NCBI GenBank assembly: GCA_001632435.1
Contig: KV423953.1
Span: forward strand, 1-64,000
DNA: 64,000 nucleotides
Reading direction: 5' to 3'
Source: Calocera cornea HHB12733
Lineage: Eukaryota; Basidiomycota; Dacrymycetes; Dacrymycetales; Dacrymycetaceae
Shown here: positions 1 to 64,000 of the stretch, piece after piece
How positions within the stretch are numbered: position 1 is the stretch's first letter
Layout of the letters: each line of letters opens with the position of its first letter
Position numbers and translations under genes: made by a program
Notes under the pieces: generated by a model
Seen by the model: the letters and a program-made list of their open reading frames with translations, nothing else
Databases searched by the model: none
Told to the model about the DNA's origin: nothing

Positions 1-383
1 TCAGAAACAGATAGAGAAAAAATAGTACGGCTTGTGCGCACTGGATGGGACAGCAGGGGTTGGCTCGCAAAGATATCGTCCTCTCCCACCAGCAGCGGAT
101 CCTCCTCAGGGGGCTCGCCCGACAGTGCCTCATCCGCCTCTATATCATCTGCTTCTTCCAGCGCTGCTCGTCTTGGCGCAGGGCGATGCTTTGTGGGGCG
201 GTTGTGTGGAACGGCGGCTTCAGCAGCAGGGACTGCAGCAGGCCCGGTTAAAGCTGGCACTGCAGCCCCCATCAAGGTCCCCGTCTGGTCAGCTGCAGTG
301 GGTGAGGCGGAGTGGCCGGAGAGGCGGCTGGACGTCCTCGTTGGAAGGCGGGGAGGATCGCCCTTGTTCCTCTGCTCTGCCAT
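1..383 (-). CDS. Partial N-terminal coding region, unknown protein
   Basis: Read on the minus strand from an ATG at 383, the frame stays open to the window edge (127 codons, no stop), so only an N-terminus is present. The predicted protein starts MAEQRNKGDPPRLP, is rich in Ala, Pro and Ser, and becomes acidic around residues 75-110 (EEADDIEADEALSGEPPEEDP). This resembles the disordered N-terminal tail of many basidiomycete transposon-encoded or nuclear proteins. No catalytic motif is visible. Its neighbours are an Hsp70 relic and a KDZ transposase on the same strand, so a mobile-element origin is plausible but unproven. Three open frames on the plus strand over the same bases look like shadows. 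Confidence 0.35.
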   Translation of the reverse strand, partial: MAEQRNKGDPPRLPTRTSSRLSGHSASPTAADQTGTLMGAAVPALTGPAAVPAAEAAVPHNRPTKHRPAPRRAALEEADDIEADEALSGEPPEEDPLLVGEDDIFASQPLLSHPVRTSRTIFSLSVS

Positions 384-974
384 TAGTACTCGTTAAGGCG
401 GGCACATTATATTGACTCACCTGAGGAGGCATTGTAGGCATTGTACAAATGGAGATTGAATGTTTTTTTAAAGCTGAGAAAAGGTTGCGCCGTATGGGAG
501 TGGAGGGAGAGAGGAGGAGGCGTGGCGACAACGAGGTAGTCAAGCACGCTGGCAGTATTTACGCGGAGTGGGCAAAGGGCGGTGCAACGTGCCTGCAGCC
601 GGTAGCACTGCAGACGCCTGGCAGAAGCAACGGTACCGCACGTGCGGAGCTTCTATCTCCGCGGTGCTGCAGAGTACACTGCCACCACCCCGCCGTACCT
701 GCTTCTGCAGATAGGCTGGCACAGCAGGCACTGCCTCTCTTGGCTGCCGCCCACGCTTCCGTGCTCCGCGTGCATGGAGACCCTGCCACTTCAGTTGCTG
801 CAGCTCGGCTAGGGACCCTTTCTCATTCCCACAGATTGGCACGGCATGCTGGCCTGGGCTGCCTAAGGACAGGCAGAGGCGCTTCTGCAGCACCACAGCC
901 CGGCACCCATTGCCGCGCTCACCCAATTGGCTGCTGCACCACATTCGTACGTCACTCAGGGGCGGTAGCACTGC

Positions 975-1397
975 CACCCCCGCAATGTGCATGCCAGAGA
1001 TGACACCGGCGTCCTTCATCACCTGATGCTGGGAGTTGTTGAAGTAGGCAGGGACGGTGACAACAGTGTTTGTGATGGTCTGTCCGAGGTATGACTTGGC
1101 AGTCTCCTTCATCTTCAAGAGGACCATGGACGAGATCTCCTCTGGCAAGAATGTCTTCTTCTCACCCTTGAACTTGACCTGGATCATGGCCTTGCCACCC
1201 TGGTTGAGGATGGTGAAGGGGAAGTGCTTGATGTCGGACTGGACCTCGGCATCGTCGAACTTGCGGCCGATGAGACGCTTAGCGTCGAATACGGTGTTGT
1301 GCGGGTTCATGGCGACCTGGTTCTTGGCAGCGTCACCGATCAGACGCTCGGTGTCGGAGACGGAGACATAGGAAGGGGTCGTCCGGTTACCCTGGTC
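975..1397 (-). pseudogene. Truncated Hsp70 ATPase-domain fragment
   Basis: The minus strand encodes about 141 residues that match the cytosolic Hsp70 nucleotide-binding domain. It begins at [11 protein letters not shown], runs through [16 protein letters not shown] and [10 protein letters not shown], and stops near ISGMHIAGV. The canonical start (the GIDLGTTYS phosphate-binding loop) is absent and so is everything after the second subdomain. The same frame continues into unrelated low-complexity sequence to 540, and is preceded by unrelated codons from 1472. Some conserved residues are altered (for example [10 protein letters not shown] where the family has SQRQATKDAG). A product would lack most of the ATPase and all of the substrate-binding domain, so I call it a gene relic. 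It lies 1.5 kb from the KDZ transposase on the same strand and may be a captured host fragment. Confidence 0.85.
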
Positions 1398-1475
1398 GCT
1401 GATTCCTGGCATGCAGCACCCCGTGTCACTGCACAGGTGCAGCCCATCAAATGACATGCTGTACGCGCCCACAGC

Positions 1476-2516
1476 ACATTAGGTAGACAGCGTGTCCTAC
1501 AGGTCCCGTTGCAGCAGAACCAATAGCCATGGATGTCAGCCTGGTACCTGAACACGCTGGAGCAATGCAGTTGCGAGGGTGGGAGAACTCTCATGAAGCG
1601 CAGCACCGCGTACCTGTACAAGTAGTGTTCAGCTTATACAATGATGTGCTGTACCACCTACTATGGTGCCTAACCAAATCCCGTCATGTGCAGTATTGGT
1701 GCTATGCTGTTTGGTAGCACTGTACCATTAACAAACGCCATATTGCATCTGTACATCTATCCAACATACAATAGGAAAGAATCCAAATCATTGATGGCAA
1801 TCTTGTGCTGCAGCAATGTACCTCGGCTGGAACTGTGGGTGTGAGGGCACACAGTAACCCTACAAGGCCGCCAAGAGTAGGCAGAGATTGGAGTCAATGG
1901 TAGAGCAATAGAGTAGGTCGGGTGGGCAAGGATAGAGTGGAGAATAGGATAGATGAGGTGACTATAGAGACTACAGAGTACGGGTGTACAGTGGAGAGTC
2001 CTCAGAGACCAGATCTGAGGAGCCAGGGGGCCTAGAGCCCACATATATATACCCTACAGATCTGCATGGGTCAGGCCATGGAGCATCTCATGGGACACAT
2101 CATGGGGCATATCATGGGTCACTATGAGTCAAGTGTGGCTGCACATGTGTGAGTCATAGTCAGTCATGCTGAGTTGTGGTGAGTGGCCAGGCTCATGGCT
2201 GCACGGTTGTCCGGGCCACACTCTGGGCCATAGGCTTGGACCCTGAGGGCCAGATTCCATGCTGGGAAGTGCTTCTAAAGCAAGTAAGGGCCAAATAAAG
2301 TAGGAAAATAGAGTGTCCCCTGATAGTGGGACTGTACCAACCCATTTGTGCAAAGCTGGATCCATTGCACCTGGTACGGCTGTACCAGGAATATGTTGGA
2401 TGATGCACATAGAAGTGTTGTACTGTACCAAGCAAGTGCTAGACACTTCCTGTGTAATTGAACGCAGACTATGTTTGGTTCAATCAATATACAACAGACT
2501 GGCAAACCCATCATCC
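1476..2516. other. Intergenic stretch without a recognisable gene
   Basis: About 1 kb with only short open frames and no recognisable protein. It contains short direct repeats of a CATGGG-type word around 2065-2130. It is also rich in GTAC and TGCAG words, a bias shared with the KDZ gene to its right. Nothing else supports a gene here. Confidence 0.5.
2065..2130. repeat. Degenerate short tandem repeat (CATGGG-type, ~13-17 bp)
   Basis: Four to five consecutive copies of a CATGGG(A/G/T)CA(C/T)AT-like word follow each other at roughly 13-17 bp spacing. It is probably a decayed minisatellite. No coding frame follows the period. Confidence 0.6.
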
Positions 2517-2930
2517 TCAAGATCGAGTCCAGTGATAACAGGGACAATGTCCAGGGAAACATTCAACACAAGGAGGGGGTGAGGCAGCCACACTGAAGGG
2601 CGTGTGGTGCATATACTGAACTTTTTGTGCAACATTGCTTAGGAGCCGCAGCACCTGATCTTTGCCTGAAAGCAGCTTGAGGATGGCTGCAAGCTGCTGG
2701 GCTAAAACATTCAGAAGGAGTCGACCATGAATCTCGTTCTCCATGTCCGTGGTGGCATGCAAATCTTGGTCAAGACGCCGACTGGCAAGACAATCTTGCT
2801 GTACTGCAGTAACAAGTTCCATTGTGCACAACTAGCTATCATTGCACTGAAAAATAGAGACATGTGAACTATTGTGGTGCCGCTCAATCACCCTTCATCC
2901 TCTACCGATGATACCCCGTCCGAATAGGAG

Positions 2931-5900
2931 TCACTGCAGATCTGCTGCACAGAGGGTTAGCACGATGCCAGGTACACGCAGATGACTTATACTGTCCCCC
3001 TGGTCATCAAGGATGTCCTTGATATCCGTATCCACTGACCCTTTGCCCTCTGCAATGTCGCCCAATTGCTGCACCTGAGCCATCATGCCCTGCTCCATCC
3101 CAAACTCGGCAAGAAGGTCATTCAGCTGTGCTTTGGGTACAAAGTCTTCAGCCTCGTCCGGCTCGCACAGCTGTATCCGAGCTGCACTGGGTGCTGCAGC
3201 AAGAAGCTCGGCTTTGGTTGTGTGGTATTGCAAGGGACCAAAGAAGGGGCAGCACAGCTGCTCACAAAGGCCCAGTAAATCCTGTAGATGCCTTACCAGA
3301 GCCTGCTGCAGCACAGGGTTGCTAGTGCGGTTGCAGGTTGTCAATGCTGCAGAAAGTTGCTCTTTGATCCATGTTGCAGCGTGTGATGCTTCTTCCTGCA
3401 GTCAATGCTCTTCTTTGTCACAATGATCCAATATAAGAACAGCTTGAATTGCTTCACATATCTTTGGTGATGCAAACCAAGGAGGTGGTGCAGCACCAGT
3501 GACGTCGAACCAGAGGGTGTACCAAATGCCCGCGTCAACACTGGTGTCCAAAGCTTGCACTGCAGTGATAGGTTGTGGCATGTTCTCAGCATTCGCCCAC
3601 TGCGGCATTGGTGCAACCATCTGTAGGGAATCCACTGCTTTGTTATACTTCTTGATTGCATGTTGACAGATTATATCACGGTGTACAAGCTTCTCCTGCA
3701 CCTTGACAAGGCCAGTTATACCTGCCGCACATGTCAGCTTTCGGCCATGCAGTAGGGGAGGTACGGCAGGTCTTACCAAGACCACCTTTGCTTGGCCCTT
3801 CCTCCTTATGGCCACGCTTATACCGATTGATGATGTCGTATTCAAAGTTGCGGCCTATGAGGCGTGATACCACATGCTCCTTGAGTACAACACACCGTGA
3901 TAATGCAGTGAGGTACGGCAAGTCACTGGCTCTAATCTGCCCTGTCTCTTTTACCCCATCTAATACCCGCAGCATACCCAGCTCTTCAGCAAGAGACTGC
4001 ACTGCCGGTTGATGGGCCTGGAGCTCTGCGACAACTGCTGTGTGCCTCTCTATGTGCACCAGCAGTGTATCATCGGGTGGCTGCACAGCGTCCATGTAAC
4101 GCTGGTAAACATCGCTCATATGAGCTGTAGCGGCTTCCAGCTGCTGCACCAGGCGTGCATGTTCCTCAACCAAGTCCGTGAATTGCTGTGCTGCATTGTG
4201 AGCGATCCCGTGAGTCCCTGTTTTGAACATGAAGAAATCCGGAAGCAAGGACATTGTGGCAGGGGCGTACAGCTGCGGAGGGAGCACTGGGACTCCTGCT
4301 GATCCTTCCACCATGTACGGAGGGTGTCGTGGGAGACATCTTGCTGTGCAAGGTTTGTGATCCCTACTACCCTTCGCTGCTGTACCTTGCACAGCTGTCT
4401 GGTAAGCCACGTACCAAGGCCTAGTTGGTGCTGCAGGGCCAGGTGGGTGAGGTGGGCTTCAATGGCATACTCACGGCGGTGGGGCTGCAGCAACAGGTGT
4501 GAGCTGCAGCACGTATGGCATATGGACACATACACCCATCAGACGCTCCAAAGGAATTAGATCAGATGTCTCTGACCATAGCCTCTCACAGTTCTCACCA
4601 TCACTGAATCCAAAGCCCGGACACTTGCGGGGGTGATAAACAAGCTGACATGCCCACTGATGGCCATAAGCATGCAGTACTGATGTGCCCCAAGTAACTT
4701 GGTGCCGCAGCTCAGGCATGTAGCCGTGCGGCAGCAATGTATCAGCTGCATGACCCCTACTGAGTCCCATGAGACGTACCTGGCGCATTGCGCGGTCCAG
4801 CTGACATGCAATGTCGTACAGGATGCCAAGAGTCGCCATTCCGGGTAAGTGCTGCGACACTTTCCATATAAGTGCCACAGCGTAGTAGTGCCACTCCCCA
4901 GGGTCAACAAGGTTTGCAACAAATAGTGGCACGTTGTGTTGACATACAATAGCCATAATGCCATGAACTGTATAGGCTTTTGCGCGTGCCCTCTGTCGAT
5001 CCTGATCTGCAGCCTTGAAAGACTGCTCACAGCAATCCAGGACATCATCCTCAAGTTGTGGTGCAACAGCAGCCTGCTCAGATCGGCGGCTGCGGCACGC
5101 ATTCACGTGGCTCCTTGCATTGTCGAGCTCACATGTTGACAAGAAAAACTGATGGGGAGCTATGAGAGGATCGAGTAGCACTCGCGCAGACTGTCTGTGA
5201 CCGAATTGCGCATCAAGTGCCACATGAACATCAGGGGCACTGCTTCAACGTCTCAGTCATACATTGCTGATGTGGTACAGCACTTACCTTACCAACATGG
5301 ATTCCCTCCCCATTCCTGTCTTGCAAAGCACAGAGGGCAGAGGTTGTGAATGTGCTGGCTGGCTCATGTATCCGCTGGTACATCACTGACATCCACTACT
5401 GTCATTGGTCCAGCAGGCTGCGGGCTTGCCTGTAGGGGCACTGGCGTGGCAGCCACAATCTGCTGTACCACATGTGCTTCAACGTGCTGCCGCACCTGCT
5501 TGTCGAGAACATCAAACCACAGTGCTGCTTCAGGCAACTGCTCCTGGAAGGGTTTCTGGAAACCAAATGAGCGAAGCACAAATGCAGTAGGGGGGACACA
5601 CACCTTATTTTTGAGTATGAAACCTTGCAGCTTGAGAGCGGCCGCTGTACCTCAACACCATCCTTGTATGGACTGGGTACAACAGTTGTTTTGTGCATGG
5701 TAGAACTCCAGAAAGGTGACCGACATGGCCAATCTAGGCCGCTGCGGCAAGCATGCAAACCATCCAGACCTGGCAAGAATTGCATGCGCCCTGGGATCAC
5801 ATGAGGGCCTGCGGCAACGGTAAATGGTAACAGTTCGGATCGCTACTGCCAGTCAGCGGGGGTACGTCGAAGCCAGTCTGAAAAACAACGCACAGGTGAA

Positions 5901-6341
5901 GTCCAGTAATTCAATCTGCTTGGGCGTAATGTAAGGGTTGTCGCAGCAACAGGGCGGTACTTTGTCCGGTCCTGTTGGTAAGGCTGGAGTAGTCCCATGC
6001 ATACAACCAGCACGGTACTGCAGCAGTGGCTGCACAAGCTCTGGTACAACGGTGCTGCACCAAAACTTCCACCTGTGCTGCTTCTTCTCCCCACGGGTAC
6101 GTTGAACGGCTACAGTGGATGAGCGGTGCGGCACCTCCCCTGGCTTCCGGTGGACGTGGGTGTTGCTTGGATGTGAGCGAACTGGCGTGGTGGCAGAGTC
6201 GTCCGTTGGGAAAAGGAGACGTGCATAATCTTCATGCAAGGCCACGACCTCTTGCTGTACATATCTCCGATGGGCTGGCGAGTCCCATGTAACTTCTTCA
6301 GTGGAAATGCCTGGCGTAGGGAATGCTGTTGTGCCGCTCAA
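2931..6341 (-). CDS. KDZ-family (Kyakuja-Dileera-Zisupton) transposase
   Basis: A multi-exon minus-strand gene. From N to C it shows a Trp-containing region (HRWKFWCSTVVPELVQPLL, near 6110-6040), a CPLCF cysteine pair near 5330, and a DDE-type core. The core is VALDAQFGHRQ (first Asp, near 5220), ILYDIACQLDRAM (second Asp, near 4810), HAYGHQWACQLVYHPRKC, and DGENCERLWSE (Glu, near 4580). A KDZ C-terminal segment follows (HRREYAIEAHL, LGLGTWLTRQL) and then a coiled-coil tail to about 2931. A 49-bp GTATGT...CAG intron near 4485-4535 restores the frame after the ERLW region, so much of the gene looks spliced and functional. One further shift near 4280 is either a frameshift or a very short intron. 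In-frame-looking sequence continues to about 2520, so the 3' end is uncertain. The encoded protein would mobilise its own cut-and-paste element. I could not locate the terminal repeats. Confidence 0.85.
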
Positions 6342-7145
6342 TGGGGCTTTCTTTGGTGACGCTGCAGCACATCAGCACAAGTACGGCAAGGCTGTACTGC
6401 AGTGCGCACCTGTATGGGGCTCTGCTCCGCCGCGCTTTCTCTTTGTGGGCGTGGCAGGTGCGACACTGCGCTTGGCTGATGCAGTGTGGGATGCTGCAGT
6501 TCGTGGGGACAAAGGGCTAGCTGCACCAGAGGGTACATCCTGTACATGCTGAACCGGTACCCTTGCTGCCTTCAGACGCTTGGATCACAATTTTCATGGT
6601 CTTGCTCCAGCTGTATACTGATTGTGTGATGTGCTACCAGGTAGGACGGTGTGGCTTGCCAAATGGGGAAGCATTGGAATTTGCTGTAAGGAGTTGACGT
6701 GTCCTGAGTGGTAGCAGTACTGCAATAGCCTGTTGTGCAAGGCTTGCGGGAGGTTGTCTGTTGGCTGTCAATTGGTTGCACAAAAAATGAGGATATATCA
6801 GTGAGAACAGCAGATAGTGCACAGCTACATGGATAAACGGGCGGTACAATTTTTTTGGGGCGCTGCAACAGGCCACATGTCAAGAAATGTTTATTGCTGC
6901 ACCGCCACTACAGCGCGTCTGGCAACGCAGCGCGGATACAACCCTAGCTGCGCCCCCCTGGGAAGCAATGTGCGGTGCGCACCCGGACCCTAGCCACGCC
7001 ACCCGAGCGTGGAAGAAAGGTCCCGCACGGCAGTTGCTTCCGCCAGGGTCTCGGAGCCGGTTGCTTTTGCTCCAGGTGGTGCACGGCAGCACCCTATCTT
7101 GTCTGCCAGAGCGTGCTTGCTGCTGGCATCCATCCTTGCACACTT

Positions 7146-7189
7146 AATAAGAACAAATACTACATCACAGTGTAGTATCTGTTCTTATT
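7146..7189. repeat. Hairpin: 19-bp inverted repeat with 6-nt loop
   Basis: The arms 7146-7164 and 7171-7189 are complementary with one mismatch and are separated by TCACAG. The sequence CTAA falls 10 nt after the hairpin (ending near 7199). That resembles the 3' end of a Helitron (hairpin followed by CTRR), but no T follows at the junction and no Helitron protein is present, so the assignment is only a possibility. Confidence 0.7.
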
Positions 7190-7910
7190 CTACATCTAAC
7201 AGTATATATATATAGGTAAGATATTTCATTTTACTACTTTACTAATGGGGTGGGGGGCATGGGGGTTGCTGCAGCGGGCCTGCAGCGGGACTGCAGTGGT
7301 GCTGCAATGCAACACACCTCTTCCCCCCCTCTTACCACATTGGGGTAATGCACAGAAACCCTCCTCCAGGCCTGGCCCTGACAATAGGCCAGCTTGGTGG
7401 TGGGGGGGGGGGGGGTTGCTTCTGCTGGGTAGCACGTGCTATCACGTGCTGTAGCTTCTCCACAAAGTGGTAGTAAAACAATAAAGAATTCATATCTCAC
7501 TCATTTCCGCATCAATTTAGATAGCTTTTCTACCACTACAAGACCAGAGCATGGAGCATCCAGCCAGGGATGTGCAATAGCATGGTGTACCTTTATAATG
7601 ACTTGGAGAGGTTCAAGGACCCCAAGAAGCTGTTATAGAGCAACACCTGAGCTACCGGGCGGGCAGAGAGGGCAGAGGGTGCAAGAGGTAGTGGTACAAC
7701 AGACAAGAGGGGGTCGTGGTGCGCACGGTCTTGACTTGAAGAGGGCAGGACGGCCCAGGTGCGCAGTGGGAAGCAGGAGTCAGAATGAGGGTCAACAGAC
7801 TCGTGCCCAAATATATTGAGTTTCTGCATAGGGTGGCAGTGCATGGCGGTGGGACTGGCTCCCAATTGCACCCAGAGTACTGCAAGGGACAGAAATATTG
7901 CACAGGGTGG

Positions 7911-8141
7911 TTACCTGAACCTCACAATAATATAATAATATTGATACAATGCAAATATCTCCTACTGCAAGGATTGCGCCGCTACTCACTCTACCTGAAC
8001 CTCAGACCATGCCCCCACGTGGTCTGGGAAGGGCCTTACCGAGACCACAATCCGTCACGAGGACTACAACAATTGCGGGTGCAACCGCAAGGGTCTGAAA
8101 AGGGGTCCCAAGCCGCGCCCCTTTTTTGTGATGTGGTTCCC
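7911..8141 (+). repeat. Dispersed repeat, copy A of the ACCTGAACCT family
   Basis: It contains TTACCTGAACCT at 7911-7922 and CTACCTGAACCTCAGA at 7991-8006. It ends in a block (about 8081-8141) reading GGGTCTGAAAAGGGGTCCCA followed by a pyrimidine run and GTGATG. The same block occurs in inverted orientation at 27217-27272. The shared order of motifs shows that these are copies of one repeat rather than chance matches. Confidence 0.75.
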
Positions 8142-8775
8142 TCTGCTCTCATGCTTGCCGCATACGAGCGCCTATCTGTTTGACCTCCCCACCGCTGACC
8201 ACATCTAATCTTCCTCTCCGCCTGCTGGCGGGCCAGTGTGACCAAGTACATGATGGAAAAACGCTACGTTCGCACTTCTCCTGATAGCACGCTTCTGCTC
8301 GCGCATATCGACAAACTCCTCGCTCTCACTCTTGTCTTCTTGTCGCAACTTGTTCTCGCGGGTGTCGGTCTGTTCCACTTCGGTCGGCCTTCTTTACGGC
8401 TGGCTGCGCAATAGTTATGCCTGCAACCGCTTGACACCCTAGTGTTTCCATACCTAGGTATATACGCGTGGAAGATTGTTCCAACAGCCCATTCGACCGT
8501 CTTTCTTACCTAACCTCTTGCACGCACGAGGCTCATGTAGAACAGAGCTATATACGCTTTGCTGTACGGCAGGAGAAGTGATATTGTACTGAAATAGGTT
8601 GGTCCAACACAAACGATGCCATTGAACGAAGCTCTGCATAGGTTGAGATGGCTAGACTCGTACTTGTTGAGCGTCTAGGCTCTTCCCAGAGATCATCAGG
8701 GGATCTTATATCAACCAGTTCAAACAACATACGCAACAGTATGACACCAAGGCATGCCCAATCATCAATATGTAC

Positions 8776-11270
8776 CTACACGGCTGGATTGTAGCGTATG
8801 ATGATGCGATTCTGATACATCTCGCAGAGAACTTTCTGCACTTCGCTAAGCTCTGGCCACTTTGTCAGCCCGTAAGCTGCCATGTATTGGTCAAACGTGC
8901 AAGTCTTCATCCCGTCTAGCATTTCCTGGACTTTGGTCACCACGGTGCTCCGTGCGGAAAAGATGTCGTCTTGATCGTGCTCGGGAACAACAGTCGTGCG
9001 GATGATGACGACACATTGTACCGACAGTACTGAATGCTCGAATCGATAGTGGCGGTTGCTTAGCAGCAAGATACCGAAAACACGTTGTAGACAGTTGACA
9101 TTGTTTTCGTCAACTTGTGCAAACTGATAAGAGCACAAGACAGAGAGGTTCGCTGCATGCAGGTCTGATCAGAAAGAGAATAAGTAGAGTGTCAGGGCTC
9201 CTCACTTCTTTGTTTCAGTTTCAGCGAGCGAAGCCATTCAATTAGCCAGTTGGGACAGCTCCCAATCTGATGCTCAATCTTCCCCAAGGTAGCGGCCATG
9301 CCAAACGATCGTGATAATTGTTTTGTGAGAGGAGGATTTGGGTGGCTCTCTTTCGTCCGATGACGTGAACGACCTTCCCTTGAGCCAGGAGAGATCGGAT
9401 GTAAGGGACGGCGATACGGTCTGAGAAGTTCAGACATGTGAGCGGGAGAATAAGCCAGACAACGAACGTTGATTGTTTTAGCTCGTTCTTCCTAGATCGC
9501 ATGGGTCTGAACGAAGTAATGTCAGATCGGTAGCGAACCACTGCTTGTTCTATGAAACATACCCGAACGGTGTTCTTGCACTGGCAGGCCTGCGAGAATG
9601 GGCCGTTGGCTGTGATAAGAATAGTAATACCGGGGATTTTTCATCATCTAGCCAAGCCAAGGGCAAACTTTGGCATTGTCTGGATTGAACTGTCCGAGTT
9701 GCGCCATCGACTGTGGATTGCGGGGGGATGGATAGTGACACGTGGAAGAGATCAAGCTTACGTGACGGCAAGCTTGCATAGCGCGAACACTCGGATGAGA
9801 CAATCCTGCTGGGTGCACTCATCATGAACTCCTCCAATTTCTCGATCTTGTCGCAGACTCGGAGACATTGGGAGTGTCGGCAACAGTGATCCTCTCTGTG
9901 CCACAGCCCGGCTGATTGTCGTACTTCTCGGATAATGCTCCAAGGCGACGCCAGGTCTTCTATTGAATGTCGGTCAGAGCTGTGGTACAATGAGACAGAA
10001 GAATGATGCATATCATACTGAAATGACGATCAGCTCGTATGCCCAGGAACACCGACAGATAGGCACGGCCGCGGGGCTCATTGAAGCTGCCTAGAGCGAC
10101 TTTGCAGTCCACTTCAGTCATCGGCGGTCGTGCCTTATTGTGATGTTTGATATGTAGCTCGAACTCGTGAGCGAGGCCGGTGACATCCCAAGGTGTTTCG
10201 CCTGGTGATAGCTCCACGATGAAGTCAAGCTGGACGAGCGGGTAGGGTGTGGAAAACGGAATGAATATTATTGCCTGGCGTGAGGTGTGAGCCGGAGAAT
10301 AGGACGTCCCAAAATGGGTGACTTACGCGTGCAGATGTGTCACTGGCTGAGATGAAGGTCCATAGACGTTCACAAACCGTGGACGTACCCTCAGCAGGGG
10401 TAATGATAGGATGGCGGGGGGGGCCACGCATGTTTGCGAAGCTCGTCTTCCTGCGCCGCTATAAGATTGTCAAACAAGGATCAAACGCGGCTTCAGCGGA
10501 AGAACGCACGGGGCACCAGCAATATCAGAAGGCTACAATTAGGGCTATAGTTTGGCGGGAGATTTATCTCCGTAAACTGCGCGCTCTCCGTTGGAAAGTT
10601 GCAGTCTTGCTTCTGGTGCGTAGCAGGAGGCAGATGAGTACCTAATGCTCCAAGCTGATCTTGGAGGAAGAGGACGGAGTGCGACAGACACCGAAACGTC
10701 TGCGGCAAAGCTCGGCGGCTGATTTCTTCCTCGTACATGTCCTTGTCTACCCGAGCGATCTCGGAATTCTTGGTATATGTCAGTGTGCCAGTCGACAACA
10801 GGTCGTACAGTTTTTCGATTGCCCGGAGGATGAACACCGCTGGTCCCATCAACAATATGACTGTATAGTTGGCGGTAGTCTTGCCCGTCACATCGATTCC
10901 GTATTCGCTCATCAGGGCCTGGATGTCCCGTGAGCACATCGACCCAGGGACACACGCAACTTGAGCTTATTAGCGCACCTGACTCCTGAGCTGGTTCACC
11001 GCCAGAACCAAATGCATTCAGTCTTTACTCAGCTCAGTTTGCAGAGCATTGACAGACCTTCTCCACTATCAAATGCTCAATCCTGTGCGCTTGCTCAGGA
11101 TGACCAACCTGGTTGTAACCTGTCAGTGATGATACACCCGAGATGCGTTGGGCACATACAACGTCATCTAGACTTCCGGCTGGTATTGCCCATGAGGCCA
11201 TTGCTAGCCCAGGCGGTAAAGACGACTCTTTAGGCGGAGAAAGAAACACGCGTCGGGGGCCATGGTCCAT
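8776..11270 (-). CDS. Multi-exon hypothetical gene(s), unknown function
   Basis: Several minus-strand blocks of normal protein composition alternate with short non-coding pieces, suggesting one or two genes with small introns. Blocks include 10493-10939 (CSRDIQALMSEYGIDVTGK, with a hydrophobic stretch TVILLMGPAVFILRAI), 9960-10217 (WDVTGLAHEFELHIKHHNKA), about 9770-9960, 9242-9541 (DRIAVPYIRSLLAQGKVVHV) and 8776-9138 (EVQKVLCEMYQNRIIIRY, ending TAG). I recognise no family or catalytic motif. Exon borders and the start are uncertain. The overall style resembles the minus-strand gene at 13.4-15.5 kb, and these may be lineage-specific genes. Confidence 0.4.
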
Positions 11271-11408
11271 ATTCCTTCAAATGTCTGACGAGGATGGAAT
11301 TTCGATGTCTAGCGATTAGTCGAGGATGGATAATGACAAGCGGAAAGGGTCCACAGCTGGTGACGCATCCTCCCCACCGCTGTCACGTGATCCGGCCTGG
11401 GACACGGC

Positions 11409-12274
11409 GTGAGTGTAACTTATACGGGTGCCGGGCTTTGGCCTTCGGGGACAGATAGGCGCGGCTGCCGAGGTACTGCATTACGCACCAAAGGACCGGG
11501 GTGCGAACGCGCCATCAAGGCAACAGCAGCAATGCATGCACCTTCCCTCAGAGCACTATTCCCCGGCCGCAGCTGTGCAGCGCAATACAACAATCGCCTA
11601 CTCTGGACATTGTCTGCCTACACACCTCACAATGCTGCGAGCGACAACAAACTGCCTGTTCCCAGCATATCAGTCTTCTTAGGCACCTCGTATGTTCCCC
11701 ATCTCCTCAGGTTTTATGCCGATCCCTCCGTGTCCGTCCAGAGCCCGCAGGCACAGCACAGGCAGACACGGGACGGGATTCCAGCCGACGCTACTCTACC
11801 GGCTCAGGGCGGTCAAGTTCCTCGGATTCAGGAATCGGCTGAGCGATGAGCGGAAGTGGGAGGACCGGAGGCTTGAACTGGGGCTGGAGAAGGTGCGTTC
11901 CCCTTGCCTGTACTTTTCTGCCTTGTCCTCGACCCAGCTGTATGCTCCCATCCTCGCGACAGCTCATCCAGCTTCATTTTCTCCCTGAAGAAGACTCGTT
12001 CCTCAAGCACCTTCAGGTCGTCCACCTCTACTGGGGCATGAACACCCCAAACGACTGTGCTTTTCTGCACGCCCCGCAACCCCTCTGCGTCCGACTCGCC
12101 CAGATATCTGCACCGCCCTGCAGGCAGCAGCTCGCGCCACGCTCGCTCCCACCCCGCCCTGCTGGCACTCGGTACGTCCCTGACCGATTTGGAGCCCGTC
12201 AATATCTGGCGCTCCCGAACCTGTTTTCGTTTTGAATTCTGAATGCGCGAAACGCGCCCAACCAACCACAGCAA
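11409..12274. other. Ambiguous coding potential on both strands
   Basis: Open frames lie on both strands. The minus-strand frame 11828-12274 is the more protein-like (REKMKLDELSRGWEH, VWGVHAPVEVDDLKVLEERVF), and could be a charged helical exon. The plus-strand frames 11409-11849 and 11846-12235 look like shadows. Without a recognised family I cannot choose. Confidence 0.3.
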
Positions 12275-13210
12275 CCGCTCTGGGCTAAAGAGAATCTGCG
12301 TCGGGCAATCAGCGATGAGCTATCAAGATTCGCCTGTAGAGAGCAACGGGCAAACTGGATCGAGGGGGCGCCATCAATGGACTGGCTGTCCAACAAGTGT
12401 CTATGAGCACCGATGGCTGGCCGGCGTGGGCGCGCTTCCAGACCACCCAGGGGCGCGTACAGACCCGCTGCCGGCGATCGGTGGACGGTAGCATCACTCT
12501 CACTTCCGTGACGTTCGCTGACGCGCGCGTGAGTCAGGCCAGCTTGGCTGATGACTGGGACAAAGGCGCCGGCGTGGGAGCAGGGACGTACAAGCTGAAG
12601 CGGGCTAGTGCAAGCGCGGGCCAGCCTACCTCAAGCGCCCCACCTGCGCGCAAGGGAAGAGGGGGGGGGGGTTACTGCAGATGAGATGGGTGTAACCGTG
12701 GTGCCCGTGGGCAATTGGTTGACGACAGGTGAGCGAACACGCGGGACCGCGACGCTTGTGTTACAGAGCTTATGGAATACAATTAACTTTGTTCATGCTC
12801 TGCCCTCGCGTATCGCCATCAGTGCCTTTCCGCTCTAACGCCAGAGTCTACCTCGTCCCTGAATATCCTCCCCGCGTCTGCATTGGCGGCGAGGATCAGG
12901 GGTTGGCGACGACAAAGGTGATTCGGCAGAACTTTCGGTTCCAACTAATGTGGGCAGGGATCCGGGGTGGACCTGACAGATGGAGAGCCGTGCTGCGTCC
13001 CGCCCGGTTGGCTGGATCCTGCGGGCGAGCTATAGTATTTCTCGTCCCCATAGGCTAAAGCAAGGGCGCCTCCCGGACCAGGCTGTTCAGGACTTGAGAA
13101 ATCATCATACTGGTGCAGAGGGTTCTCTTACAGGTCCACGCGGTGATCCAGAGGAGGACGGGCTCCAGGCTGTGCGGGATTGACTGGAGGTCGGCGTCTT
13201 GTAATATGCA
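12275..13210. other. Stretch without a recognised gene
   Basis: About 0.9 kb with short frames only and a homopolymer G run near 12660. I see no motif that supports a gene. Confidence 0.4.
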
Positions 13211-13374
13211 TCAGAGCTGAAATGAAACGGCCAATATTCTGAGGCTCACCCCGGTTGACCCAAGAGTTACAGAAGAGGGAGGATCACTGGGTGTTCCAGG
13301 ACTGCTGACCGAGTCGGCGAAAGGGGGACGGAACTGGCATGAATGATAATGAGATGACTGGACTTCTTGCGATA

Positions 13375-13743
13375 TCAGAATGAGCACGCACACCTGCACC
13401 AGGAGTTCCGAATTGGTCTTCTTCTTGTGGATCTAGGCGCCCAGCTCTGCATGCCATTGGAGTTCCTACGGTGGATGGCGTGCCACCGAACCCGGATGGT
13501 GTCTGTGGAACGCAAGCATGTTAGCTGGCTATGTGTTTTCAACCATGGGAGACAAGTGCTCACCCTAAGATCTTGGATTGGCGAGCTGGACATAGATCCG
13601 GGAGCCGGACGCCCAGGGTGTTCATAGTCAAATGGTACTGGCCTACCCTGTGGCGTGTGAGGCAGAGGAGGAGGTTGAGCGGCAGGAGGAGACTCGGGGT
13701 CGCTCTGGGCATGGGCATCGTCCTCATCGTCACTCGTGGACAT
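13375..13743 (-). CDS. Small acidic/proline-rich hypothetical exon
   Basis: The minus-strand frame starts MSTSDDEDDAHAQSDPES, then becomes proline-rich (PPAAQPPPLPHTPQGRP) and ends PGSMSSSPIQDL before what looks like a splice site near 13560. The beginning is typical of an acidic disordered N-terminus. Downstream exons may lie at 13211-13510. Function is unknown. Confidence 0.35.
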   Translation of the reverse strand: MSTSDDEDDAHAQSDPESPPAAQPPPLPHTPQGRPVPFDYEHPGRPAPGSMSSSPIQDLRVSTCLPWLKTHSQLTCLRSTDTIRVRWHAIHRRNSNGMQSWAPRSTRRRPIRNSWCRCACSF

Positions 13744-14158
13744 GGTGAGATCACGGAGTGGTTGATGGAATCAGAGAGCCATCCAACATCTCATTATAGC
13801 TAAGTACTGTAGTTATCTTACGGCCTCGTCCAAGCTCCAGCGGGGTGGAGGGACCATCCTTTCCCGGCTCGGCCCGGCCCGGCCGTGGTTCCGCACGCAG
13901 AGCTCGGATAGGGTTGCCACGAGGCAAGGTTGGTAGTCATGTGTGATCGGGTATCTGTCCACTGCCAGCCTGAGGTTCAATAATGACCATTTCATTGAGT
14001 ATGAAAGCGGCTTCTGTCGGCCGATTGTTGCCGATGTACTGTACTGGCATGAGCTGATGCTCTTGTAACTCGTAACGGAGGGGTGGATTGCGGGTAAATG
14101 TGCAAATTGTAGTGCACAGCGTCACAACGTCTACTTGTCTAATTACAAAAGTGGCTGC

Positions 14159-15427
14159 TCAGTAGTCAACACTCAGTTCGGGCTCCTTATTGTAGCGAAG
14201 TACGTGGAGTGTCCAGAGGGCCTTGCGATGGCGACCTTCGGGACAAGATAGAACGACCATACCTAGCTCTGGCTCATCGGCATCATGCACCACCTGATTC
14301 CCTTGCCTGCGGAGGTCCTTGTATGTGCTCTCCTCATACAGCAACCAGATAACGTCTGGGTCGAACCAGGGATCCTCACGGTCCTGGCCAGAGAAGGTCG
14401 ACATGGGGTGCTTAAGCGCGAACTTAGACCAGGAGCCAGAGCTCCAGTCCTGTTGAAATTCCGGACCACCGTAGCAAAACGCGAACTCTCGTCTCGCCTG
14501 ATCATGCGCCTTACGCACGCCCAGACGGCGAAAAGCTTCTTCCAGCTGCGGAGCGACCTTAGCACAGGGACCTGTACCGTAATAAACGACTCACCTTTTT
14601 GACGTGGGCATTCTGTTGTGCTAGTTGCTCACGCAGCGATGCGTTCTCCGAGTTGAATCTCGCTTCCAACCGCCCTAAGCATTCCTCGTACTGCGCCATG
14701 CGCTCTTCCGAAGTCGGAGACGACTTGTCCATTTTTTGGGCAGGGTCGCCTGAGGCAGCAGACTTGCCGGACGAGGTTGACCCTTGACCGACCGTTGTCG
14801 CTGCAAGCCATCAGAACAGAGCTTCAGCAATTCACAAGCAAATAAAAGTACTGACAGCTGGCAATCAATCAACCCGCTTGAACTTGGCTATGAGGCAGGC
14901 GTTGAGCTCAGTGAGATTCCTGATCTTCGCATTCAACGCTTCATTCTCATTAATCAACGTCTTCTTCTCGGTACCCCCTTCCAATAAGCTATTCCACAGG
15001 TGGTCATTTTCGGCCGTGAGGAGCAGATTATGAGGATCGCTGTCTGCCCAGGTGTCAAAGTCCAGTCTCGGTCCACCTGAGAGGATGGACATACCACTCA
15101 GGAGCTGGATGTCAAAGCGAGTCTTCAACATCGTGCCCATGACATTTTTGGCACGTATGCCCACGGTTTTCGCATAAGACTCCCAATTCTCCACCTGCTC
15201 GGACAGAGGTCTTTCATCGGGTCTGCCTGCTTTTGCAGGGCCTCAAAAGCGTAGTACTTGAGTTGTTCGGGTTTGGTGGCCTCGGGGGCTTTGAAGACTG
15301 CCCTCAGAGACTTCTCGGCCCAGAAGACGGTACAGTCGACCCATCTGCCGGTGGCCACGATGATCCTTGAAGTGAAGGATGCTCCTCCACTGCACAGAGC
15401 ATTTGTGGGAGTGGGTTGATTCTGCAT
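14159..15427 (-). CDS. Multi-exon hypothetical coiled-coil protein
   Basis: Minus-strand exons read, in order, TNALCSGGASFTSRIIVATGR (15427 downward) with FEALQKQADPMKDL; then ENWESYAKTVGIRAKNVMG through LINENEALNAKIRNLTELNA (15194-14865, a coiled coil); then QYEECLGRLEARFNSENASLREQ (14811-14629, a second coil); and finally EFAFCYGGPEFQQDWSSGSW to the stop at 14159. The blocks are open and well composed, and short introns are needed between them. The protein would be a helical scaffold-like polypeptide. No enzymatic motif is seen and I recognise no family. It may be related to the unknown minus-strand genes at 8.8-11.3 kb. Confidence 0.45.
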
Positions 15428-15939
15428 CCGCCCGCTGCATCCTTTTTTTAGCCCCGGGAGGCATCAATTGGACACGGTCCTCGTGATTGGTCCCGCAACC
15501 CTCCGTGCTTGTCTTGTATGCATACGGTACGCGCGCGAGAGCTGAGCACAGCCCAGGGTCCCAATCCAGATAGGGCGGACGTGCCGATCAGAGTGCTTCT
15601 GGAGATTCTTCACTCCTTAGTAGGCCCGCCTGCCAACCTGACAATGTTCAACCATAATGAGATCACCTCCATCCCCCCGGCATCGCCCACCCCCATCCGC
15701 TCCCTTCCCCCATCCGCTCCTCCCTTCCGGTAGTCCGCTTCCGCCCATGGGAGGAGGAGCGCGCACCCGCCAACGAACGCTCGAGCGTACGTCCCACCAC
15801 TGCATGTCACCCTTGTTCATCTCTGACTCACCTCTGTCCAGCCTGTTGCGCGCGCAGGCGGGGCCGGGGAGAGGAGGCAGCGGCAGGGTGCACACGTTAC
15901 CGCCACCCCAGTGTAAGTCGCTTCCCCTCATCCCCCTTT

Positions 15940-16165
15940 TCATCCCGGCTAACCGTAGAGGCAGGAGGGAGCGGTGGGAGGAAGTGGGCAAGGAGATCCC
16001 GCAGGGTGACGGGGCGGGGCAGGAGCACGTACATCGCCTCCCCGCATCTTCCTTCTCATCCCTGCTGACCGGAGATGCAGGTTGTCCCGGGGGAGGGAGC
16101 GGTGGGGGAAGCGGGCGAGGACATCCCGCAGGGGGACGGGATGGGGCAGCAGCACGTACGTTGCC
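15940..16165. repeat. Tandem duplication, period about 128 bp, GC-rich
   Basis: The word GAGGGAGCGGTGG recurs at 15965 and 16093. It is followed both times by matching blocks (CATCCCGCAGGG-type, then CAGCACGTAC-type), which gives about 1.8 copies. A weaker third copy may begin near 15860. The duplication lies directly upstream of the first recognisable exon of the dehydrogenase at 16202. Confidence 0.7.
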
Positions 16166-16201
16166 TAAACCCTCGGTGCCTTTGATGGTCATGGTCTGCG
16201 A

Positions 16202-17168
16202 TACATCAACAGTCAGGGAGCTGGGTATGATTGCGTCGATCTGGCTTGGGTGACGAACAAGCCTGGGCTGTATTACACCAATAACCCGGGTGCAGTGTCC
16301 CAGTGAGTAGCATCTCATATCCCCACGGGTTGCATCCCTAATGGTGCTCAGTCCCACCGCGACCACTACCAACATGTGCAGCTCTTGCGCTGATAACATT
16401 GAAGGTATTCGATGGACAAGCCAAATGGAGGGAAGGACACGGCGAGGGGAATGGAAATCTGGATTAGGACTGTCCCCGGACCCTCAAGACGTTGTTGTCG
16501 GCATCGTCGGCCTTGGCACGATAGGCAAAGTCAGCAAATCATGCCCAGATTGTGCCATAGCTCAGCTGACCTTGTGATCAGATCGTCCGTGACCAGATAC
16601 AAGGATTTGGGACCAAGGTCGTCTATACTCAACGACATAAGCTGCCCGAAAGTGGTATGTCCCTTGCCTACGTATTCTAGGACAAATGCTGATATTCACT
16701 CAGAGGAGAAGGGTGCGTCCTTTCTGTCTTTCGATGAGCTCCTTGCAACCGCCGATGTCATTTCTCTGCTAATGCCGTTGCCACCGCAAACCTACCACCT
16801 CATTGGCGAGAAGGAAATTGCCAAAATGAAGAAGGGGGTCATGATCGTGAACACTTCGCTTAGGAAAGGTGCATTTCACAATTGCCAAGTTGTGTTCTTA
16901 TGCTTCCCGTATCATAGTTCTGGACGAGCATGCACTCGTGGCTGCTCTTCAACCCGGCCATGTCGACCGTGTTGCCCTCGACATCTATGAGAATGAGCCA
17001 TACCCTCATCCATACCTCCTCACAACCGAGAAAGCAACAGTGTTCCCACACAACGGCAGCGGAGCTCAGCAAGTCGTACTGGATGGAGAGCTGGAAATTC
17101 TGGGGAACATTTGTACATTATTGGAGACTGGTACTGCCCCTAATGCTGTTAACATTCCAGTCAACTAA
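16202..17168 (+). CDS. D-isomer-specific 2-hydroxyacid dehydrogenase (5'-incomplete)
   Basis: The family reduces 2-keto acids such as glyoxylate or hydroxypyruvate with NAD(P)H. Visible in order are the substrate-domain piece GAGYDCVDL followed by YYTNNPGAVS, a GEWKSGLGLSPDP block, the Rossmann glycine motif GIVGLGTIGK (16497-16527), ATADVISLLMPLPPQT, MIVNTS, LDEHALVAAL, ALDIYENEPYPHP and the catalytic-His region FPHNGSG, ending PVN at a TAA. At least four GT-AG introns of about 45-60 bp are needed. Two oddities stand out. No N-terminal 60-70 residues are found upstream, where a GC-rich tandem repeat sits instead. The usual NTSRG catalytic-Arg motif reads NTSLRK, moving the Arg by one position. 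It is either a 5'-truncated pseudogene or a gene with an unrecognised first exon. Confidence 0.75.
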
Positions 17169-17547
17169 ACATAGAATAGATGAAATAGAGTCTGGGTAGT
17201 ACGCTGGCACCTAGTTATAGGAGGACTTGTGCCGCTAATAGGGTTCATGATGTCAGACTTATATAAGGATTCTATGATGCAAAATATGGGACAAACCTGC
17301 CTCCAAAAGTACAGAAGTAGCCCAATCACGGGATCCCCATTCATTCTGCACTTGATACATTCAATTCACAGTACATCCATCCTTGGCCCATTCTCTCCAG
17401 TCATTGACCACTCATCTTGCATTCACTTGCGCTTCATCACTCACCTTGCACTTGATCTACACTTGTCCTGCAAACAAGGGGCACTTGAGTTTGTCACTCG
17501 GCTTGCACTCGTTGACCATTTTATATGTTGCAAACTCTTTGCTCCCA

Positions 17548-17966
17548 TGCTCGACCTGCGCAACTCGTACCTGAAGACGCTCAAAGCGGTGACGATGGTT
17601 GCTGAGCAGACGTACGACGACACGGGCATCTCCCTGCTCGAGTTTGCCTACCTTGCCCTGTCGATGCAGCGGCTATACCCGGCGCTGAAGCCGCCCGGCC
17701 TGCCCTGCCGGTGGATGGCACACGTCATGTTCCACGGCCTGTCGGCGCTGCAGGAGCAGCCGCTCCCGCCCGCGTACGTTGGGAGGATCAAGGGTGTTGA
17801 TGACGCGCAGGTCATGGCCGTCGTGGCGGAGACACGGAAGGCGCTGGCTGCGCACAAGCCGAGGAACCAGGTGGACAGGATGGTGTGCGCAATGGGCGTG
17901 GAGAAAAAGGTCAGGGAGCGGGTCACACTCATTCGGCTGAGCAGCAGTGGGCAAAGAGGGTTCTAG
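17548..17966 (+). CDS. Hypothetical protein
   Basis: The frame is open from 17229, but GC content and protein-like composition begin near the ATG at 17548. From there it encodes about 139 residues: a helical N-terminus, a Pro/Trp segment (PALKPPGLPCRWMAHVMFHG) and a charged C-terminus (DDAQVMAVVAETRKALAAHK). The sequence before 17548 is AT-richer and repetitive (CATTCA/CACTTG words), probably 5' UTR or an unrelated repeat. I do not recognise the family. It could also be the last exon of a longer gene. Confidence 0.4.
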
Positions 17967-18259
17967 CTGAGGGCACCACCAGAGCTGATCCTTTTGTTAC
18001 ACTTTCCTCTCACACTTACTGGCATACATTCTCTCTTGCATAACCTTGTACAACAAAACAACTTCACACTACTGTCAAAATATGATAAACATCGCATTAA
18101 TATATCCTCTCGGTGTCCACAACTTCACGATGTCGAGGCTTGACCACGGACTTCCTGGGTTGCTTCAAGTGGCTATGCTAGGGTTCTGCCCGGTCTTGTG
18201 CTTCGCACCTCCCACTCCCCTTCTCCCCCTCACCTCCCCAAACCCAAAGCCAAGCCAGA

Positions 18260-19122
18260 ATGGCCACCGCAGGTCCGTCAAACTCGTCCATCCTCACGCA
18301 CTCACGTTTCGTCTGGCAAGCCAAGAAGCGAGCGCGGAGAGAGCAGGTGCAGGAGGTGGTGTTCGACGAGGATGCGCATTGGTGCGTTGTCCCTTCCCTC
18401 CCTCCAAGCCAGCAAAGGCATGCCCAAAGCTGTTGTGCTGACTTGATTCGCCTTGCGGCGGCTTGCGGCACAGAGACTTCCTGACGGGGTTCCATAAACG
18501 GAAGCTGGCCAAGCATCAGGAGAAGGTGGACAGGGCGAAGGAGAGGGAGAAGCTGCAGCGGCTGCAGGATCGGGCTGATGTACGCGTGTCCCATTACGTT
18601 GGGCGCATCGGACACATGCTGACGTGTTGCGGTAGACACAAAAGATGTTGCGGGAGAAGGCGATAGAGAACGCTAAGCAGGTCGAGGCTGCTCTTGGGGG
18701 CGAGGTTGTCGAGCTGCTGAATGGGGCGGAGGAGGCGGACGGGATGGGAAGAGGAGTACAAGGGCCAGGACCAGTTTGCCACCGTGAGGCTTATTGAGGA
18801 CTTCGACCCCTCTGCGGACCTGTACCCTCCTACTGCGGCACTCCTGGACGGGGCAGAGCCGTCAGCGGCTGACGCACCCAAGCCTCCCCGCCAGCCCAAG
18901 CCCCCTAAACCACCCATGGCGAAAACGAGATCGGTGGCAGGGAAGAAGGACAAAGAGCGCAAGTTTCGATACGAGACCAAGGCTAGGCAGAAGACGGCAA
19001 GGGGGAAGGAGAAGGTGCGGAGACGTGAGAAGGGCGGTGGGGCCGGGCCGGGTGGGGACAAGCCGAGCAGGGGTGGGAGCGCGAGGGGTGGGATGGGGAA
19101 GGGGAGAGGCGGCAGGCGATAG
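18260..19122 (+). pseudogene. RRP17/NOL12-type ribosomal RNA processing protein, frame apparently broken
   Basis: The RRP17/NOL12 (Nop25) family acts in the nucleolus in 5' end processing of pre-60S rRNA. Exon 1 (18260-18381) encodes FVWQAKKRARREQVQEVVFDED. Exon 2 starts near 18472 with the hallmark DFLTGFHKRKLAKHQ and a charged coil. Exon 3 starts near 18637 (MLREKAIENAKQVEAAL). The end is basic and lysine/arginine-rich (MAKTRSVAGKKDKERKF, then an RGG-like GRGGRR tail). Two problems are visible. Joining exon 1 to exon 2 at the only good sites creates TGA at the junction. The frame also shifts near 18740, between LLNGAEEADG and WEEEYKGQDQFATVRLIEDF. Either this copy is a recent pseudogene or the assembly has small errors here. 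The family call itself is firm. Confidence 0.75.
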
Positions 19123-19129
19123 ACGATAG

Positions 19130-20870
19130 GCTGCCGAACGGCTGGAAATGGGGGTGCTTCACGCCGTTGTGATGGTGCGGCTCGTCGTCCGGCCTTGAGC
19201 ACGTTTGTCGCGCATATACGCCACTCAACGTTGTCGAACCTGCGCATTCTATGAATATAGCTGGCATCTCATCCGCCCGGCAGCTTCCACACCGCGCAAA
19301 GGGCCTTCCATGGGCCTGGACCTCCTGTGGTGCGTTCCATGCCTTGAGGAGCCGCAGCCATCGAGCGTTCTGACGTTCTGACGAGGTCTGTACAGTTATG
19401 CGCCATGTTCGGACCTGTTCTATCAAATCCCGTTGAGTTCATCCCAATGCGGCCTTCCCAAAAGCTGGATTCTCGTCTGCATTTGTTTTGTCAATCACGG
19501 TCGCCCGTGAGTGTTATTCTTTCTATTCTGTTGACGCTGCATGTCCAAAGCAATGCCACGGTACAGAACCATGCCTTCCTGTTGCAATCCTGCGGCTCCG
19601 CTTGTCTCCAGACCCCAGGACAGCCATCTTCCGTGATCACGGCTCCAAGTTGCATGGTGCGTTCATTTTCAAAAAGTGGCAGCGGTTAAGTCCTGACGAT
19701 GCATTCGTATAAGTTAGCACGACCTAATCTTCTATTTGCCATAGCCATTCAATTTCCCTTACTCTCCCCTGAACACCCGGCTGGTCACCGCTGACTCACT
19801 TGCAATGGGTCTCCGCTGGTGTGGCGTGTTCCATACCAACGGCAGGACCCATTGGTGATAACCGTGTCCAGACGTACTGTATACAACTGGACCACTAGCT
19901 TCCGCGCCACCCCTTCACTACTGGTTGCTACTCGCTTCCCGTATGGGTACGCCATGAACGATGGATCTTGCCCTCCTATCGCCGGTCGAAAGCCTCGCTT
20001 GTTCCAACACTTTGCTGGGGTCTGTGAATACCAGAGTTATCGTTCCTCTCGCCGAGCACTCGACATTGATAAAAAGGAATACATTCAACAGCCTGTTTGC
20101 AAAGGAACGGGCCCGTCATAACTGTGTTTCGACTTCTACAAGACAAAAATGGTCTCCGATTCAACAGCCATCACAATTCGCCTGAACTCGCCGCTGGTTC
20201 AGCCCGCATTGGACTCAAAATGTTCGCACAACTGTCACAGTGCTGCTCCGTGATTGCAACTTGCTGCTTCTTCCGGTACATCCAATGCAGGGCCTCCATG
20301 TATGACCCGATCGACCATCAAATTTGGGCCCTTCATGGGACAGTTACCCTTCGAAAGAAGATTTCTCCTGCTCAGTCCTCGATCTTCAAGACAACAAGGC
20401 GAGACAGGACGGTCCGCAGCGGAAATATCCTTCCGACCATCATCAATCAGAGAAGCCAAGTTGAGTGGCATACAACGTCTGACAAGTACGTGATGCTTTC
20501 CATCATCTTCCAATACAGCCACCATCGGCTGTTGGCGCTCAATCAAAACCATAACACTGGATATCTGATGAAAAGACGCTTGTCAAGCGGCCATCGCGAT
20601 AATAAGAGTTGATGACGGGGCAACCGTATTTGGCATTTACTTCCCAGTCGATTTATATATCTTCACCGCGGGAGCTGTTTGCACCGCCATGGCCATGTGG
20701 GTCTCTTGGGTTATCGGGATATCGGGGCAAGAGCTCAGTTGACCGGGGGCTCAGCACTTGTCGACCCAATGCATATTGGGGGACTTGTAAGGCTTTTGAC
20801 AATGTCACTCCCGCCCCTGTTTCATTTCAGCATCCTTTCCCCCACGACCTCAACAAGACAGTACAACGGC
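19130..20870. other. Intergenic stretch, no recognised gene
   Basis: About 1.7 kb of AT-richer sequence with only short frames (the longest about 170 residues, of unlikely composition). I see no family motif, repeat array or RNA gene. It includes the upstream region of the lactone oxidase relic. Confidence 0.5.
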
Positions 20871-20871
20871 G

Positions 20872-22509
20872 ATGTCGACCAAAGTCTCCGAGCTATCCAA
20901 CCTCGATCTTTACCACATTCTGGACTGGATCTCAATCAGACAAGGAGAGTTCACGAACTGGGCCGAAACATACTCCTGTCGACCGCTGTGAGTTTTTCAG
21001 CCGCAGACCAAATATCAGTGCAAATGTGTTGTGGAACTGTCAAAGAGAGAAGGCAAGCGCTTACGCGTTGCCAGTACCAGCCACAGTCCCAGTGACCTCG
21101 CTTGCACCACTGGTTTCATGATCAAGACCAAGAGGCTGAATCGAATCCTAGAGGTTTGTACACAGTGCAAGACAGTGTGGAATGCGCTTACCGGTGGACA
21201 CAGAGATCAACCCGGCGGAGAAATGGGTGAACGTGCTAGCGGGTGCAAAACTCCATGAAGTGCACAAGGCCCTTGGTCAACACGGCCTTGCAATGAGCAA
21301 CGTTGGATCAATCTCTGAACAAGCCATTGCCGGTATTATTGCGACTGGGAGCCACGGTACCGGCTGGACATTTGCCGCTATGTTGGCCAGCATCTTGGAG
21401 CTCGAGCTGCTTATAGCTGACGGTTAACGGATTGTCTGCTCGAGCCAAAACCGAATCGAGATTTACAAGGCGACGCTGTATGGGCTGGGCGCTACGGGAA
21501 TTATTCTACGCGTCAAACTCCAAGTGGAGGGTGCTTTCCGTCTCGCTGAGAAGAAGGAAGCCGTCTCCTTTGACTCGGTGATCAAGAACCTCGACAATAT
21601 TGCGCAGTCGGCAGAGCATGTACGAATCTGGTGGTACGCACAAGCCGACAAGATTCATGTCATGAGGGCAGATCACACGATGCAGGTGAGAATATCCTGC
21701 TCTTCTCAATTCTGAGGTGTGTCTGATCATGTATAGGAGCCAGATATCGTCCCCAGCAGTTTTCTTCAGGATAGGCTGGTGGGATTTCACCTCATTCAAT
21801 TCCTCCTCTTTCTCGGGCTATACATCCCATTCATTCTCCCCATGGTCCCACGATTCGCGTGCTGGTTACGGCGGCCCCACCACACCACTATCAATGACAG
21901 TTGGAAAATCTTCAATCTAGATGTCTTCGTGCGTACAAACCAATATTCATTCCGACAGACTATTGACTATGAAGTCAGATTAAGCAATACACGGCAGAAT
22001 AGGCGATTCCACATACCGGTGCAAAGGAGTGTATAAAGGCGCTTCGTAGTTGGCTATCTGAAGAACATTCTGAACCCCGGGGTCTTCGACCCCATTTCCC
22101 TCTGGAGATTTGATGGAGCAATGTTGACGACATCTGCTTGAGCCCCTCATACAGCCGGAAAACATGCTGGATTGGAATCATCCAGTTCAAGTAAGCGACC
22201 ATTGTGACTTGCGATTTTACTTTCTCATGTCTGTGCAGACCGTACAGCTTTGATGTGCCCTGGAAGGAGCTATTTCAGAAATTCGATAAGATCATGTCGT
22301 CGTACGGTGGTCGACCGCACTAGGCCAAGACGCACCCGTTTGGACCAACGGAGCTGCGAGCTTCCTACCCCCATTTCGACGACTTTGTTCATGTGCTCAA
22401 TGAGGTAGCTCCGAGCGGCCTCTTCAGGAATGACTACGTCAGCAGGCATATATTCGGAAATAATGTTAACGGTGATGCCCTCGATGATATTCCGCGCAGA
22501 ATGGTGTAG
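20872..22509 (+). pseudogene. ALO1: D-arabinono-1,4-lactone oxidase (ALO1-like), RIP-like pseudogene
   Basis: ALO enzymes are FAD-linked aldonolactone oxidases that make D-erythroascorbate at the mitochondrial membrane. The sequence follows the family almost end to end: MSTKVSELSNLDLYHIL, GHSPSDLACT-like SHSPSDLACTTGF, the FAD region VGSISEQAIAGIIATGSHGTG, a transmembrane-like LIQFLLFLGLYIPFIL, and the C-terminal ALO domain (GLRPHFPLEI, DDICLSPSYS, KTHPFGP, FDDFVHVL). Five in-frame stops interrupt it: TGA 20989, TAA 21425, TAG 22000, TGA 22111 and TAG 22321. Comparison with conserved family residues suggests that the two TAGs replace Trp (TGG) and that the TGA and TAA codons replace Arg or Gln (CGA, CAA). 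All five are single C-to-T or G-to-A changes. No frameshift is needed, so the gene died by transitions. It converges on the dead transporter 145 bp downstream. Confidence 0.9.
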
Positions 22510-22654
22510 GTACTACAAGTACTTCAGGCAGGAGGCAGGTGCGATGAATAAGCTACATGTCAAACCTGTTATTTGAACCGCGGAGCCTTTCTCGGTACTT
22601 CTTCATTCAAAGCTTGCTGGCGACCTCTATTGTTTCTCAAATGAATATAGTGTA

Positions 22655-24477
22655 CTAATCTGTTTTATCCTCCTTTTCAATCCCGTAGACCCCCTCGCCG
22701 CTGCCGCTTGGAAGTTGAATGGCCGTGATAGCAGAAGCAGTCAGATCCTGCACTGCCTTCTCCCCATCGAAGAGTGCTGCCGTTTGCTCGAGAGTGCGAT
22801 TCTTCGTCTCGATGCAGAAAAAATACATAAAGACAAACTCAAAGACGAGGAAGCAATCGTAAACAATGTAGTCTTTGCGCCCGTCAGCATGCTTGCTGTA
22901 ACTGACTGAGCAAGGGGGGAGCTTACACTTCCATCCTAAAGCGGCAAGCGCGATAGGATTGACGAATTGATTGGAGATAAGTGCCAGTGCCAGTGAGAAG
23001 CTGAATACTGTAAGCCCTTCGCCCGCAAAGAATAAGGCAGGATCTCGATAGTGTATGGAATGGTGAGAGGTGTAAAGGCTAGGCAGAAGGTACCGAAGAA
23101 GAGGACTGAATTGTAGGGTGAGTGCGCATCAGAATGCGGATGGGCATAGCTTACAAATGAAAGCGATCACGGCATCACCCGCAGCACTGCTCCCTGTAAT
23201 AGCATAGCGAGCGGAACAGACTGTAAGGAGGGTAAAAAATAGCAGCATGCCCCCGCTGGAAGTCAGGAACAGTACACGGCGGCCAGCCCTGTCGACGAAC
23301 GCCGACGCCACGAGACAGACTCCTAGGTTCTACACCTGCAGAACCCCATCTATAAGAGTTTGGGTAGTGGTCGAGGTAATTCCGATAGTGTCGAACACCA
23401 GGTTGAGATAGTAGGTGACAAGACCATTTCGGGACCACTGAGAGAAGAATGCCAGCGCAATGATCATACAGAGACATTGTCTTTTCCCGGGCGAAGCGAT
23501 AAGGGTTTTCCATCCAGTTGTTTTGGCGACTTTCCAATCCAATTCTCTTGCCTTTCGGATCTTGTTGTACTCGTACTGGACAAGAGCATTCTGGTCATCA
23601 CCACCGCCATGGTAGTACGCGAGGATTTTCAGGGCTGCAGCTTCCCTGCTTAGCGATCAATCCTTGTTTGCACAGGCAAGGTCAGAGAGGCTTACTTTCC
23701 CTTGGAGATAAGCCAGCGAGGAGATTCCGGGCAAAACATTACCAGGCTGACATGCATCAATGACGGCGCTCCTTGCAGTATGGATGGGATTCTCCAAGCC
23801 CACTGGTTTGGGATGCGAAATGTCCCAAACGTCGTCCACGCCACAACGATAGCTCCCGAATACCACAACGAGTTGTAAGTCGATACAATTGGTGCACGTT
23901 GAGAAGGGTAGACAAGCTCGGCGATGAGTAGTGGAGACGCACTTGTAGCAAACGCAAGCCCAAAGCCGAAGAGAAACCACGCGCCCATGAACATGCTTGA
24001 GTTGGAGGAGGCTGTTTGCACCGCAGTACCGCTTATTGTGAGGAAAGCTCCAATTGCAATTGCGATGTGTCAACCAAATCCGTCGATTATGTATGGAGTA
24101 ATTGGAGTTGCTGCCAGCAGGCCGATGTTGCGGATGGCTGTGAGGAGACCCAGCTTCTCACTGGAGGGATAACCCATGGCTGCCTTCCACTGGTCCAGCA
24201 CTTGTAGATTGTCTGCGATGGAGACCCAAGAATCTTATCAGCATATTTTTTGTGAAGGTAAATAGGATAAGTATGCACTCATCATCCGTTGGCATATGAC
24301 GTCATGAGGAGAAGTGCACTTCAACGACAGTTAGTGACGCCGCAACCTAGTTTTGGTAGGGACCTACAGCCATAAATTCAGGAACCACAGTCGTTTGTTC
24401 TTCCACCAAGGGCCTTGTTCAAGCAGGTCGGCAATGACAAGCTCCTTTGCTCCTTTCACAGACTGACCAGGAGACAT
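22655..24477 (-). pseudogene. MFS sugar (lactose-permease-like) transporter, RIP-like pseudogene
   Basis: Minus-strand sequence of a 12-helix sugar porter of the fungal lactose permease type. It starts MSPGQSVKGAKELVIADLL, continues LQVLDQWKAAMGYPSSEKLG, FGFGLAFATSASPLLIAELVYPSQRAP, FCPESPRWLISKGK (the porter PESPR motif), AFFSQWSRNGLVTYYLN, VDRAGRR and TIEILPYSLRAKG, and ends with ETKNRTLEQTAALFDG before TAG at 22655. Short GT-AG introns are placed as expected. At least two nonsense changes are present: TGA at 24070-24072 where the family has Arg in the FGRR motif, and TAG at 23330-23332 where it has Trp (QVWNL). Both fit C-to-T or G-to-A change. The order and mutation type match the adjacent lactone oxidase relic, so the two were probably inactivated together. 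Confidence 0.85.
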
Positions 24478-24479
24478 GG

Positions 24480-25440
24480 TGTGGGGAAAGAGGTCCGGGG
24501 TTGGGTGCTTGTTTCATCCATAGAGCCGTGCCAACTTAAGGGCTAGCGCAGTCCTCCTCTCATAGCCTAGCATTCACTTTTGGACTGCTGGACAATTAGT
24601 CAAGGCATCAAGTCGCATCGTTAACAGAGGCCTTATTGCTGCACCGGTCGCCGAGACCAGCACACGTTATGCATTGCACGTGAATATTCCTCCTTTACAT
24701 TCGGAGCGGGGCGGATAGGCGATGCGCCTTGCAAAAGCGGAGCACCAGTCTGCGCCACCTCTTTGCCACAACTCGCGGTTTTAGGCATGCCGATGTGTCA
24801 GGGTGTTACGAAAAGGCTTCCTTGACCGATTGGGGAACAAAGCCTCATACAAGACAGATTTCCCTTGGTTGGCTAGGATACGCTGATAATGAGCGTGTAT
24901 AGAAGCCGTCTAGGCTTGGAAATGTTGATCAGGACCTAAACATAGAAGCAGTTCAGTGATAGAAAAGGAATGAAGTATCAGTGCTCTACCTAGAACACGG
25001 AATCCCTCGGGCGGGCCGTGCTGTTTGCTAGCTTGGTACCTCATCAGGGAGCTTGGTACAGCATCCACCACATAGGGAATTCGGAAGTCTTCAACTCATG
25101 GGCCCCTTGAACAGGATTTCTCCAATCATCTTCTCTTGATGGCGCACAGCCGGTGATAAGTCGATAAATAGATGCCTGTCCCTTCTCGGCGAGAGACGGA
25201 GTAGGATAATGGTTGCCGTACCGACACGTCCATAGAACGAGGCCGGTGGTATACAGTTCTGAGGGAAAAAGTTTGTGCTACGGTGTACATTGCATGGAAT
25301 TGGCGATACGCAAGGTGGGGCGCAGTTGATGTGACGTATGCCCTTATTCAAACGGTGACCGAACCCCGAACTTCGCCGACAGTTACCGAAGCTTGGAACC
25401 CGCTTAGTCATCCACTCTGGCTTCCCGGCACACCCTAGGC
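24480..25440. other. Intergenic stretch, no recognised gene
   Basis: About 1 kb without a credible coding frame. It contains the upstream region of the transporter relic. No repeat or RNA gene is recognised. Confidence 0.45.
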
Positions 25441-28400
25441 AGCTCCCGTACGGGCCCTTTTAGGGGTATTGCGTTGGGGACGCGCGATGGGCCTGTTAGG
25501 GGTCTTTCTCGACCAGATCTGGTCGTGATGCGGTCGCCTGCGGGCCGCTTACCAAAAACAGATCTGGTCGCACGTGGACCATATCTGGGTGCCTGTCTGG
25601 TTGTCGACCACTTCCTACCCGTCTTCTGGCTGCCCCCCCTCCCCTGGGCCTCTTCCTTCTGGCTGGCCGGCTGGCTGTCACATAAATGCAAAGGCATGTC
25701 TCTGCCTGCTCTCTTGACGCGGTCCGACATGTCTCTCTCCTGTGACACGCTCCCGGCTGCCCCCGCCAATCCTACTAGTAGCTTGTTTGTTGGTTGTCCC
25801 TCTGTTGCACACAACCTTTGTCCATTCGCCTTGCTCCCTTTCTCGGCAGCTTACTCCTGTCTATATCCTATCGCCGAACAACCATTCCCCCCCTCAATCC
25901 AGGAGAGCATCTATGTTGCCCAAGCCCTTTACATTGTCCTTCTTGACTTCAATTTGTCTGATTCTCTTGGCGGGCTGTCCGGCCAGCTGACCCATGTCAC
26001 ATCAATCATCGACCACCTTGTATCTTGGATTTCCCCCCAATTCGGGACCCCTGCTCTGTGGATCTATGTGGACATATGCAACGTTTGTCATTGGCAACCA
26101 CCGCCAGCCAGCCTTTGGGATCTTTATTGCATGAAATGTGACACTCTTGGGCATACGCGTGCATCGCTCTCACGTGTTCACTGATATTGACTTTACGCTG
26201 ATTGCATTTCAGACAATCACTCAAGTAATGATCACTCTGAATTGTATCTACAGCTGCTTCTGTCTGCTGGTAGGCCAGCTGTCCGCTCGGCACTACGGCA
26301 ATGGTGGACATGGCATCTGTATCCTTCTCCTCCCTGCACCCTGGAGCAATTGCTTGAGTTGAGCATGACTGTGAGGCAAGTCTGGGTACGGAATGCATGT
26401 GCATGCGTAACCGGTTCTAATGGCTTACCATTGCTCTACAGGACACCCAATCCAGCAACCACTTGGGTGCTGTGTTTTTTTGAAGGTATCACCCTCGCAT
26501 TGTCACTTGGGCCAGCCAGCCATATAACGTCACACATGAATCAAATGTACATAGGCTATTGTGGCACGTAGCTATTAATACAAAGTCATGCGTCCTGCCC
26601 TTCCTATGGCCGGCTGGCCGACCACCTACAGCCATCCAACCACAGCCAGCCCCTAGTGCACCTTCTCGCCCTCTTCACTCTCCTTTCCTTTGCCTTTCTC
26701 ATCCAAAACTTCTTCCACATGAAGTTCCTTTGTGTCGTCTCTTGCCAGTCCCTACAAGCAACAATCTTAGAAGCAGTTCAGCGAATACACACAAGATTGC
26801 TCACGTCAATGTATTCAAACAGCCCTTGTAGGATCTGCTCCATTCGCCTTGGCCGTCGACGTGTGGGGTCGCTCTTCCCACCCTTCCCTTGTGCAGCTAC
26901 GTCGCGCTTATTGTCCTCCAAATTGGCCAGCAGTGCTTCCTGTTCAATGTGTCAGCCATGGCTGGCCGGCAACGAGCAGAACTTCTCCGTATCACCTGCA
27001 GGCGCATAGCAAAGACGTCCACGGCAAGCACCATCCCTCCCTGGTATTCGCCGATATCTCCGCCAGAACCGCGATCAGCTACTTCTCCTGCTTCTTCCCA
27101 TCAGATCAGCTGCAATTAAGGATGTCTGGCCGCACCTTGTGCCGCCGTTGTTCTGGCATCCCGTGGTTCGGACATCGTCTGCTCTGTGTTTCTGATGGAG
27201 GTTGCAACTGAGCCACTTCATCACAAAAAGCGGGCGAAGCTTGGGACCCCTTTTCAGACCCTTGGGGTTGGGTCTACCATTGTTGTGGCACTTTTGGCAC
27301 GTTGCCGGTCCCTGGAGGGCTTATGGACCCTTATCAGGCCATATCGGTGCCTCATCTGAGGTTCAGGTATAGGGAAGTCAGAGGCAACATTACAATGCCA
27401 TGTGATTCTATTGTAACAGTAACATAATATTGTGAGTAGGCCAAGATACAAGTATAATATGAGATTTCTGTGCCCGCTCCTACCCTAACATGCTGTCTAT
27501 GGTATACCTGAACCTCTTACCTGAACCTAACAACCTCTCTATTTTGTTTGCGGTCTTCACACTCTGTTGCCTCTATTCTCCAAGTAATACTGTGCTCTTT
27601 GAATCTTGCATACCAATCTGCCCATAGTTTTGCACCTCGCACAATGGTGGAAGCTAGGGTTTGTCAACCCGCACTGGCAGGCACAATTTCAATTCCGGTC
27701 ATAACCTGGTGTTCCACAGAATTCTCAGGGCTGGAGTCAATATGAAACCAGGCATGCTTAGTGCAAGCTTCAAGCACGTGCTTGGCTTGTTTATTGATAG
27801 GGTCTGGTCACACTTGCGCAATCAAGCATGTAAATCAGAGCGACTTGTCAGTATATGACCCCCAGGCTCAGACCGACCTGACACACACACCCTTGCAGTA
27901 AACCTGGCCCCTACACCGCACAATCCCTTCCTCTGCTAATAGTCACTGTTCTTCCATTGCAAGTCCGTATCCCAGCTTATGGCTTATTACATGTAAGCAA
28001 CACCTGAACCTCCATCCGCAGTATTGTGCTAATCTATGGGATGTATGGAGTTCAGGTAGCGTTTACTCTAAGAGTCCGATAATGGTATAGAAAGTATGCC
28101 GGTCTTCCCTTACCTGAACCTTGCTTACCTGAACCTTGCATATGTAGATGCGTCGTTCCTTGGTAATATTATGAGAGGTATGCCCGTCTTTGCTTTACCT
28201 GAACCTTGCTTACCTGAACCTCATACATGCAGGTACCATATTTTGGTGACACAACATCGACCCACACAGCTGTGCATTCATTGAGACCATTGTACTAAAA
28301 GCGTTAGGAATGAGCCGGATATGCTTGTAGGTTTAGTTAGATAACAATTGAATGGTTATACCGGATACATCTACACAAACAGTGCCGGAGTGCACACAAT

Positions 28401-29015
28401 TCTTTAGCGTGAATGAAAGGATTCCTCAGATAAGAGGTTCAGGTAAGGTGTATATCCGGTACAATAACACTGTTGAAAGTGCAAAAGGGCACACTATCCT
28501 TATGGGGGCATACTACATGCTTGAAAGAATTCTGATTATTGCAATTGTTATCAAATAAATAATGGTTGTTGGGTTTGTCTGCAACCAGCAGCCCGGTGCC
28601 TGGCCTTATAAGGGCTTGTGGCAAGGTCCGCAAGGGTTGCGGACATTTCAGCCATTTTGCACCTGGTCAGCCCTTATCAGGCCTTGTCTGTGCGGCCTCT
28701 TTTTAGTGATGTTCTGCACAAAGGCCGGCCAGCCGGAAGCAAACTGAGCCCTGAAGTGTGTTCTCTCATAAGGTACGCGCCAACAATTGGATGCCCCTCC
28801 ATCTCTCCTTCTTCCCCTCTTCTCTGTACAACATCATAGCATATATCCAGTGGGGCCAGCTGGCCCCCTATATCAACCACACTCCTATTCCCCTCTCCGC
28901 TTTTCATTCCCGTCTTCATTCCCTCCCCTCTCTGGCAGCCAGCCAGCCAGCCAAACCCTATTGCACCCAACAAGCCTTTCACACCAACACTCCTGACTCG
29001 TAATCTCCGCTCTCG
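25441..29015. other. Accessory island rich in GGCCAGC/GCTGGCC words
   Basis: About 3.6 kb in which words of the type GGCCAGC, GCTGGCC and GGCCGGCC recur far above expectation. Examples lie near 25660, 25975, 26270, 26510, 26605, 26920, 26960, 28725 and 28855, and the bias continues into the open frame at 29020-30099. It includes perfect palindromes at 25511-25524 (14 bp) and 28852-28867 (16 bp). Open frames in 25.4-27.2 kb have no recognisable family and appear to be by-products. It is best read as old mobile DNA. Confidence 0.5.
27217..28725. repeat. Repeat element with inverted ends and internal TTACCTGAACCT motifs
   Basis: The left end (from about 27217) reads CATCACAAAAAGCGGG on the plus strand. 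The right end (to about 28725) has the related CATCACTAAAAAG on the minus strand, so the ends are loosely inverted. Between them the motif ACCTGAACCT or its complement occurs about ten times: near 27360, 27505, 27518, 28001, 28050, 28110, 28123, 28198, 28211 and 28437. Outer copies near both ends are in the AGGTTCAGGT orientation, and most inner ones read ACCTGAACCT. Blocks 28095-28140 and 28178-28225 are direct duplicates. No protein is encoded. The motif layout is like subterminal transposase-binding repeats, so this may be a non-autonomous DNA transposon. Confidence 0.55.
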
Positions 29016-29019
29016 CACC

Positions 29020-30099
29020 GTGTCCAATGCACCGGCAGACAACGCAAGAGACAGCCAGCTGGCCGGTGGTGACAGTCAGCAAGTACCGCCTCTGTTGCCG
29101 CCTGCCCCGCTGTGTTTGCTGCCGCATGGACATCCTCCTGCTCTGGCTGATGGTCCTCCTATACTGTACCCAGCTCCCGCATATACGTACCAGCTTCAGC
29201 CCCATCCCTCTCGACCCACTTCTGCCACGGACGAGCCAAGTGCTGCCTCCCCTCGGCTGATCTCGAATGCCCGCCAGCATACCCATTCCAACAGCATGCA
29301 CAGCGATAACCATTCACGGCCAGCCAGCCGGCAGGACACACCTCGGCCCCAGCCCCAGCCCCAGCCCTTGCAGGATCTATCGCGTCGGCTTACACCCGCC
29401 AACAATCCCAGTTCTGGCTATGCTGCTGGTCGTCAAGCTGGTCAACGCGCTGAGTGGGGGTACAATCTTAGGGAGGATGTGTCATCAAACACCGCAATGA
29501 CAACGGCCGCCACACCGTGCACTATGGCTCCTTCCCTTGCGGCTGGCCAGCCGCCTGCTGGAGTGGTCCCTTCTGTACCCAATCCTCTCCCTCAAAGGTT
29601 TATGGCTCCCTGGAAGTTCACCATGCAGGGTGACGCGGCCTCAACCACCATGACACAATCCACCGCCAGACCTAATCCGCCTGTGCATCAGCCCACATCC
29701 CGCCAGCCTGCTCCTTGGCCTGCGGCCCACCGGCCGGCCTCCCCTGTGCTTCTGCCCAGCACAGCTGCTACTGGTGATGACTCTGTGCGCATGGTCAGCT
29801 TCGAAGAATGGGATCTCCTTATCCGCGCACGGCCGGATGGCCCATGGTCGCTTGATTGGTGGCTGGAAGGCCTGAACTACATGTCTCCTGAGCAATGGGG
29901 CACCCGCCATTTTTGGTCGGGTGAGCTGCATCTTGACTGGAAGCTTCCTACCCCAGACAACCCGTGCTCTTCACCTACGCCGCTGCTTGAGTCCCTAGGC
30001 TCAAGTCAACCACAGCGCGAGTCGCCAGTGGTACAATGGCACCTAAACGGCAGCTTCCTCAAGCTCAAAACCGTCCTGCTAAGCGACAAAGGACGTTGA
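29020..30099 (+). CDS. Hypothetical Pro/Ser/Gln-rich protein, 359 residues
   Basis: A single uninterrupted frame. The first 250 residues are low-complexity, rich in Pro, Ala, Gln and Ser (PRPQPQPQPLQDL, HSDNHSRPASRQ). The last 100 contain a more structured stretch (SFEEWDLLIRARPDGPWSLD, WLEGLNYMSPEQWGTRHFW). No known domain is recognised. The GGCCAGC-word bias of the island runs through it, so it may belong to a mobile element, for example as a Gag-like or accessory protein. An intact 1-kb frame in otherwise decayed DNA suggests recent function. The start ATG is the first after a pyrimidine-rich leader. Confidence 0.5.
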   Translation: MSNAPADNARDSQLAGGDSQQVPPLLPPAPLCLLPHGHPPALADGPPILYPAPAYTYQLQPHPSRPTSATDEPSAASPRLISNARQHTHSNSMHSDNHSRPASRQDTPRPQPQPQPLQDLSRRLTPANNPSSGYAAGRQAGQRAEWGYNLREDVSSNTAMTTAATPCTMAPSLAAGQPPAGVVPSVPNPLPQRFMAPWKFTMQGDAASTTMTQSTARPNPPVHQPTSRQPAPWPAAHRPASPVLLPSTAATGDDSVRMVSFEEWDLLIRARPDGPWSLDWWLEGLNYMSPEQWGTRHFWSGELHLDWKLPTPDNPCSSPTPLLESLGSSQPQRESPVVQWHLNGSFLKLKTVLLSDKGR

Positions 30100-30270
30100 T
30101 CGTCAGGATCGGACAAGTTAATGCGGACGACAGACTCAATGACGCACAGAGGAGTGTTCGACAGCCATCATCCTTGGCGCTCTCAACACGACCTACGGGG
30201 CCAAACAGTCAGTCTTAACTGAAGGAGCCTTGCTTCGCTCTGATGGCGAGTTGGTCAACTAGTTGTACCT

Positions 30271-31840
30271 TTGTTGGTCCGACTGTCAATGCTGCGTTTT
30301 GCTCAGAATGCTGTCAAGCTTAGCAAAAATGGATCTCACAAGAGCAAGATGTTGGAGAGGTTGGAATACCTACCGACACATCTTGTCCAACCCCTGTTTG
30401 CTTTTCTTCGAGACTACTGCCCGGATCGTCTGAGCGACGAATTCATGTCCAAGGTTCGGGCGCGCTCCGCTGGTGTTCGTCTCACGTCTGAGTGCATCGT
30501 GGTATTTTCTGCGTGGAGATCATATCGTCTTTACACCTGAGATGACCGGAGTCCTGAAAGCAACAATGACGTCCATTCTCAAGGCGGAAGACTTTGCAGC
30601 CGGTTTGAAGAGTTTGGAGATTCGGGGCCAGTCCGATCTCGAAGACTCCTATGTGGCGGCAACTATGTCCCATTTGCTGTCGTTGACCAATCTCGTTCTG
30701 AGGTAACTTCATTATCTCATGCTCATGTCTCCCCTGCTGACATTTTGGCTAGGGGCTGCACCAAGGTAGGGTCCAAAAGCGTGGAGGCGGCTGCGAGGAC
30801 CTGTCGCAATTTGGAATATATCAACCTCAACTACACGCTTGCTGGACATGCGGCCATAGAGAAACTCGTCGCGTCTTGCAGAAAGTTGCATAGCATCAAG
30901 CTCGCGGGCTTAAGCGAGATCATAAGTAGAGACCCCAAGAGATTTGCCATACAAAGCTGATCTGTAATGTATAGAGCGATGCTCATCTTCCCGGAATCCT
31001 TCGGCACGCTGCCGGCCGTATCCATCACCTAAAGGTACACCAGACAAGATTGAGCTCCGCATCAATACCTTCGATACTGCGTGCACTCAGCCCTGCGGCT
31101 TTGAGTCTCGATATTTCATTCACGACGTTGATATTCACTGAACTTCCGGAAACTCTGGAGAAGCTGTCCTTAATGGTGACCGTAATTCCGCCTCCCTCCC
31201 TCCCTCAATTGCTTGAGCCACTTCGGAAGCTGCAAAAACTCTCTCTCGCTCTGCTTGGCAACCAAGCACCCAACCTGTCTGACGATAGACTCAAGCGTCT
31301 GTTCCCTATCTTCATAGCTTGTGATGGCCTGGTTGAGCTGAACCTGGCGAGTAATACAACACTAGGCTTAAATGGCTCGGGTGGCATATCAAGCATGCTG
31401 GAAGTTCTTGGAGGTCGACTCGAGGCGCATAGTGGACATTTTCGAGCTCATACTTTGCTGATTAGTTGACAGATCTTGAACTTATCTGGAATACCGCGAT
31501 TACGTTGGTACGACTTCGGCACCATTGAAGTTGATGACGCCTCCGCCACTCCTTAAAAATCTACTACTTATGAAGACAGGGCTGGATGATGAGGCAGCAC
31601 CATACATTGCCGCGTGTCCACATCTTCAGCAGCTTGATCTGGCTGGAACAGGGTTTTCGTGTGAGCTCGTCCTCATTTCTGCCAGAATTCTGCTCAAAGC
31701 CCCAGCCGACGGTGTTGGAATGATTTGTGGATGCATGCATACACTAGCCGAGCTGGACCTGGCCGGCTGCCGCGGTGTTCAAATTCAGGATTGGAGGCGT
31801 TTCTTCGAGGTATATCTCACAAGTTGGTACTCTTGATTAT
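30271..31840 (+). CDS. Leucine-rich-repeat (RNI-like) protein, possibly decaying
   Basis: Plus-strand blocks show a helical head (LERLEYLPTHLVQPLFAFLRDYCPDRLSDEF), then LRR units: GLKSLEIRGQSDLEDSYVAA, HLLSLTNLVLRGCTKVGSKS, CRNLEYINLNYTLAGHAA, CRKLHSIKLAGLS, LRKLQKLSLALLGNQ, LVELNLASNTTLGLNG, LDDEAAPYIAACPHLQQLDL and LAELDLAGCRGVQIQDWRRFFEV. A clear intron lies at about 30702-30753. Other joins are unclear, and one expected acceptor before the YFLRGDH block reads GG instead of AG. The protein would be a basidiomycete RNI-type LRR, perhaps an adaptor. It may be a recent pseudogene, since at least two junctions do not splice cleanly. Confidence 0.6.
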
Positions 31841-32159
31841 GTCACTCAGCCTCTTGACTAGGCTGGGTCGGAACGGAAGACTCACGGAGATGGATATACT
31901 TTATCAGACTAGCCGAACCGCGGCTGTTGTAACAACTAGCTTGCTGACATCTTGCATCATCCTTATGCGTGCTGGTGGTTGGCATTGTAATTCAGCCTAG
32001 ATTAGCCTCCGCGTTCCGGTTATCCGGTGCCCATACCTCAGTGGTCCCTTATCGTACCCCTCGCACCCCTCATCATGGCTTTTACTGTCGATTTACAAAC
32101 GCCATTGACTCACCAAAGTAATGGCCCAAGACTTCTTCTTGTTGTACCAAGTACACTCG

Positions 32160-32620
32160 CGGTGGAGGTGCCAACAGTTTGCCACCAGAATGTTCTTGCA
32201 ATTCAGCAAGTTACCAAGTTGACATCAGAAACTTGCCAATAGAATGTTCCTGCCATGTCTTCAGGAAACCAGCAGTACTGCCACCATTTGATCTGTGGGG
32301 AAGATAGGTAGGAAACACCCATAATCATGTTCCTGCACTCTTATTTCACAACTGTCAAGTGATCATTAGCAAGTCAACATCAGAAACTTGCCACCAGAAT
32401 GTTGTTGCAGTTCAGCAAGTCACCAAGTTGACATCGGAAACTTGCCAATAGAATGTTCCTCCTATGTCTTCAGGAAACCAGCAGTGCTGCTGCCATGGGG
32501 TCTCTGCTGGAGATAGGTAAGAACCATGCCTAATCCTGCTCCTGCCAGGTCATCATGAGCAACTCAACCAGTTGGCATTACAAACTTGCCACCAGAATGT
32601 GCTCATTGCCACCCGCGATG
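32160..32620. repeat. Tandem repeat, period about 200-210 bp, ~2.2 copies
   Basis: The sequence CTTGCCACCAGAATGTT, or close variants, begins at about 32177, 32388 and 32585. Each is followed by the same order of words (CAGCAAGT, TTGACATC, TTCAGGAAACCAGCAGT). Copies are about 85-90% alike by eye. It is non-coding. Confidence 0.75.
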
Positions 32621-32669
32621 CTTTGATAGACGAAAAGATCGATTACATCAGTCTTTTTCATACAAATAG

Positions 32670-33584
32670 TCATCCAGTAATACAGCAAACGCACAACCAG
32701 CAAAAAAAGGATGGGACAGGATTAATACTGGGGGGGGGGATATGCGGCAGCCATTTCTGAAATCTTTCTAGGCAGTAACAACACATCTGGAGCAGATCAA
32801 TCAAACACCCACTTGCTGCTTTAACGTCATCCTTGCCTCGTCTCATTGCGCATTCCGTAGCCCTTTCCATGACGGTCTGTAGCGTGTTCAAATCTGTGAC
32901 CACCATGTGTGCGCCTGGTACTTTCTTGTCCTGTGCTTTCTCAGCGCTTTCCTGAAGAGAGCGAAGGCGAACGGAGACAAAGGATTGAGTCAAGTCGGCC
33001 AGGGTGGTCTCCAGAGCACAGAGGGGACTAGCAGAGCCTTTCGTTGCATTGAGCTTGTGGAGTCGAAAGAAGTCCTCCAATCGTATGCACATGTCTTGAA
33101 TTCCAGACCACAGATCCTGCCCCATCCTAGGAATTGCCTGGTCCTGCGTGCGGCGGGTCGAGGATAGCATCCTGGATGGGTCTAGGTTCCCATCCTGTCC
33201 AATTGCGAACGCCTGCAATCTGAGCCGTGTTTCCTGCAATATTGATAGGTCTTGGGGGCGGAGGTAAGTGAACCGGATGATCTTGGTTATTTGTGGCATG
33301 TCCTTGTTTGGAACGGGCTTGCGGGAACAGTCGGCGCCTCCGGCTAGTGGTAGAAGGTTATACATGAGGCACAGCAGTTGATAAGAGGGAACCACGCACA
33401 TTGTATGCGCATGGAACATGCCTGCTTCTGTTTTCTCCTCACACATAGGCCGCAATTGCTGCGCTCTCTGTTCTTCTCTCGTGTGGTCCGCTCCACAGTT
33501 ATGGCGAATTTGGGCTCCACAGTGGGCAGGCAATCACCCTCACACTGTGAGAGCTGTAGGACGAGGCGTTTTTCAGAAACATAA
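32670..33584 (-). CDS. Hypothetical protein, helical
   Basis: The minus-strand frame 33533-32670 is open for 287 codons. It encodes a mostly helical, charged protein (LRPQDLSILQETRLRLQAFAIG, MCIRLEDFFRLHKLNATKGS, FVSVRLRSLQESAEKAQDKK) ending with Cys-rich residues. An upstream exon in another frame (33344-33730: QLSQCEGDCLPTVEPKFAITVERTTRE) probably joins it by a short intron. No family is recognised. A G-run lies at its 3' end (32731-32740), so the last residues are unreliable. Confidence 0.4.
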
Positions 33585-33794
33585 GCAATTCGGGGGCCTA
33601 TATTACATACCACGATCTCCCATACACACCCTGCTCCACAATCACATTCAGTCTGATTGGTCTGATACCGTATCGAGATACGATGCTGACTGCCTGGAAC
33701 GATGTCGACCAGTTTGGGAAGGTCCGACAAGTGCCAAAACGCTCCTTGTCTACATTGTACCTTGTCGCCGAGAATCTTGGCCTGTAGCGCAGAG

Positions 33795-34531
33795 TCACAT
33801 TAGGAGGCAACAACGGGGTCTTGTGAAGTGCTTTACCTGAGCTCCCTTACTTAGTCCCTTACAGGTGTATCGTCCCTGTCCCTTGGGGAGCCTCGCCCCG
33901 GCTGTCCGAGTCAAATAGGCTTGCCGGTGACTGATCGATCCCGAAGCACCGCCAGATAGCACCGACGCTGCCATGTCGCCTACTGGAGCGGTACGGGGCT
34001 CAAATATACCATTTGGTACGCGCGAAAGCGGCATCGCTTGTACACCCCGCCATGCACCAGTTGATTCGAATAGCGGCGCTGGGACCTGGATCGTGAAAGG
34101 CGGTTGGCGAGAGTAGGGAGTAGAAGGAAGGGCGTGTCGACTGGCTGAGTTGTGGCGCCCCTCCTCCTCTGTATCACGCTCAGGATGCAGTCTGTAAGGG
34201 CTGCTCGAGGGCGTTTGGCTGGAGGGAGTTTCCACCTTGACTGGAGGTGGGTGGGGATGGCTTCGGGGGTTGTACGGTTCGTGTCTCGTCTAGCAAATTG
34301 ACTGTGAGAACTTGGCTGGATGGGTTGTAAGGATGACAGGCGTACTGAAGATCTTGATTGTATCTGCCGTGAAGGGCCTGCTTGTGGCGTTGCACGGGCG
34401 AACGACGGCATGTCTTCTCGTCCCTTCAGTTCCCTAGAGTTCCACCATCCTGACGCTCGCGAGTACAGGCCGTGGGGCAATGGAGTGGTAGCGGTAAGCA
34501 GGGCCATGGGTACAGTGATGGGGAGGAACAC
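33795..34531 (-). CDS. Ser/Pro-rich hypothetical protein
   Basis: Two overlapping minus-strand frames (34531-33980 and 34235-33795) are rich in Ser, Pro, Gln and Arg. The second (METPSSQTPSSSPYRLHPERD, ending in a Gly/Ser block) is the better candidate. The low complexity prevents a family call. It may be an N-terminal exon of the gene at 32.7-33.6 kb, which runs in the same direction. Confidence 0.3.
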
Positions 34532-34609
34532 GGTGACGAGAAGTCAATTCCGCCAGCAGCCCCTAACGGGGGTTTGCTTCCGTGTGGGTCTCCTATGACC
34601 ACCTTCACC

Positions 34610-35260
34610 TATGTTTATTAATTGATAGTTATCCATTAACCTTGGGCGAATGCCAGGTGCCGGACAGAAGTAGACATTTGCCGAGCGAAGGGTGACGCGT
34701 TCGGTGCCAATGGTGCGCGCTAGATCTCACTCATTTGCTACCCAAGTTATACTGTGCAGCCACTACTTTCCGACTGGACCAGTTCAATCAAATTCCAAGA
34801 CTGGAAAGTCAAGATTGGCTGGTTGAGATCCTGATCGCATCTCCACAAACATGCCTCTCTGATGTGTTGCATCCTTGAGAGCCGTTATTGAACCCACTTC
34901 AAGGTCTGTCAAACAAGACTCTGACTTGTTGACATCAGCACATTGTCAACGGCACATTGTCCCTGCATCTCCAAGGTCACCTGGTTGACATCTTAATCTC
35001 ATTTTCAGAGCACAGTGGTTGAATAGATACAAGGAAGAACATAGAGCCTGTACTTCTTCTTTATGTTTGGAGCACCTGCACTAAGCATGCCACACATTTG
35101 CATGCCGTCTTCTGGAACCTCGTCTCTGCCCTGGCTTTCTGCCAGCCCGACGTCCCCAGAGGCCATCCTCAAAGCAAGCTTTGCGCTCACCCGCGCCTGC
35201 CTACTCATCCTGCTCTTGCGAACATCCTCTGAAACGCTTCAAGTCTTGTCGCGTGTAACG
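34610..35260. other. Intergenic, no recognised gene
   Basis: About 650 bp without a credible frame. A few words (TTGACATCAG, TCAAC) echo the tandem repeat at 32.2-32.6 kb, but no full copy is present. Confidence 0.4.
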
Positions 35261-35265
35261 GTGCT

Positions 35266-37491
35266 TCAAGAGCTTGGAGTGTTTGGAGGGACAGGGGCCG
35301 TATCCCTCCGAACCAAGGACCGAGATGCCGTGTGTGTAGCAGAAGTGTTCTGCGACAGCGCATTACTTCGTACATGCGCTGGCTGGTTGGGGGGGCCGCG
35401 CAGTCGGCTCGAAGGCTGGTGACAATTGTCAGCACTGATTGATGTCAGAGGAACATCTGCTGTGGTATTTGGTCTTGCCGAGGACGCTGCGTAGGGTCGT
35501 GCAATATTGCTGTGGGCCGGGAGCATGGAGGGAACAACCGGTAAGGCTGACCGGCCCAAAGCTCGCAGAGGTTCGGTGAAGCTTGGTCTCATCGCCCAGT
35601 CCGGGGCTCGGGCATTCGTAGACCGAGGATAGTCCTGCGCCGGGGGCATGGGACTCCAAGGAGGCAAGCCTGGTCCCATTGCTTGGAGGGAGTAAGGGTC
35701 CGTTGGAAGGGGAGAGTGGGGGCCTAGCTGGTCGAAGAGGCCCGATGGATCATACCTCCCCTGTGTTGAGCTGCGGGTCGGGGGGGGCGTGAAGCCCGAA
35801 ACAGGCTGGGCCCATGGTGGTCCAGATTCGAGATAGTAAGGAGAGTACGGGAGCAGGAGGCGAGGGTGGTGGAGTGGCATGTGGCTGGGTAACGGTGCGA
35901 TCAATGTATTTGGAGCATTGTGGGAATCGGGTAATAGTTGACGTGTAGACCCCTGAGCAGATCTAGGAAGTTTGCCGTAACCGGAAGTGTCATCATGCAA
36001 CGAAGAAGTGCTGCGGACGGTGGTGACCGGCCAGGAGATCGATGATTCTATCCGCCTTGTGATCGAAGCGGTACTTGGTGGGGGTGAGGGATTGAGGGAG
36101 TTGATGGCGACCTTTGTGGGTGTGCGTGTATCCTCTTTTGAGATCGCCCGAGCACTTTGTAGCTTGAAGCCAGCCTTGATCGTGCCCGGACAAGGGTGTT
36201 CCTGATGTTTGGTTAGACAGAAACCTAAGGAACCCTCTTGCTTGTGACATACTGGGTATCTGAGTTTCGGCTTTTTCCGCTGTGGGGCTGCGAGGGTAGT
36301 ATCCGCGGTCCGTTTCCTTTTGGTATGGCTTTCGGGTTTCGTACCTGCTTGAGTCTGGGAACTTGAGGTCTGGGAACTTGAGGTTGCTCTCATAGCAACT
36401 CTCTTTGCCACTGCAGCCCTTCAATGGCCAATGTATTGAACTTCATTCGGATCTTCTAGAGCGATAGACGCCTGCACCTCAGTGACACCTTTGGAAGGGT
36501 TGCGAGTCACAGTGGGAGGTTTGCTTGGTATGGTGCCAGGCTTGATGGGTCTTCGCGAAGCCTCGTCCTTCAGCATCGGAACCTCCACACTGCTACTATT
36601 GGCCGCCTTGGTCGTAGCCTGCGCTAGAACTGGCACGGCGACCAAAGGGTTAATATTTGTTGGTGTATTGGGAAGACTGACAGGAGGTTTGCCTCGGAGC
36701 CTTATCCTGCTGGAAACTATAGCTTCTGTCCCTTCCTCTTCTGAATCGCCTTCATCATCAGAGCCAAGTTTAAAAGACCACCCGCTGTTGCTGCTCATGC
36801 TATTTGAAGATTTTGAAGACCACTTTCGAAACGAGCTGCGTGCTCTAGGGCGCCGTGATGGAGGAAAGCAACCTGTATGCGCTCTGTCTGCTACAATGGG
36901 TGGACGCGCGTCAGGGACACGCGTCTCACCTGACGCGCGTCTCACGCGCTCATCTTGAATGCCCTGCTGGTGCTGGTGGCGCTGACTCAGCCGCGAGGAC
37001 GCGCTCGACGCGTTGGGCGGCTGCGTGAGCGTTGTCTGGCTAGGTGCGTTCTTGCTGGACTGATCTTGCTCACCTGTGATTGACGGCTGATGGACCAACA
37101 ACGACACGAACGTGGACCTGGGTGTTGACTGACCTCCGCTACTGGCTGCTGCTCCTCGACGAACCTTACATCGCTCTGTCATGTCTCTCGATCTGTGATC
37201 CAGCGCAGTCACGTGCCGCCACNNNNNNNNNNNNNNNNNNNNNNNNNNNNNNNNNNNNNNNNNNNNNNNNNNNNNNNNNNNNNNNNNNNNNNNNNNNNNN
37301 NNNNNNNNNNNNNNNNNNNNNNGAGTGCTTCCCGGCGATCCAGAGCAACGATGTCTCTCTCCACTGGTCTCTGGCTCGGCGGCGTCTGCCTCTAGTCCAA
37401 TGGGGTAGCGCGGCTCCAGAGGGCGCGGCCTGTATGCACTCGGGTGCACGATCCGTATGCGCTCCTCGTCCTCCTTGGTCCACGCCCACAT
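35266..37491 (-). CDS. Long low-complexity hypothetical frame split by one in-frame TGA and the assembly gap
   Basis: Minus-strand codons from 37491 to 36421 and from 36420 to 35266 share one reading frame, separated only by a TGA at 36421-36423. The upstream part (across the N gap) contains an acidic patch LGSDDEGDSEEEGTEA and a serine run SSKSSNSMSSNSGW, and ends ALEDPNEVQYIGH. The downstream part has a nuclear-localisation-like KRKRTADTTLAAPQRKKPK followed by a possible Cys/His cluster (YPVCHKQEGSLGFCLTKHQ, HPCPG), then Pro/Ser-rich tail. A CGA-to-TGA change, or a short unrecognised intron, would explain the split. It could be a regulatory or DNA-binding protein. No known domain is recognised with confidence. 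Confidence 0.4.
37223..37322. other. Assembly gap (100 N)
   Basis: Exactly 100 undetermined bases. This is the conventional placeholder for a gap of unknown length, so sequences either side may not be adjacent by the stated distance. Confidence 0.99.
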
Positions 37492-37499
37492 ACATCAAC

Positions 37500-39008
37500 A
37501 GCATACAGCATACATGAGCGTCTCCTACAGCAGCGTCCCACGCAACAGCCCGTCTCCTCCATCATGGCATCGTGCCGCCGCATCCCTCTCCTCGCTGGCG
37601 ACCGCCCTGCCGTTCCAGCTCCCGCAGCTGCCCTTTGGTGTATCCATTTGGGGTACACTGCCGAGAGAGGACATCCCCGATATAGTCCTCATCCCACCGT
37701 GCGTTGTTCTCACGCTGCGCTTGTCGCTCGCATATACTGATGCGCTGTGCTCCGGGGATTTAGGACGCCTGAGCGGCCCGTGATCAGCGCGTCGAGGGAG
37801 GAGAACAAGCGCCTCACAGAGCGCTTCTTCAGGTCCATCTCCTTTCCTCCCGCTTCAGCACACGCTCATGCTGATAGAGAAAAGCGCTCCACGCCCCGAA
37901 CTCGGACCGATCTCTCCCACTAGGACAGATCCGCAATGCCTCTTACCGCTGCCGTACGGAGGGCGCCGACCAAAACGGCATGACGACAAGGAGAACGCGT
38001 CTCCTGCGCGCATCTCGGCTCCGACCGCCTCGAGACCAGCGTTAGCTAGCAGCAACCCCTTCGGCCCGCCCCGTCCCTCAACAGCGGAGAGCAACCCGTT
38101 TGGCGCACCCCGCCTCACGCGACCGCCCAGCGCTGTCAAGTGCGACAGCCTCCCACGGCAGTATGTCCCGTCTCCCTCATGCTCGTGTATGCGCGCTGAG
38201 AGTACACGGCAGCTCGAAGAACCCCCACCGCTCTGATCCACGTGATCCGCCCGGGCTGAGAAGGCTCACTCGGCCAGGGCAGAACTCTCCAACGCAGAGA
38301 AGACGATCAGCATCGATCGCGGGATACGCTGAGCTGGAAGCGTTCCGCTTCCCTGCCCACAATCGGATCACATACCGCACGACGGCAACAAGCAACGACA
38401 CGAAGAACGCCACGATCTCGCAAGCATGTCGTACAGAAGCGCCACATAATGCGATCGAAGACGTAAGGCGCTCGGCAACGCGCTCGGTCCGCTTCGCGGG
38501 CGACGAGAACGCACCAGCGGGCACTCACGAACGGCAAGCCCGCCAGCTCACACCCGCCTTGCCAACTTCGGCCACGGCTCAGCGCGCACACCAGCCGAAC
38601 GTCTCCAGCGCTCAGTGTGCCGTCTTGCCGCCTTCTCCCAATGCGCCCAGGAACAACATCCCGCGGGGGCTGGCGCTCAGGGAGCGAACGAACCAGGTCG
38701 ACGAAGTGCGCTGGCAAGGGACCGGCGCCGCTGGGACGAAGGCTCATGCGCGCGCGGGGAGCATGGATTTGGAAAGGGTGAAGAGGATATGGGAGGACTG
38801 GAATTGGGTCGACGACGTTCGCCCTGCCAAGGCTCTTACTGCCAATGTCGGCAAGGCGGTTGGACAACGCGTTGCGACGGCGGTCAAACATAGCAGACCG
38901 GAGAGGATGAGGAGCAGTCACCTGGACGGCTGGCGCCAGGAGGAGGAGCGCTTCGTCATCGGTGAGTGGGACGACGAAGATGATGTCTGGGAAGACCTCT
39001 CGTTCTAG
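37500..39008 (+). CDS. Ser/Pro-rich hypothetical protein with KEN-type motif
   Basis: Probable multi-exon plus-strand gene. Segments in order are REENKRLTERFFR (near 37830); EKSAPRPELGPISPTRTDPQ and DDKENASPARISAPT (37868-38160) with two copies of SNPFG(P/A)PR; SASIAGYAELEAFRFPAHN and SVRFAGDENAPAG (38290-38520); and a conserved-looking C-terminus RVKRIWEDWNWVDDV...EWDDEDDVWEDLSF ending at 39008. The exon joins near 37845 and 38165-38290 are uncertain. The KEN triplet followed by ASP resembles APC/C degrons, which would suit a cell-cycle regulator, but this is a guess from a short motif. The 267-codon minus-strand frame over the same bases is a shadow. Confidence 0.45.
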
Positions 39009-40108
39009 CCTTGCTGGGGTCGGCCCGCGGGCGCCTGTATGCCGTGCCCGCACGGCATAGTGGATTACGGAAGTTGCGTTCGACACGTCGCAGTACAGAA
39101 CAATGAACACGACAATAACGGTTTACGCGAGGCTTCTCTTGCGCACGCGCTTGCGCTTCCAGATCCAGCGAGTGGAACGGCAGAACGCCGCATAAGGTCG
39201 GAGGGTGCTCTAATCAAACAACGTTGCGCGAAGCACGAAGAAGAGGCGTGCCTGACGCTCAGGGTGCCGGGACTGGGTGAACGCCGGAGCTGCGCTCCGT
39301 ACGCGTGCAGTCCAGTCTCGTGCGGGCGCCTCTTTCACACTCGGGTGTTTCATGCCAGCACGCGCACCGGATTTGGACTGGGTTGCTCTGACGGCGCTTG
39401 GGAAATGGGTTTGACACGCTGGGCGGGTGAAGTTATTTTCGTTCGGGGAGGTGATGAGCTGGCGGTACTGTTTGACTCGCTGGGGCGAGTTTCATCAAGG
39501 AAAACTGTTCAACCTTTTGTTTCAGCCGCAACAGCGGGGATCTACTTCGCGCGTGCACATCTTCACTCCAGACAGAGCAAACAGCGTGCAGTCAGCTGGA
39601 CATAGTCAGGCGTTCGCAAGATAGTCACGGGTCCCACCCGGGAGTCGAGTACGGCGTCTGGTCCACAGCCCTGATTGTTACTAGGGGCCAAGGCTTCCAA
39701 CAAGTATGTAGCCAGAGACCACAGCAGTCGTCTCCTGCTTCAAAGAGGTCAGGAGAAGCAGCAACATAAACACATGAAGGCGCTTCGCCCCTAGCATCCA
39801 ATGTGTGTCCGCGACTCTCTCGGAAGGCGAACCTCCTACTTTGAACAGCGGCGCTGACTTTGCGTTGAACCGGGGGAGCTGGAGCAAAGAGAGTTCCAAG
39901 ACAAAGTAAGGAGAGCCCAAAGGGGAAGTACCGGAGACGACTTCCCTTCTTGTGTTTTTTTTAATATGGACAGTATCGATGTGAACTGTGGCTCCTGCTC
40001 CTGCCTCTTTTGAAATGTGATGAGTCACGCGCGCTTTCTCGTGTCAAAATGTCGCGGCGTCGGAGTTATTCTTGCCCACGCGCGGCGCACGGGCCTCGCG
40101 ATTTCTAC

Positions 40109-40114
40109 TATAAA
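40109..40114 (+). promoter_or_regulatory. Putative TATA box of DMC1
   Basis: TATAAA lies 164 bp before the DMC1 start codon. It is the only clear match in the proximal upstream region. The distance leaves room for a 5' UTR containing the CTTGAC repeat. Confidence 0.45.
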
Positions 40115-40152
40115 GACGACGCGTCTCCGTTTGGGGCGAGCTTTCACTCCTT

Positions 40153-40232
40153 GACTTTGACCCTTGACTTTGACCTTGACCTTGACTTACACCTTGACTG
40201 TGAACTTGAACTTGAACTTGACCTTGACCACG
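40153..40232 (+). repeat. Hexamer-type repeat (CTTGAC / CTTGAA) in the DMC1 leader
   Basis: About a dozen consecutive or near-consecutive CTTGAC, TTTGAC, CTTGAA and GTGAAC units occur between the TATA box and the ATG. The repeat is pyrimidine-rich on this strand and could form a promoter or 5' UTR element. Confidence 0.8.
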
Positions 40233-40277
40233 CTGTCGTTCCTCCACCGTTGCCTTCAACTCACCTGGAACTTCACC

Positions 40278-42688
40278 ATGCCACCTCGCCGGCCGAACAA
40301 CAACCGTGAGCGCACTGAGACTCGCGACACTGAGCATGAGCCTTCTATATTGAACTCCCGCTCGACAACGCCCGGACCGGTGGAGCCCGAAGAGGAGGTA
40401 AGTACACCTCTATTGGCCACAACTGTACTGGTGTCATGGAGCTGGGACAGGTCCCCGCCTTCTTCGATAGCATAGATGAGCTCCAAACTCACGTGAGTAA
40501 CTCCCTCCAGACTGCCTTCTCTCTCGGGGGTGGAGAGCCCACATCAGAGCGCGCATGCTCTGGTCATGTGTCACATGTATGCGCTTAACCTGGATCCTCT
40601 GGCTCGAGCAGCCTGTACTGCTGGGTTGGATGGGCAGGCTTGCCGCTTGTCGCAGTGCTGCACGGGTGATGACAGGGTGCATATATGCGCTTCGACATGG
40701 TTGTATCCGACCTTCATTCCTCGTCACCTCCATCCTTGCGGTTTGTTTTTTGGGAAACGTTCCTCGTCGCCTCCGTCCTTGCGCCCTTCCCTGTGGCAAG
40801 CTCTTATATGGGCTGGTGTCTTTGGCCACCCGTACATGCGAAGAAACTGAGTACTCATCGTCTGCCCAGGGCATCAATGCACAAGACATCACCAAGCTCA
40901 AAGTAAGTATCTATTTATCATTGCGACTGGACAGATAACTCATGCTGTTCCAGCTCGCCGGTCTCTACACTGTCAGCAGCGTTCGGATGATGACTAAGAG
41001 GCACCTCATGAAGCTGAAGGTACATACGTGGATCGTATAAACTGCATATATGCGTTCTCAAACCCCATCTTCCAGGGATTGTCGGACACGAAGGTCGATA
41101 AGATCAAGGTCGCTCTTTTGTTCGCATCCATTGTGTTCAAGCTGACCATTGACTCTGAATCCTGATATGTCGCAGGAAGCGGCAGCGAAGCTATCGGTAC
41201 GAGCGCGTACTGCGTCGACGGATGGAGTTCGAACTCATATACACTAGGGTTCGAGCTTTTGCACGGGTACCGAGCTTAGCAACAGAAGGGAGAAAGTCAT
41301 GCACATTTCAACCGGTTCGAAAAGTGTCGACCTGATCCTTGGGGGTAAGCATTCGGGCTAGCATGTTGAGATGTGATGTCTCAGCGGATGGATAGGTGGC
41401 TTTGAGACACAATCCATTTCAGAAGGTGAGAGTGATCATACCAGGAGGCACGTCGAAAGCTGATCAGGGGCCGAACAGTATACGGAGAGTTCCGCACCGG
41501 AAAGACTCAACTGTGTCACACGTTATGCGTCACTGCGCAGATGCCTGTGGGGATGGGTGGTGGTGGTGGAAAGGTCTGAAACATTCGTTCATGGAACGTC
41601 AGGTACTGAAGTTCTAAAGGTCGCATACATCGATACCGAGGGTATGAAGCTCCTCCAAGATCAATATGCTAAGGTGCCAATGCTTGCGCAGGTACATTCC
41701 GCCCTCAGCGTGTGAAAGCGATCGCCGAGAGGTTCGGTGTCGACCCAACTTCAGTTCAAGATAACATCCTCTATGGCAGGTTGCCCTACTACAAATGGGC
41801 ATGCTCACTCTGATGGTCTACAATGAATAGCCCGTGCCTACAACAGCGAGCATCAAGTTCGCTGCATTTCCTCCCATTCGCTCTATTCTACTCACAATAT
41901 GACTTGAAGATGGAGCTCATTCAAGATTTGGCATGCCGCTTTGCCGAAGAGAAGATGTACAGCCTGCTCGTCAGTAGCTCAATTGAACTTTCCACAAGGA
42001 TCTAATTCACAGCAACAAGATTGTTGACAGTATCTTGGCTCTTTTCAGGTAGATCGAACTGGCTCCAGGAATGGACAACACTGATGAGTTACAGAACGGA
42101 CTATACGGGCCGTGCAGAGCTTAGTGAACGTCAGCAGAAGGTAGGAGTTTCGTTAGTACCTTCTCAAACCATACTAAACGACTTTCTCAGCTGGGTCAGG
42201 TGAGCTCAAAGTTGGCGATCGGACAGAGAGGCACAGAATTAACAGGACTATGCCAGATGCTGTCTCGCCTCGTCAAACTTTCCGAAGAGTTCAACGTAAG
42301 ACCTGCTTATTTGAGTTCTTCACGCGTCCTTATATTTGGCTTAGATCGCCATCCTCCTTACAAATCAAGTGCAGTGTAAGACGCTTGTGAACGCTGTAGT
42401 CACATGCGAAGCTTATGATGATGACACCAGCCGACCCGGGCGTGACTATGGCGTTTGGTCCTGTGCCCCCGAAGCCGATCGGTGGACATGTGCTGTCGCA
42501 TGCGTCTACGACGAGAATCTGTTTGCGCAAAGGTGATGTACCGTGTGCAGCTTGGGATGTCCTCCCTGACGTGGCCAAACCCTGCAGGTCGCGCGGAAGA
42601 GCGAATTGCCAAGCTGGTCGACAGTCCGGATATGCCCGAGTCCGACGCGACGTACAAGCTGGATGAGGGCGGATGGACGGACGTGTGA
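40278..42688 (+). CDS. DMC1: Meiotic recombinase Dmc1 (RecA/Rad51 family)
   Basis: Dmc1 is the meiosis-specific strand-exchange ATPase that pairs homologous chromosomes. By my reading there are 20 exons: 40278-40397, 40442-40492, 40870-40902, 40954-41019, 41076-41108, 41176-41196, 41248-41344, 41396-41425, 41479-41573, 41620-41641, 41692-41775, 41831-41856, 41910-41969, 42020-42048, 42095-42140, 42191-42199, 42257-42295, 42345-42375, 42431-42532 and 42588-42688. The HhH region reads [21 protein letters not shown], the Walker A is GEFRTGKTQ, and the Walker B-like segment is [28 protein letters not shown] and the C-terminus [20 protein letters not shown] match Dmc1. Loop L2 reads [14 protein letters not shown], unusual in its middle. 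Exon 16 is only 9 nt, and intron 11 starts with GC. The frame is open throughout once spliced. Confidence 0.93.
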
Positions 42689-44116
42689 ACATCCGCATGT
42701 ACCCTGCAGTTTTCTCCCTCACAGACGACACGAGCAACACTGTTATCCTCGGTGGACAGACACGTGTCATTTCACTTTTCTCCGTCTTCCGGTCGAGACT
42801 GTCCGAAGAGATTGTACATTATAGGTTAATGACTCTTGAACACAGAATGCCAATGGATTCTGATATGTCACTGAACGGTGCGCGTCCGGTTACTTTGCCT
42901 GGCGTCGTCCACTTCCGGGTTCCGTGACAAACACTAGGTTCCTGGGCATCGAAGTTGAGCACGTTTTACCGGAAAAAAACTCATTGCGTCCAGTCAGTGG
43001 CCGTCACGAACTTCCTCATTAAGAATGACGTCCGTCTTACCGGCACTACTCTACATCTGTTAAAACCGCAGGACACTGATAGCAGGGGTCCCTATGAGCG
43101 CTATAGATGCTATGGATAACTTTTTCGAGCATGATTTTGCCGTCTACAATGGTCCCTCTTTCTCCAAACATGTTCAGACATGTAGCCAACATGTGTTTGG
43201 CACTTCTTCTGCATAAATGTCATAAAACTGGGAGTTTGTCACAGTGCACAAAGTACAGGACACGATGCTATATAAAGGCAGGATTGCAATGGGTGCTAGG
43301 ACCCCTATATAGGCTACATAGCCACTATAGACAAGGTTGTCTTTTACTGATGTAAGGGGGGGAGCAAACCCACAAACCTTGTTAAACACTGAACGGAAGT
43401 AAATGTAAGAAGCGGAATCAAAAGGGGGAAATAGAGGGCACGGAAGTAGATGCCTGAGGGGAAGCAGATACTGTATCGAAGCGGAAGCATTTACTTAGCG
43501 GAGGTAAATGCTTTAGCGGAAGCAATCGCGCACAGCGGAAGCAACAACGGGGAGAGACAGGGCATGGCAGAAGTAAAAAGTCCATCGGAGGAAGCAAGTA
43601 TCTCAAACGGAGGGGAGAGAGAAAGCGGAAGCAAAATATGGGTAACGGACACAAATAAATACATCAGAAATAAATGTTGGGCGGTGGCAAAGGAAGCTAG
43701 CGGAAGTAAAGTCAGAGCGGAGGGAGCATTCAAAGCGGAAGAAAACCCAGCTAGCGGAGGCAAAGAGGCACAAACGGGAGCAAATGGGGCTCTCTCTCTG
43801 CTTTACACTTTGCTTCGGGTTAACTTAGTTAGAGTTTATTTACTCCTGTTGTGCCCTCTGGTCGCTCCCGCTTCCGTCTGTTCCGCTGTCCCCGCGAAGT
43901 GCCTCCCTAGCTGATCACATGCCGCGATGCTCCTCTCATGCACGCGGCGAGCAGCCGCGAACCAACCAGTAGGGCAAGAGCCACCAGAGGAGTGATAACG
44001 AGGAGCAGGACAGAACGCGTACTCCTAGGTGGAGCTGGCAGCGAACGGCTCTACCGGGCTGCGTCCACCAGGCCAGCGAGTCGGCTCATGATCCATGTGC
44101 TGTCTTAGAAGTCGGC
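42689..44116. other. Long intergenic region with a regular motif array
   Basis: 1.4 kb between DMC1 and the GH20 gene. The first 700 bp contain nothing recognised beyond a TATAAA-bearing AT-rich part (43260-43330). The second half holds the GCGGAAGYAAA array and its inverted tail. No convincing protein is present. Confidence 0.6.
43393..43887. repeat. Array of ~19 GCGGAAGYAAA motifs at ~19-bp spacing with inverted tail
   Basis: Motif starts lie near 43393, 43411, 43440, 43459, 43479, 43498, 43516, 43534, 43567, 43586, 43607, 43625, 43645, 43681, 43700, 43717, 43735, 43754 and 43774. Most steps are 17-21 bp. Each unit has a conserved core of about 11 nt and 7-9 variable nt. After 43800 the motif recurs on the opposite strand (TTTGCTTCGG at 43808, TTTACTCC at 43838, GCTTCCG near 43869, GTTCCGCT to 43887). 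A 154-codon frame overlaps the array, but the period is not a multiple of three, so the repeat is a DNA-level structure. Origin is unknown. Confidence 0.8.
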
Positions 44117-46353
44117 ATGGTTCACCACAATGCTGGAATGCATCGATCTCATAACATATCAAGACATAATGACAGGAAACGCTCTTGTTCGCGTACTTCG
44201 ACGGTCGTGTTGTTGCTCCTCATGGCGCCGTTGATCCTCGTTGTACCATCCGTCTTGATTTCGCTGCTGGTACTAGCACCACCAGGAGCCACCTTCGCCC
44301 CACAGATCCCGTCAATCGCCAGTTTCCAATCGTCCTCCGGTGCGCCTTTCGTCCTGTCGCCAGCCGTGCGCGTTCTGGTCGACCCGTCTTATGCATCTAC
44401 CGGATCTCCCTCATTGCTCGAGTTTGCCAACACCTTTCGGCAAGACCTGCTCGAATTGTCTGGTTTTGATGATCTTCCGTCCGTCGAGCCGACATCGGAG
44501 CTTGGTCTGGGTAGCGCAATCTACCTCACTCTCGGCGCTGGCAACTATTCCCTCTACAACGGACAACCGAGCGAGGAAGGCTACGAGATAGACGTTAGCA
44601 ACACCGTTGTGACCATCAAAGGCACTGGCGCCCTAGGTGCATGGTGGGGCACGCGTACGCTACTCCAGCAGGCGGTTCTCAGCAGCCCGGATTCTGGTCT
44701 CATGATGCTCCCTGCCGGATCTGGTTGGGACGCACCTGGCTGGGAGGTTCGCGGTTTCATGCTAGACGCCGGTCGCCATTGGTTTGAAACGTCGTTTCTC
44801 AGTTCGCAACGTTTTGAAGCTGCTATCGCACCGATCTGACGTATCCTACAGCGGATCTCTGCACGTATGCATCGTTCTTCAAGCTGAATGAGTTCCACAT
44901 CCACGCATCTGATAACCTTTGGGATCCGAACTGGCTCTACACCGATCTCTGGCCCGAGCTGTATTCCGGCTTCCGGCTCCGCCCCGCCGTCGGATCGCCC
45001 AATTACGGCGTGGTACCTCAGCTGAACGAAAGCTGGTCGCAGTCCGACTTCCAGACGATGCAGGCCAACTGTGCTGCTCATGGAGTGCCCATCATCCCCG
45101 AGATCGACACGCCGGGGCACTCGCTCGCGATCAGCCAGTGGAAGCCGGAGCTCATGCTGGCCGGTAACCCGGATCAACTCAACCTCTCCTACCCCGACAC
45201 GATCCCGACGATCCAAGGGCTCTGGCAAGAGTTCCTCCCGTGGTTCACCTCCGCCGAGGTCTCCATCGGGGCCGATGAATACCCCTCCCAGTACGCGGAC
45301 GAATACATCTCTTTCGTGAACGAGATGTCGGACTACGTCTTGGCACAGTCGGGGAAGAGTATCCGTGCATGGGGCACGTACGAGCCGAGCACCACCTCTT
45401 CCATCTCCCAGAACGTGACGATCCAGCACTGGGACTTCCCCGGGGACACAATTCCGGTCCAACTTCTCGCGCAAGGATATAAGGTGATCAACAGCGAGCA
45501 GACGTTCCTGTATCTCGACGGCAAGACCTCCGACGGGGACGAGTTCCCCCTCTCGCTCAACGAGCCCCTCCTGTGGTCGGGTGCGCCCGATGGCGGCGGG
45601 TGGGCACCCAACATCTTCTCCGCCTCAGACGCGTCCAACAACACCGTCCCCTCCGCCCCCGGCTTGCGGGGCGCGATCTTCGCCCTCTGGGAAGACTGGG
45701 GCAACAACGCGACCGATCCTTACGAGGTCTACATCCAACTGGCAAGAAGCATCGCCATCTTCGGGGAGAAGACGTGGGCTGGTTCAGGCGTGCGGAGCAC
45801 TGAGCTCACGGCAGTGACGTTCAACGCGAGCTATCCGGTGCTGAACGCGCGGGCGCCGGGGCAGAACCTGAACCGGGCGGTCAAGCCCGCGTATGGCGAC
45901 GTGGTCTTCTCGCTCAACCTGGAGGGGCGTAATTTTGCGGGCCAAGGACCGGTGACGACGGGCGTGCAGAGCGTTGGCCCGCCGTACACCCTCTCGTTCT
46001 CCGTCACGCCAACTTCAGACAACGGGACGCTCTTCAGGGGGGAGGACACGGCGTTGCTGGTGCAGAATCTCACCTTCGTGGACGTGGCGACAAACACGTA
46101 TTTCGCCCTCCCCTTCTCGCTCCCGCTGGGCGTCACCTCCCGCGTAGAGGTGCATGCCACCGCGCAGTACACCTACGCGTCTATCACCGGGCCAGACGGC
46201 GGCTCGCAGGAGGCGTTCTGGCAAACAAACATGGACATTTGGGGCGAGCGCATGCAGCTCGGGAACATGAGCTTTCCCGCGCCGTCGTTGACTATCGGAG
46301 GAGAGGGGTTCGAGGGCACCTTTGGGACTGTGATGCTGACACTAGGCGCCTGA
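44117..46353 (+). CDS. GH20 beta-N-acetylhexosaminidase, membrane-anchored
   Basis: GH20 enzymes remove terminal GlcNAc or GalNAc from chitin fragments and glycans. There are two exons, 44117-44801 and 44852-46353 (50-bp intron), giving 728 residues. A short basic N-terminus is followed by a hydrophobic anchor (about residues 29-54, VVLLLLMAPLILVVPSVLIS), so it is a type II membrane or secreted protein. The GH20 N-domain ends TLLQQAVLSS. The barrel begins RGFMLDAGRHWFETSFL, then KLNEFHIHASDN, IPEIDTPGHS, and the catalytic Asp-Glu pair in VSIGADEYPS. A C-terminal beta-rich region with Asn glycosylation sites follows. The HASDN motif differs from the usual HLSDDQ, placing it in a divergent fungal branch. 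The start is the first ATG upstream of the anchor. A later ATG (44222) would shorten the cytosolic tail. Confidence 0.9.
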
Positions 46354-46486
46354 AAATGTATGATACATTGTTCATTGCTCTATGCTCTATGTGTTGTTGT
46401 ACAATCAAGACGTGAGATGACGGAGAGTGGGCGACCTATGTACATACAGTCGTTTCCAAGGGACCAATTGCACAGGTGTACACAGT

Positions 46487-47629
46487 CTAGTTCGAGAAAA
46501 CAGCCACCTTGGGACTGACGGGCGTCCCGAGCTCCCTCCTCCCCTGTCCCTCCCCAAGGCCCCTGGCCCCCTTCCTCCCGCCCCACACAAGGGCCCCGAG
46601 GCCTAGCTTGCGCAATGCGAGCTCGACATCGTCCGGCTCCTCGCCCTCCCAGCCGTGCACGTCCACGCCCAGCTTCTTGTCCCTCGCCAGCTCCAGGAGG
46701 GCCGGGTCGAGCAGGCAGCCGTGCAGCAGCAGGCGGGTGGTAGACTGGGGTGTGGTGGACGGGTGCAGGATGGTGCCGGCAGGGAGGGTGCGGATGAGCT
46801 GCGCTGCCAGGGTTGGGGCGGAGCAGAAGGACGAGGGCGTGGTGTTGGTCGTGGGGATGGACGAGGGCGGGGGCAGGATCCGCCGAGACGAGATCTGTCG
46901 CAGCGTCTCGTAGAATGCCCAGAGGCGCTGAAGCGTCGAGGCGGTGAGGGTGGACTGGGAGGTCACATGCTGGCAGATGAGGTACAGCTCTCTATAGATG
47001 TATGGGTCAGTCAAGTGCAGGCACGGGAAAGTGGAACGGACGTACAGATCCAGCACGCGAACGACTCCAGCCTTCCGCTCCTCTGCCTGCGCGGCGGTGC
47101 CCCAGTCGCCTTGGGCATCGCTCTCCCGCAGCCACTCGTTGACCTTCTCCAGCGCCTCCTGGCAGCTGAGCGCCAGGTGACTGTACAAGTGCTGTTCTCC
47201 CCTGCCGGCCTTGCCTTCCAGCCCCATCGGAGGGGTGAGCGCATGCGCGGCCAGGAGGAGCACCTGTTGCCTGGAATCTATGAGCGTTCCGAGCAGGGGC
47301 CCGCGTAGAGGCGGGAGGAGGAGCGTGACGTCCGCCCCGAGCGGGAGGGCGGGGGAGTAGATCGGCGTGCTAGGCGGGAGGGAAGCGAAGTGCGAGGGTG
47401 GGAATGAGGGGTGCCCGAGCGCGGGCGGGGTGCTGGGGGTGATCGTGGTGAAGGGCGCCGCGGGTGTGCCGCCGGGGGTGACGGTGTTGGAGGGAGAGAG
47501 GGGAGGTGGGTGGAAGGCAAAGGGAGAGGTGGGCGAGCCGGGAGAGTCCACGGGGAAGGAGGTGTCTAGGTCCATGAGGCAGGAGGCCGGGAAGGAGGTG
47601 TCTTGATCCATGCTGCAAGAGGTGTCCAT
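46487..47629 (-). CDS. Hypothetical protein, 380 residues
   Basis: An intronless minus-strand frame. The first 90 residues are Ser/Pro/Thr-rich and begin with three repeats of a D(T/L)SFP-type phrase (CSMDQDTSFPASCLMDLD). The middle (about 120-240) is helical and protein-like (QEALEKVNEWLRESDAQGDW, VLDLYVRSTFPCLHLTDPYI, LQRLWAFYETLRQISSRR). The end is Gly/Arg-rich. No domain is recognised. It converges with the GH20 gene (134 bp between stops). It is possibly a transcriptional or adaptor protein, but nothing in the sequence proves this. Confidence 0.6.
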   Translation of the reverse strand: MDTSCSMDQDTSFPASCLMDLDTSFPVDSPGSPTSPFAFHPPPLSPSNTVTPGGTPAAPFTTITPSTPPALGHPSFPPSHFASLPPSTPIYSPALPLGADVTLLLPPLRGPLLGTLIDSRQQVLLLAAHALTPPMGLEGKAGRGEQHLYSHLALSCQEALEKVNEWLRESDAQGDWGTAAQAEERKAGVVRVLDLYVRSTFPCLHLTDPYIYRELYLICQHVTSQSTLTASTLQRLWAFYETLRQISSRRILPPPSSIPTTNTTPSSFCSAPTLAAQLIRTLPAGTILHPSTTPQSTTRLLLHGCLLDPALLELARDKKLGVDVHGWEGEEPDDVELALRKLGLGALVWGGRKGARGLGEGQGRRELGTPVSPKVAVFSN

Positions 47630-48374
47630 GGTGCGTCTGTTCGTCGGGGATGCTTGACTGAAGGGCGGCTGAGGTTTTGAAGTTCGGTCGGGTTGTTGCG
47701 ACTTGGTCGATGTGGCGACGAGGCTTGGGGGGGGAGAGATGGGGAATGGGACAGGCAGAGCAGGCCGGCTAAATATATGCTGCTGTCCATGCCGGTAGCT
47801 GAGCAGCGCCTATGCGCAACACTCGCTAGAGTACACGCTGTTCGCTGGGCCGAGACGGCACCATCATCATCCTTCAAGAAGCGGGATGAGGGCGAGGAGA
47901 TGCGGCAGGGAGATGCGAGACACGACAATGACAGTCATCGTCGCCGCGGGATGTCGCGGTGCAGGCGCGTTCAGTAGGGCGGCGCCGTTGTCCGAGCGGT
48001 CGACGAGGTGCGGCACCCGAGACGCGTAGCATGCTGCATATAGCGTTCGGGCGGATATGCTGCCACGCAGGACGGACCAGCCATCGTACGGCGGTGGATA
48101 TCCCTCCTAGATCGACAAGAATATGGGCAGACAAGGCGACGCGGATGGTTGGATGGCCCGCCGCGTGTGCCGATGGGCGCTTGTCGCGGATGCACGTGAT
48201 GTCCCACCGTGGCTGTGCATCCGCTCTCCCAGCGTCTCCTGCTGGCTAGTGAACCTCAGCTCGTCGTCACTACCCTGTGTCGCATCCGCTGCCCTGTCTC
48301 GTCTTTTCGGCTCTTGAACCCCCGCCAGCTGCGGTTCGGCTGTACGCACCAACCTGAAGCCGCAGCGAAGAGCG
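47630..48374. other. Divergent intergenic region between hypothetical gene and CDK8
   Basis: 745 bp between two divergently transcribed starts, so it should hold both promoters. No clear TATA box or repeat is seen, and short frames on both strands have no meaning. Confidence 0.5.
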
Positions 48375-49904
48375 ATGGCGGTCTCCTCCACCGCCACGGG
48401 GCTGGACGTGAACCCGCTCATGTCCGCCTACAAGCGCCGGCGGGACACGACCCGCCTAGGCGTCGCATCCAAGTACGAGTCGCAGGGGTTCATCTCCTCC
48501 GGCACGTACGGCAAGGTGTACAAGGTCCTGCTGCTCGCGCACTCGACTGCGGCCACGCGTGCCGGAGACCTCAAGGGCGAGCCGGGGCAGGCGTACGCCG
48601 TCAAGAAGTTCAAGCCGGAGAAGGAGGGCGGGGACGGGTACACGGGGTTGAGCCAGAGCGCGTGCAGGGAGATCGCACTCAATAGGGAGATACGGCACGA
48701 GAATGTGATCGCACTCAGAGAGGTCATCCTCGAAATGAAGGCGGTCTTCATGGTGTTCGAGTATGCCGAGCATGATTTCTTGGTGCGCGTCACTCGCTGT
48801 ACCAAAGCCTGCATCTAGGCTGACTGTGGACCTGTATGCGCGTAGCAAGTCATCCATTTTCACAGCACAAACCAGCCGCGCTCTGTGCTTCCTCTGGGGG
48901 TGCTCAAGTCCCTCCTCTACCAGCTGCTCAACGGCGTCGCCTACCTCCACGCCAACTTCATAATGCACCGCGACCTGAAGCCCGCCAACATCCTGATCAC
49001 GGACAAGGGCGTCGTCAAGATCGGCGATCTGGGACTGGCAAGGGTGTTCCACCGCCCACTTGTGCCGCTGCTGAATGGCGACAAGGTCGTCGTCACCATC
49101 TGGTATCGTGCACCGGAGCTGCTGCTCGGAGCTAAGCACTACACCACGGCGATCGGTGCGTATCGCCCGTTGTGGAAAGGCGGGCATGTTCATTGACCGC
49201 CCGTGACAGACATGTGGGCTGTCGGCTGCATCTTCGCCGAGCTCCTCTCGCTCCGCCCCATCTTCAAAGGCGACGAAGCGAAGATGGATGCGTCCAAGAA
49301 GCTTCCCTTCCAGAAGGACCAGATGCTCAAGATCATGGAAGTGCTGGGCGTGCCAACAGTGGAAGAATGGCCGCTGCTCGCGATCCTGCCCGACTACCCG
49401 CAGCTGGGCATCATCGAGCGCGAGCGCGCGCGGCACGACCCCAACAAGCCGAGGTTCGAGAACAACTTTGGCACGTTCTTGAACCGCCATATGCGCTCGA
49501 TGGACACGGGCCGCGCGGCGCTCCAGGCGCTGTTCACGTGGGACCCGGACAAGCGCCTGACGGCTGCCGAGGCGCTCCTCCACCCCTTCTTCACAGTCGA
49601 CACGCCGTTGCCGACCAGGAACGCATTCGCCAATGCGACCAAGGCATACCCCACGCGGCGCATCACCGCAGACGAAGGCGGGCTGTTCGCCGAGCCCGCC
49701 GCCCCGCCCGCACCCGCGCAAACAACGAACACAGGCGCGACGTCCCAGCGGCCAGCGGCCCCGCCCGCCCCGCTCGCGGGACAGCCGCAGGCCGGGACCG
49801 CCCTGGTCGGCACGAGCGGCGTGTCGGGCGCGAGGATGTGGAGCGCGCAGCAGCAGGCGCAACAGCAGCGGGGGATGGCGAGGAAGCGGCCTAGGATGGG
49901 TTAG
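48375..49904 (+). CDS. SSN3: Mediator kinase CDK8/Ssn3 (Srb10)
   Basis: Cyclin-dependent kinase of the Mediator kinase module, which phosphorylates Pol II CTD and transcription factors with cyclin C. Three exons (48375-48782, 48846-49155, 49210-49904) give 470 residues. Visible in order are [18 protein letters not shown] (glycine loop), YAVKKFKP (ATP-binding Lys), [19 protein letters not shown] (the CDK8 counterpart of PSTAIRE), [32 protein letters not shown] (DLG in place of DFG), [36 protein letters not shown] and the C-lobe. The tail is Ala/Pro-rich and ends in a Gln-rich stretch ([18 protein letters not shown]) with a basic nuclear signal. The SQSACRE and EHDFLQVIH features separate it from CDK9 and CDK7. 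All splice sites are GT-AG and the frame is intact. Confidence 0.92.
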
Positions 49905-50044
49905 CGAGGGTGGGGCGCTTCTTGGTATTGGTATACACTGCGATGCGAGAAGGGGTGCGATATGTATTCGCTTGGGTGTACAGTAACAGTCTGTTGTGGG
50001 CATTGTACTACTACTGCAATCCAGTTCCTTCCATTCTTCTTGCT

Positions 50045-50230
50045 GCCATGTCGTGTCACGTCATGCGAGAACCGTGGTCTGCGCCGCGTTCAAGTAGGCT
50101 TGCGTGACGTGACGAAGGCATATCCTAGCGTGCGTGACAGCCTCGCTGGGCGCAGAACCGTGACTCTCCCTGGCTGTCACGGACCGGCGTCTCGCGTCAC
50201 GGGCACACAGCGGAGTCACAGACCGTGAGC
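50045..50230. promoter_or_regulatory. Cluster of GTGAC/GTCAC (CRE-like) motifs
   Basis: Within about 185 bp the pentamer GTGAC or its complement GTCAC occurs about nine times, often as CGTGAC, including TGACGT-like cores near 50056 and 50107. The cluster lies between the CDK8 stop and the GH13 start. It may be a bZIP-binding upstream region or a degenerate repeat. Confidence 0.45.
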
Positions 50231-50512
50231 AAAGACAGCCCAGAGCACCACTCCGAGCTGCCCAGCCGGGCCGATTGCGAGGCGATGTGATCCGTACTTC
50301 GCAATGCCGTCCAGAGCGATAGTCATGCAATAAGGTGCACGCCATGAATGAGCTGAGTGAATTGAGCAACACCGAGCGCACCGCCGCCCGAAATGAGGCC
50401 GAGACTTCGGAGGCAACCGTTGGCCTGGCCGGCCATGCGTCCCGCCGTTTCTCCGGTCGGCGTGCACGGTGTCGCCTCACCCGAACGGGCGGGCGGCCCC
50501 ACAGAGGCAGCG

Positions 50513-50518
50513 TATAAA
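50513..50518 (+). promoter_or_regulatory. TATA box of the GH13 alpha-glucosidase gene
   Basis: TATAAA in a GC-rich context, 85 bp before the start codon at 50603. Position and isolation make it a good core promoter candidate. Confidence 0.65.
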
Positions 50519-50602
50519 GCGCCGGGATGGCAACACCGCCGACACCCCTCTCCGCACGACGATCTCCTCCCTCCTCCCTCCCAGCACGGACGCATAGACA
50601 GC

Positions 50603-52524
50603 ATGGCGACCGAGACGTTGCCAAAGTGGTGGAAGGAGGCGACCGTCTACCAGGTGCGTGTGCTCGCCGACGTCGGACGGACGCAGGCAGCATGGGCTCA
50701 TCCCGCGCGCAGATCTACCCGGCTAGCTTCAAGGACTCGAACGGCGATGGGCTCGGCGACATCCCCGGCATATCCTCAAAGCTCGACTACATCAAGACGC
50801 TCGGGGTGAACGTCCTTTGGATATGCCCGTTCTACAAGAGGTGCGCAATGCCCCCGTCCCGCTTCTTGTACGCCGCATTGACCCCACGCAGCCCGCAGTA
50901 CGACATGGGCTACGACATCTCCGACTACCAGGACGTGCACGCGCCGTACGGCACCAAGGCGGACATCGACGCGCTTATCCAGGGCACCCACGAAAGGGGC
51001 ATGAAGATCATCTTCGACCTGGTCGTGAACCACACCTCGCACGAGCACGCGTGGTTCAAGGAGAGCCGGAGCAGCCGGGACAGCCCGAAGCGCGACTGGT
51101 ACATGTGGAGGCCGGGCAAGGTCGTGGACGGGAAGCGTGTGCCGCCGAACAACTGGAGGAGCAACTTCGGGGGCAGTGTGTGGGAGTGGGACGAGCCGAC
51201 GCAGGAGGTGCGTGTACCCCGTCTGTTCGCCCCTGCGTGCATCGGTGCTGATGCCTACCAGTACTACCTGCACTACTTTGCGGTGCAGCAGCCGGACCTC
51301 AACTGGGAGAACCCCGTCGTGCGCAAAGCGGTGTACGCGACGGCGGTCAACTTCTGGCTCGACAAGGGCGTCGACGGCTTCCGCATCGACACGGTGAACA
51401 TGTACTCGAAATACCTCGATTTCCCCGACGCCGAAGTAGTCGACCCGAGCACGCCCTGGCAGCCGGCGGACAAGTACTACTCGAACGGGCCCAGGCTGCA
51501 CGAGTTCCTCAAGGAGATGCACCGTGAGTGTTTCTCCAAGTACGACGTGGTGAGCATCGGCGAGTGCCCGAACACGCCCGACTGGAAAGACGTGCTGCCC
51601 TTCGTCAGCACGCGCGAGAAGGAGCTCGACATGGTCATCCAGTTCGACCTCGCCTCGATGGACCATGGCGGCGGGGAGCTCAGGCTCTGGCACAGGGACT
51701 GGAAGCTCCACCTCTTCAAGGCCATCACGGAGGACGCGCAGATGCTCGCCATCCCCGAGCACAACGCGTGGTGCACCACCTACCTGGAGAACCACGACCA
51801 GGCACGCTCCGTCTCGCGCTTCGGCAGCGACGAGCCCGCGTTCCGCGTGCAGAGCGCAAAGATGCTCGCGACGTACCTGCTCACCCTGTCCGGCACGCCC
51901 ATCATCTACCAGGGTGAGGAGCTCGGCATGGTCAACATGCCCCCATCGTGGGACGTCGACACGGAGTACAAGGACCTGAACACGATCGACTACATGCAGG
52001 AGCTGCGTCGGATCGCGGGGGACGACAAGGACAAGCTCGCCCAGGGGATACGCGGCGCGCAGCTGACGGCGCGCGACCATTCGCGCACGCCCATGCAGTG
52101 GGACGGCTCGGCCAACGCCGGATTCTCGACGGCCAAGCAGACGTGGATGCGGGTGAACGACAGCTACCGCGAGATCAACGCCGCTGCGCAGGAGGGCGAC
52201 GGCGGGTCCGTGCTCGCCTACTACCGCGCGCTGCTCAAGCTCCGCCACGCGTACAAGCAGCTCTTCGTCTACGGCCAGTTCGAGCTGTGCGACATCGATA
52301 ACAAGGACACTATGACCTTCATCAAGCGGAGCGGGGCGGAGTACGCACTCGTCTTGCTCAACTTCACGAAGGAGGACCAGCCGTTCGTCGTCCCGTCACA
52401 CTTTAAGGGCCAGCCCGAGCTCCTCATCAGCAACGTGCCGGAGGCGGGGAAGCATGTCCTGCGGCCGTTCGAGGCGAGGATCTATGTCAACCAAGGAGCG
52501 AAGCCGAGCGCGAACGGTGCTTAA
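50603..52524 (+). CDS. GH13 alpha-glucosidase (maltase)
   Basis: Hydrolyses terminal alpha-1,4 (or alpha-1,6) glucosyl bonds of maltose-type sugars. There are four exons: 50603-50653, 50713-50840, 50892-51207 and 51262-52524. The start MATETLPKWWKEATVYQ joins IYPASFKDSNGDGLGDIPGI, a hallmark of this subfamily. GH13 regions in order are FDLVVNHTS (region I), DGFRIDTVN with the nucleophile Asp (region II), SIGECPN with the acid/base Glu (region III), and YLENHDQAR with the transition-state Asp (region IV). PIIYQGEELGMVN and SRTPMQWD follow, as in fungal maltases. No signal peptide is visible, so it is probably intracellular. The length (about 585 residues) is normal for the family. The left arm of the inverted duplication begins 105 bp after its stop. 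Confidence 0.93.
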
Positions 52525-52772
52525 GGAGAAAGTAGATGTCGGAAGGGATAGGATCGGCCGCATAGTACAAGACACCCCACTCATCGTCATGTTACCTGTC
52601 TCGAGCACGGACGCATCACTGCAGTATAGGAGGTTGGATGTAATTGAACAATCACTTGTGCGCACTTCATCGCAACTACGAATACAAGGTTGTGCTGCCA
52701 TAATCTTTGAAAGTCAGATGGTCCATTGCCATGGAAGTACCGCATAACAGCGGCATACTGCAAAACGATTGT

Positions 52773-53117
52773 ACGGCCGGACTATGGTTGCTGGGCGGAT
52801 CCTTTGGCCCCTCCCTTCACGCCTCGCAGTCCGCACTGGGCGCAGACTACTTCGGCGACCTTTCGGCTGGGTATTGGAGGGAATCTCAGTACCTCGGAAT
52901 ACAGCCGCCGGTGCGCCTCCTGGAGCAGCTGACCCAACCCGCCAGGCACACACGTTTCACCGTGCACACCCGACGAGCCGAGCCCGAGGCCAGTCACGGA
53001 GCGCGCCGTGAACCCATCAAGCGCAGTAATGCGCGCAAACCATAGACAAGGGTGGGATTCGAAGCCCAGGCCCACCCTTTCCTAATGGAAGCACTAACCA
53101 CTGTGCCATCCGGCCGT
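52773..53117 (-). ncRNA. 345-nt element with tRNA-like A/B boxes and complementary ends (left copy)
   Basis: Read on the minus strand it starts ACGGCCGGATGG and ends CCATAGTCCGGCCGT, so its ends form a 9-bp stem extended by TGG/CCA. Near the 5' end are an A box (TGGCACAGTGG) and a B box (GGCTTCGAATCC), the signals of RNA polymerase III genes. The D-arm-like GCAC-loop-GTGC is perfect, but anticodon and T arms are not, so it is not a functional tRNA. It has the same length as the copy at 60121-60465. It could be a structured Pol III RNA, or a SINE-like or TIR element. Confidence 0.5.
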
Positions 53118-53987
53118 TGATGTCTGGCTAAACCCGGACGCGTCTCAAGTAGGCCATGGCAACCGGTTTGTGGCGACGGACGCAAATGGCACATGTCACG
53201 CGCACTTTTCATTTCGTCCGCCCTCTGCATGAAGGCTGAGCAGCGAACAAGCAGTTGTCTAAGTCAACAAATGTGTGCTAGGGTGCTTCCAGGCGAGTAT
53301 CTACAACCACGGTTTAAACCCGAGCGTGATTCTGAAAGGCGACTCACTCGGACCTCCCTGAGAGCGCAACGGCCTTTCGGCAAGGAATGGAGAACCTGGA
53401 GAGCCCCAGTGTCGTAAGAAGCAGTACTGACCTACAGTTTCCTGTCAGAAAGGCAGAGTGAGAAACGAGACAAACAGGTCATCGAAAAATGGGTTTGACA
53501 TGATTGGCTTACGCGTCCCATGTTGGCGTGTTTGTTGCAGAGCGAGTTGATACGTCAAGAGGGAGAAACCACAGGCCACACATACACGTCCCTACTCCTC
53601 ATCGGCCCGCTGGATGGACCTCTCTGCATATGGTCACACATATGAAGGCGTAACCAAACGCGTTCGCACGTCCGGACGAGCCGCACGTGACCGTCCTTTG
53701 TCTCGCCTTCTCCGTCCCCTTCCAGCCGCGGAAGCACCTCGGTCCCTCTTCGGCGTGCCCCGTTCTCCATTCTCCACCTTCCCCGCTCTGTCCTCCGGTA
53801 GATCCAGTAACAGGCGCCCTTCTTCCGGTATATTGCATTGCGGTATGGATAGTACAAGTTGTGCAATGGACAATCGATCAATCTGCTCCGATCCAATTCG
53901 GAAGGAGTCAAGGACCCCTGCCTGAGTCGTGACTCGTTCCGCCCCCTTCATCCCTCTTCGCACGATACGGGGCATGCCGCACAGCCG

Positions 53988-56228
53988 CTACTGGTGCGCA
54001 CTGCACCTCTCTAGCGCCGGCACGTAAAAGTCCATCAGCATCATCAGCTGCCCCATGCCAGTACCCCCCGGCCCGCCGCACCCGTCTGTAGGGGTAGCAG
54101 GCGCCAGCGGCTGCTGCTCCTCGTTCCCCGTCACGACCCACTCCGGCTCCGGGCCGTAGTCGAACTCCTGCGTCTCGAGCAGCAGTGGGTGGGCCTCGGT
54201 CGTGATCGTGTATCGGTCGAGGTTGATCACGTCCGGGTCGGAGAAAGTGAGGTAGAAGTATTTCATTAGTTCGGCGTAGAAGAATGACTGCGCAGGGGAT
54301 CAGCATCTGCCGTGTGGGAGGACAGAACGCGCGTACCTCGGACTCGTCCTTCTTCACTGGCTCTGAACAGTATCCACTGTCGTCAGCGTTATCCCTCGCA
54401 TACAGCAGCAGAACGCACCCGTGGTCTCAACATTGACCAAGCTGGCGTACGCCGCGGGCGCCCTGCAGTACTTCTTCACCGCGAGGAACGCGTCCCACAC
54501 GCGCTCCTGCCACACCGGATCCCCCGTGATCCTCCATGCATAGAACATGCTCTCGACGACCTCGGGCCGGAGGACGAAACCGGCGTTCTGGACCCAGAAC
54601 CCGCGCTGCGCGTACATGTCGCCGATCTTCGTCCCAGCAGACGGGCGAAAGACGAGGCTGGAGCTGACGCCCGCGGGGACGTAGTGCCATGCTTCCGGGC
54701 CGATGCCGGTCGGCGAGGCGGAGTAGGTGTGCGCGCACGACTCGGCGAGCTCAAGGCCTCGCGCGTAGATGGTGCTGTTGTGCGCTAGGCGGGCGCCGAG
54801 CAGCCAGTTGCCGGGGAGGTAGCAGGCGAGGTGGGAGAACGCGTCTGTACGCGGCAAGCAGATGGCCACGTGTAGCGCAGGAGGAGAGAGACGGATTAGA
54901 TCAGCTCCTCGACGACGCAGGTCACAGAGAAAGCGCACACTCATGCCCCGTCCTGTTGCTCCAATTGGACAGCCACGTCCAGTCACCCACCGTGCTCTTG
55001 AACATCATCGTCTCCATGGCGCTGTTCACCCCGTCGAGCCAGGTCTGGAGGTACACTGGTTCTGCGTTGCCTGTCATATGCGCGTACTACCCCCCGTCAG
55101 CGCTCGTTCGTTCTCCGCCGCAATGCGAATGCGCGCACCTTCACCAGGTACTGCCGCCCAGCATTAGCTCAGAGCGTAACATTTGCGACGTGTCACAGCT
55201 GGAACAGGCGCACCTCGTAGAACGAATCGCCGTTCCCGCCGAAGCTCACCCTATCACTCACGACCCGGTCCGTCATTGGGTCGTACGTCCCCCCGTACAT
55301 GCCGGGGCGGAACTGCGTCGTTGCCATGATCGTGCCCATTGCGCGGTGTGCGAGGTGGAGGAAGGTAGCGTTGTGCGTGTGCTTGGAGAGCGCGTGGAAC
55401 TCGAGAAGGTTGGTGCCCGCGCCGGCGAGGCTAACCTGGCGGGCCGTCAGCCCCTGTTGTGTTGCCGGTACAGCTGGGTAAAGCAGCTCGAGCGGAGGTG
55501 CCAGAGACGAACGAGGAAAGAACCGGGACGCAGAGTGAGACTTACCACGCCCGTGCCGGGTCGATCTCTCTCAAAGTCCATCCAAGTACTCGGCAAGTTT
55601 CTCCGCCCCTCTTTCCCCCTCCCCGCGGTCCAAGCCAGCGCAAGCTTATGCCCCAGCACCTCGGCCTGCTCCACCAACACCTGGTGCCTGCACCCCGAAA
55701 GCTCGTACGCCGACAGCAAGCCACCGACGTACCGGATGATGGTTTCGAAGACCGAGACGGCGCCGTAGACCTTTGGCTGGCGGAAGTCGAGCGACGCGAT
55801 GAACGGGAGGGTCGACTCGAAGAGCTCGGGGAGGTCCATTACCTGCCCCGGGGTAAGTACTGTATGCGCGGCGCTGTTGGGAGGAAGGGGAGGGCGCACG
55901 AGCATCGTCGATAGGCTGTCGACGATCGTGGCGCCCCATCTTTCCAGCATCGGCATCAACACTCCTTCTTCTCGTAGGCTCAGCCGAAGAAGGCAGCGCA
56001 CCCATTGCGCGTATCCCGCACACCCATGCTCACGGGCGCGACCTCATCGTGCCCCCACGCGAAGGTACGGTACTCCTCGAACGCCTCGACGAACGCGCGC
56101 TTGACCTCCTCCGCGCGCGACTTCATGAGCGCGGTTTGCCGCAGGTGCGGGTGCTGGACGCGGCGGGCATTTGCGGGGAGGAATAGGAGGAGCAGGGAGA
56201 GGAGAGGGAGCGGCAGTGGGAGGCGCAT
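53988..56228 (-). CDS. GH47 class I alpha-1,2-mannosidase (left copy)
   Basis: GH47 enzymes trim alpha-1,2-mannose from N-glycans in the ER/Golgi or outside the cell. A cleavable signal is evident (MRLPLPLPLLSLLLLFLPANA). Motifs in order are RAFVEAFEEYRTFAWGHDEV, GWGATIVDSLSTM, ESTLPFIASLDF, FETIIRYVGGLLSAYELSG, AGTNLLEFHALSKHTHN, DSFYEYL, SHLACYLPGNWLLGARL, TGIGPEAWHYVPAG, RGFWVQNAGFVLRPEVVESMFYAWRITGD and ITTEAHPLLL with the family Thr-Glu-Ala-His-Pro. Exon 1 (56002-56228, 227 nt) is the same length as in the right copy, and the 12-nt micro-exon is also conserved. About 570 residues. It is transcribed away from its twin. Confidence 0.92.
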
Positions 56229-57092
56229 GCTAGCCGGTTGGTAACCGGGGCGGGGTGAGGAGGGCGCGACAGGAGATCTGCGATGGTCGGGTGCTGCTAT
56301 TGCAGGTGCCGCTGAGCAAGAGACAGTCTAGATTGAGAACGAGCACATTGGATTGAGAAAGGTGGTCGCAGCGAGCTGCATGCAGGTTGCTATCGGTGAA
56401 CCGGCTAAACGAGGCCAGGGACGAGCTGCCAGCAACGAGGTCAAGTGTGTTCGGGAAGCAAAGACAGGCGTTGGAAGCGTTTTCATTTGGAAGCGTGACC
56501 AGCAGCAGAGACCATGATGGGTTTGGAGCACGAGCTCAGTGATTACATACAGTACGCCCTGCCAGCACACCGTAAACCGGCAGGCTAAAGCAGGCTAAAC
56601 GCCAATACAGTATTGATTCTCTCCCGTGAAAGTTGGCTCTGCCCCCGTTAGGCAAGGGCGCGTGCAGGGTTCTGGCTTGGCACGCGTGCCGGGCATAGCG
56701 GGCACGGCAGGAATGGGAATGGGCGCGCGGCGTAGGGTTTCAGACAGGCAAAGGAGGGCGCCGAGGGAAGCGGACTCGGACTCCAGTACTCGGACTCGAG
56801 ATATATGCGCCTCGAAGTCGCGACGGGCAGCACAGGCAAGCTCGACACAGCGCGACCGGACGGGACGACGGGCATACACTTGCCTCCCCTCCTTCCTCTC
56901 ACTCCTTACCGTCTTTCGTGACCATTCATTCTTGCCCGTGACCTGCCGTCGCGCGCTGCAGACCGAGCCCGAAGTGGTCTGATTCGCGATAGGCGCCATC
57001 ACCGCAGAGCTCTTGGCACGCGCCCGCTCTCTCGTCCCCCTCTCTCGTCCTCCCGCAGCGTCCCCCCTCGCACGAGCCCCACACCGCCCAGC
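56229..57092. promoter_or_regulatory. Central spacer between divergent GH47 genes
   Basis: 864 bp between the two start codons. It forms the unique centre of the inverted duplication and must hold both promoters. The two upstream regions do not resemble each other when read outward, so the duplicates probably differ in expression. There is no recognised gene. Short frames at 56328-57002 are not protein-like. Confidence 0.6.
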
Positions 57093-59265
57093 ATGCGCCT
57101 CCCCCTCCCGTTTCCCCTCCTCTCCCTGCTCCTCCTATTCCTCCCCGCAAATGCGCGCCGCGTCCAGCACCCCAACCTGCGACAAACCGCGCACATGAAG
57201 ACGCGCGCGGAGGAGGTCAAGCGCGCGTTCGTCGAGGCGTTCGAGGACTACCGCACCTTCGCGTGGGGGCATGATGAGGTCGCCCCGATGACGCAGAGGT
57301 ATAGCGATACGCGCAATGGGTGTGTTGTGTTGCCTTCCTCCTGCTGTTTGGACTAGGCGCTGACGAGCGTGCTACCGGATAGATGGGGCGCGACGATCGT
57401 CGACAGCCTGTCGACCATGATCGTACGTCTTCCCCCCCAAATCAACAGGTGCATCCACTGACCTCTCCCAGGTAATGGGCCTGGACGACCTCTTCGAATC
57501 CACCCTGCCCTTCATCGCCTCGATCGACTTCACACGCCCCAAAACCCCCGGCACCGTCTCCGTCTTTGAGACGATAATCCGGTACGTCGGCGGCCTTTTG
57601 TCGGCGTACGAGCTGTCCGGCGCGAAGCACCAGGTGCTCGTGGACCAGGCGGAGGTACTGGGGCATAAGCTTGCCCTGGCGTGGACCGAGGGCAGGGGCA
57701 ATGGGAGCGATGGGAAGGAGCCGGGGAGGACGAACATGCCCTACACATGGATGGACTTCGAGACGGACAAGCCGGCCGTGGGCGTGGTGCGTCCCTCCCT
57801 TCTTTTCCCGCCCGTGGTGAGGGCGCGCTAACGAGCCCCGGGTACGATGTAGGTCGGCCTTGCCACAGCTGGCACGAACATCCTCGAGTTCCGCTCGCTC
57901 AGCCGGCACACCAGCAACCGCACCTTCCTCGCCCTCGCCGAGCGCGCGATGGGCGCGGTGATGGGCACGACGCAGTTCCGCCCGGGGCTGTACGGGGAGA
58001 TGTACAACCCCCAGACGGACCTGGTCGTCAGTGACAAGGTCAGCTTCGGGCCGAACAGCGATTCGTTCTATGAGGTACGCGTGTTTCCTCCCTTTGGCGC
58101 TGCGTGGGCTGAGCTGATGTGGCGGGGTAGTATTTGATCAAGGTATGCGCATATATGCGGAAAATGAACCAGCGTTGACAGGGGGTAGTACGCGCATATG
58201 ACAGGCAACGCCGAGCCCGTGTACCTCCAGACGTGGCTCGATGGGGTTAACAGCGCCATGGAGACGATGATGTTCAAGAGCACTGTGGGGGCCTGGACAT
58301 GGCTGTCCAATTGGAGTAACAGGACGGGGCATGATTGTGCGTTTCTCTCCTCCAAAGGGGCGTTCCAGATCTAACTCCTGCTGTGCCTGTGGCCTCTGCT
58401 TGCGCATATAGACATGTTCTCCCACCTCGCCTGCTACCTCCCCGGCAACTGGCTGCTCGGCGCGCGCCTCGCGCACAACAGCACCATCTACGCGCGGGGC
58501 CTTGAGATCGCCGAGTCGTGCGCACACACCTACGCCGCCTCCCCGACCGGCATCGGCCCCGAAGCATGGCACTACGTGCCCGCGGGCGTCACGTCCAACC
58601 TCGTCCCGCACCCGTATGCGGGCAGCAAGATGGGCGAGATGTACGACCAGCGCGGCTTCTGGGTCCAGGACGCGCGCTTCGTCCTACGCCCGGAGGTCGT
58701 CGAGAGCATGTTCTACGCGTGGAGGATCACGGGGGACCCGGTGTGGCAGGAGCGCGTGTGGGACGCCTTCCAGGCGGTGAAGAAGTACTGCAAGGCACCC
58801 GCGGCGTACGCCAGCCTTGTTACGGTGGAGAGCACGGGTGCGTTGTTCTACTTTCAAACACTGATGCAGCTGACGGTGGCCGGTGTTCAGAGCCAGCGAA
58901 GAAGGACGAGTCCGAGGTACGCGCGTTCTACCCTTCCGAAGGGCGCATGCTGATGCCCCGCCCAGTCCTTCTTCTACGCCGAACTGATGAAGTACTTCTA
59001 CCTCACTTTCTCCGACCCGGACGTGATCAACCTCGACCGATACACGATCACGACCGAGGCCCACCCGCTGCTGCTCGAGACGCAGGATTTCGACTACGGC
59101 CCGGAGCCGGAGTGGGTCGTGATGGGGAACGAGGAGCAGCAGCCGCTGGCGCCGGCTACCCCTACAGACGGGTGCGGCGGGCCGGGGGGTACCGGCATGG
59201 GGCAGCTGATGATGCTGATGGACTTTTACGTGCCGGCGTTGGAGAGATGCAGTGCGCACCAGTAG
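57093..59265 (+). CDS. GH47 class I alpha-1,2-mannosidase (right copy)
   Basis: A paralogue of the left copy with nine exons: 57093-57319, 57383-57422, 57472-57786, 57853-58074, 58131-58142, 58189-58336, 58412-58837, 58891-58916 and 58966-59265 (571 residues). The signal peptide is MRLPLPFPLLSLLLLFLPANA. Motifs are GWGATIVDSLSTM, IRYVGGLLSAYEL, AGTNILEFRSLSRHTSN, DSFYEYLIK (across the 12-nt exon 5), SHLACYLPGNWLL, WHYVPAG, VLRPEVVESMFYAWRITGD, SFFYAELMKYFYLTFSD and ITTEAHPLLL. The ending GMGQLMMLMDFYVPALERCSAHQ is identical in both copies. The middle exons differ more (for example TRPKTPGTVSVF against RQPKVYGAVSVF). Both copies look functional. Confidence 0.93.
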
Positions 59266-60120
59266 TGGTTGTGCCGTGTCTTCGTATTTAGCGGCTTAGC
59301 GGATGACGGGAGGGGAGGGGGGAGGGAGTCGGAGAGACTCTGAGGGTCCTTTCGAGTGGGATCTGAGCTGACCGATTGTCCATTGCACAATTTGTAATAT
59401 CCATACCGCAATGCAATATAACGGAAGAAGGGCGCGTGTTACTGGATCTACCGGAGGACAGAGCGGAAGGTGGAGAATGGAGAACGGGGCACGCCGAAGA
59501 GGGACCGAGGTGCTTCCGCGGCTGGAAGGGGGTGAAGAAGGCGAGACAAAGGGACGGCACGTGCCGGTTGCCCGGACGTACGAACGCGTTTGGTCACGCC
59601 TTCATATGTGTGACCATATGCAGAGAGGTCCATCGAACGGGCCGATGAGGAGTAAGTACGTGCATGTGTGGCCTGTGGTTTCGCCCTCTTGACGTATCAA
59701 CTCGCTCTGCAACAAACACGCCAACATGGGACGGGTAAGCCAATCATGTCAAACCCACTTTTCGATGATCTGTTTGTCTCGTTGCTCACTCTGCCTTTCT
59801 GGCAGGAAACTGTAGGTCAGTACTACTTCTTACGACACTGGGGCTCTCCAGGATCTCCATTCCTTGCCGAAAGGCCGTTGCGCCTTGGAGGTCCGAGTGC
59901 GTCGCCCCTCACGCTCGGGTTTAGGCCGTGGTTGTAGATACTCGCCTGGAACCATCCTAGCACGCAGTCCTTGACTTAGGAAACTGCTTGTTCGCTGCTC
60001 AGCCTGCATGCAGAGGGCGGACGAAATGAAAAGTGCGCGTGACATGTGCCATTTGCGTCCGTCGCCACAAACCGGTTGCCATGGCCTACTTGAGACGCGT
60101 CCGGGTTTAGCCAGACATCA

Positions 60121-60465
60121 ACGGCCGGATGGCACAGTGGTTAGTGCTTCCATTAGGAAAGGGTGGGCCTGGGCTTCGAATCCCACCCTTGTCTATGGTT
60201 TGCGCGCATTACTGCGCTTGATGGGTTCACGGCGCGCTCCGTGACTGGCCTCGGGCTCGGCTCGTCGGATGTGCACGGTCAAACGTGTCCGCCTGGCGGG
60301 TTGGGTCAGCTGCTCCAGGAGGCGCACCGGCGGCTGTATTCCGAGGTACTGAGATTCCCTCCAATACCCAGCCGAAAGGTCGCCGAAGTAGTCTGCGCCC
60401 AGTGCGGACTGCGAGGCGTGAAGGGAGGGGCCAAAGGATCCGCCCAGCAACCATAGTCCGGCCGT
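60121..60465 (+). ncRNA. 345-nt element with tRNA-like A/B boxes and complementary ends (right copy)
   Basis: The A box lies at 60130-60140 and the B box at 60172-60183, a spacing normal for tRNA-type promoters. The closing stem pairs 60121-60129 with 60457-60465. An internal stem AAGGGTGGG/CCCACCCTT surrounds the B box, and a hairpin CACG/CGTG occurs further in. No oligo-T terminator follows at once, and none of the conserved motifs of SRP RNA, RNase P or U3 that I know are obvious. It is equal in length and nearly identical to 52773-53117. This is either a novel Pol III transcript or a tRNA-derived repeat. Confidence 0.5.
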
Positions 60466-60728
60466 ACAATCTGTTTGCAGTATGCCGCTGTTATGCTGTA
60501 CTTACATGGCACTGGACAGTCTGACTTTCAAAGACATTGGCAGCACAGCATTCATTGGCTTTGACGATAAAGTGCGTACAACTGGTTGTTCAATTGCATT
60601 CAACCTCCCACATTTCTCTGAGGAAACGGTCTGGGAGGCATGACTCGAATTCATTTCAAACACACCCAAAAGACGAGCTTTGACTCGGGGCGGTGACACC
60701 AATTGGAGAGCACTACAGATGAACAAGA

Positions 60729-62327
60729 CTACCACATTAGCCTCCCCTTCCCTTGCCCCCAACCGCCATCGAACGGCCTTTCCAAGAACATCCACATCGT
60801 CCCCGTATTGATGGCCGCGTACCACGCCGCCTCGCCCGCAACGCCGAGGGCGCTGCTCTCCATCTGACACCTTAGCAGCAGGTAGGGGAGGATGAAGTAC
60901 CTGGGCTCGAGCAGCGGTGTTGGGACAAGCGTGAGGAGCGTGCACGCGAGGAGGGAGAGGAGCGGGAGCACGGGCTGGTTGCCGAGCCGCACTGCCCAGA
61001 TCCAGAAGCACGCGATGTACACGGGCGCGTAGAGGTAGGGCGCGAGCGGGTGCGGGGAGAGAACGCGCCGCCAGATGTAGAAGGTGTAGTGTCGGTTGTC
61101 GGAGAGCAGGAAGGGGTGCGCAATCGTGAAGAAGCGGATGGTGCAGAGGAGCAGGACGGTCCATACTAGGGTGGCTATTGTTCGCCTGCGTTGCGTTAAG
61201 CAGGGGCCAGACGGAAGATTCCGAGCGGCTCACCGTGTGGTGCCCAACATCTTCCCCAGCAGGACCTTGGTGAGTCCCCATACGCCCAGCGGTCCGGTGA
61301 GGAGCACTGGCGCGGCCAGCCCGGTGGCAAACACCACAAAGTACAGCGGCAGAACGAGATGCGGCGTCGGCACATGGTTTGCCCTGTCGCCCAGAGTGAT
61401 CGAGCCGTTCCACGCTACGAACCCTGCGAAGCCGAGCACAGGGAGGAGGTATGGCCAGAGCGCCTGCAGGAGTTCCGGCAGCCGGGCGAGGGCGGCCGTG
61501 AGCAGGGACTGGAGCGAGCGGAAGAACATCGGCACGTCCGCGATTGCCAGTGCTGGGTCGACGAGGTGCGCGTTGCCTGCCGCTGCGGTCGCGGTGCCGC
61601 GTGCGGAAGGTGGCGGGCGGCGGAGGATGTCGAACGCCTGCAGTGAGCCCGCGTAGGCGAGCCAGATGATGTTCGTTTGCCGGAAGGTGCAGCCTAACGC
61701 GCCTGTCCTTCACCCGTGCTCGTCAGATGGCGCTTTGAAGCATGTATGATGAGAGTGCGCACCGAGCAATGCTGCCCAACCGCTCTTCCCTCTCCGCGCG
61801 GCTACGACCGCGCACAACGCGCATACCACTGCGCCCAAGTCGGTGTAGTACAGGAACCCGACGAACCATGCGACCGGCATCGCACCCAGCACGATCGCCT
61901 CCCACCCCGGGCAAAGCGTAGCCATCACCGTGCGCGGAGGCTCGTCCCTCGGTGGTGGCTTGAGCAGGGGCAGGAGGTGGGCGAGCAAGGGCGGGAGGAG
62001 GAGGGAGAGGAGCGTGCAGTGGAAGCGCAGGAGGGGGAGGGTGCACTTCATCGCGAACAGCTTGGAGAAGAGGAGGGACAGCACGTACAGCCCCGGCGGG
62101 GTGGTGAGCTTGGGGTCGTACGTGCTAAAGTCGAGCGAGCAGTACTGCTGCGCTTGCGGGACGTGGAACGGCTCGTCCTGCGCGTCCTGACATCAGCCAC
62201 GGCCCTCTCATCGCACTGTCATGGGGCTCACCATGTATGGTTCTCGGACAGCATCGTTCACGAGCTTGAGGACGTATATGTTGAGCGCACAGTATGCGAC
62301 GTAGGGGATGGGCGACTTTTGGGACAT
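60729..62327 (-). CDS. ALG10: Dolichyl-P-Glc:Glc2Man9GlcNAc2-PP-Dol alpha-1,2-glucosyltransferase ALG10
   Basis: Adds the last glucose to the lipid-linked oligosaccharide in the ER lumen, the signal for efficient transfer to protein. Four exons (62232-62327, 61763-62186, 61234-61702, 60729-61185) give 481 residues. The family features are clear: PYMDAQDEPFHVPQAQQYC, YDPKLTTPPGLYVLS, VGFLYYTDLGAV, FRQTNIIWLAYAGS, GITLGDR-like GSITLGDRANHV, HPFLLSDNRHYTFYIWRR, EPRYFILPYLLLR, and an ending GRLMW. Roughly ten to twelve hydrophobic helices are visible. All splice sites are GT-AG and the frame is intact. It shares N-glycosylation with its GH47 neighbours, though there is no sign of an operon. Confidence 0.94.
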
Positions 62328-63169
62328 TGTGGACGATGACCGCGTCCTAAGAGACGATGAGGAGAGGCAAAGAGACCCTTGGACGCGTTCACATTGACCA
62401 CGTCATTCTTCACACGCGCACTCTCAGTCCAAGAGTGTGGTTGCCTTCCAGACCCATCAACGTCGTTGTATGCGTCGAGCTGTTGCTTCACAAACGCATC
62501 GAATGCCGTTGCTTTCCAAACATACTTTCGTCTTTGCGTCACCAACGCGTCCAATGTCGTTGCCCCATCCAAAATCATTGGTGTCAGGCAGTTCTGTAAC
62601 TACCTTCAGTATCAGATCGTCTGCAGTTTGCATCAATGCCGTTGCGCTAGGATATGCCCTCAAACATGTCTCATCCAGAGGGTCTGCTAAGGCGGCCCAA
62701 GGCAATGTCATGTATCCGAAGGAACGAGGGGTGGAGGTCCGACAAGTCTGAAGTACCCAATCATCGACAAAGCTCCTGCAGACACCGCATGCGGAACCCT
62801 TGAGAAGGATCTGCAGTCTACGCCGCCCTCCGACGGGCAATTGAGGAACCACAGACGCAACTCGGCTTTCGGCCGCCCCGGGAAATCTCGGAGAGGAGAC
62901 ACGGTGCACTCTTGCAGAGCACACGCCGAGAGCCTGGGGATGGGACAGTGCAGTACATCTCCGACATCGCTATGCATCGTCTTGCCAACCGTTGCTCCGT
63001 TCTGGACGACAGTGTCCAGAGAGCGGCGGTACGCACTCCAAAGGTGCACACTGCATACAGCAAGTACAGTACAGCAAGTAAAGTACTGTGCTCCGACCGT
63101 CCGTGTACTCATCCGCATCCGCCGATGACGCCCGACGTGCCACGGGCGTGGGAGCAGGTCAGGAAGCTT
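62328..63169. other. Region with weak minus-strand coding signs
   Basis: Minus-strand frames 62457-62924 (YMTLPWAALADPLDETCLRA, LMQTADDLILKVVTELPDTN) and 62258-62578 (ATTLDALVTQRRKYVWKATA, FDAFVKQQLDAYNDVDGSG) could be neighbouring exons of one hypothetical gene. The word ATG(C/T)CGTTGC recurs near 62506, 62553 and 62635, with a related ACGTCGTTG near 62463. No family is recognised and no start is clear. Confidence 0.3.
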
Positions 63170-63753
63170 AGAGCCCGTTCGGCAAACCAGAGACGGTATC
63201 CAGAGTAGCGTATCTCGGCCCTTGCAAAAATCGCCAGATGCGCTACCCTCTGAACACAGGTTTTGGAGGTGCGAGACTGTTCGTTTGACAGATACCACGG
63301 AGTATCTCGCTGGTGACCTCCGTGAAAAATGCATCCGCCCACAGGCCGGCGTCATGTGGCCGGGCCCACCTTCACTTTTCCCAGTTCTCACCTTTTCAAC
63401 AACATTTTGATTTTTTTGAAATCATGATCTGCGCTAGTTCTGCTGTACAGTCCCACTACTTGCCTTTTCAGCCCCAAATAGAGTGTTTCCAGTGAGCGAG
63501 GTGTCTTGACTCAATCCCTACATAGCCACCTGAACTTGTGCTCGCTCAGATGACGAGAGCGCATCTCAAACAGATACAGCTCTGAGGTGTATCTTGCGCA
63601 TCTAGAATTTGGGTGGGGATGCGCAAAGCGCATCTGGAGTGATCCTGGCAACCGAACGGCCGCGCATCTTTCCCAGATGCGCTTGGATGCGGCGGAGGCA
63701 ATACCCAGATACGCCTGCAAGCTGGATGCGGCATCTGGTTACCGAACAGGCTC
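63170..63753. mobile_element. PIF/Harbinger-like MITE, 584 bp
   Basis: The left end (63170) reads GAGCCCGTTCGGCAAACCAGA and the right end (to 63753) is its near-complement TCTGGTTACCGAACAGGCTC. Both ends are flanked by TTA (63167-63169 and 63754-63756), the 3-bp TWA target duplication of PIF/Harbinger elements. GAGCC(T/C)GTTCGG also resembles PIF-type termini. The right half holds many GATGCG/GCGCATC words and a second internal terminus-like sequence near 63645-63663. No transposase is encoded, so it is non-autonomous. Confidence 0.8.
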
Positions 63754-63779
63754 TTATTAAGGTCCTCGTTGAGCGGTCC

Positions 63780-64000
63780 GCCGACCAGCGTTCAGTCGAC
63801 CCTGAGCAGGGCTGAATACATGCTACGTACGTATGTATGCATGCATGCACTGGCGAGGCTCTTTTGACATACAAGTAGCGTTTGTTGAAGGATTTCCTGG
63901 GTGCCGGCGGGCACGAGGCTGAGGACACTTCCGAGCACACTCTGGCTTCTCCGAGTCGGCGCGCCTCGGCCTTTAGCTCACGCATACTCCTTTCCAGAGG
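63780..64000 (-). CDS. Partial hypothetical gene at the right edge
   Basis: The minus-strand frame is open from the window edge. It encodes LERSMRELKAEARRLGEARV followed by CSEVSSASCPPAPRKSFNKR, with a possible splice donor near 63880. The charged helical beginning looks like part of a real protein, but the 5' end lies outside the window and no family is recognised. A TACGTA/ATGC-rich stretch (63823-63850) follows the exon. Confidence 0.3.

Follow-up and report, generated by a model that had tools for sequence, protein, structure and literature searches.

A decayed oxidase and sugar transporter duplicate in Calocera cornea carrying a minor TpCpG-preferring C-to-T layer, beside repeats with a clean TpCpG signature

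RIP-like hypermutation of repeats at TpCpG was described in Pucciniomycotina (Horns et al. 2012, as cited in PMC5381629, PMC4014442, and PMC12730594) and is reported to be conserved among them (PMC5381629). The accessible portions of PMC12730594, PMC6980582, and PMC5381629 place this signature in Pucciniomycotina and give it as undetected in Agaricomycotina. CpG-biased C-to-T change was reported in Rhizoctonia solani AG8, where the accessible text has the authors expecting CpG rather than TpCpG (PMC4014442), and in Tricholoma matsutake (PMC6980582) and Heterobasidion parviporum (PMC5870257), with no mention of TpCpG in the accessible sections of the latter two papers. CpG-only signatures are said to accompany Masc2-type methyltransferases (PMC4352252, accessible text). 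In a search largely confined to openly available literature, no earlier report of TpCpG/RIP-like hypermutation in Agaricomycotina or Agaricomycetes was found, and little on Calocera together with RIP, or with DNA methylation and transposons.

Here, we analyzed a block of host genes in Calocera cornea HHB12733 (Basidiomycota, Agaricomycotina, Dacrymycetes). The main point of interest lies beside that block, where repeats of this agaricomycotine show C-to-T change with a clean TpCpG signature. As in Pucciniomycotina, C. cornea repeats show C-to-T change at CpG with a preferred 5' T; unlike there, the host is an agaricomycotine and the layer makes up a minor share of the changes in the host-gene block. 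The target is CpG and not CpA, as in R. solani AG8, T. matsutake, and H. parviporum, but C. cornea has a TpCpG preference that the accessible accounts of those Agaricomycetes do not describe. Classical RIP of Pezizomycotina, which acts at CpA, is similar in involving C-to-T change and repeats, whereas the block has no CpA excess and has many transversions and gaps. The closest counterpart of the block itself is an unprocessed (duplicated) pseudogene, with which it shares retained introns, an intact partner elsewhere, mixed lesions, and a faster protein branch in the affected copy, and from which it differs by an added CpG/TpCpG C-to-T layer.

The assembly comprises 32.1 Mb in 302 contigs. The window, i.e., the whole 64,000-nucleotide stretch analyzed, lies within contig C40, and the intact copies of the two genes lie on C119.

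C40: 213552 bases, contig with the window copy
C119: 102253 bases, contig with the intact copy
17535..25427 (7.9 kb): segmental duplicate, partner C119:65362-73244, inverted; from blastn and global alignment
20872..22509, + strand: ALO pseudogene with five exons, five in-frame stops, and no CDS indel; projected from the C119 model
22655..24477, - strand: sugar transporter (MFS) pseudogene with six exons, two in-frame stops, and two frame-breaking deletions; projected from C119

The block matched C119 in a single collinear, inverted blastn hit, and global alignment of the two copies gave 6664 identical columns out of 7807 (85.4%) with 47 gaps. Its right border abuts a transposon end exactly (25427/25430), and its left border falls inside a gene whose remainder runs on in C119. 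No telomere-like array was found among nine tandem rows that would mark the contig start as a telomere or tandem repeat, and no Rfam family matched at gathering score within the window.

On C119, all exons of both genes are open, encoding a 478-aa oxidase with Pfam ALO and FAD_binding_4 domains (D-arabinono-1,4-lactone oxidase) and a 522-aa MFS sugar transporter (Pfam Sugar_tr). These models were identical to the public proteins P0001 and P0121 (100% identity, 100% coverage). The depositor's annotation counts both window genes as live as well (P0003 and P0127). Homologs of the oxidase and the transporter in Dacryopinax primogenitus are each found on a 1254216-base contig and, because these contigs are of equal size, the pair is probably an old neighborhood. 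A more distant oxidase homolog on C164 was matched in pieces at 34 to 55% identity.

A preliminary description made from the window alone had taken both genes, placed between 20872 and 24477, as silenced within a duplicated block. These positions are indeed the first bases of the oxidase ATG (+ strand) and the transporter ATG (- strand), respectively, and the block has its intact paralog in the same genome. With the frame set by the intact C119 copy, the window genes carry the following lesions.

20989..20991, + strand: oxidase stop 1, opposite Ser; transversions
21425..21427, + strand: oxidase stop 2, opposite Ser; transversion
22000..22002, + strand: oxidase stop 3, opposite Trp; transition, CCA context
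22111..22113, + strand: oxidase stop 4, opposite Arg; transition, TCG context
22321..22323, + strand: oxidase stop 5, opposite Trp; transition, CCA context
24070..24072, - strand: transporter stop 1, opposite Arg; transitions at two sites, one in TCG and one in GCC context
23330..23332, - strand: transporter stop 2, opposite Phe, the residue also found in 4/4 outgroup proteins; transversions
24283..24284, - strand: position at which transporter exon 2 has lost 10 bp, by projection from C119
23011..23012, - strand: position at which transporter exon 5 has lost 1 bp, by projection from C119

The five oxidase stops that had been called (first bases 20989, 21425, 22000, 22111, and 22321) are all in frame, and the claim of at least two in the transporter agrees with the two found, at 24072 and 23332. 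Their proposed origin, by one C-to-T or G-to-A substitution each in an Arg, Gln, or Trp codon, holds for four of the seven at most. Opposite the stops, the C119 copy has S, S, W, R, and W in the oxidase and R and F in the transporter, residues that the nearest outgroup protein shares at all seven positions. The four stops explained by transitions alone correspond to W, R, W, and R, one R codon differing at two sites; the three explained by transversions alone correspond to S, S, and F. Among the five transition sites, two are in TCG, two in CCA, and one in GCC, so that TpCpG sites lie behind 2/7 stops. Reading frames and splice sites had likewise been described as largely intact, which is true of the oxidase, with no CDS indel and GT..AG at the aligned positions of all four introns, but not of the transporter, with its two deletions and one of five introns lacking GT at the aligned donor. 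Overall, all nine introns are present in the alignment, and eight keep GT and AG at their aligned ends. An intact homolog in the genome, disabling changes at conserved coding positions, and retained introns are the marks of duplicated pseudogenes, and both window genes are most likely dead and the window copy nonfunctional.

Divergence between the copies points to a late loss. Maximum-likelihood (ML) dN/dS was 0.250 for the oxidase and 0.139 for the transporter (0.20 to 0.27 and 0.11 to 0.17, respectively, by other methods), with ML dS of 0.28 and 0.33. By our own estimate, a value of about 0.5 would be expected had one copy been neutral from the start, and the observed values of 0.14 to 0.25, far below this, therefore argue for long constraint before loss. 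Protein branches were longer for the window copy than for the C119 copy in both the oxidase (0.11 vs. 0.026) and the transporter (0.077 vs. 0.029). Consistent with this, outgroup proteins assigned 34 oxidase amino-acid changes to the window copy and 10 to C119 (24 of 68 fell to neither), and 25 and 5, respectively, for the transporter (17 of 47 to neither). A rough hand estimate from branch shares and dN/dS suggests that the window copy was unconstrained for about one third (oxidase) or one seventh (transporter) of its life. A late loss together with low dN/dS fits poorly with silencing triggered by duplication and completed soon after it.

The mutation spectrum of the block is mixed. Random decay had been discounted in the preliminary description on the grounds that it would include indels and transversions; alignment with a paralog, set beforehand as the refuting test, revealed 468 transversions and 47 gaps alongside 675 transitions in the 7.9 kb, a transition/transversion ratio of 1.44. 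In the comparisons of direction that follow, differences are read between the two copies; polarization, by outgroup proteins, extends to amino-acid changes only. At CpG, C in C119 was T in the window at 164 sites, against 70 in the opposite direction (p = 7e-10). No such asymmetry occurred at CpA (70 toward the window vs. 57, p = 0.29), which had been proposed as a driving context, at CpC (77 vs. 89, p = 0.39), or at CpT (67 vs. 78, p = 0.41); the asymmetry between directions is thus confined to CpG. It was seen in the oxidase CDS (31 vs. 12), the transporter CDS (35 vs. 12), introns (8 vs. 1), and the left flank (74 vs. 35), with 2 vs. 1 between the genes. In the right flank (0.95 kb), which is nearest the transposon, the CpG excess was not significant (14 vs. 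9, p = 0.40). A gradient of change leaking from the neighboring element was considered and rejected; a simple leak is unsupported because of this result in the part of the block closest to it.

Sequence context further distinguished the two directions. On the window side, TCG was changed at 65/313 sites (21%) and other CpG at 99/830 (12%; p = 2e-4), and the preference held for CDS (p = 0.022) as well as for non-CDS sequence (p = 0.007), each taken alone. The opposite direction, on the C119 side, was without TCG preference (16/237 vs. 53/670, p = 0.67), the contrast between directions being only moderately significant (p = 0.016). The window copy had a CpG observed/expected of 0.83, against 1.00 for the C119 copy, while TpA/ApT was 0.65 and 0.63, respectively, without the TpA rise that classical RIP would give. 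At the C119 copy's rate, 87 window CpG C-to-T changes would be expected, so the 164 seen represent an excess of about 77, or some 7% of the 1143 differences. Change in the block is therefore neither near-exclusively C-to-T nor CpA-preferring, as in classical RIP; CpG C-to-T with a 5' T preference is present as a minor layer and does not account for the majority of changes. RIP is not the main cause of the block's decay, and a minor RIP-like layer is present.

For comparison, we assembled a reference set of the block and nine other alignments of window segments, among them the following repeats and duplicates (no strand assigned).

25430..29966: fragment from one end of a terminal-inverted-repeat element of some 19-20 kb, cutting off the right border of the block; strong one-sided CpG C-to-T
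27219..28711: 1.49-kb repeat nested in the 25430..29966 fragment, with a TpCpG bias when 10 copies are compared
2953..7029: repeat; 88 CpG C-to-T relative to the C228 copy, 0 in the opposite direction
34619..36137: two-copy duplicated segment, not a known transposon; the C58 copy is the changed one (64 vs. 3 at CpG)

The 25430..29966 element may be KDZ-type, as suggested by weak Pfam hits (CxC1/CxC3 and Ulp1 matches below cut-offs, five ORFs of one copy scanned). Four pairs were strongly one-sided, defined as CpG p < 1e-7, two of them being segments of one C110 comparison. Window vs. partner counts at CpG were 88 vs. 0 (C228), 30 vs. 1 and 44 vs. 0 (C110), and 3 vs. 64 (C58), while other transitions were nearer even (18 vs. 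12, 4 vs. 3 and 7 vs. 5, and 27 vs. 38, respectively), and transition/transversion ratios were 4.3 to 9.5. On the changed side of these pairs, 93/237 TCG (39%), 133/787 other NCG (17%), and 67/3495 non-CpG C (2%) were altered; on the unchanged side, CpG was altered at 4/559 sites. A three-way comparison of the window, C13, and C228 gave 42/115 TCG, 43/386 other NCG, and 17/1781 other C on the common window and C13 branch, or else as losses in C228. TCG was also changed more than other CpG in a 15-copy family (36/89 vs. 76/355) and in the 10-copy family at 27219-28711 (44/190 vs. 82/850), comparisons in which the copies are related and p values overstate independence. Across six rows from four repeat/duplicate families, comprising the four one-sided pairs and C13 in both directions, the Mantel-Haenszel odds ratio for TCG vs. 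other CpG was 2.88 (p = 2e-12); the 39963-42872, 16172-17210, and 27219-28711 pairs were left out, the last being used in the 10-copy comparison. Some single rows were not significant for TCG preference, namely the first C110 segment (p = 0.15), C58 (p = 0.051), and the C13 pair in either direction (p = 0.41 and 0.53). The segment at 16172-17210 had CpG counts of 26 vs. 12 (p = 0.034). The old duplicate at 39963-42872 showed neither CpG asymmetry (p = 0.15) nor a preference for TCG, and serves as a negative control, a diverged nonrepeat duplicate without the signature. Over the families compared, TCG is changed more than other CpG in the repeats of this genome.

We consider it very probable that host genes underwent an old segmental duplication of which the block is the decayed copy, marked by ordinary mixed mutation and a light TpCpG C-to-T layer. 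A 7.9-kb piece bearing the oxidase and the convergent sugar transporter would have been copied within the C. cornea lineage, the window copy would have remained under purifying selection for most of its life, and once dispensable it would have been broken by a full range of ordinary mutations (stops by transition and by transversion, deletions, and amino-acid drift). On top of this decay, the TpCpG-preferring C-to-T change typical of this genome's repeats would have acted lightly on the copy, presumably by the same process, as the source of 2/7 stops. RIP or RIP-like hypermutation as the main agent, by which the block was recognized as a repeat and silenced through C-to-T change, would account for the CpG-only excess on the window side, for a TpCpG preference shared with the window repeats, and for the stops at TCG. 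It is improbable given a transition/transversion ratio well below that of the four strongly one-sided window pairs, the gaps, the transversion stops at 3/7, symmetry at CpA, CpC, and CpT, and the long constraint that preceded loss. The preliminary proposal of RIP or methylcytosine deamination therefore survives for the CpG-only excess and its TpCpG preference and fails as the main account; it had described a real pseudogene pair with a real minor C-to-T component and taken the minor part for the whole.

Origin of the window copy in a sister species, by introgression or transfer instead of duplication within the genome, would agree with copies that are species-level far apart (ML dS about 0.28-0.33) and both long constrained. 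This is unlikely, as the window and C119 copies are sisters with the C. viscosa transporter outside (97/94), in a comparison of two Calocera species to which the other contributes only the transporter; no C. viscosa oxidase was among the best 120 of 403 matches. That the genes are alive, with the stops spliced out, is what the depositor's models imply, since P0003 and P0127 (430 aa each) skip all seven stops. However, among the introns that these models require are gaps of 19 and 27 nt, against 48 to 52 nt for the oxidase introns, P0003 starts in another frame of upstream sequence and omits conserved segments, and P0127 omits transmembrane parts and the exon 2 homolog; we regard live genes as very unlikely, and both records look like predictions forced over pseudogenes. 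Finally, alleles of a dikaryon's two nuclei, assembled apart, might be expected in a basidiomycete with contigs of one hundred-odd kb, but 85% identity is low for alleles and positions 46000-64000 of the window are not duplicated elsewhere in the assembly (17 matches, longest 592 bases), making this scarcely credible.

As to the process behind the TpCpG layer, C5-methyltransferase pieces occur on C104 and C177, the former having as its closest match PDB 7r76 (E 9e-73), an entry deposited under the name Rad8, which we take to be Cryptococcus DNMT5. A search for DNMT1-RFD gave no match, and neither did its controls. Because the genome carries these pieces, CpG methylation in C. cornea is plausible, and context-biased methyl-cytosine deamination may hence stand behind the layer in place of an active RIP-like process, the present comparison being compatible with either. 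The unchanged twins point to change in episodes, or to methylation confined to individual copies. Tentatively, and with some doubt, Dacrymycetes may have an episodic TpCpG-directed hypermutation of repeats, of a kind so far attributed to Pucciniomycotina alone, that strikes single copies in bursts, the struck copy losing up to 39% of its TCG while a twin of equal age, judged from its other changes, loses CpG no more often than any other C, and that reaches duplicated host genes weakly, adding stops.

The pseudogene pair is in itself ordinary, and its main use lies in correcting two public gene models. If the signature holds true genome-wide, the TpCpG process would have a greater age or a wider spread among basidiomycetes than has been assumed, and the one-sided pairs would permit a direct test of active hypermutation against slow methyl-cytosine decay.

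Other old duplicates and repeats occurred in the window, which opens contig C40 (C13, C42, C58, C61, C64, C110, C204, and C228 are other contigs of the same assembly):

2953-7029, 25430-26531, 28712-29966, and 34619-36137: segments with one-sided C-to-T change at CpG, with copies on C228, C110, and C58
16172-17210: D-2-hydroxyacid dehydrogenase gene fragment, 78% identity to C40:210193-211270
25430-29966: end of a ~19-20-kb element with inverted ends, full copy at C110:11939-31095
27219-28711: 1.49-kb repeat inside this element
39963-42872: further old duplicate, 80% identity to C13:297449-300216

The dehydrogenase fragment, whose partner sits near the opposite end of C40, had its own, weaker asymmetry in C-to-T counts at CpG between the two copies (26 vs 12). 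No such asymmetry was found in the further old duplicate shared with C13. Across both pseudogenes, the lactone oxidase and the sugar transporter, the public gene models P0003 and P0127 have been placed with implausibly short gaps, and these models are likely annotation errors.

At least five other end pairs of the inverted-end element were placed (on C110, C64, C61, C204, and C42), and weak CxC and Ulp1 matches in its sequence suggest a KDZ-type transposon. The nested repeat had at least nine further copies at 88 to 98% identity. Window positions 63166-63757 and C42:197539-198130 were 99% identical across 592 bases. Positions 1778-7400 matched the extreme end of C13 at 98% identity; C40 may therefore start at a chromosome end rich in repeats, or at a point where the assembly broke off within a repeat.

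In the segments paired with copies on C228, C110, and C58, C-to-T change at CpG fell on one side of the pair and favored CpG preceded by T (TCG). The host of this one-sided, TCG-favoring signature is an agaricomycotine.
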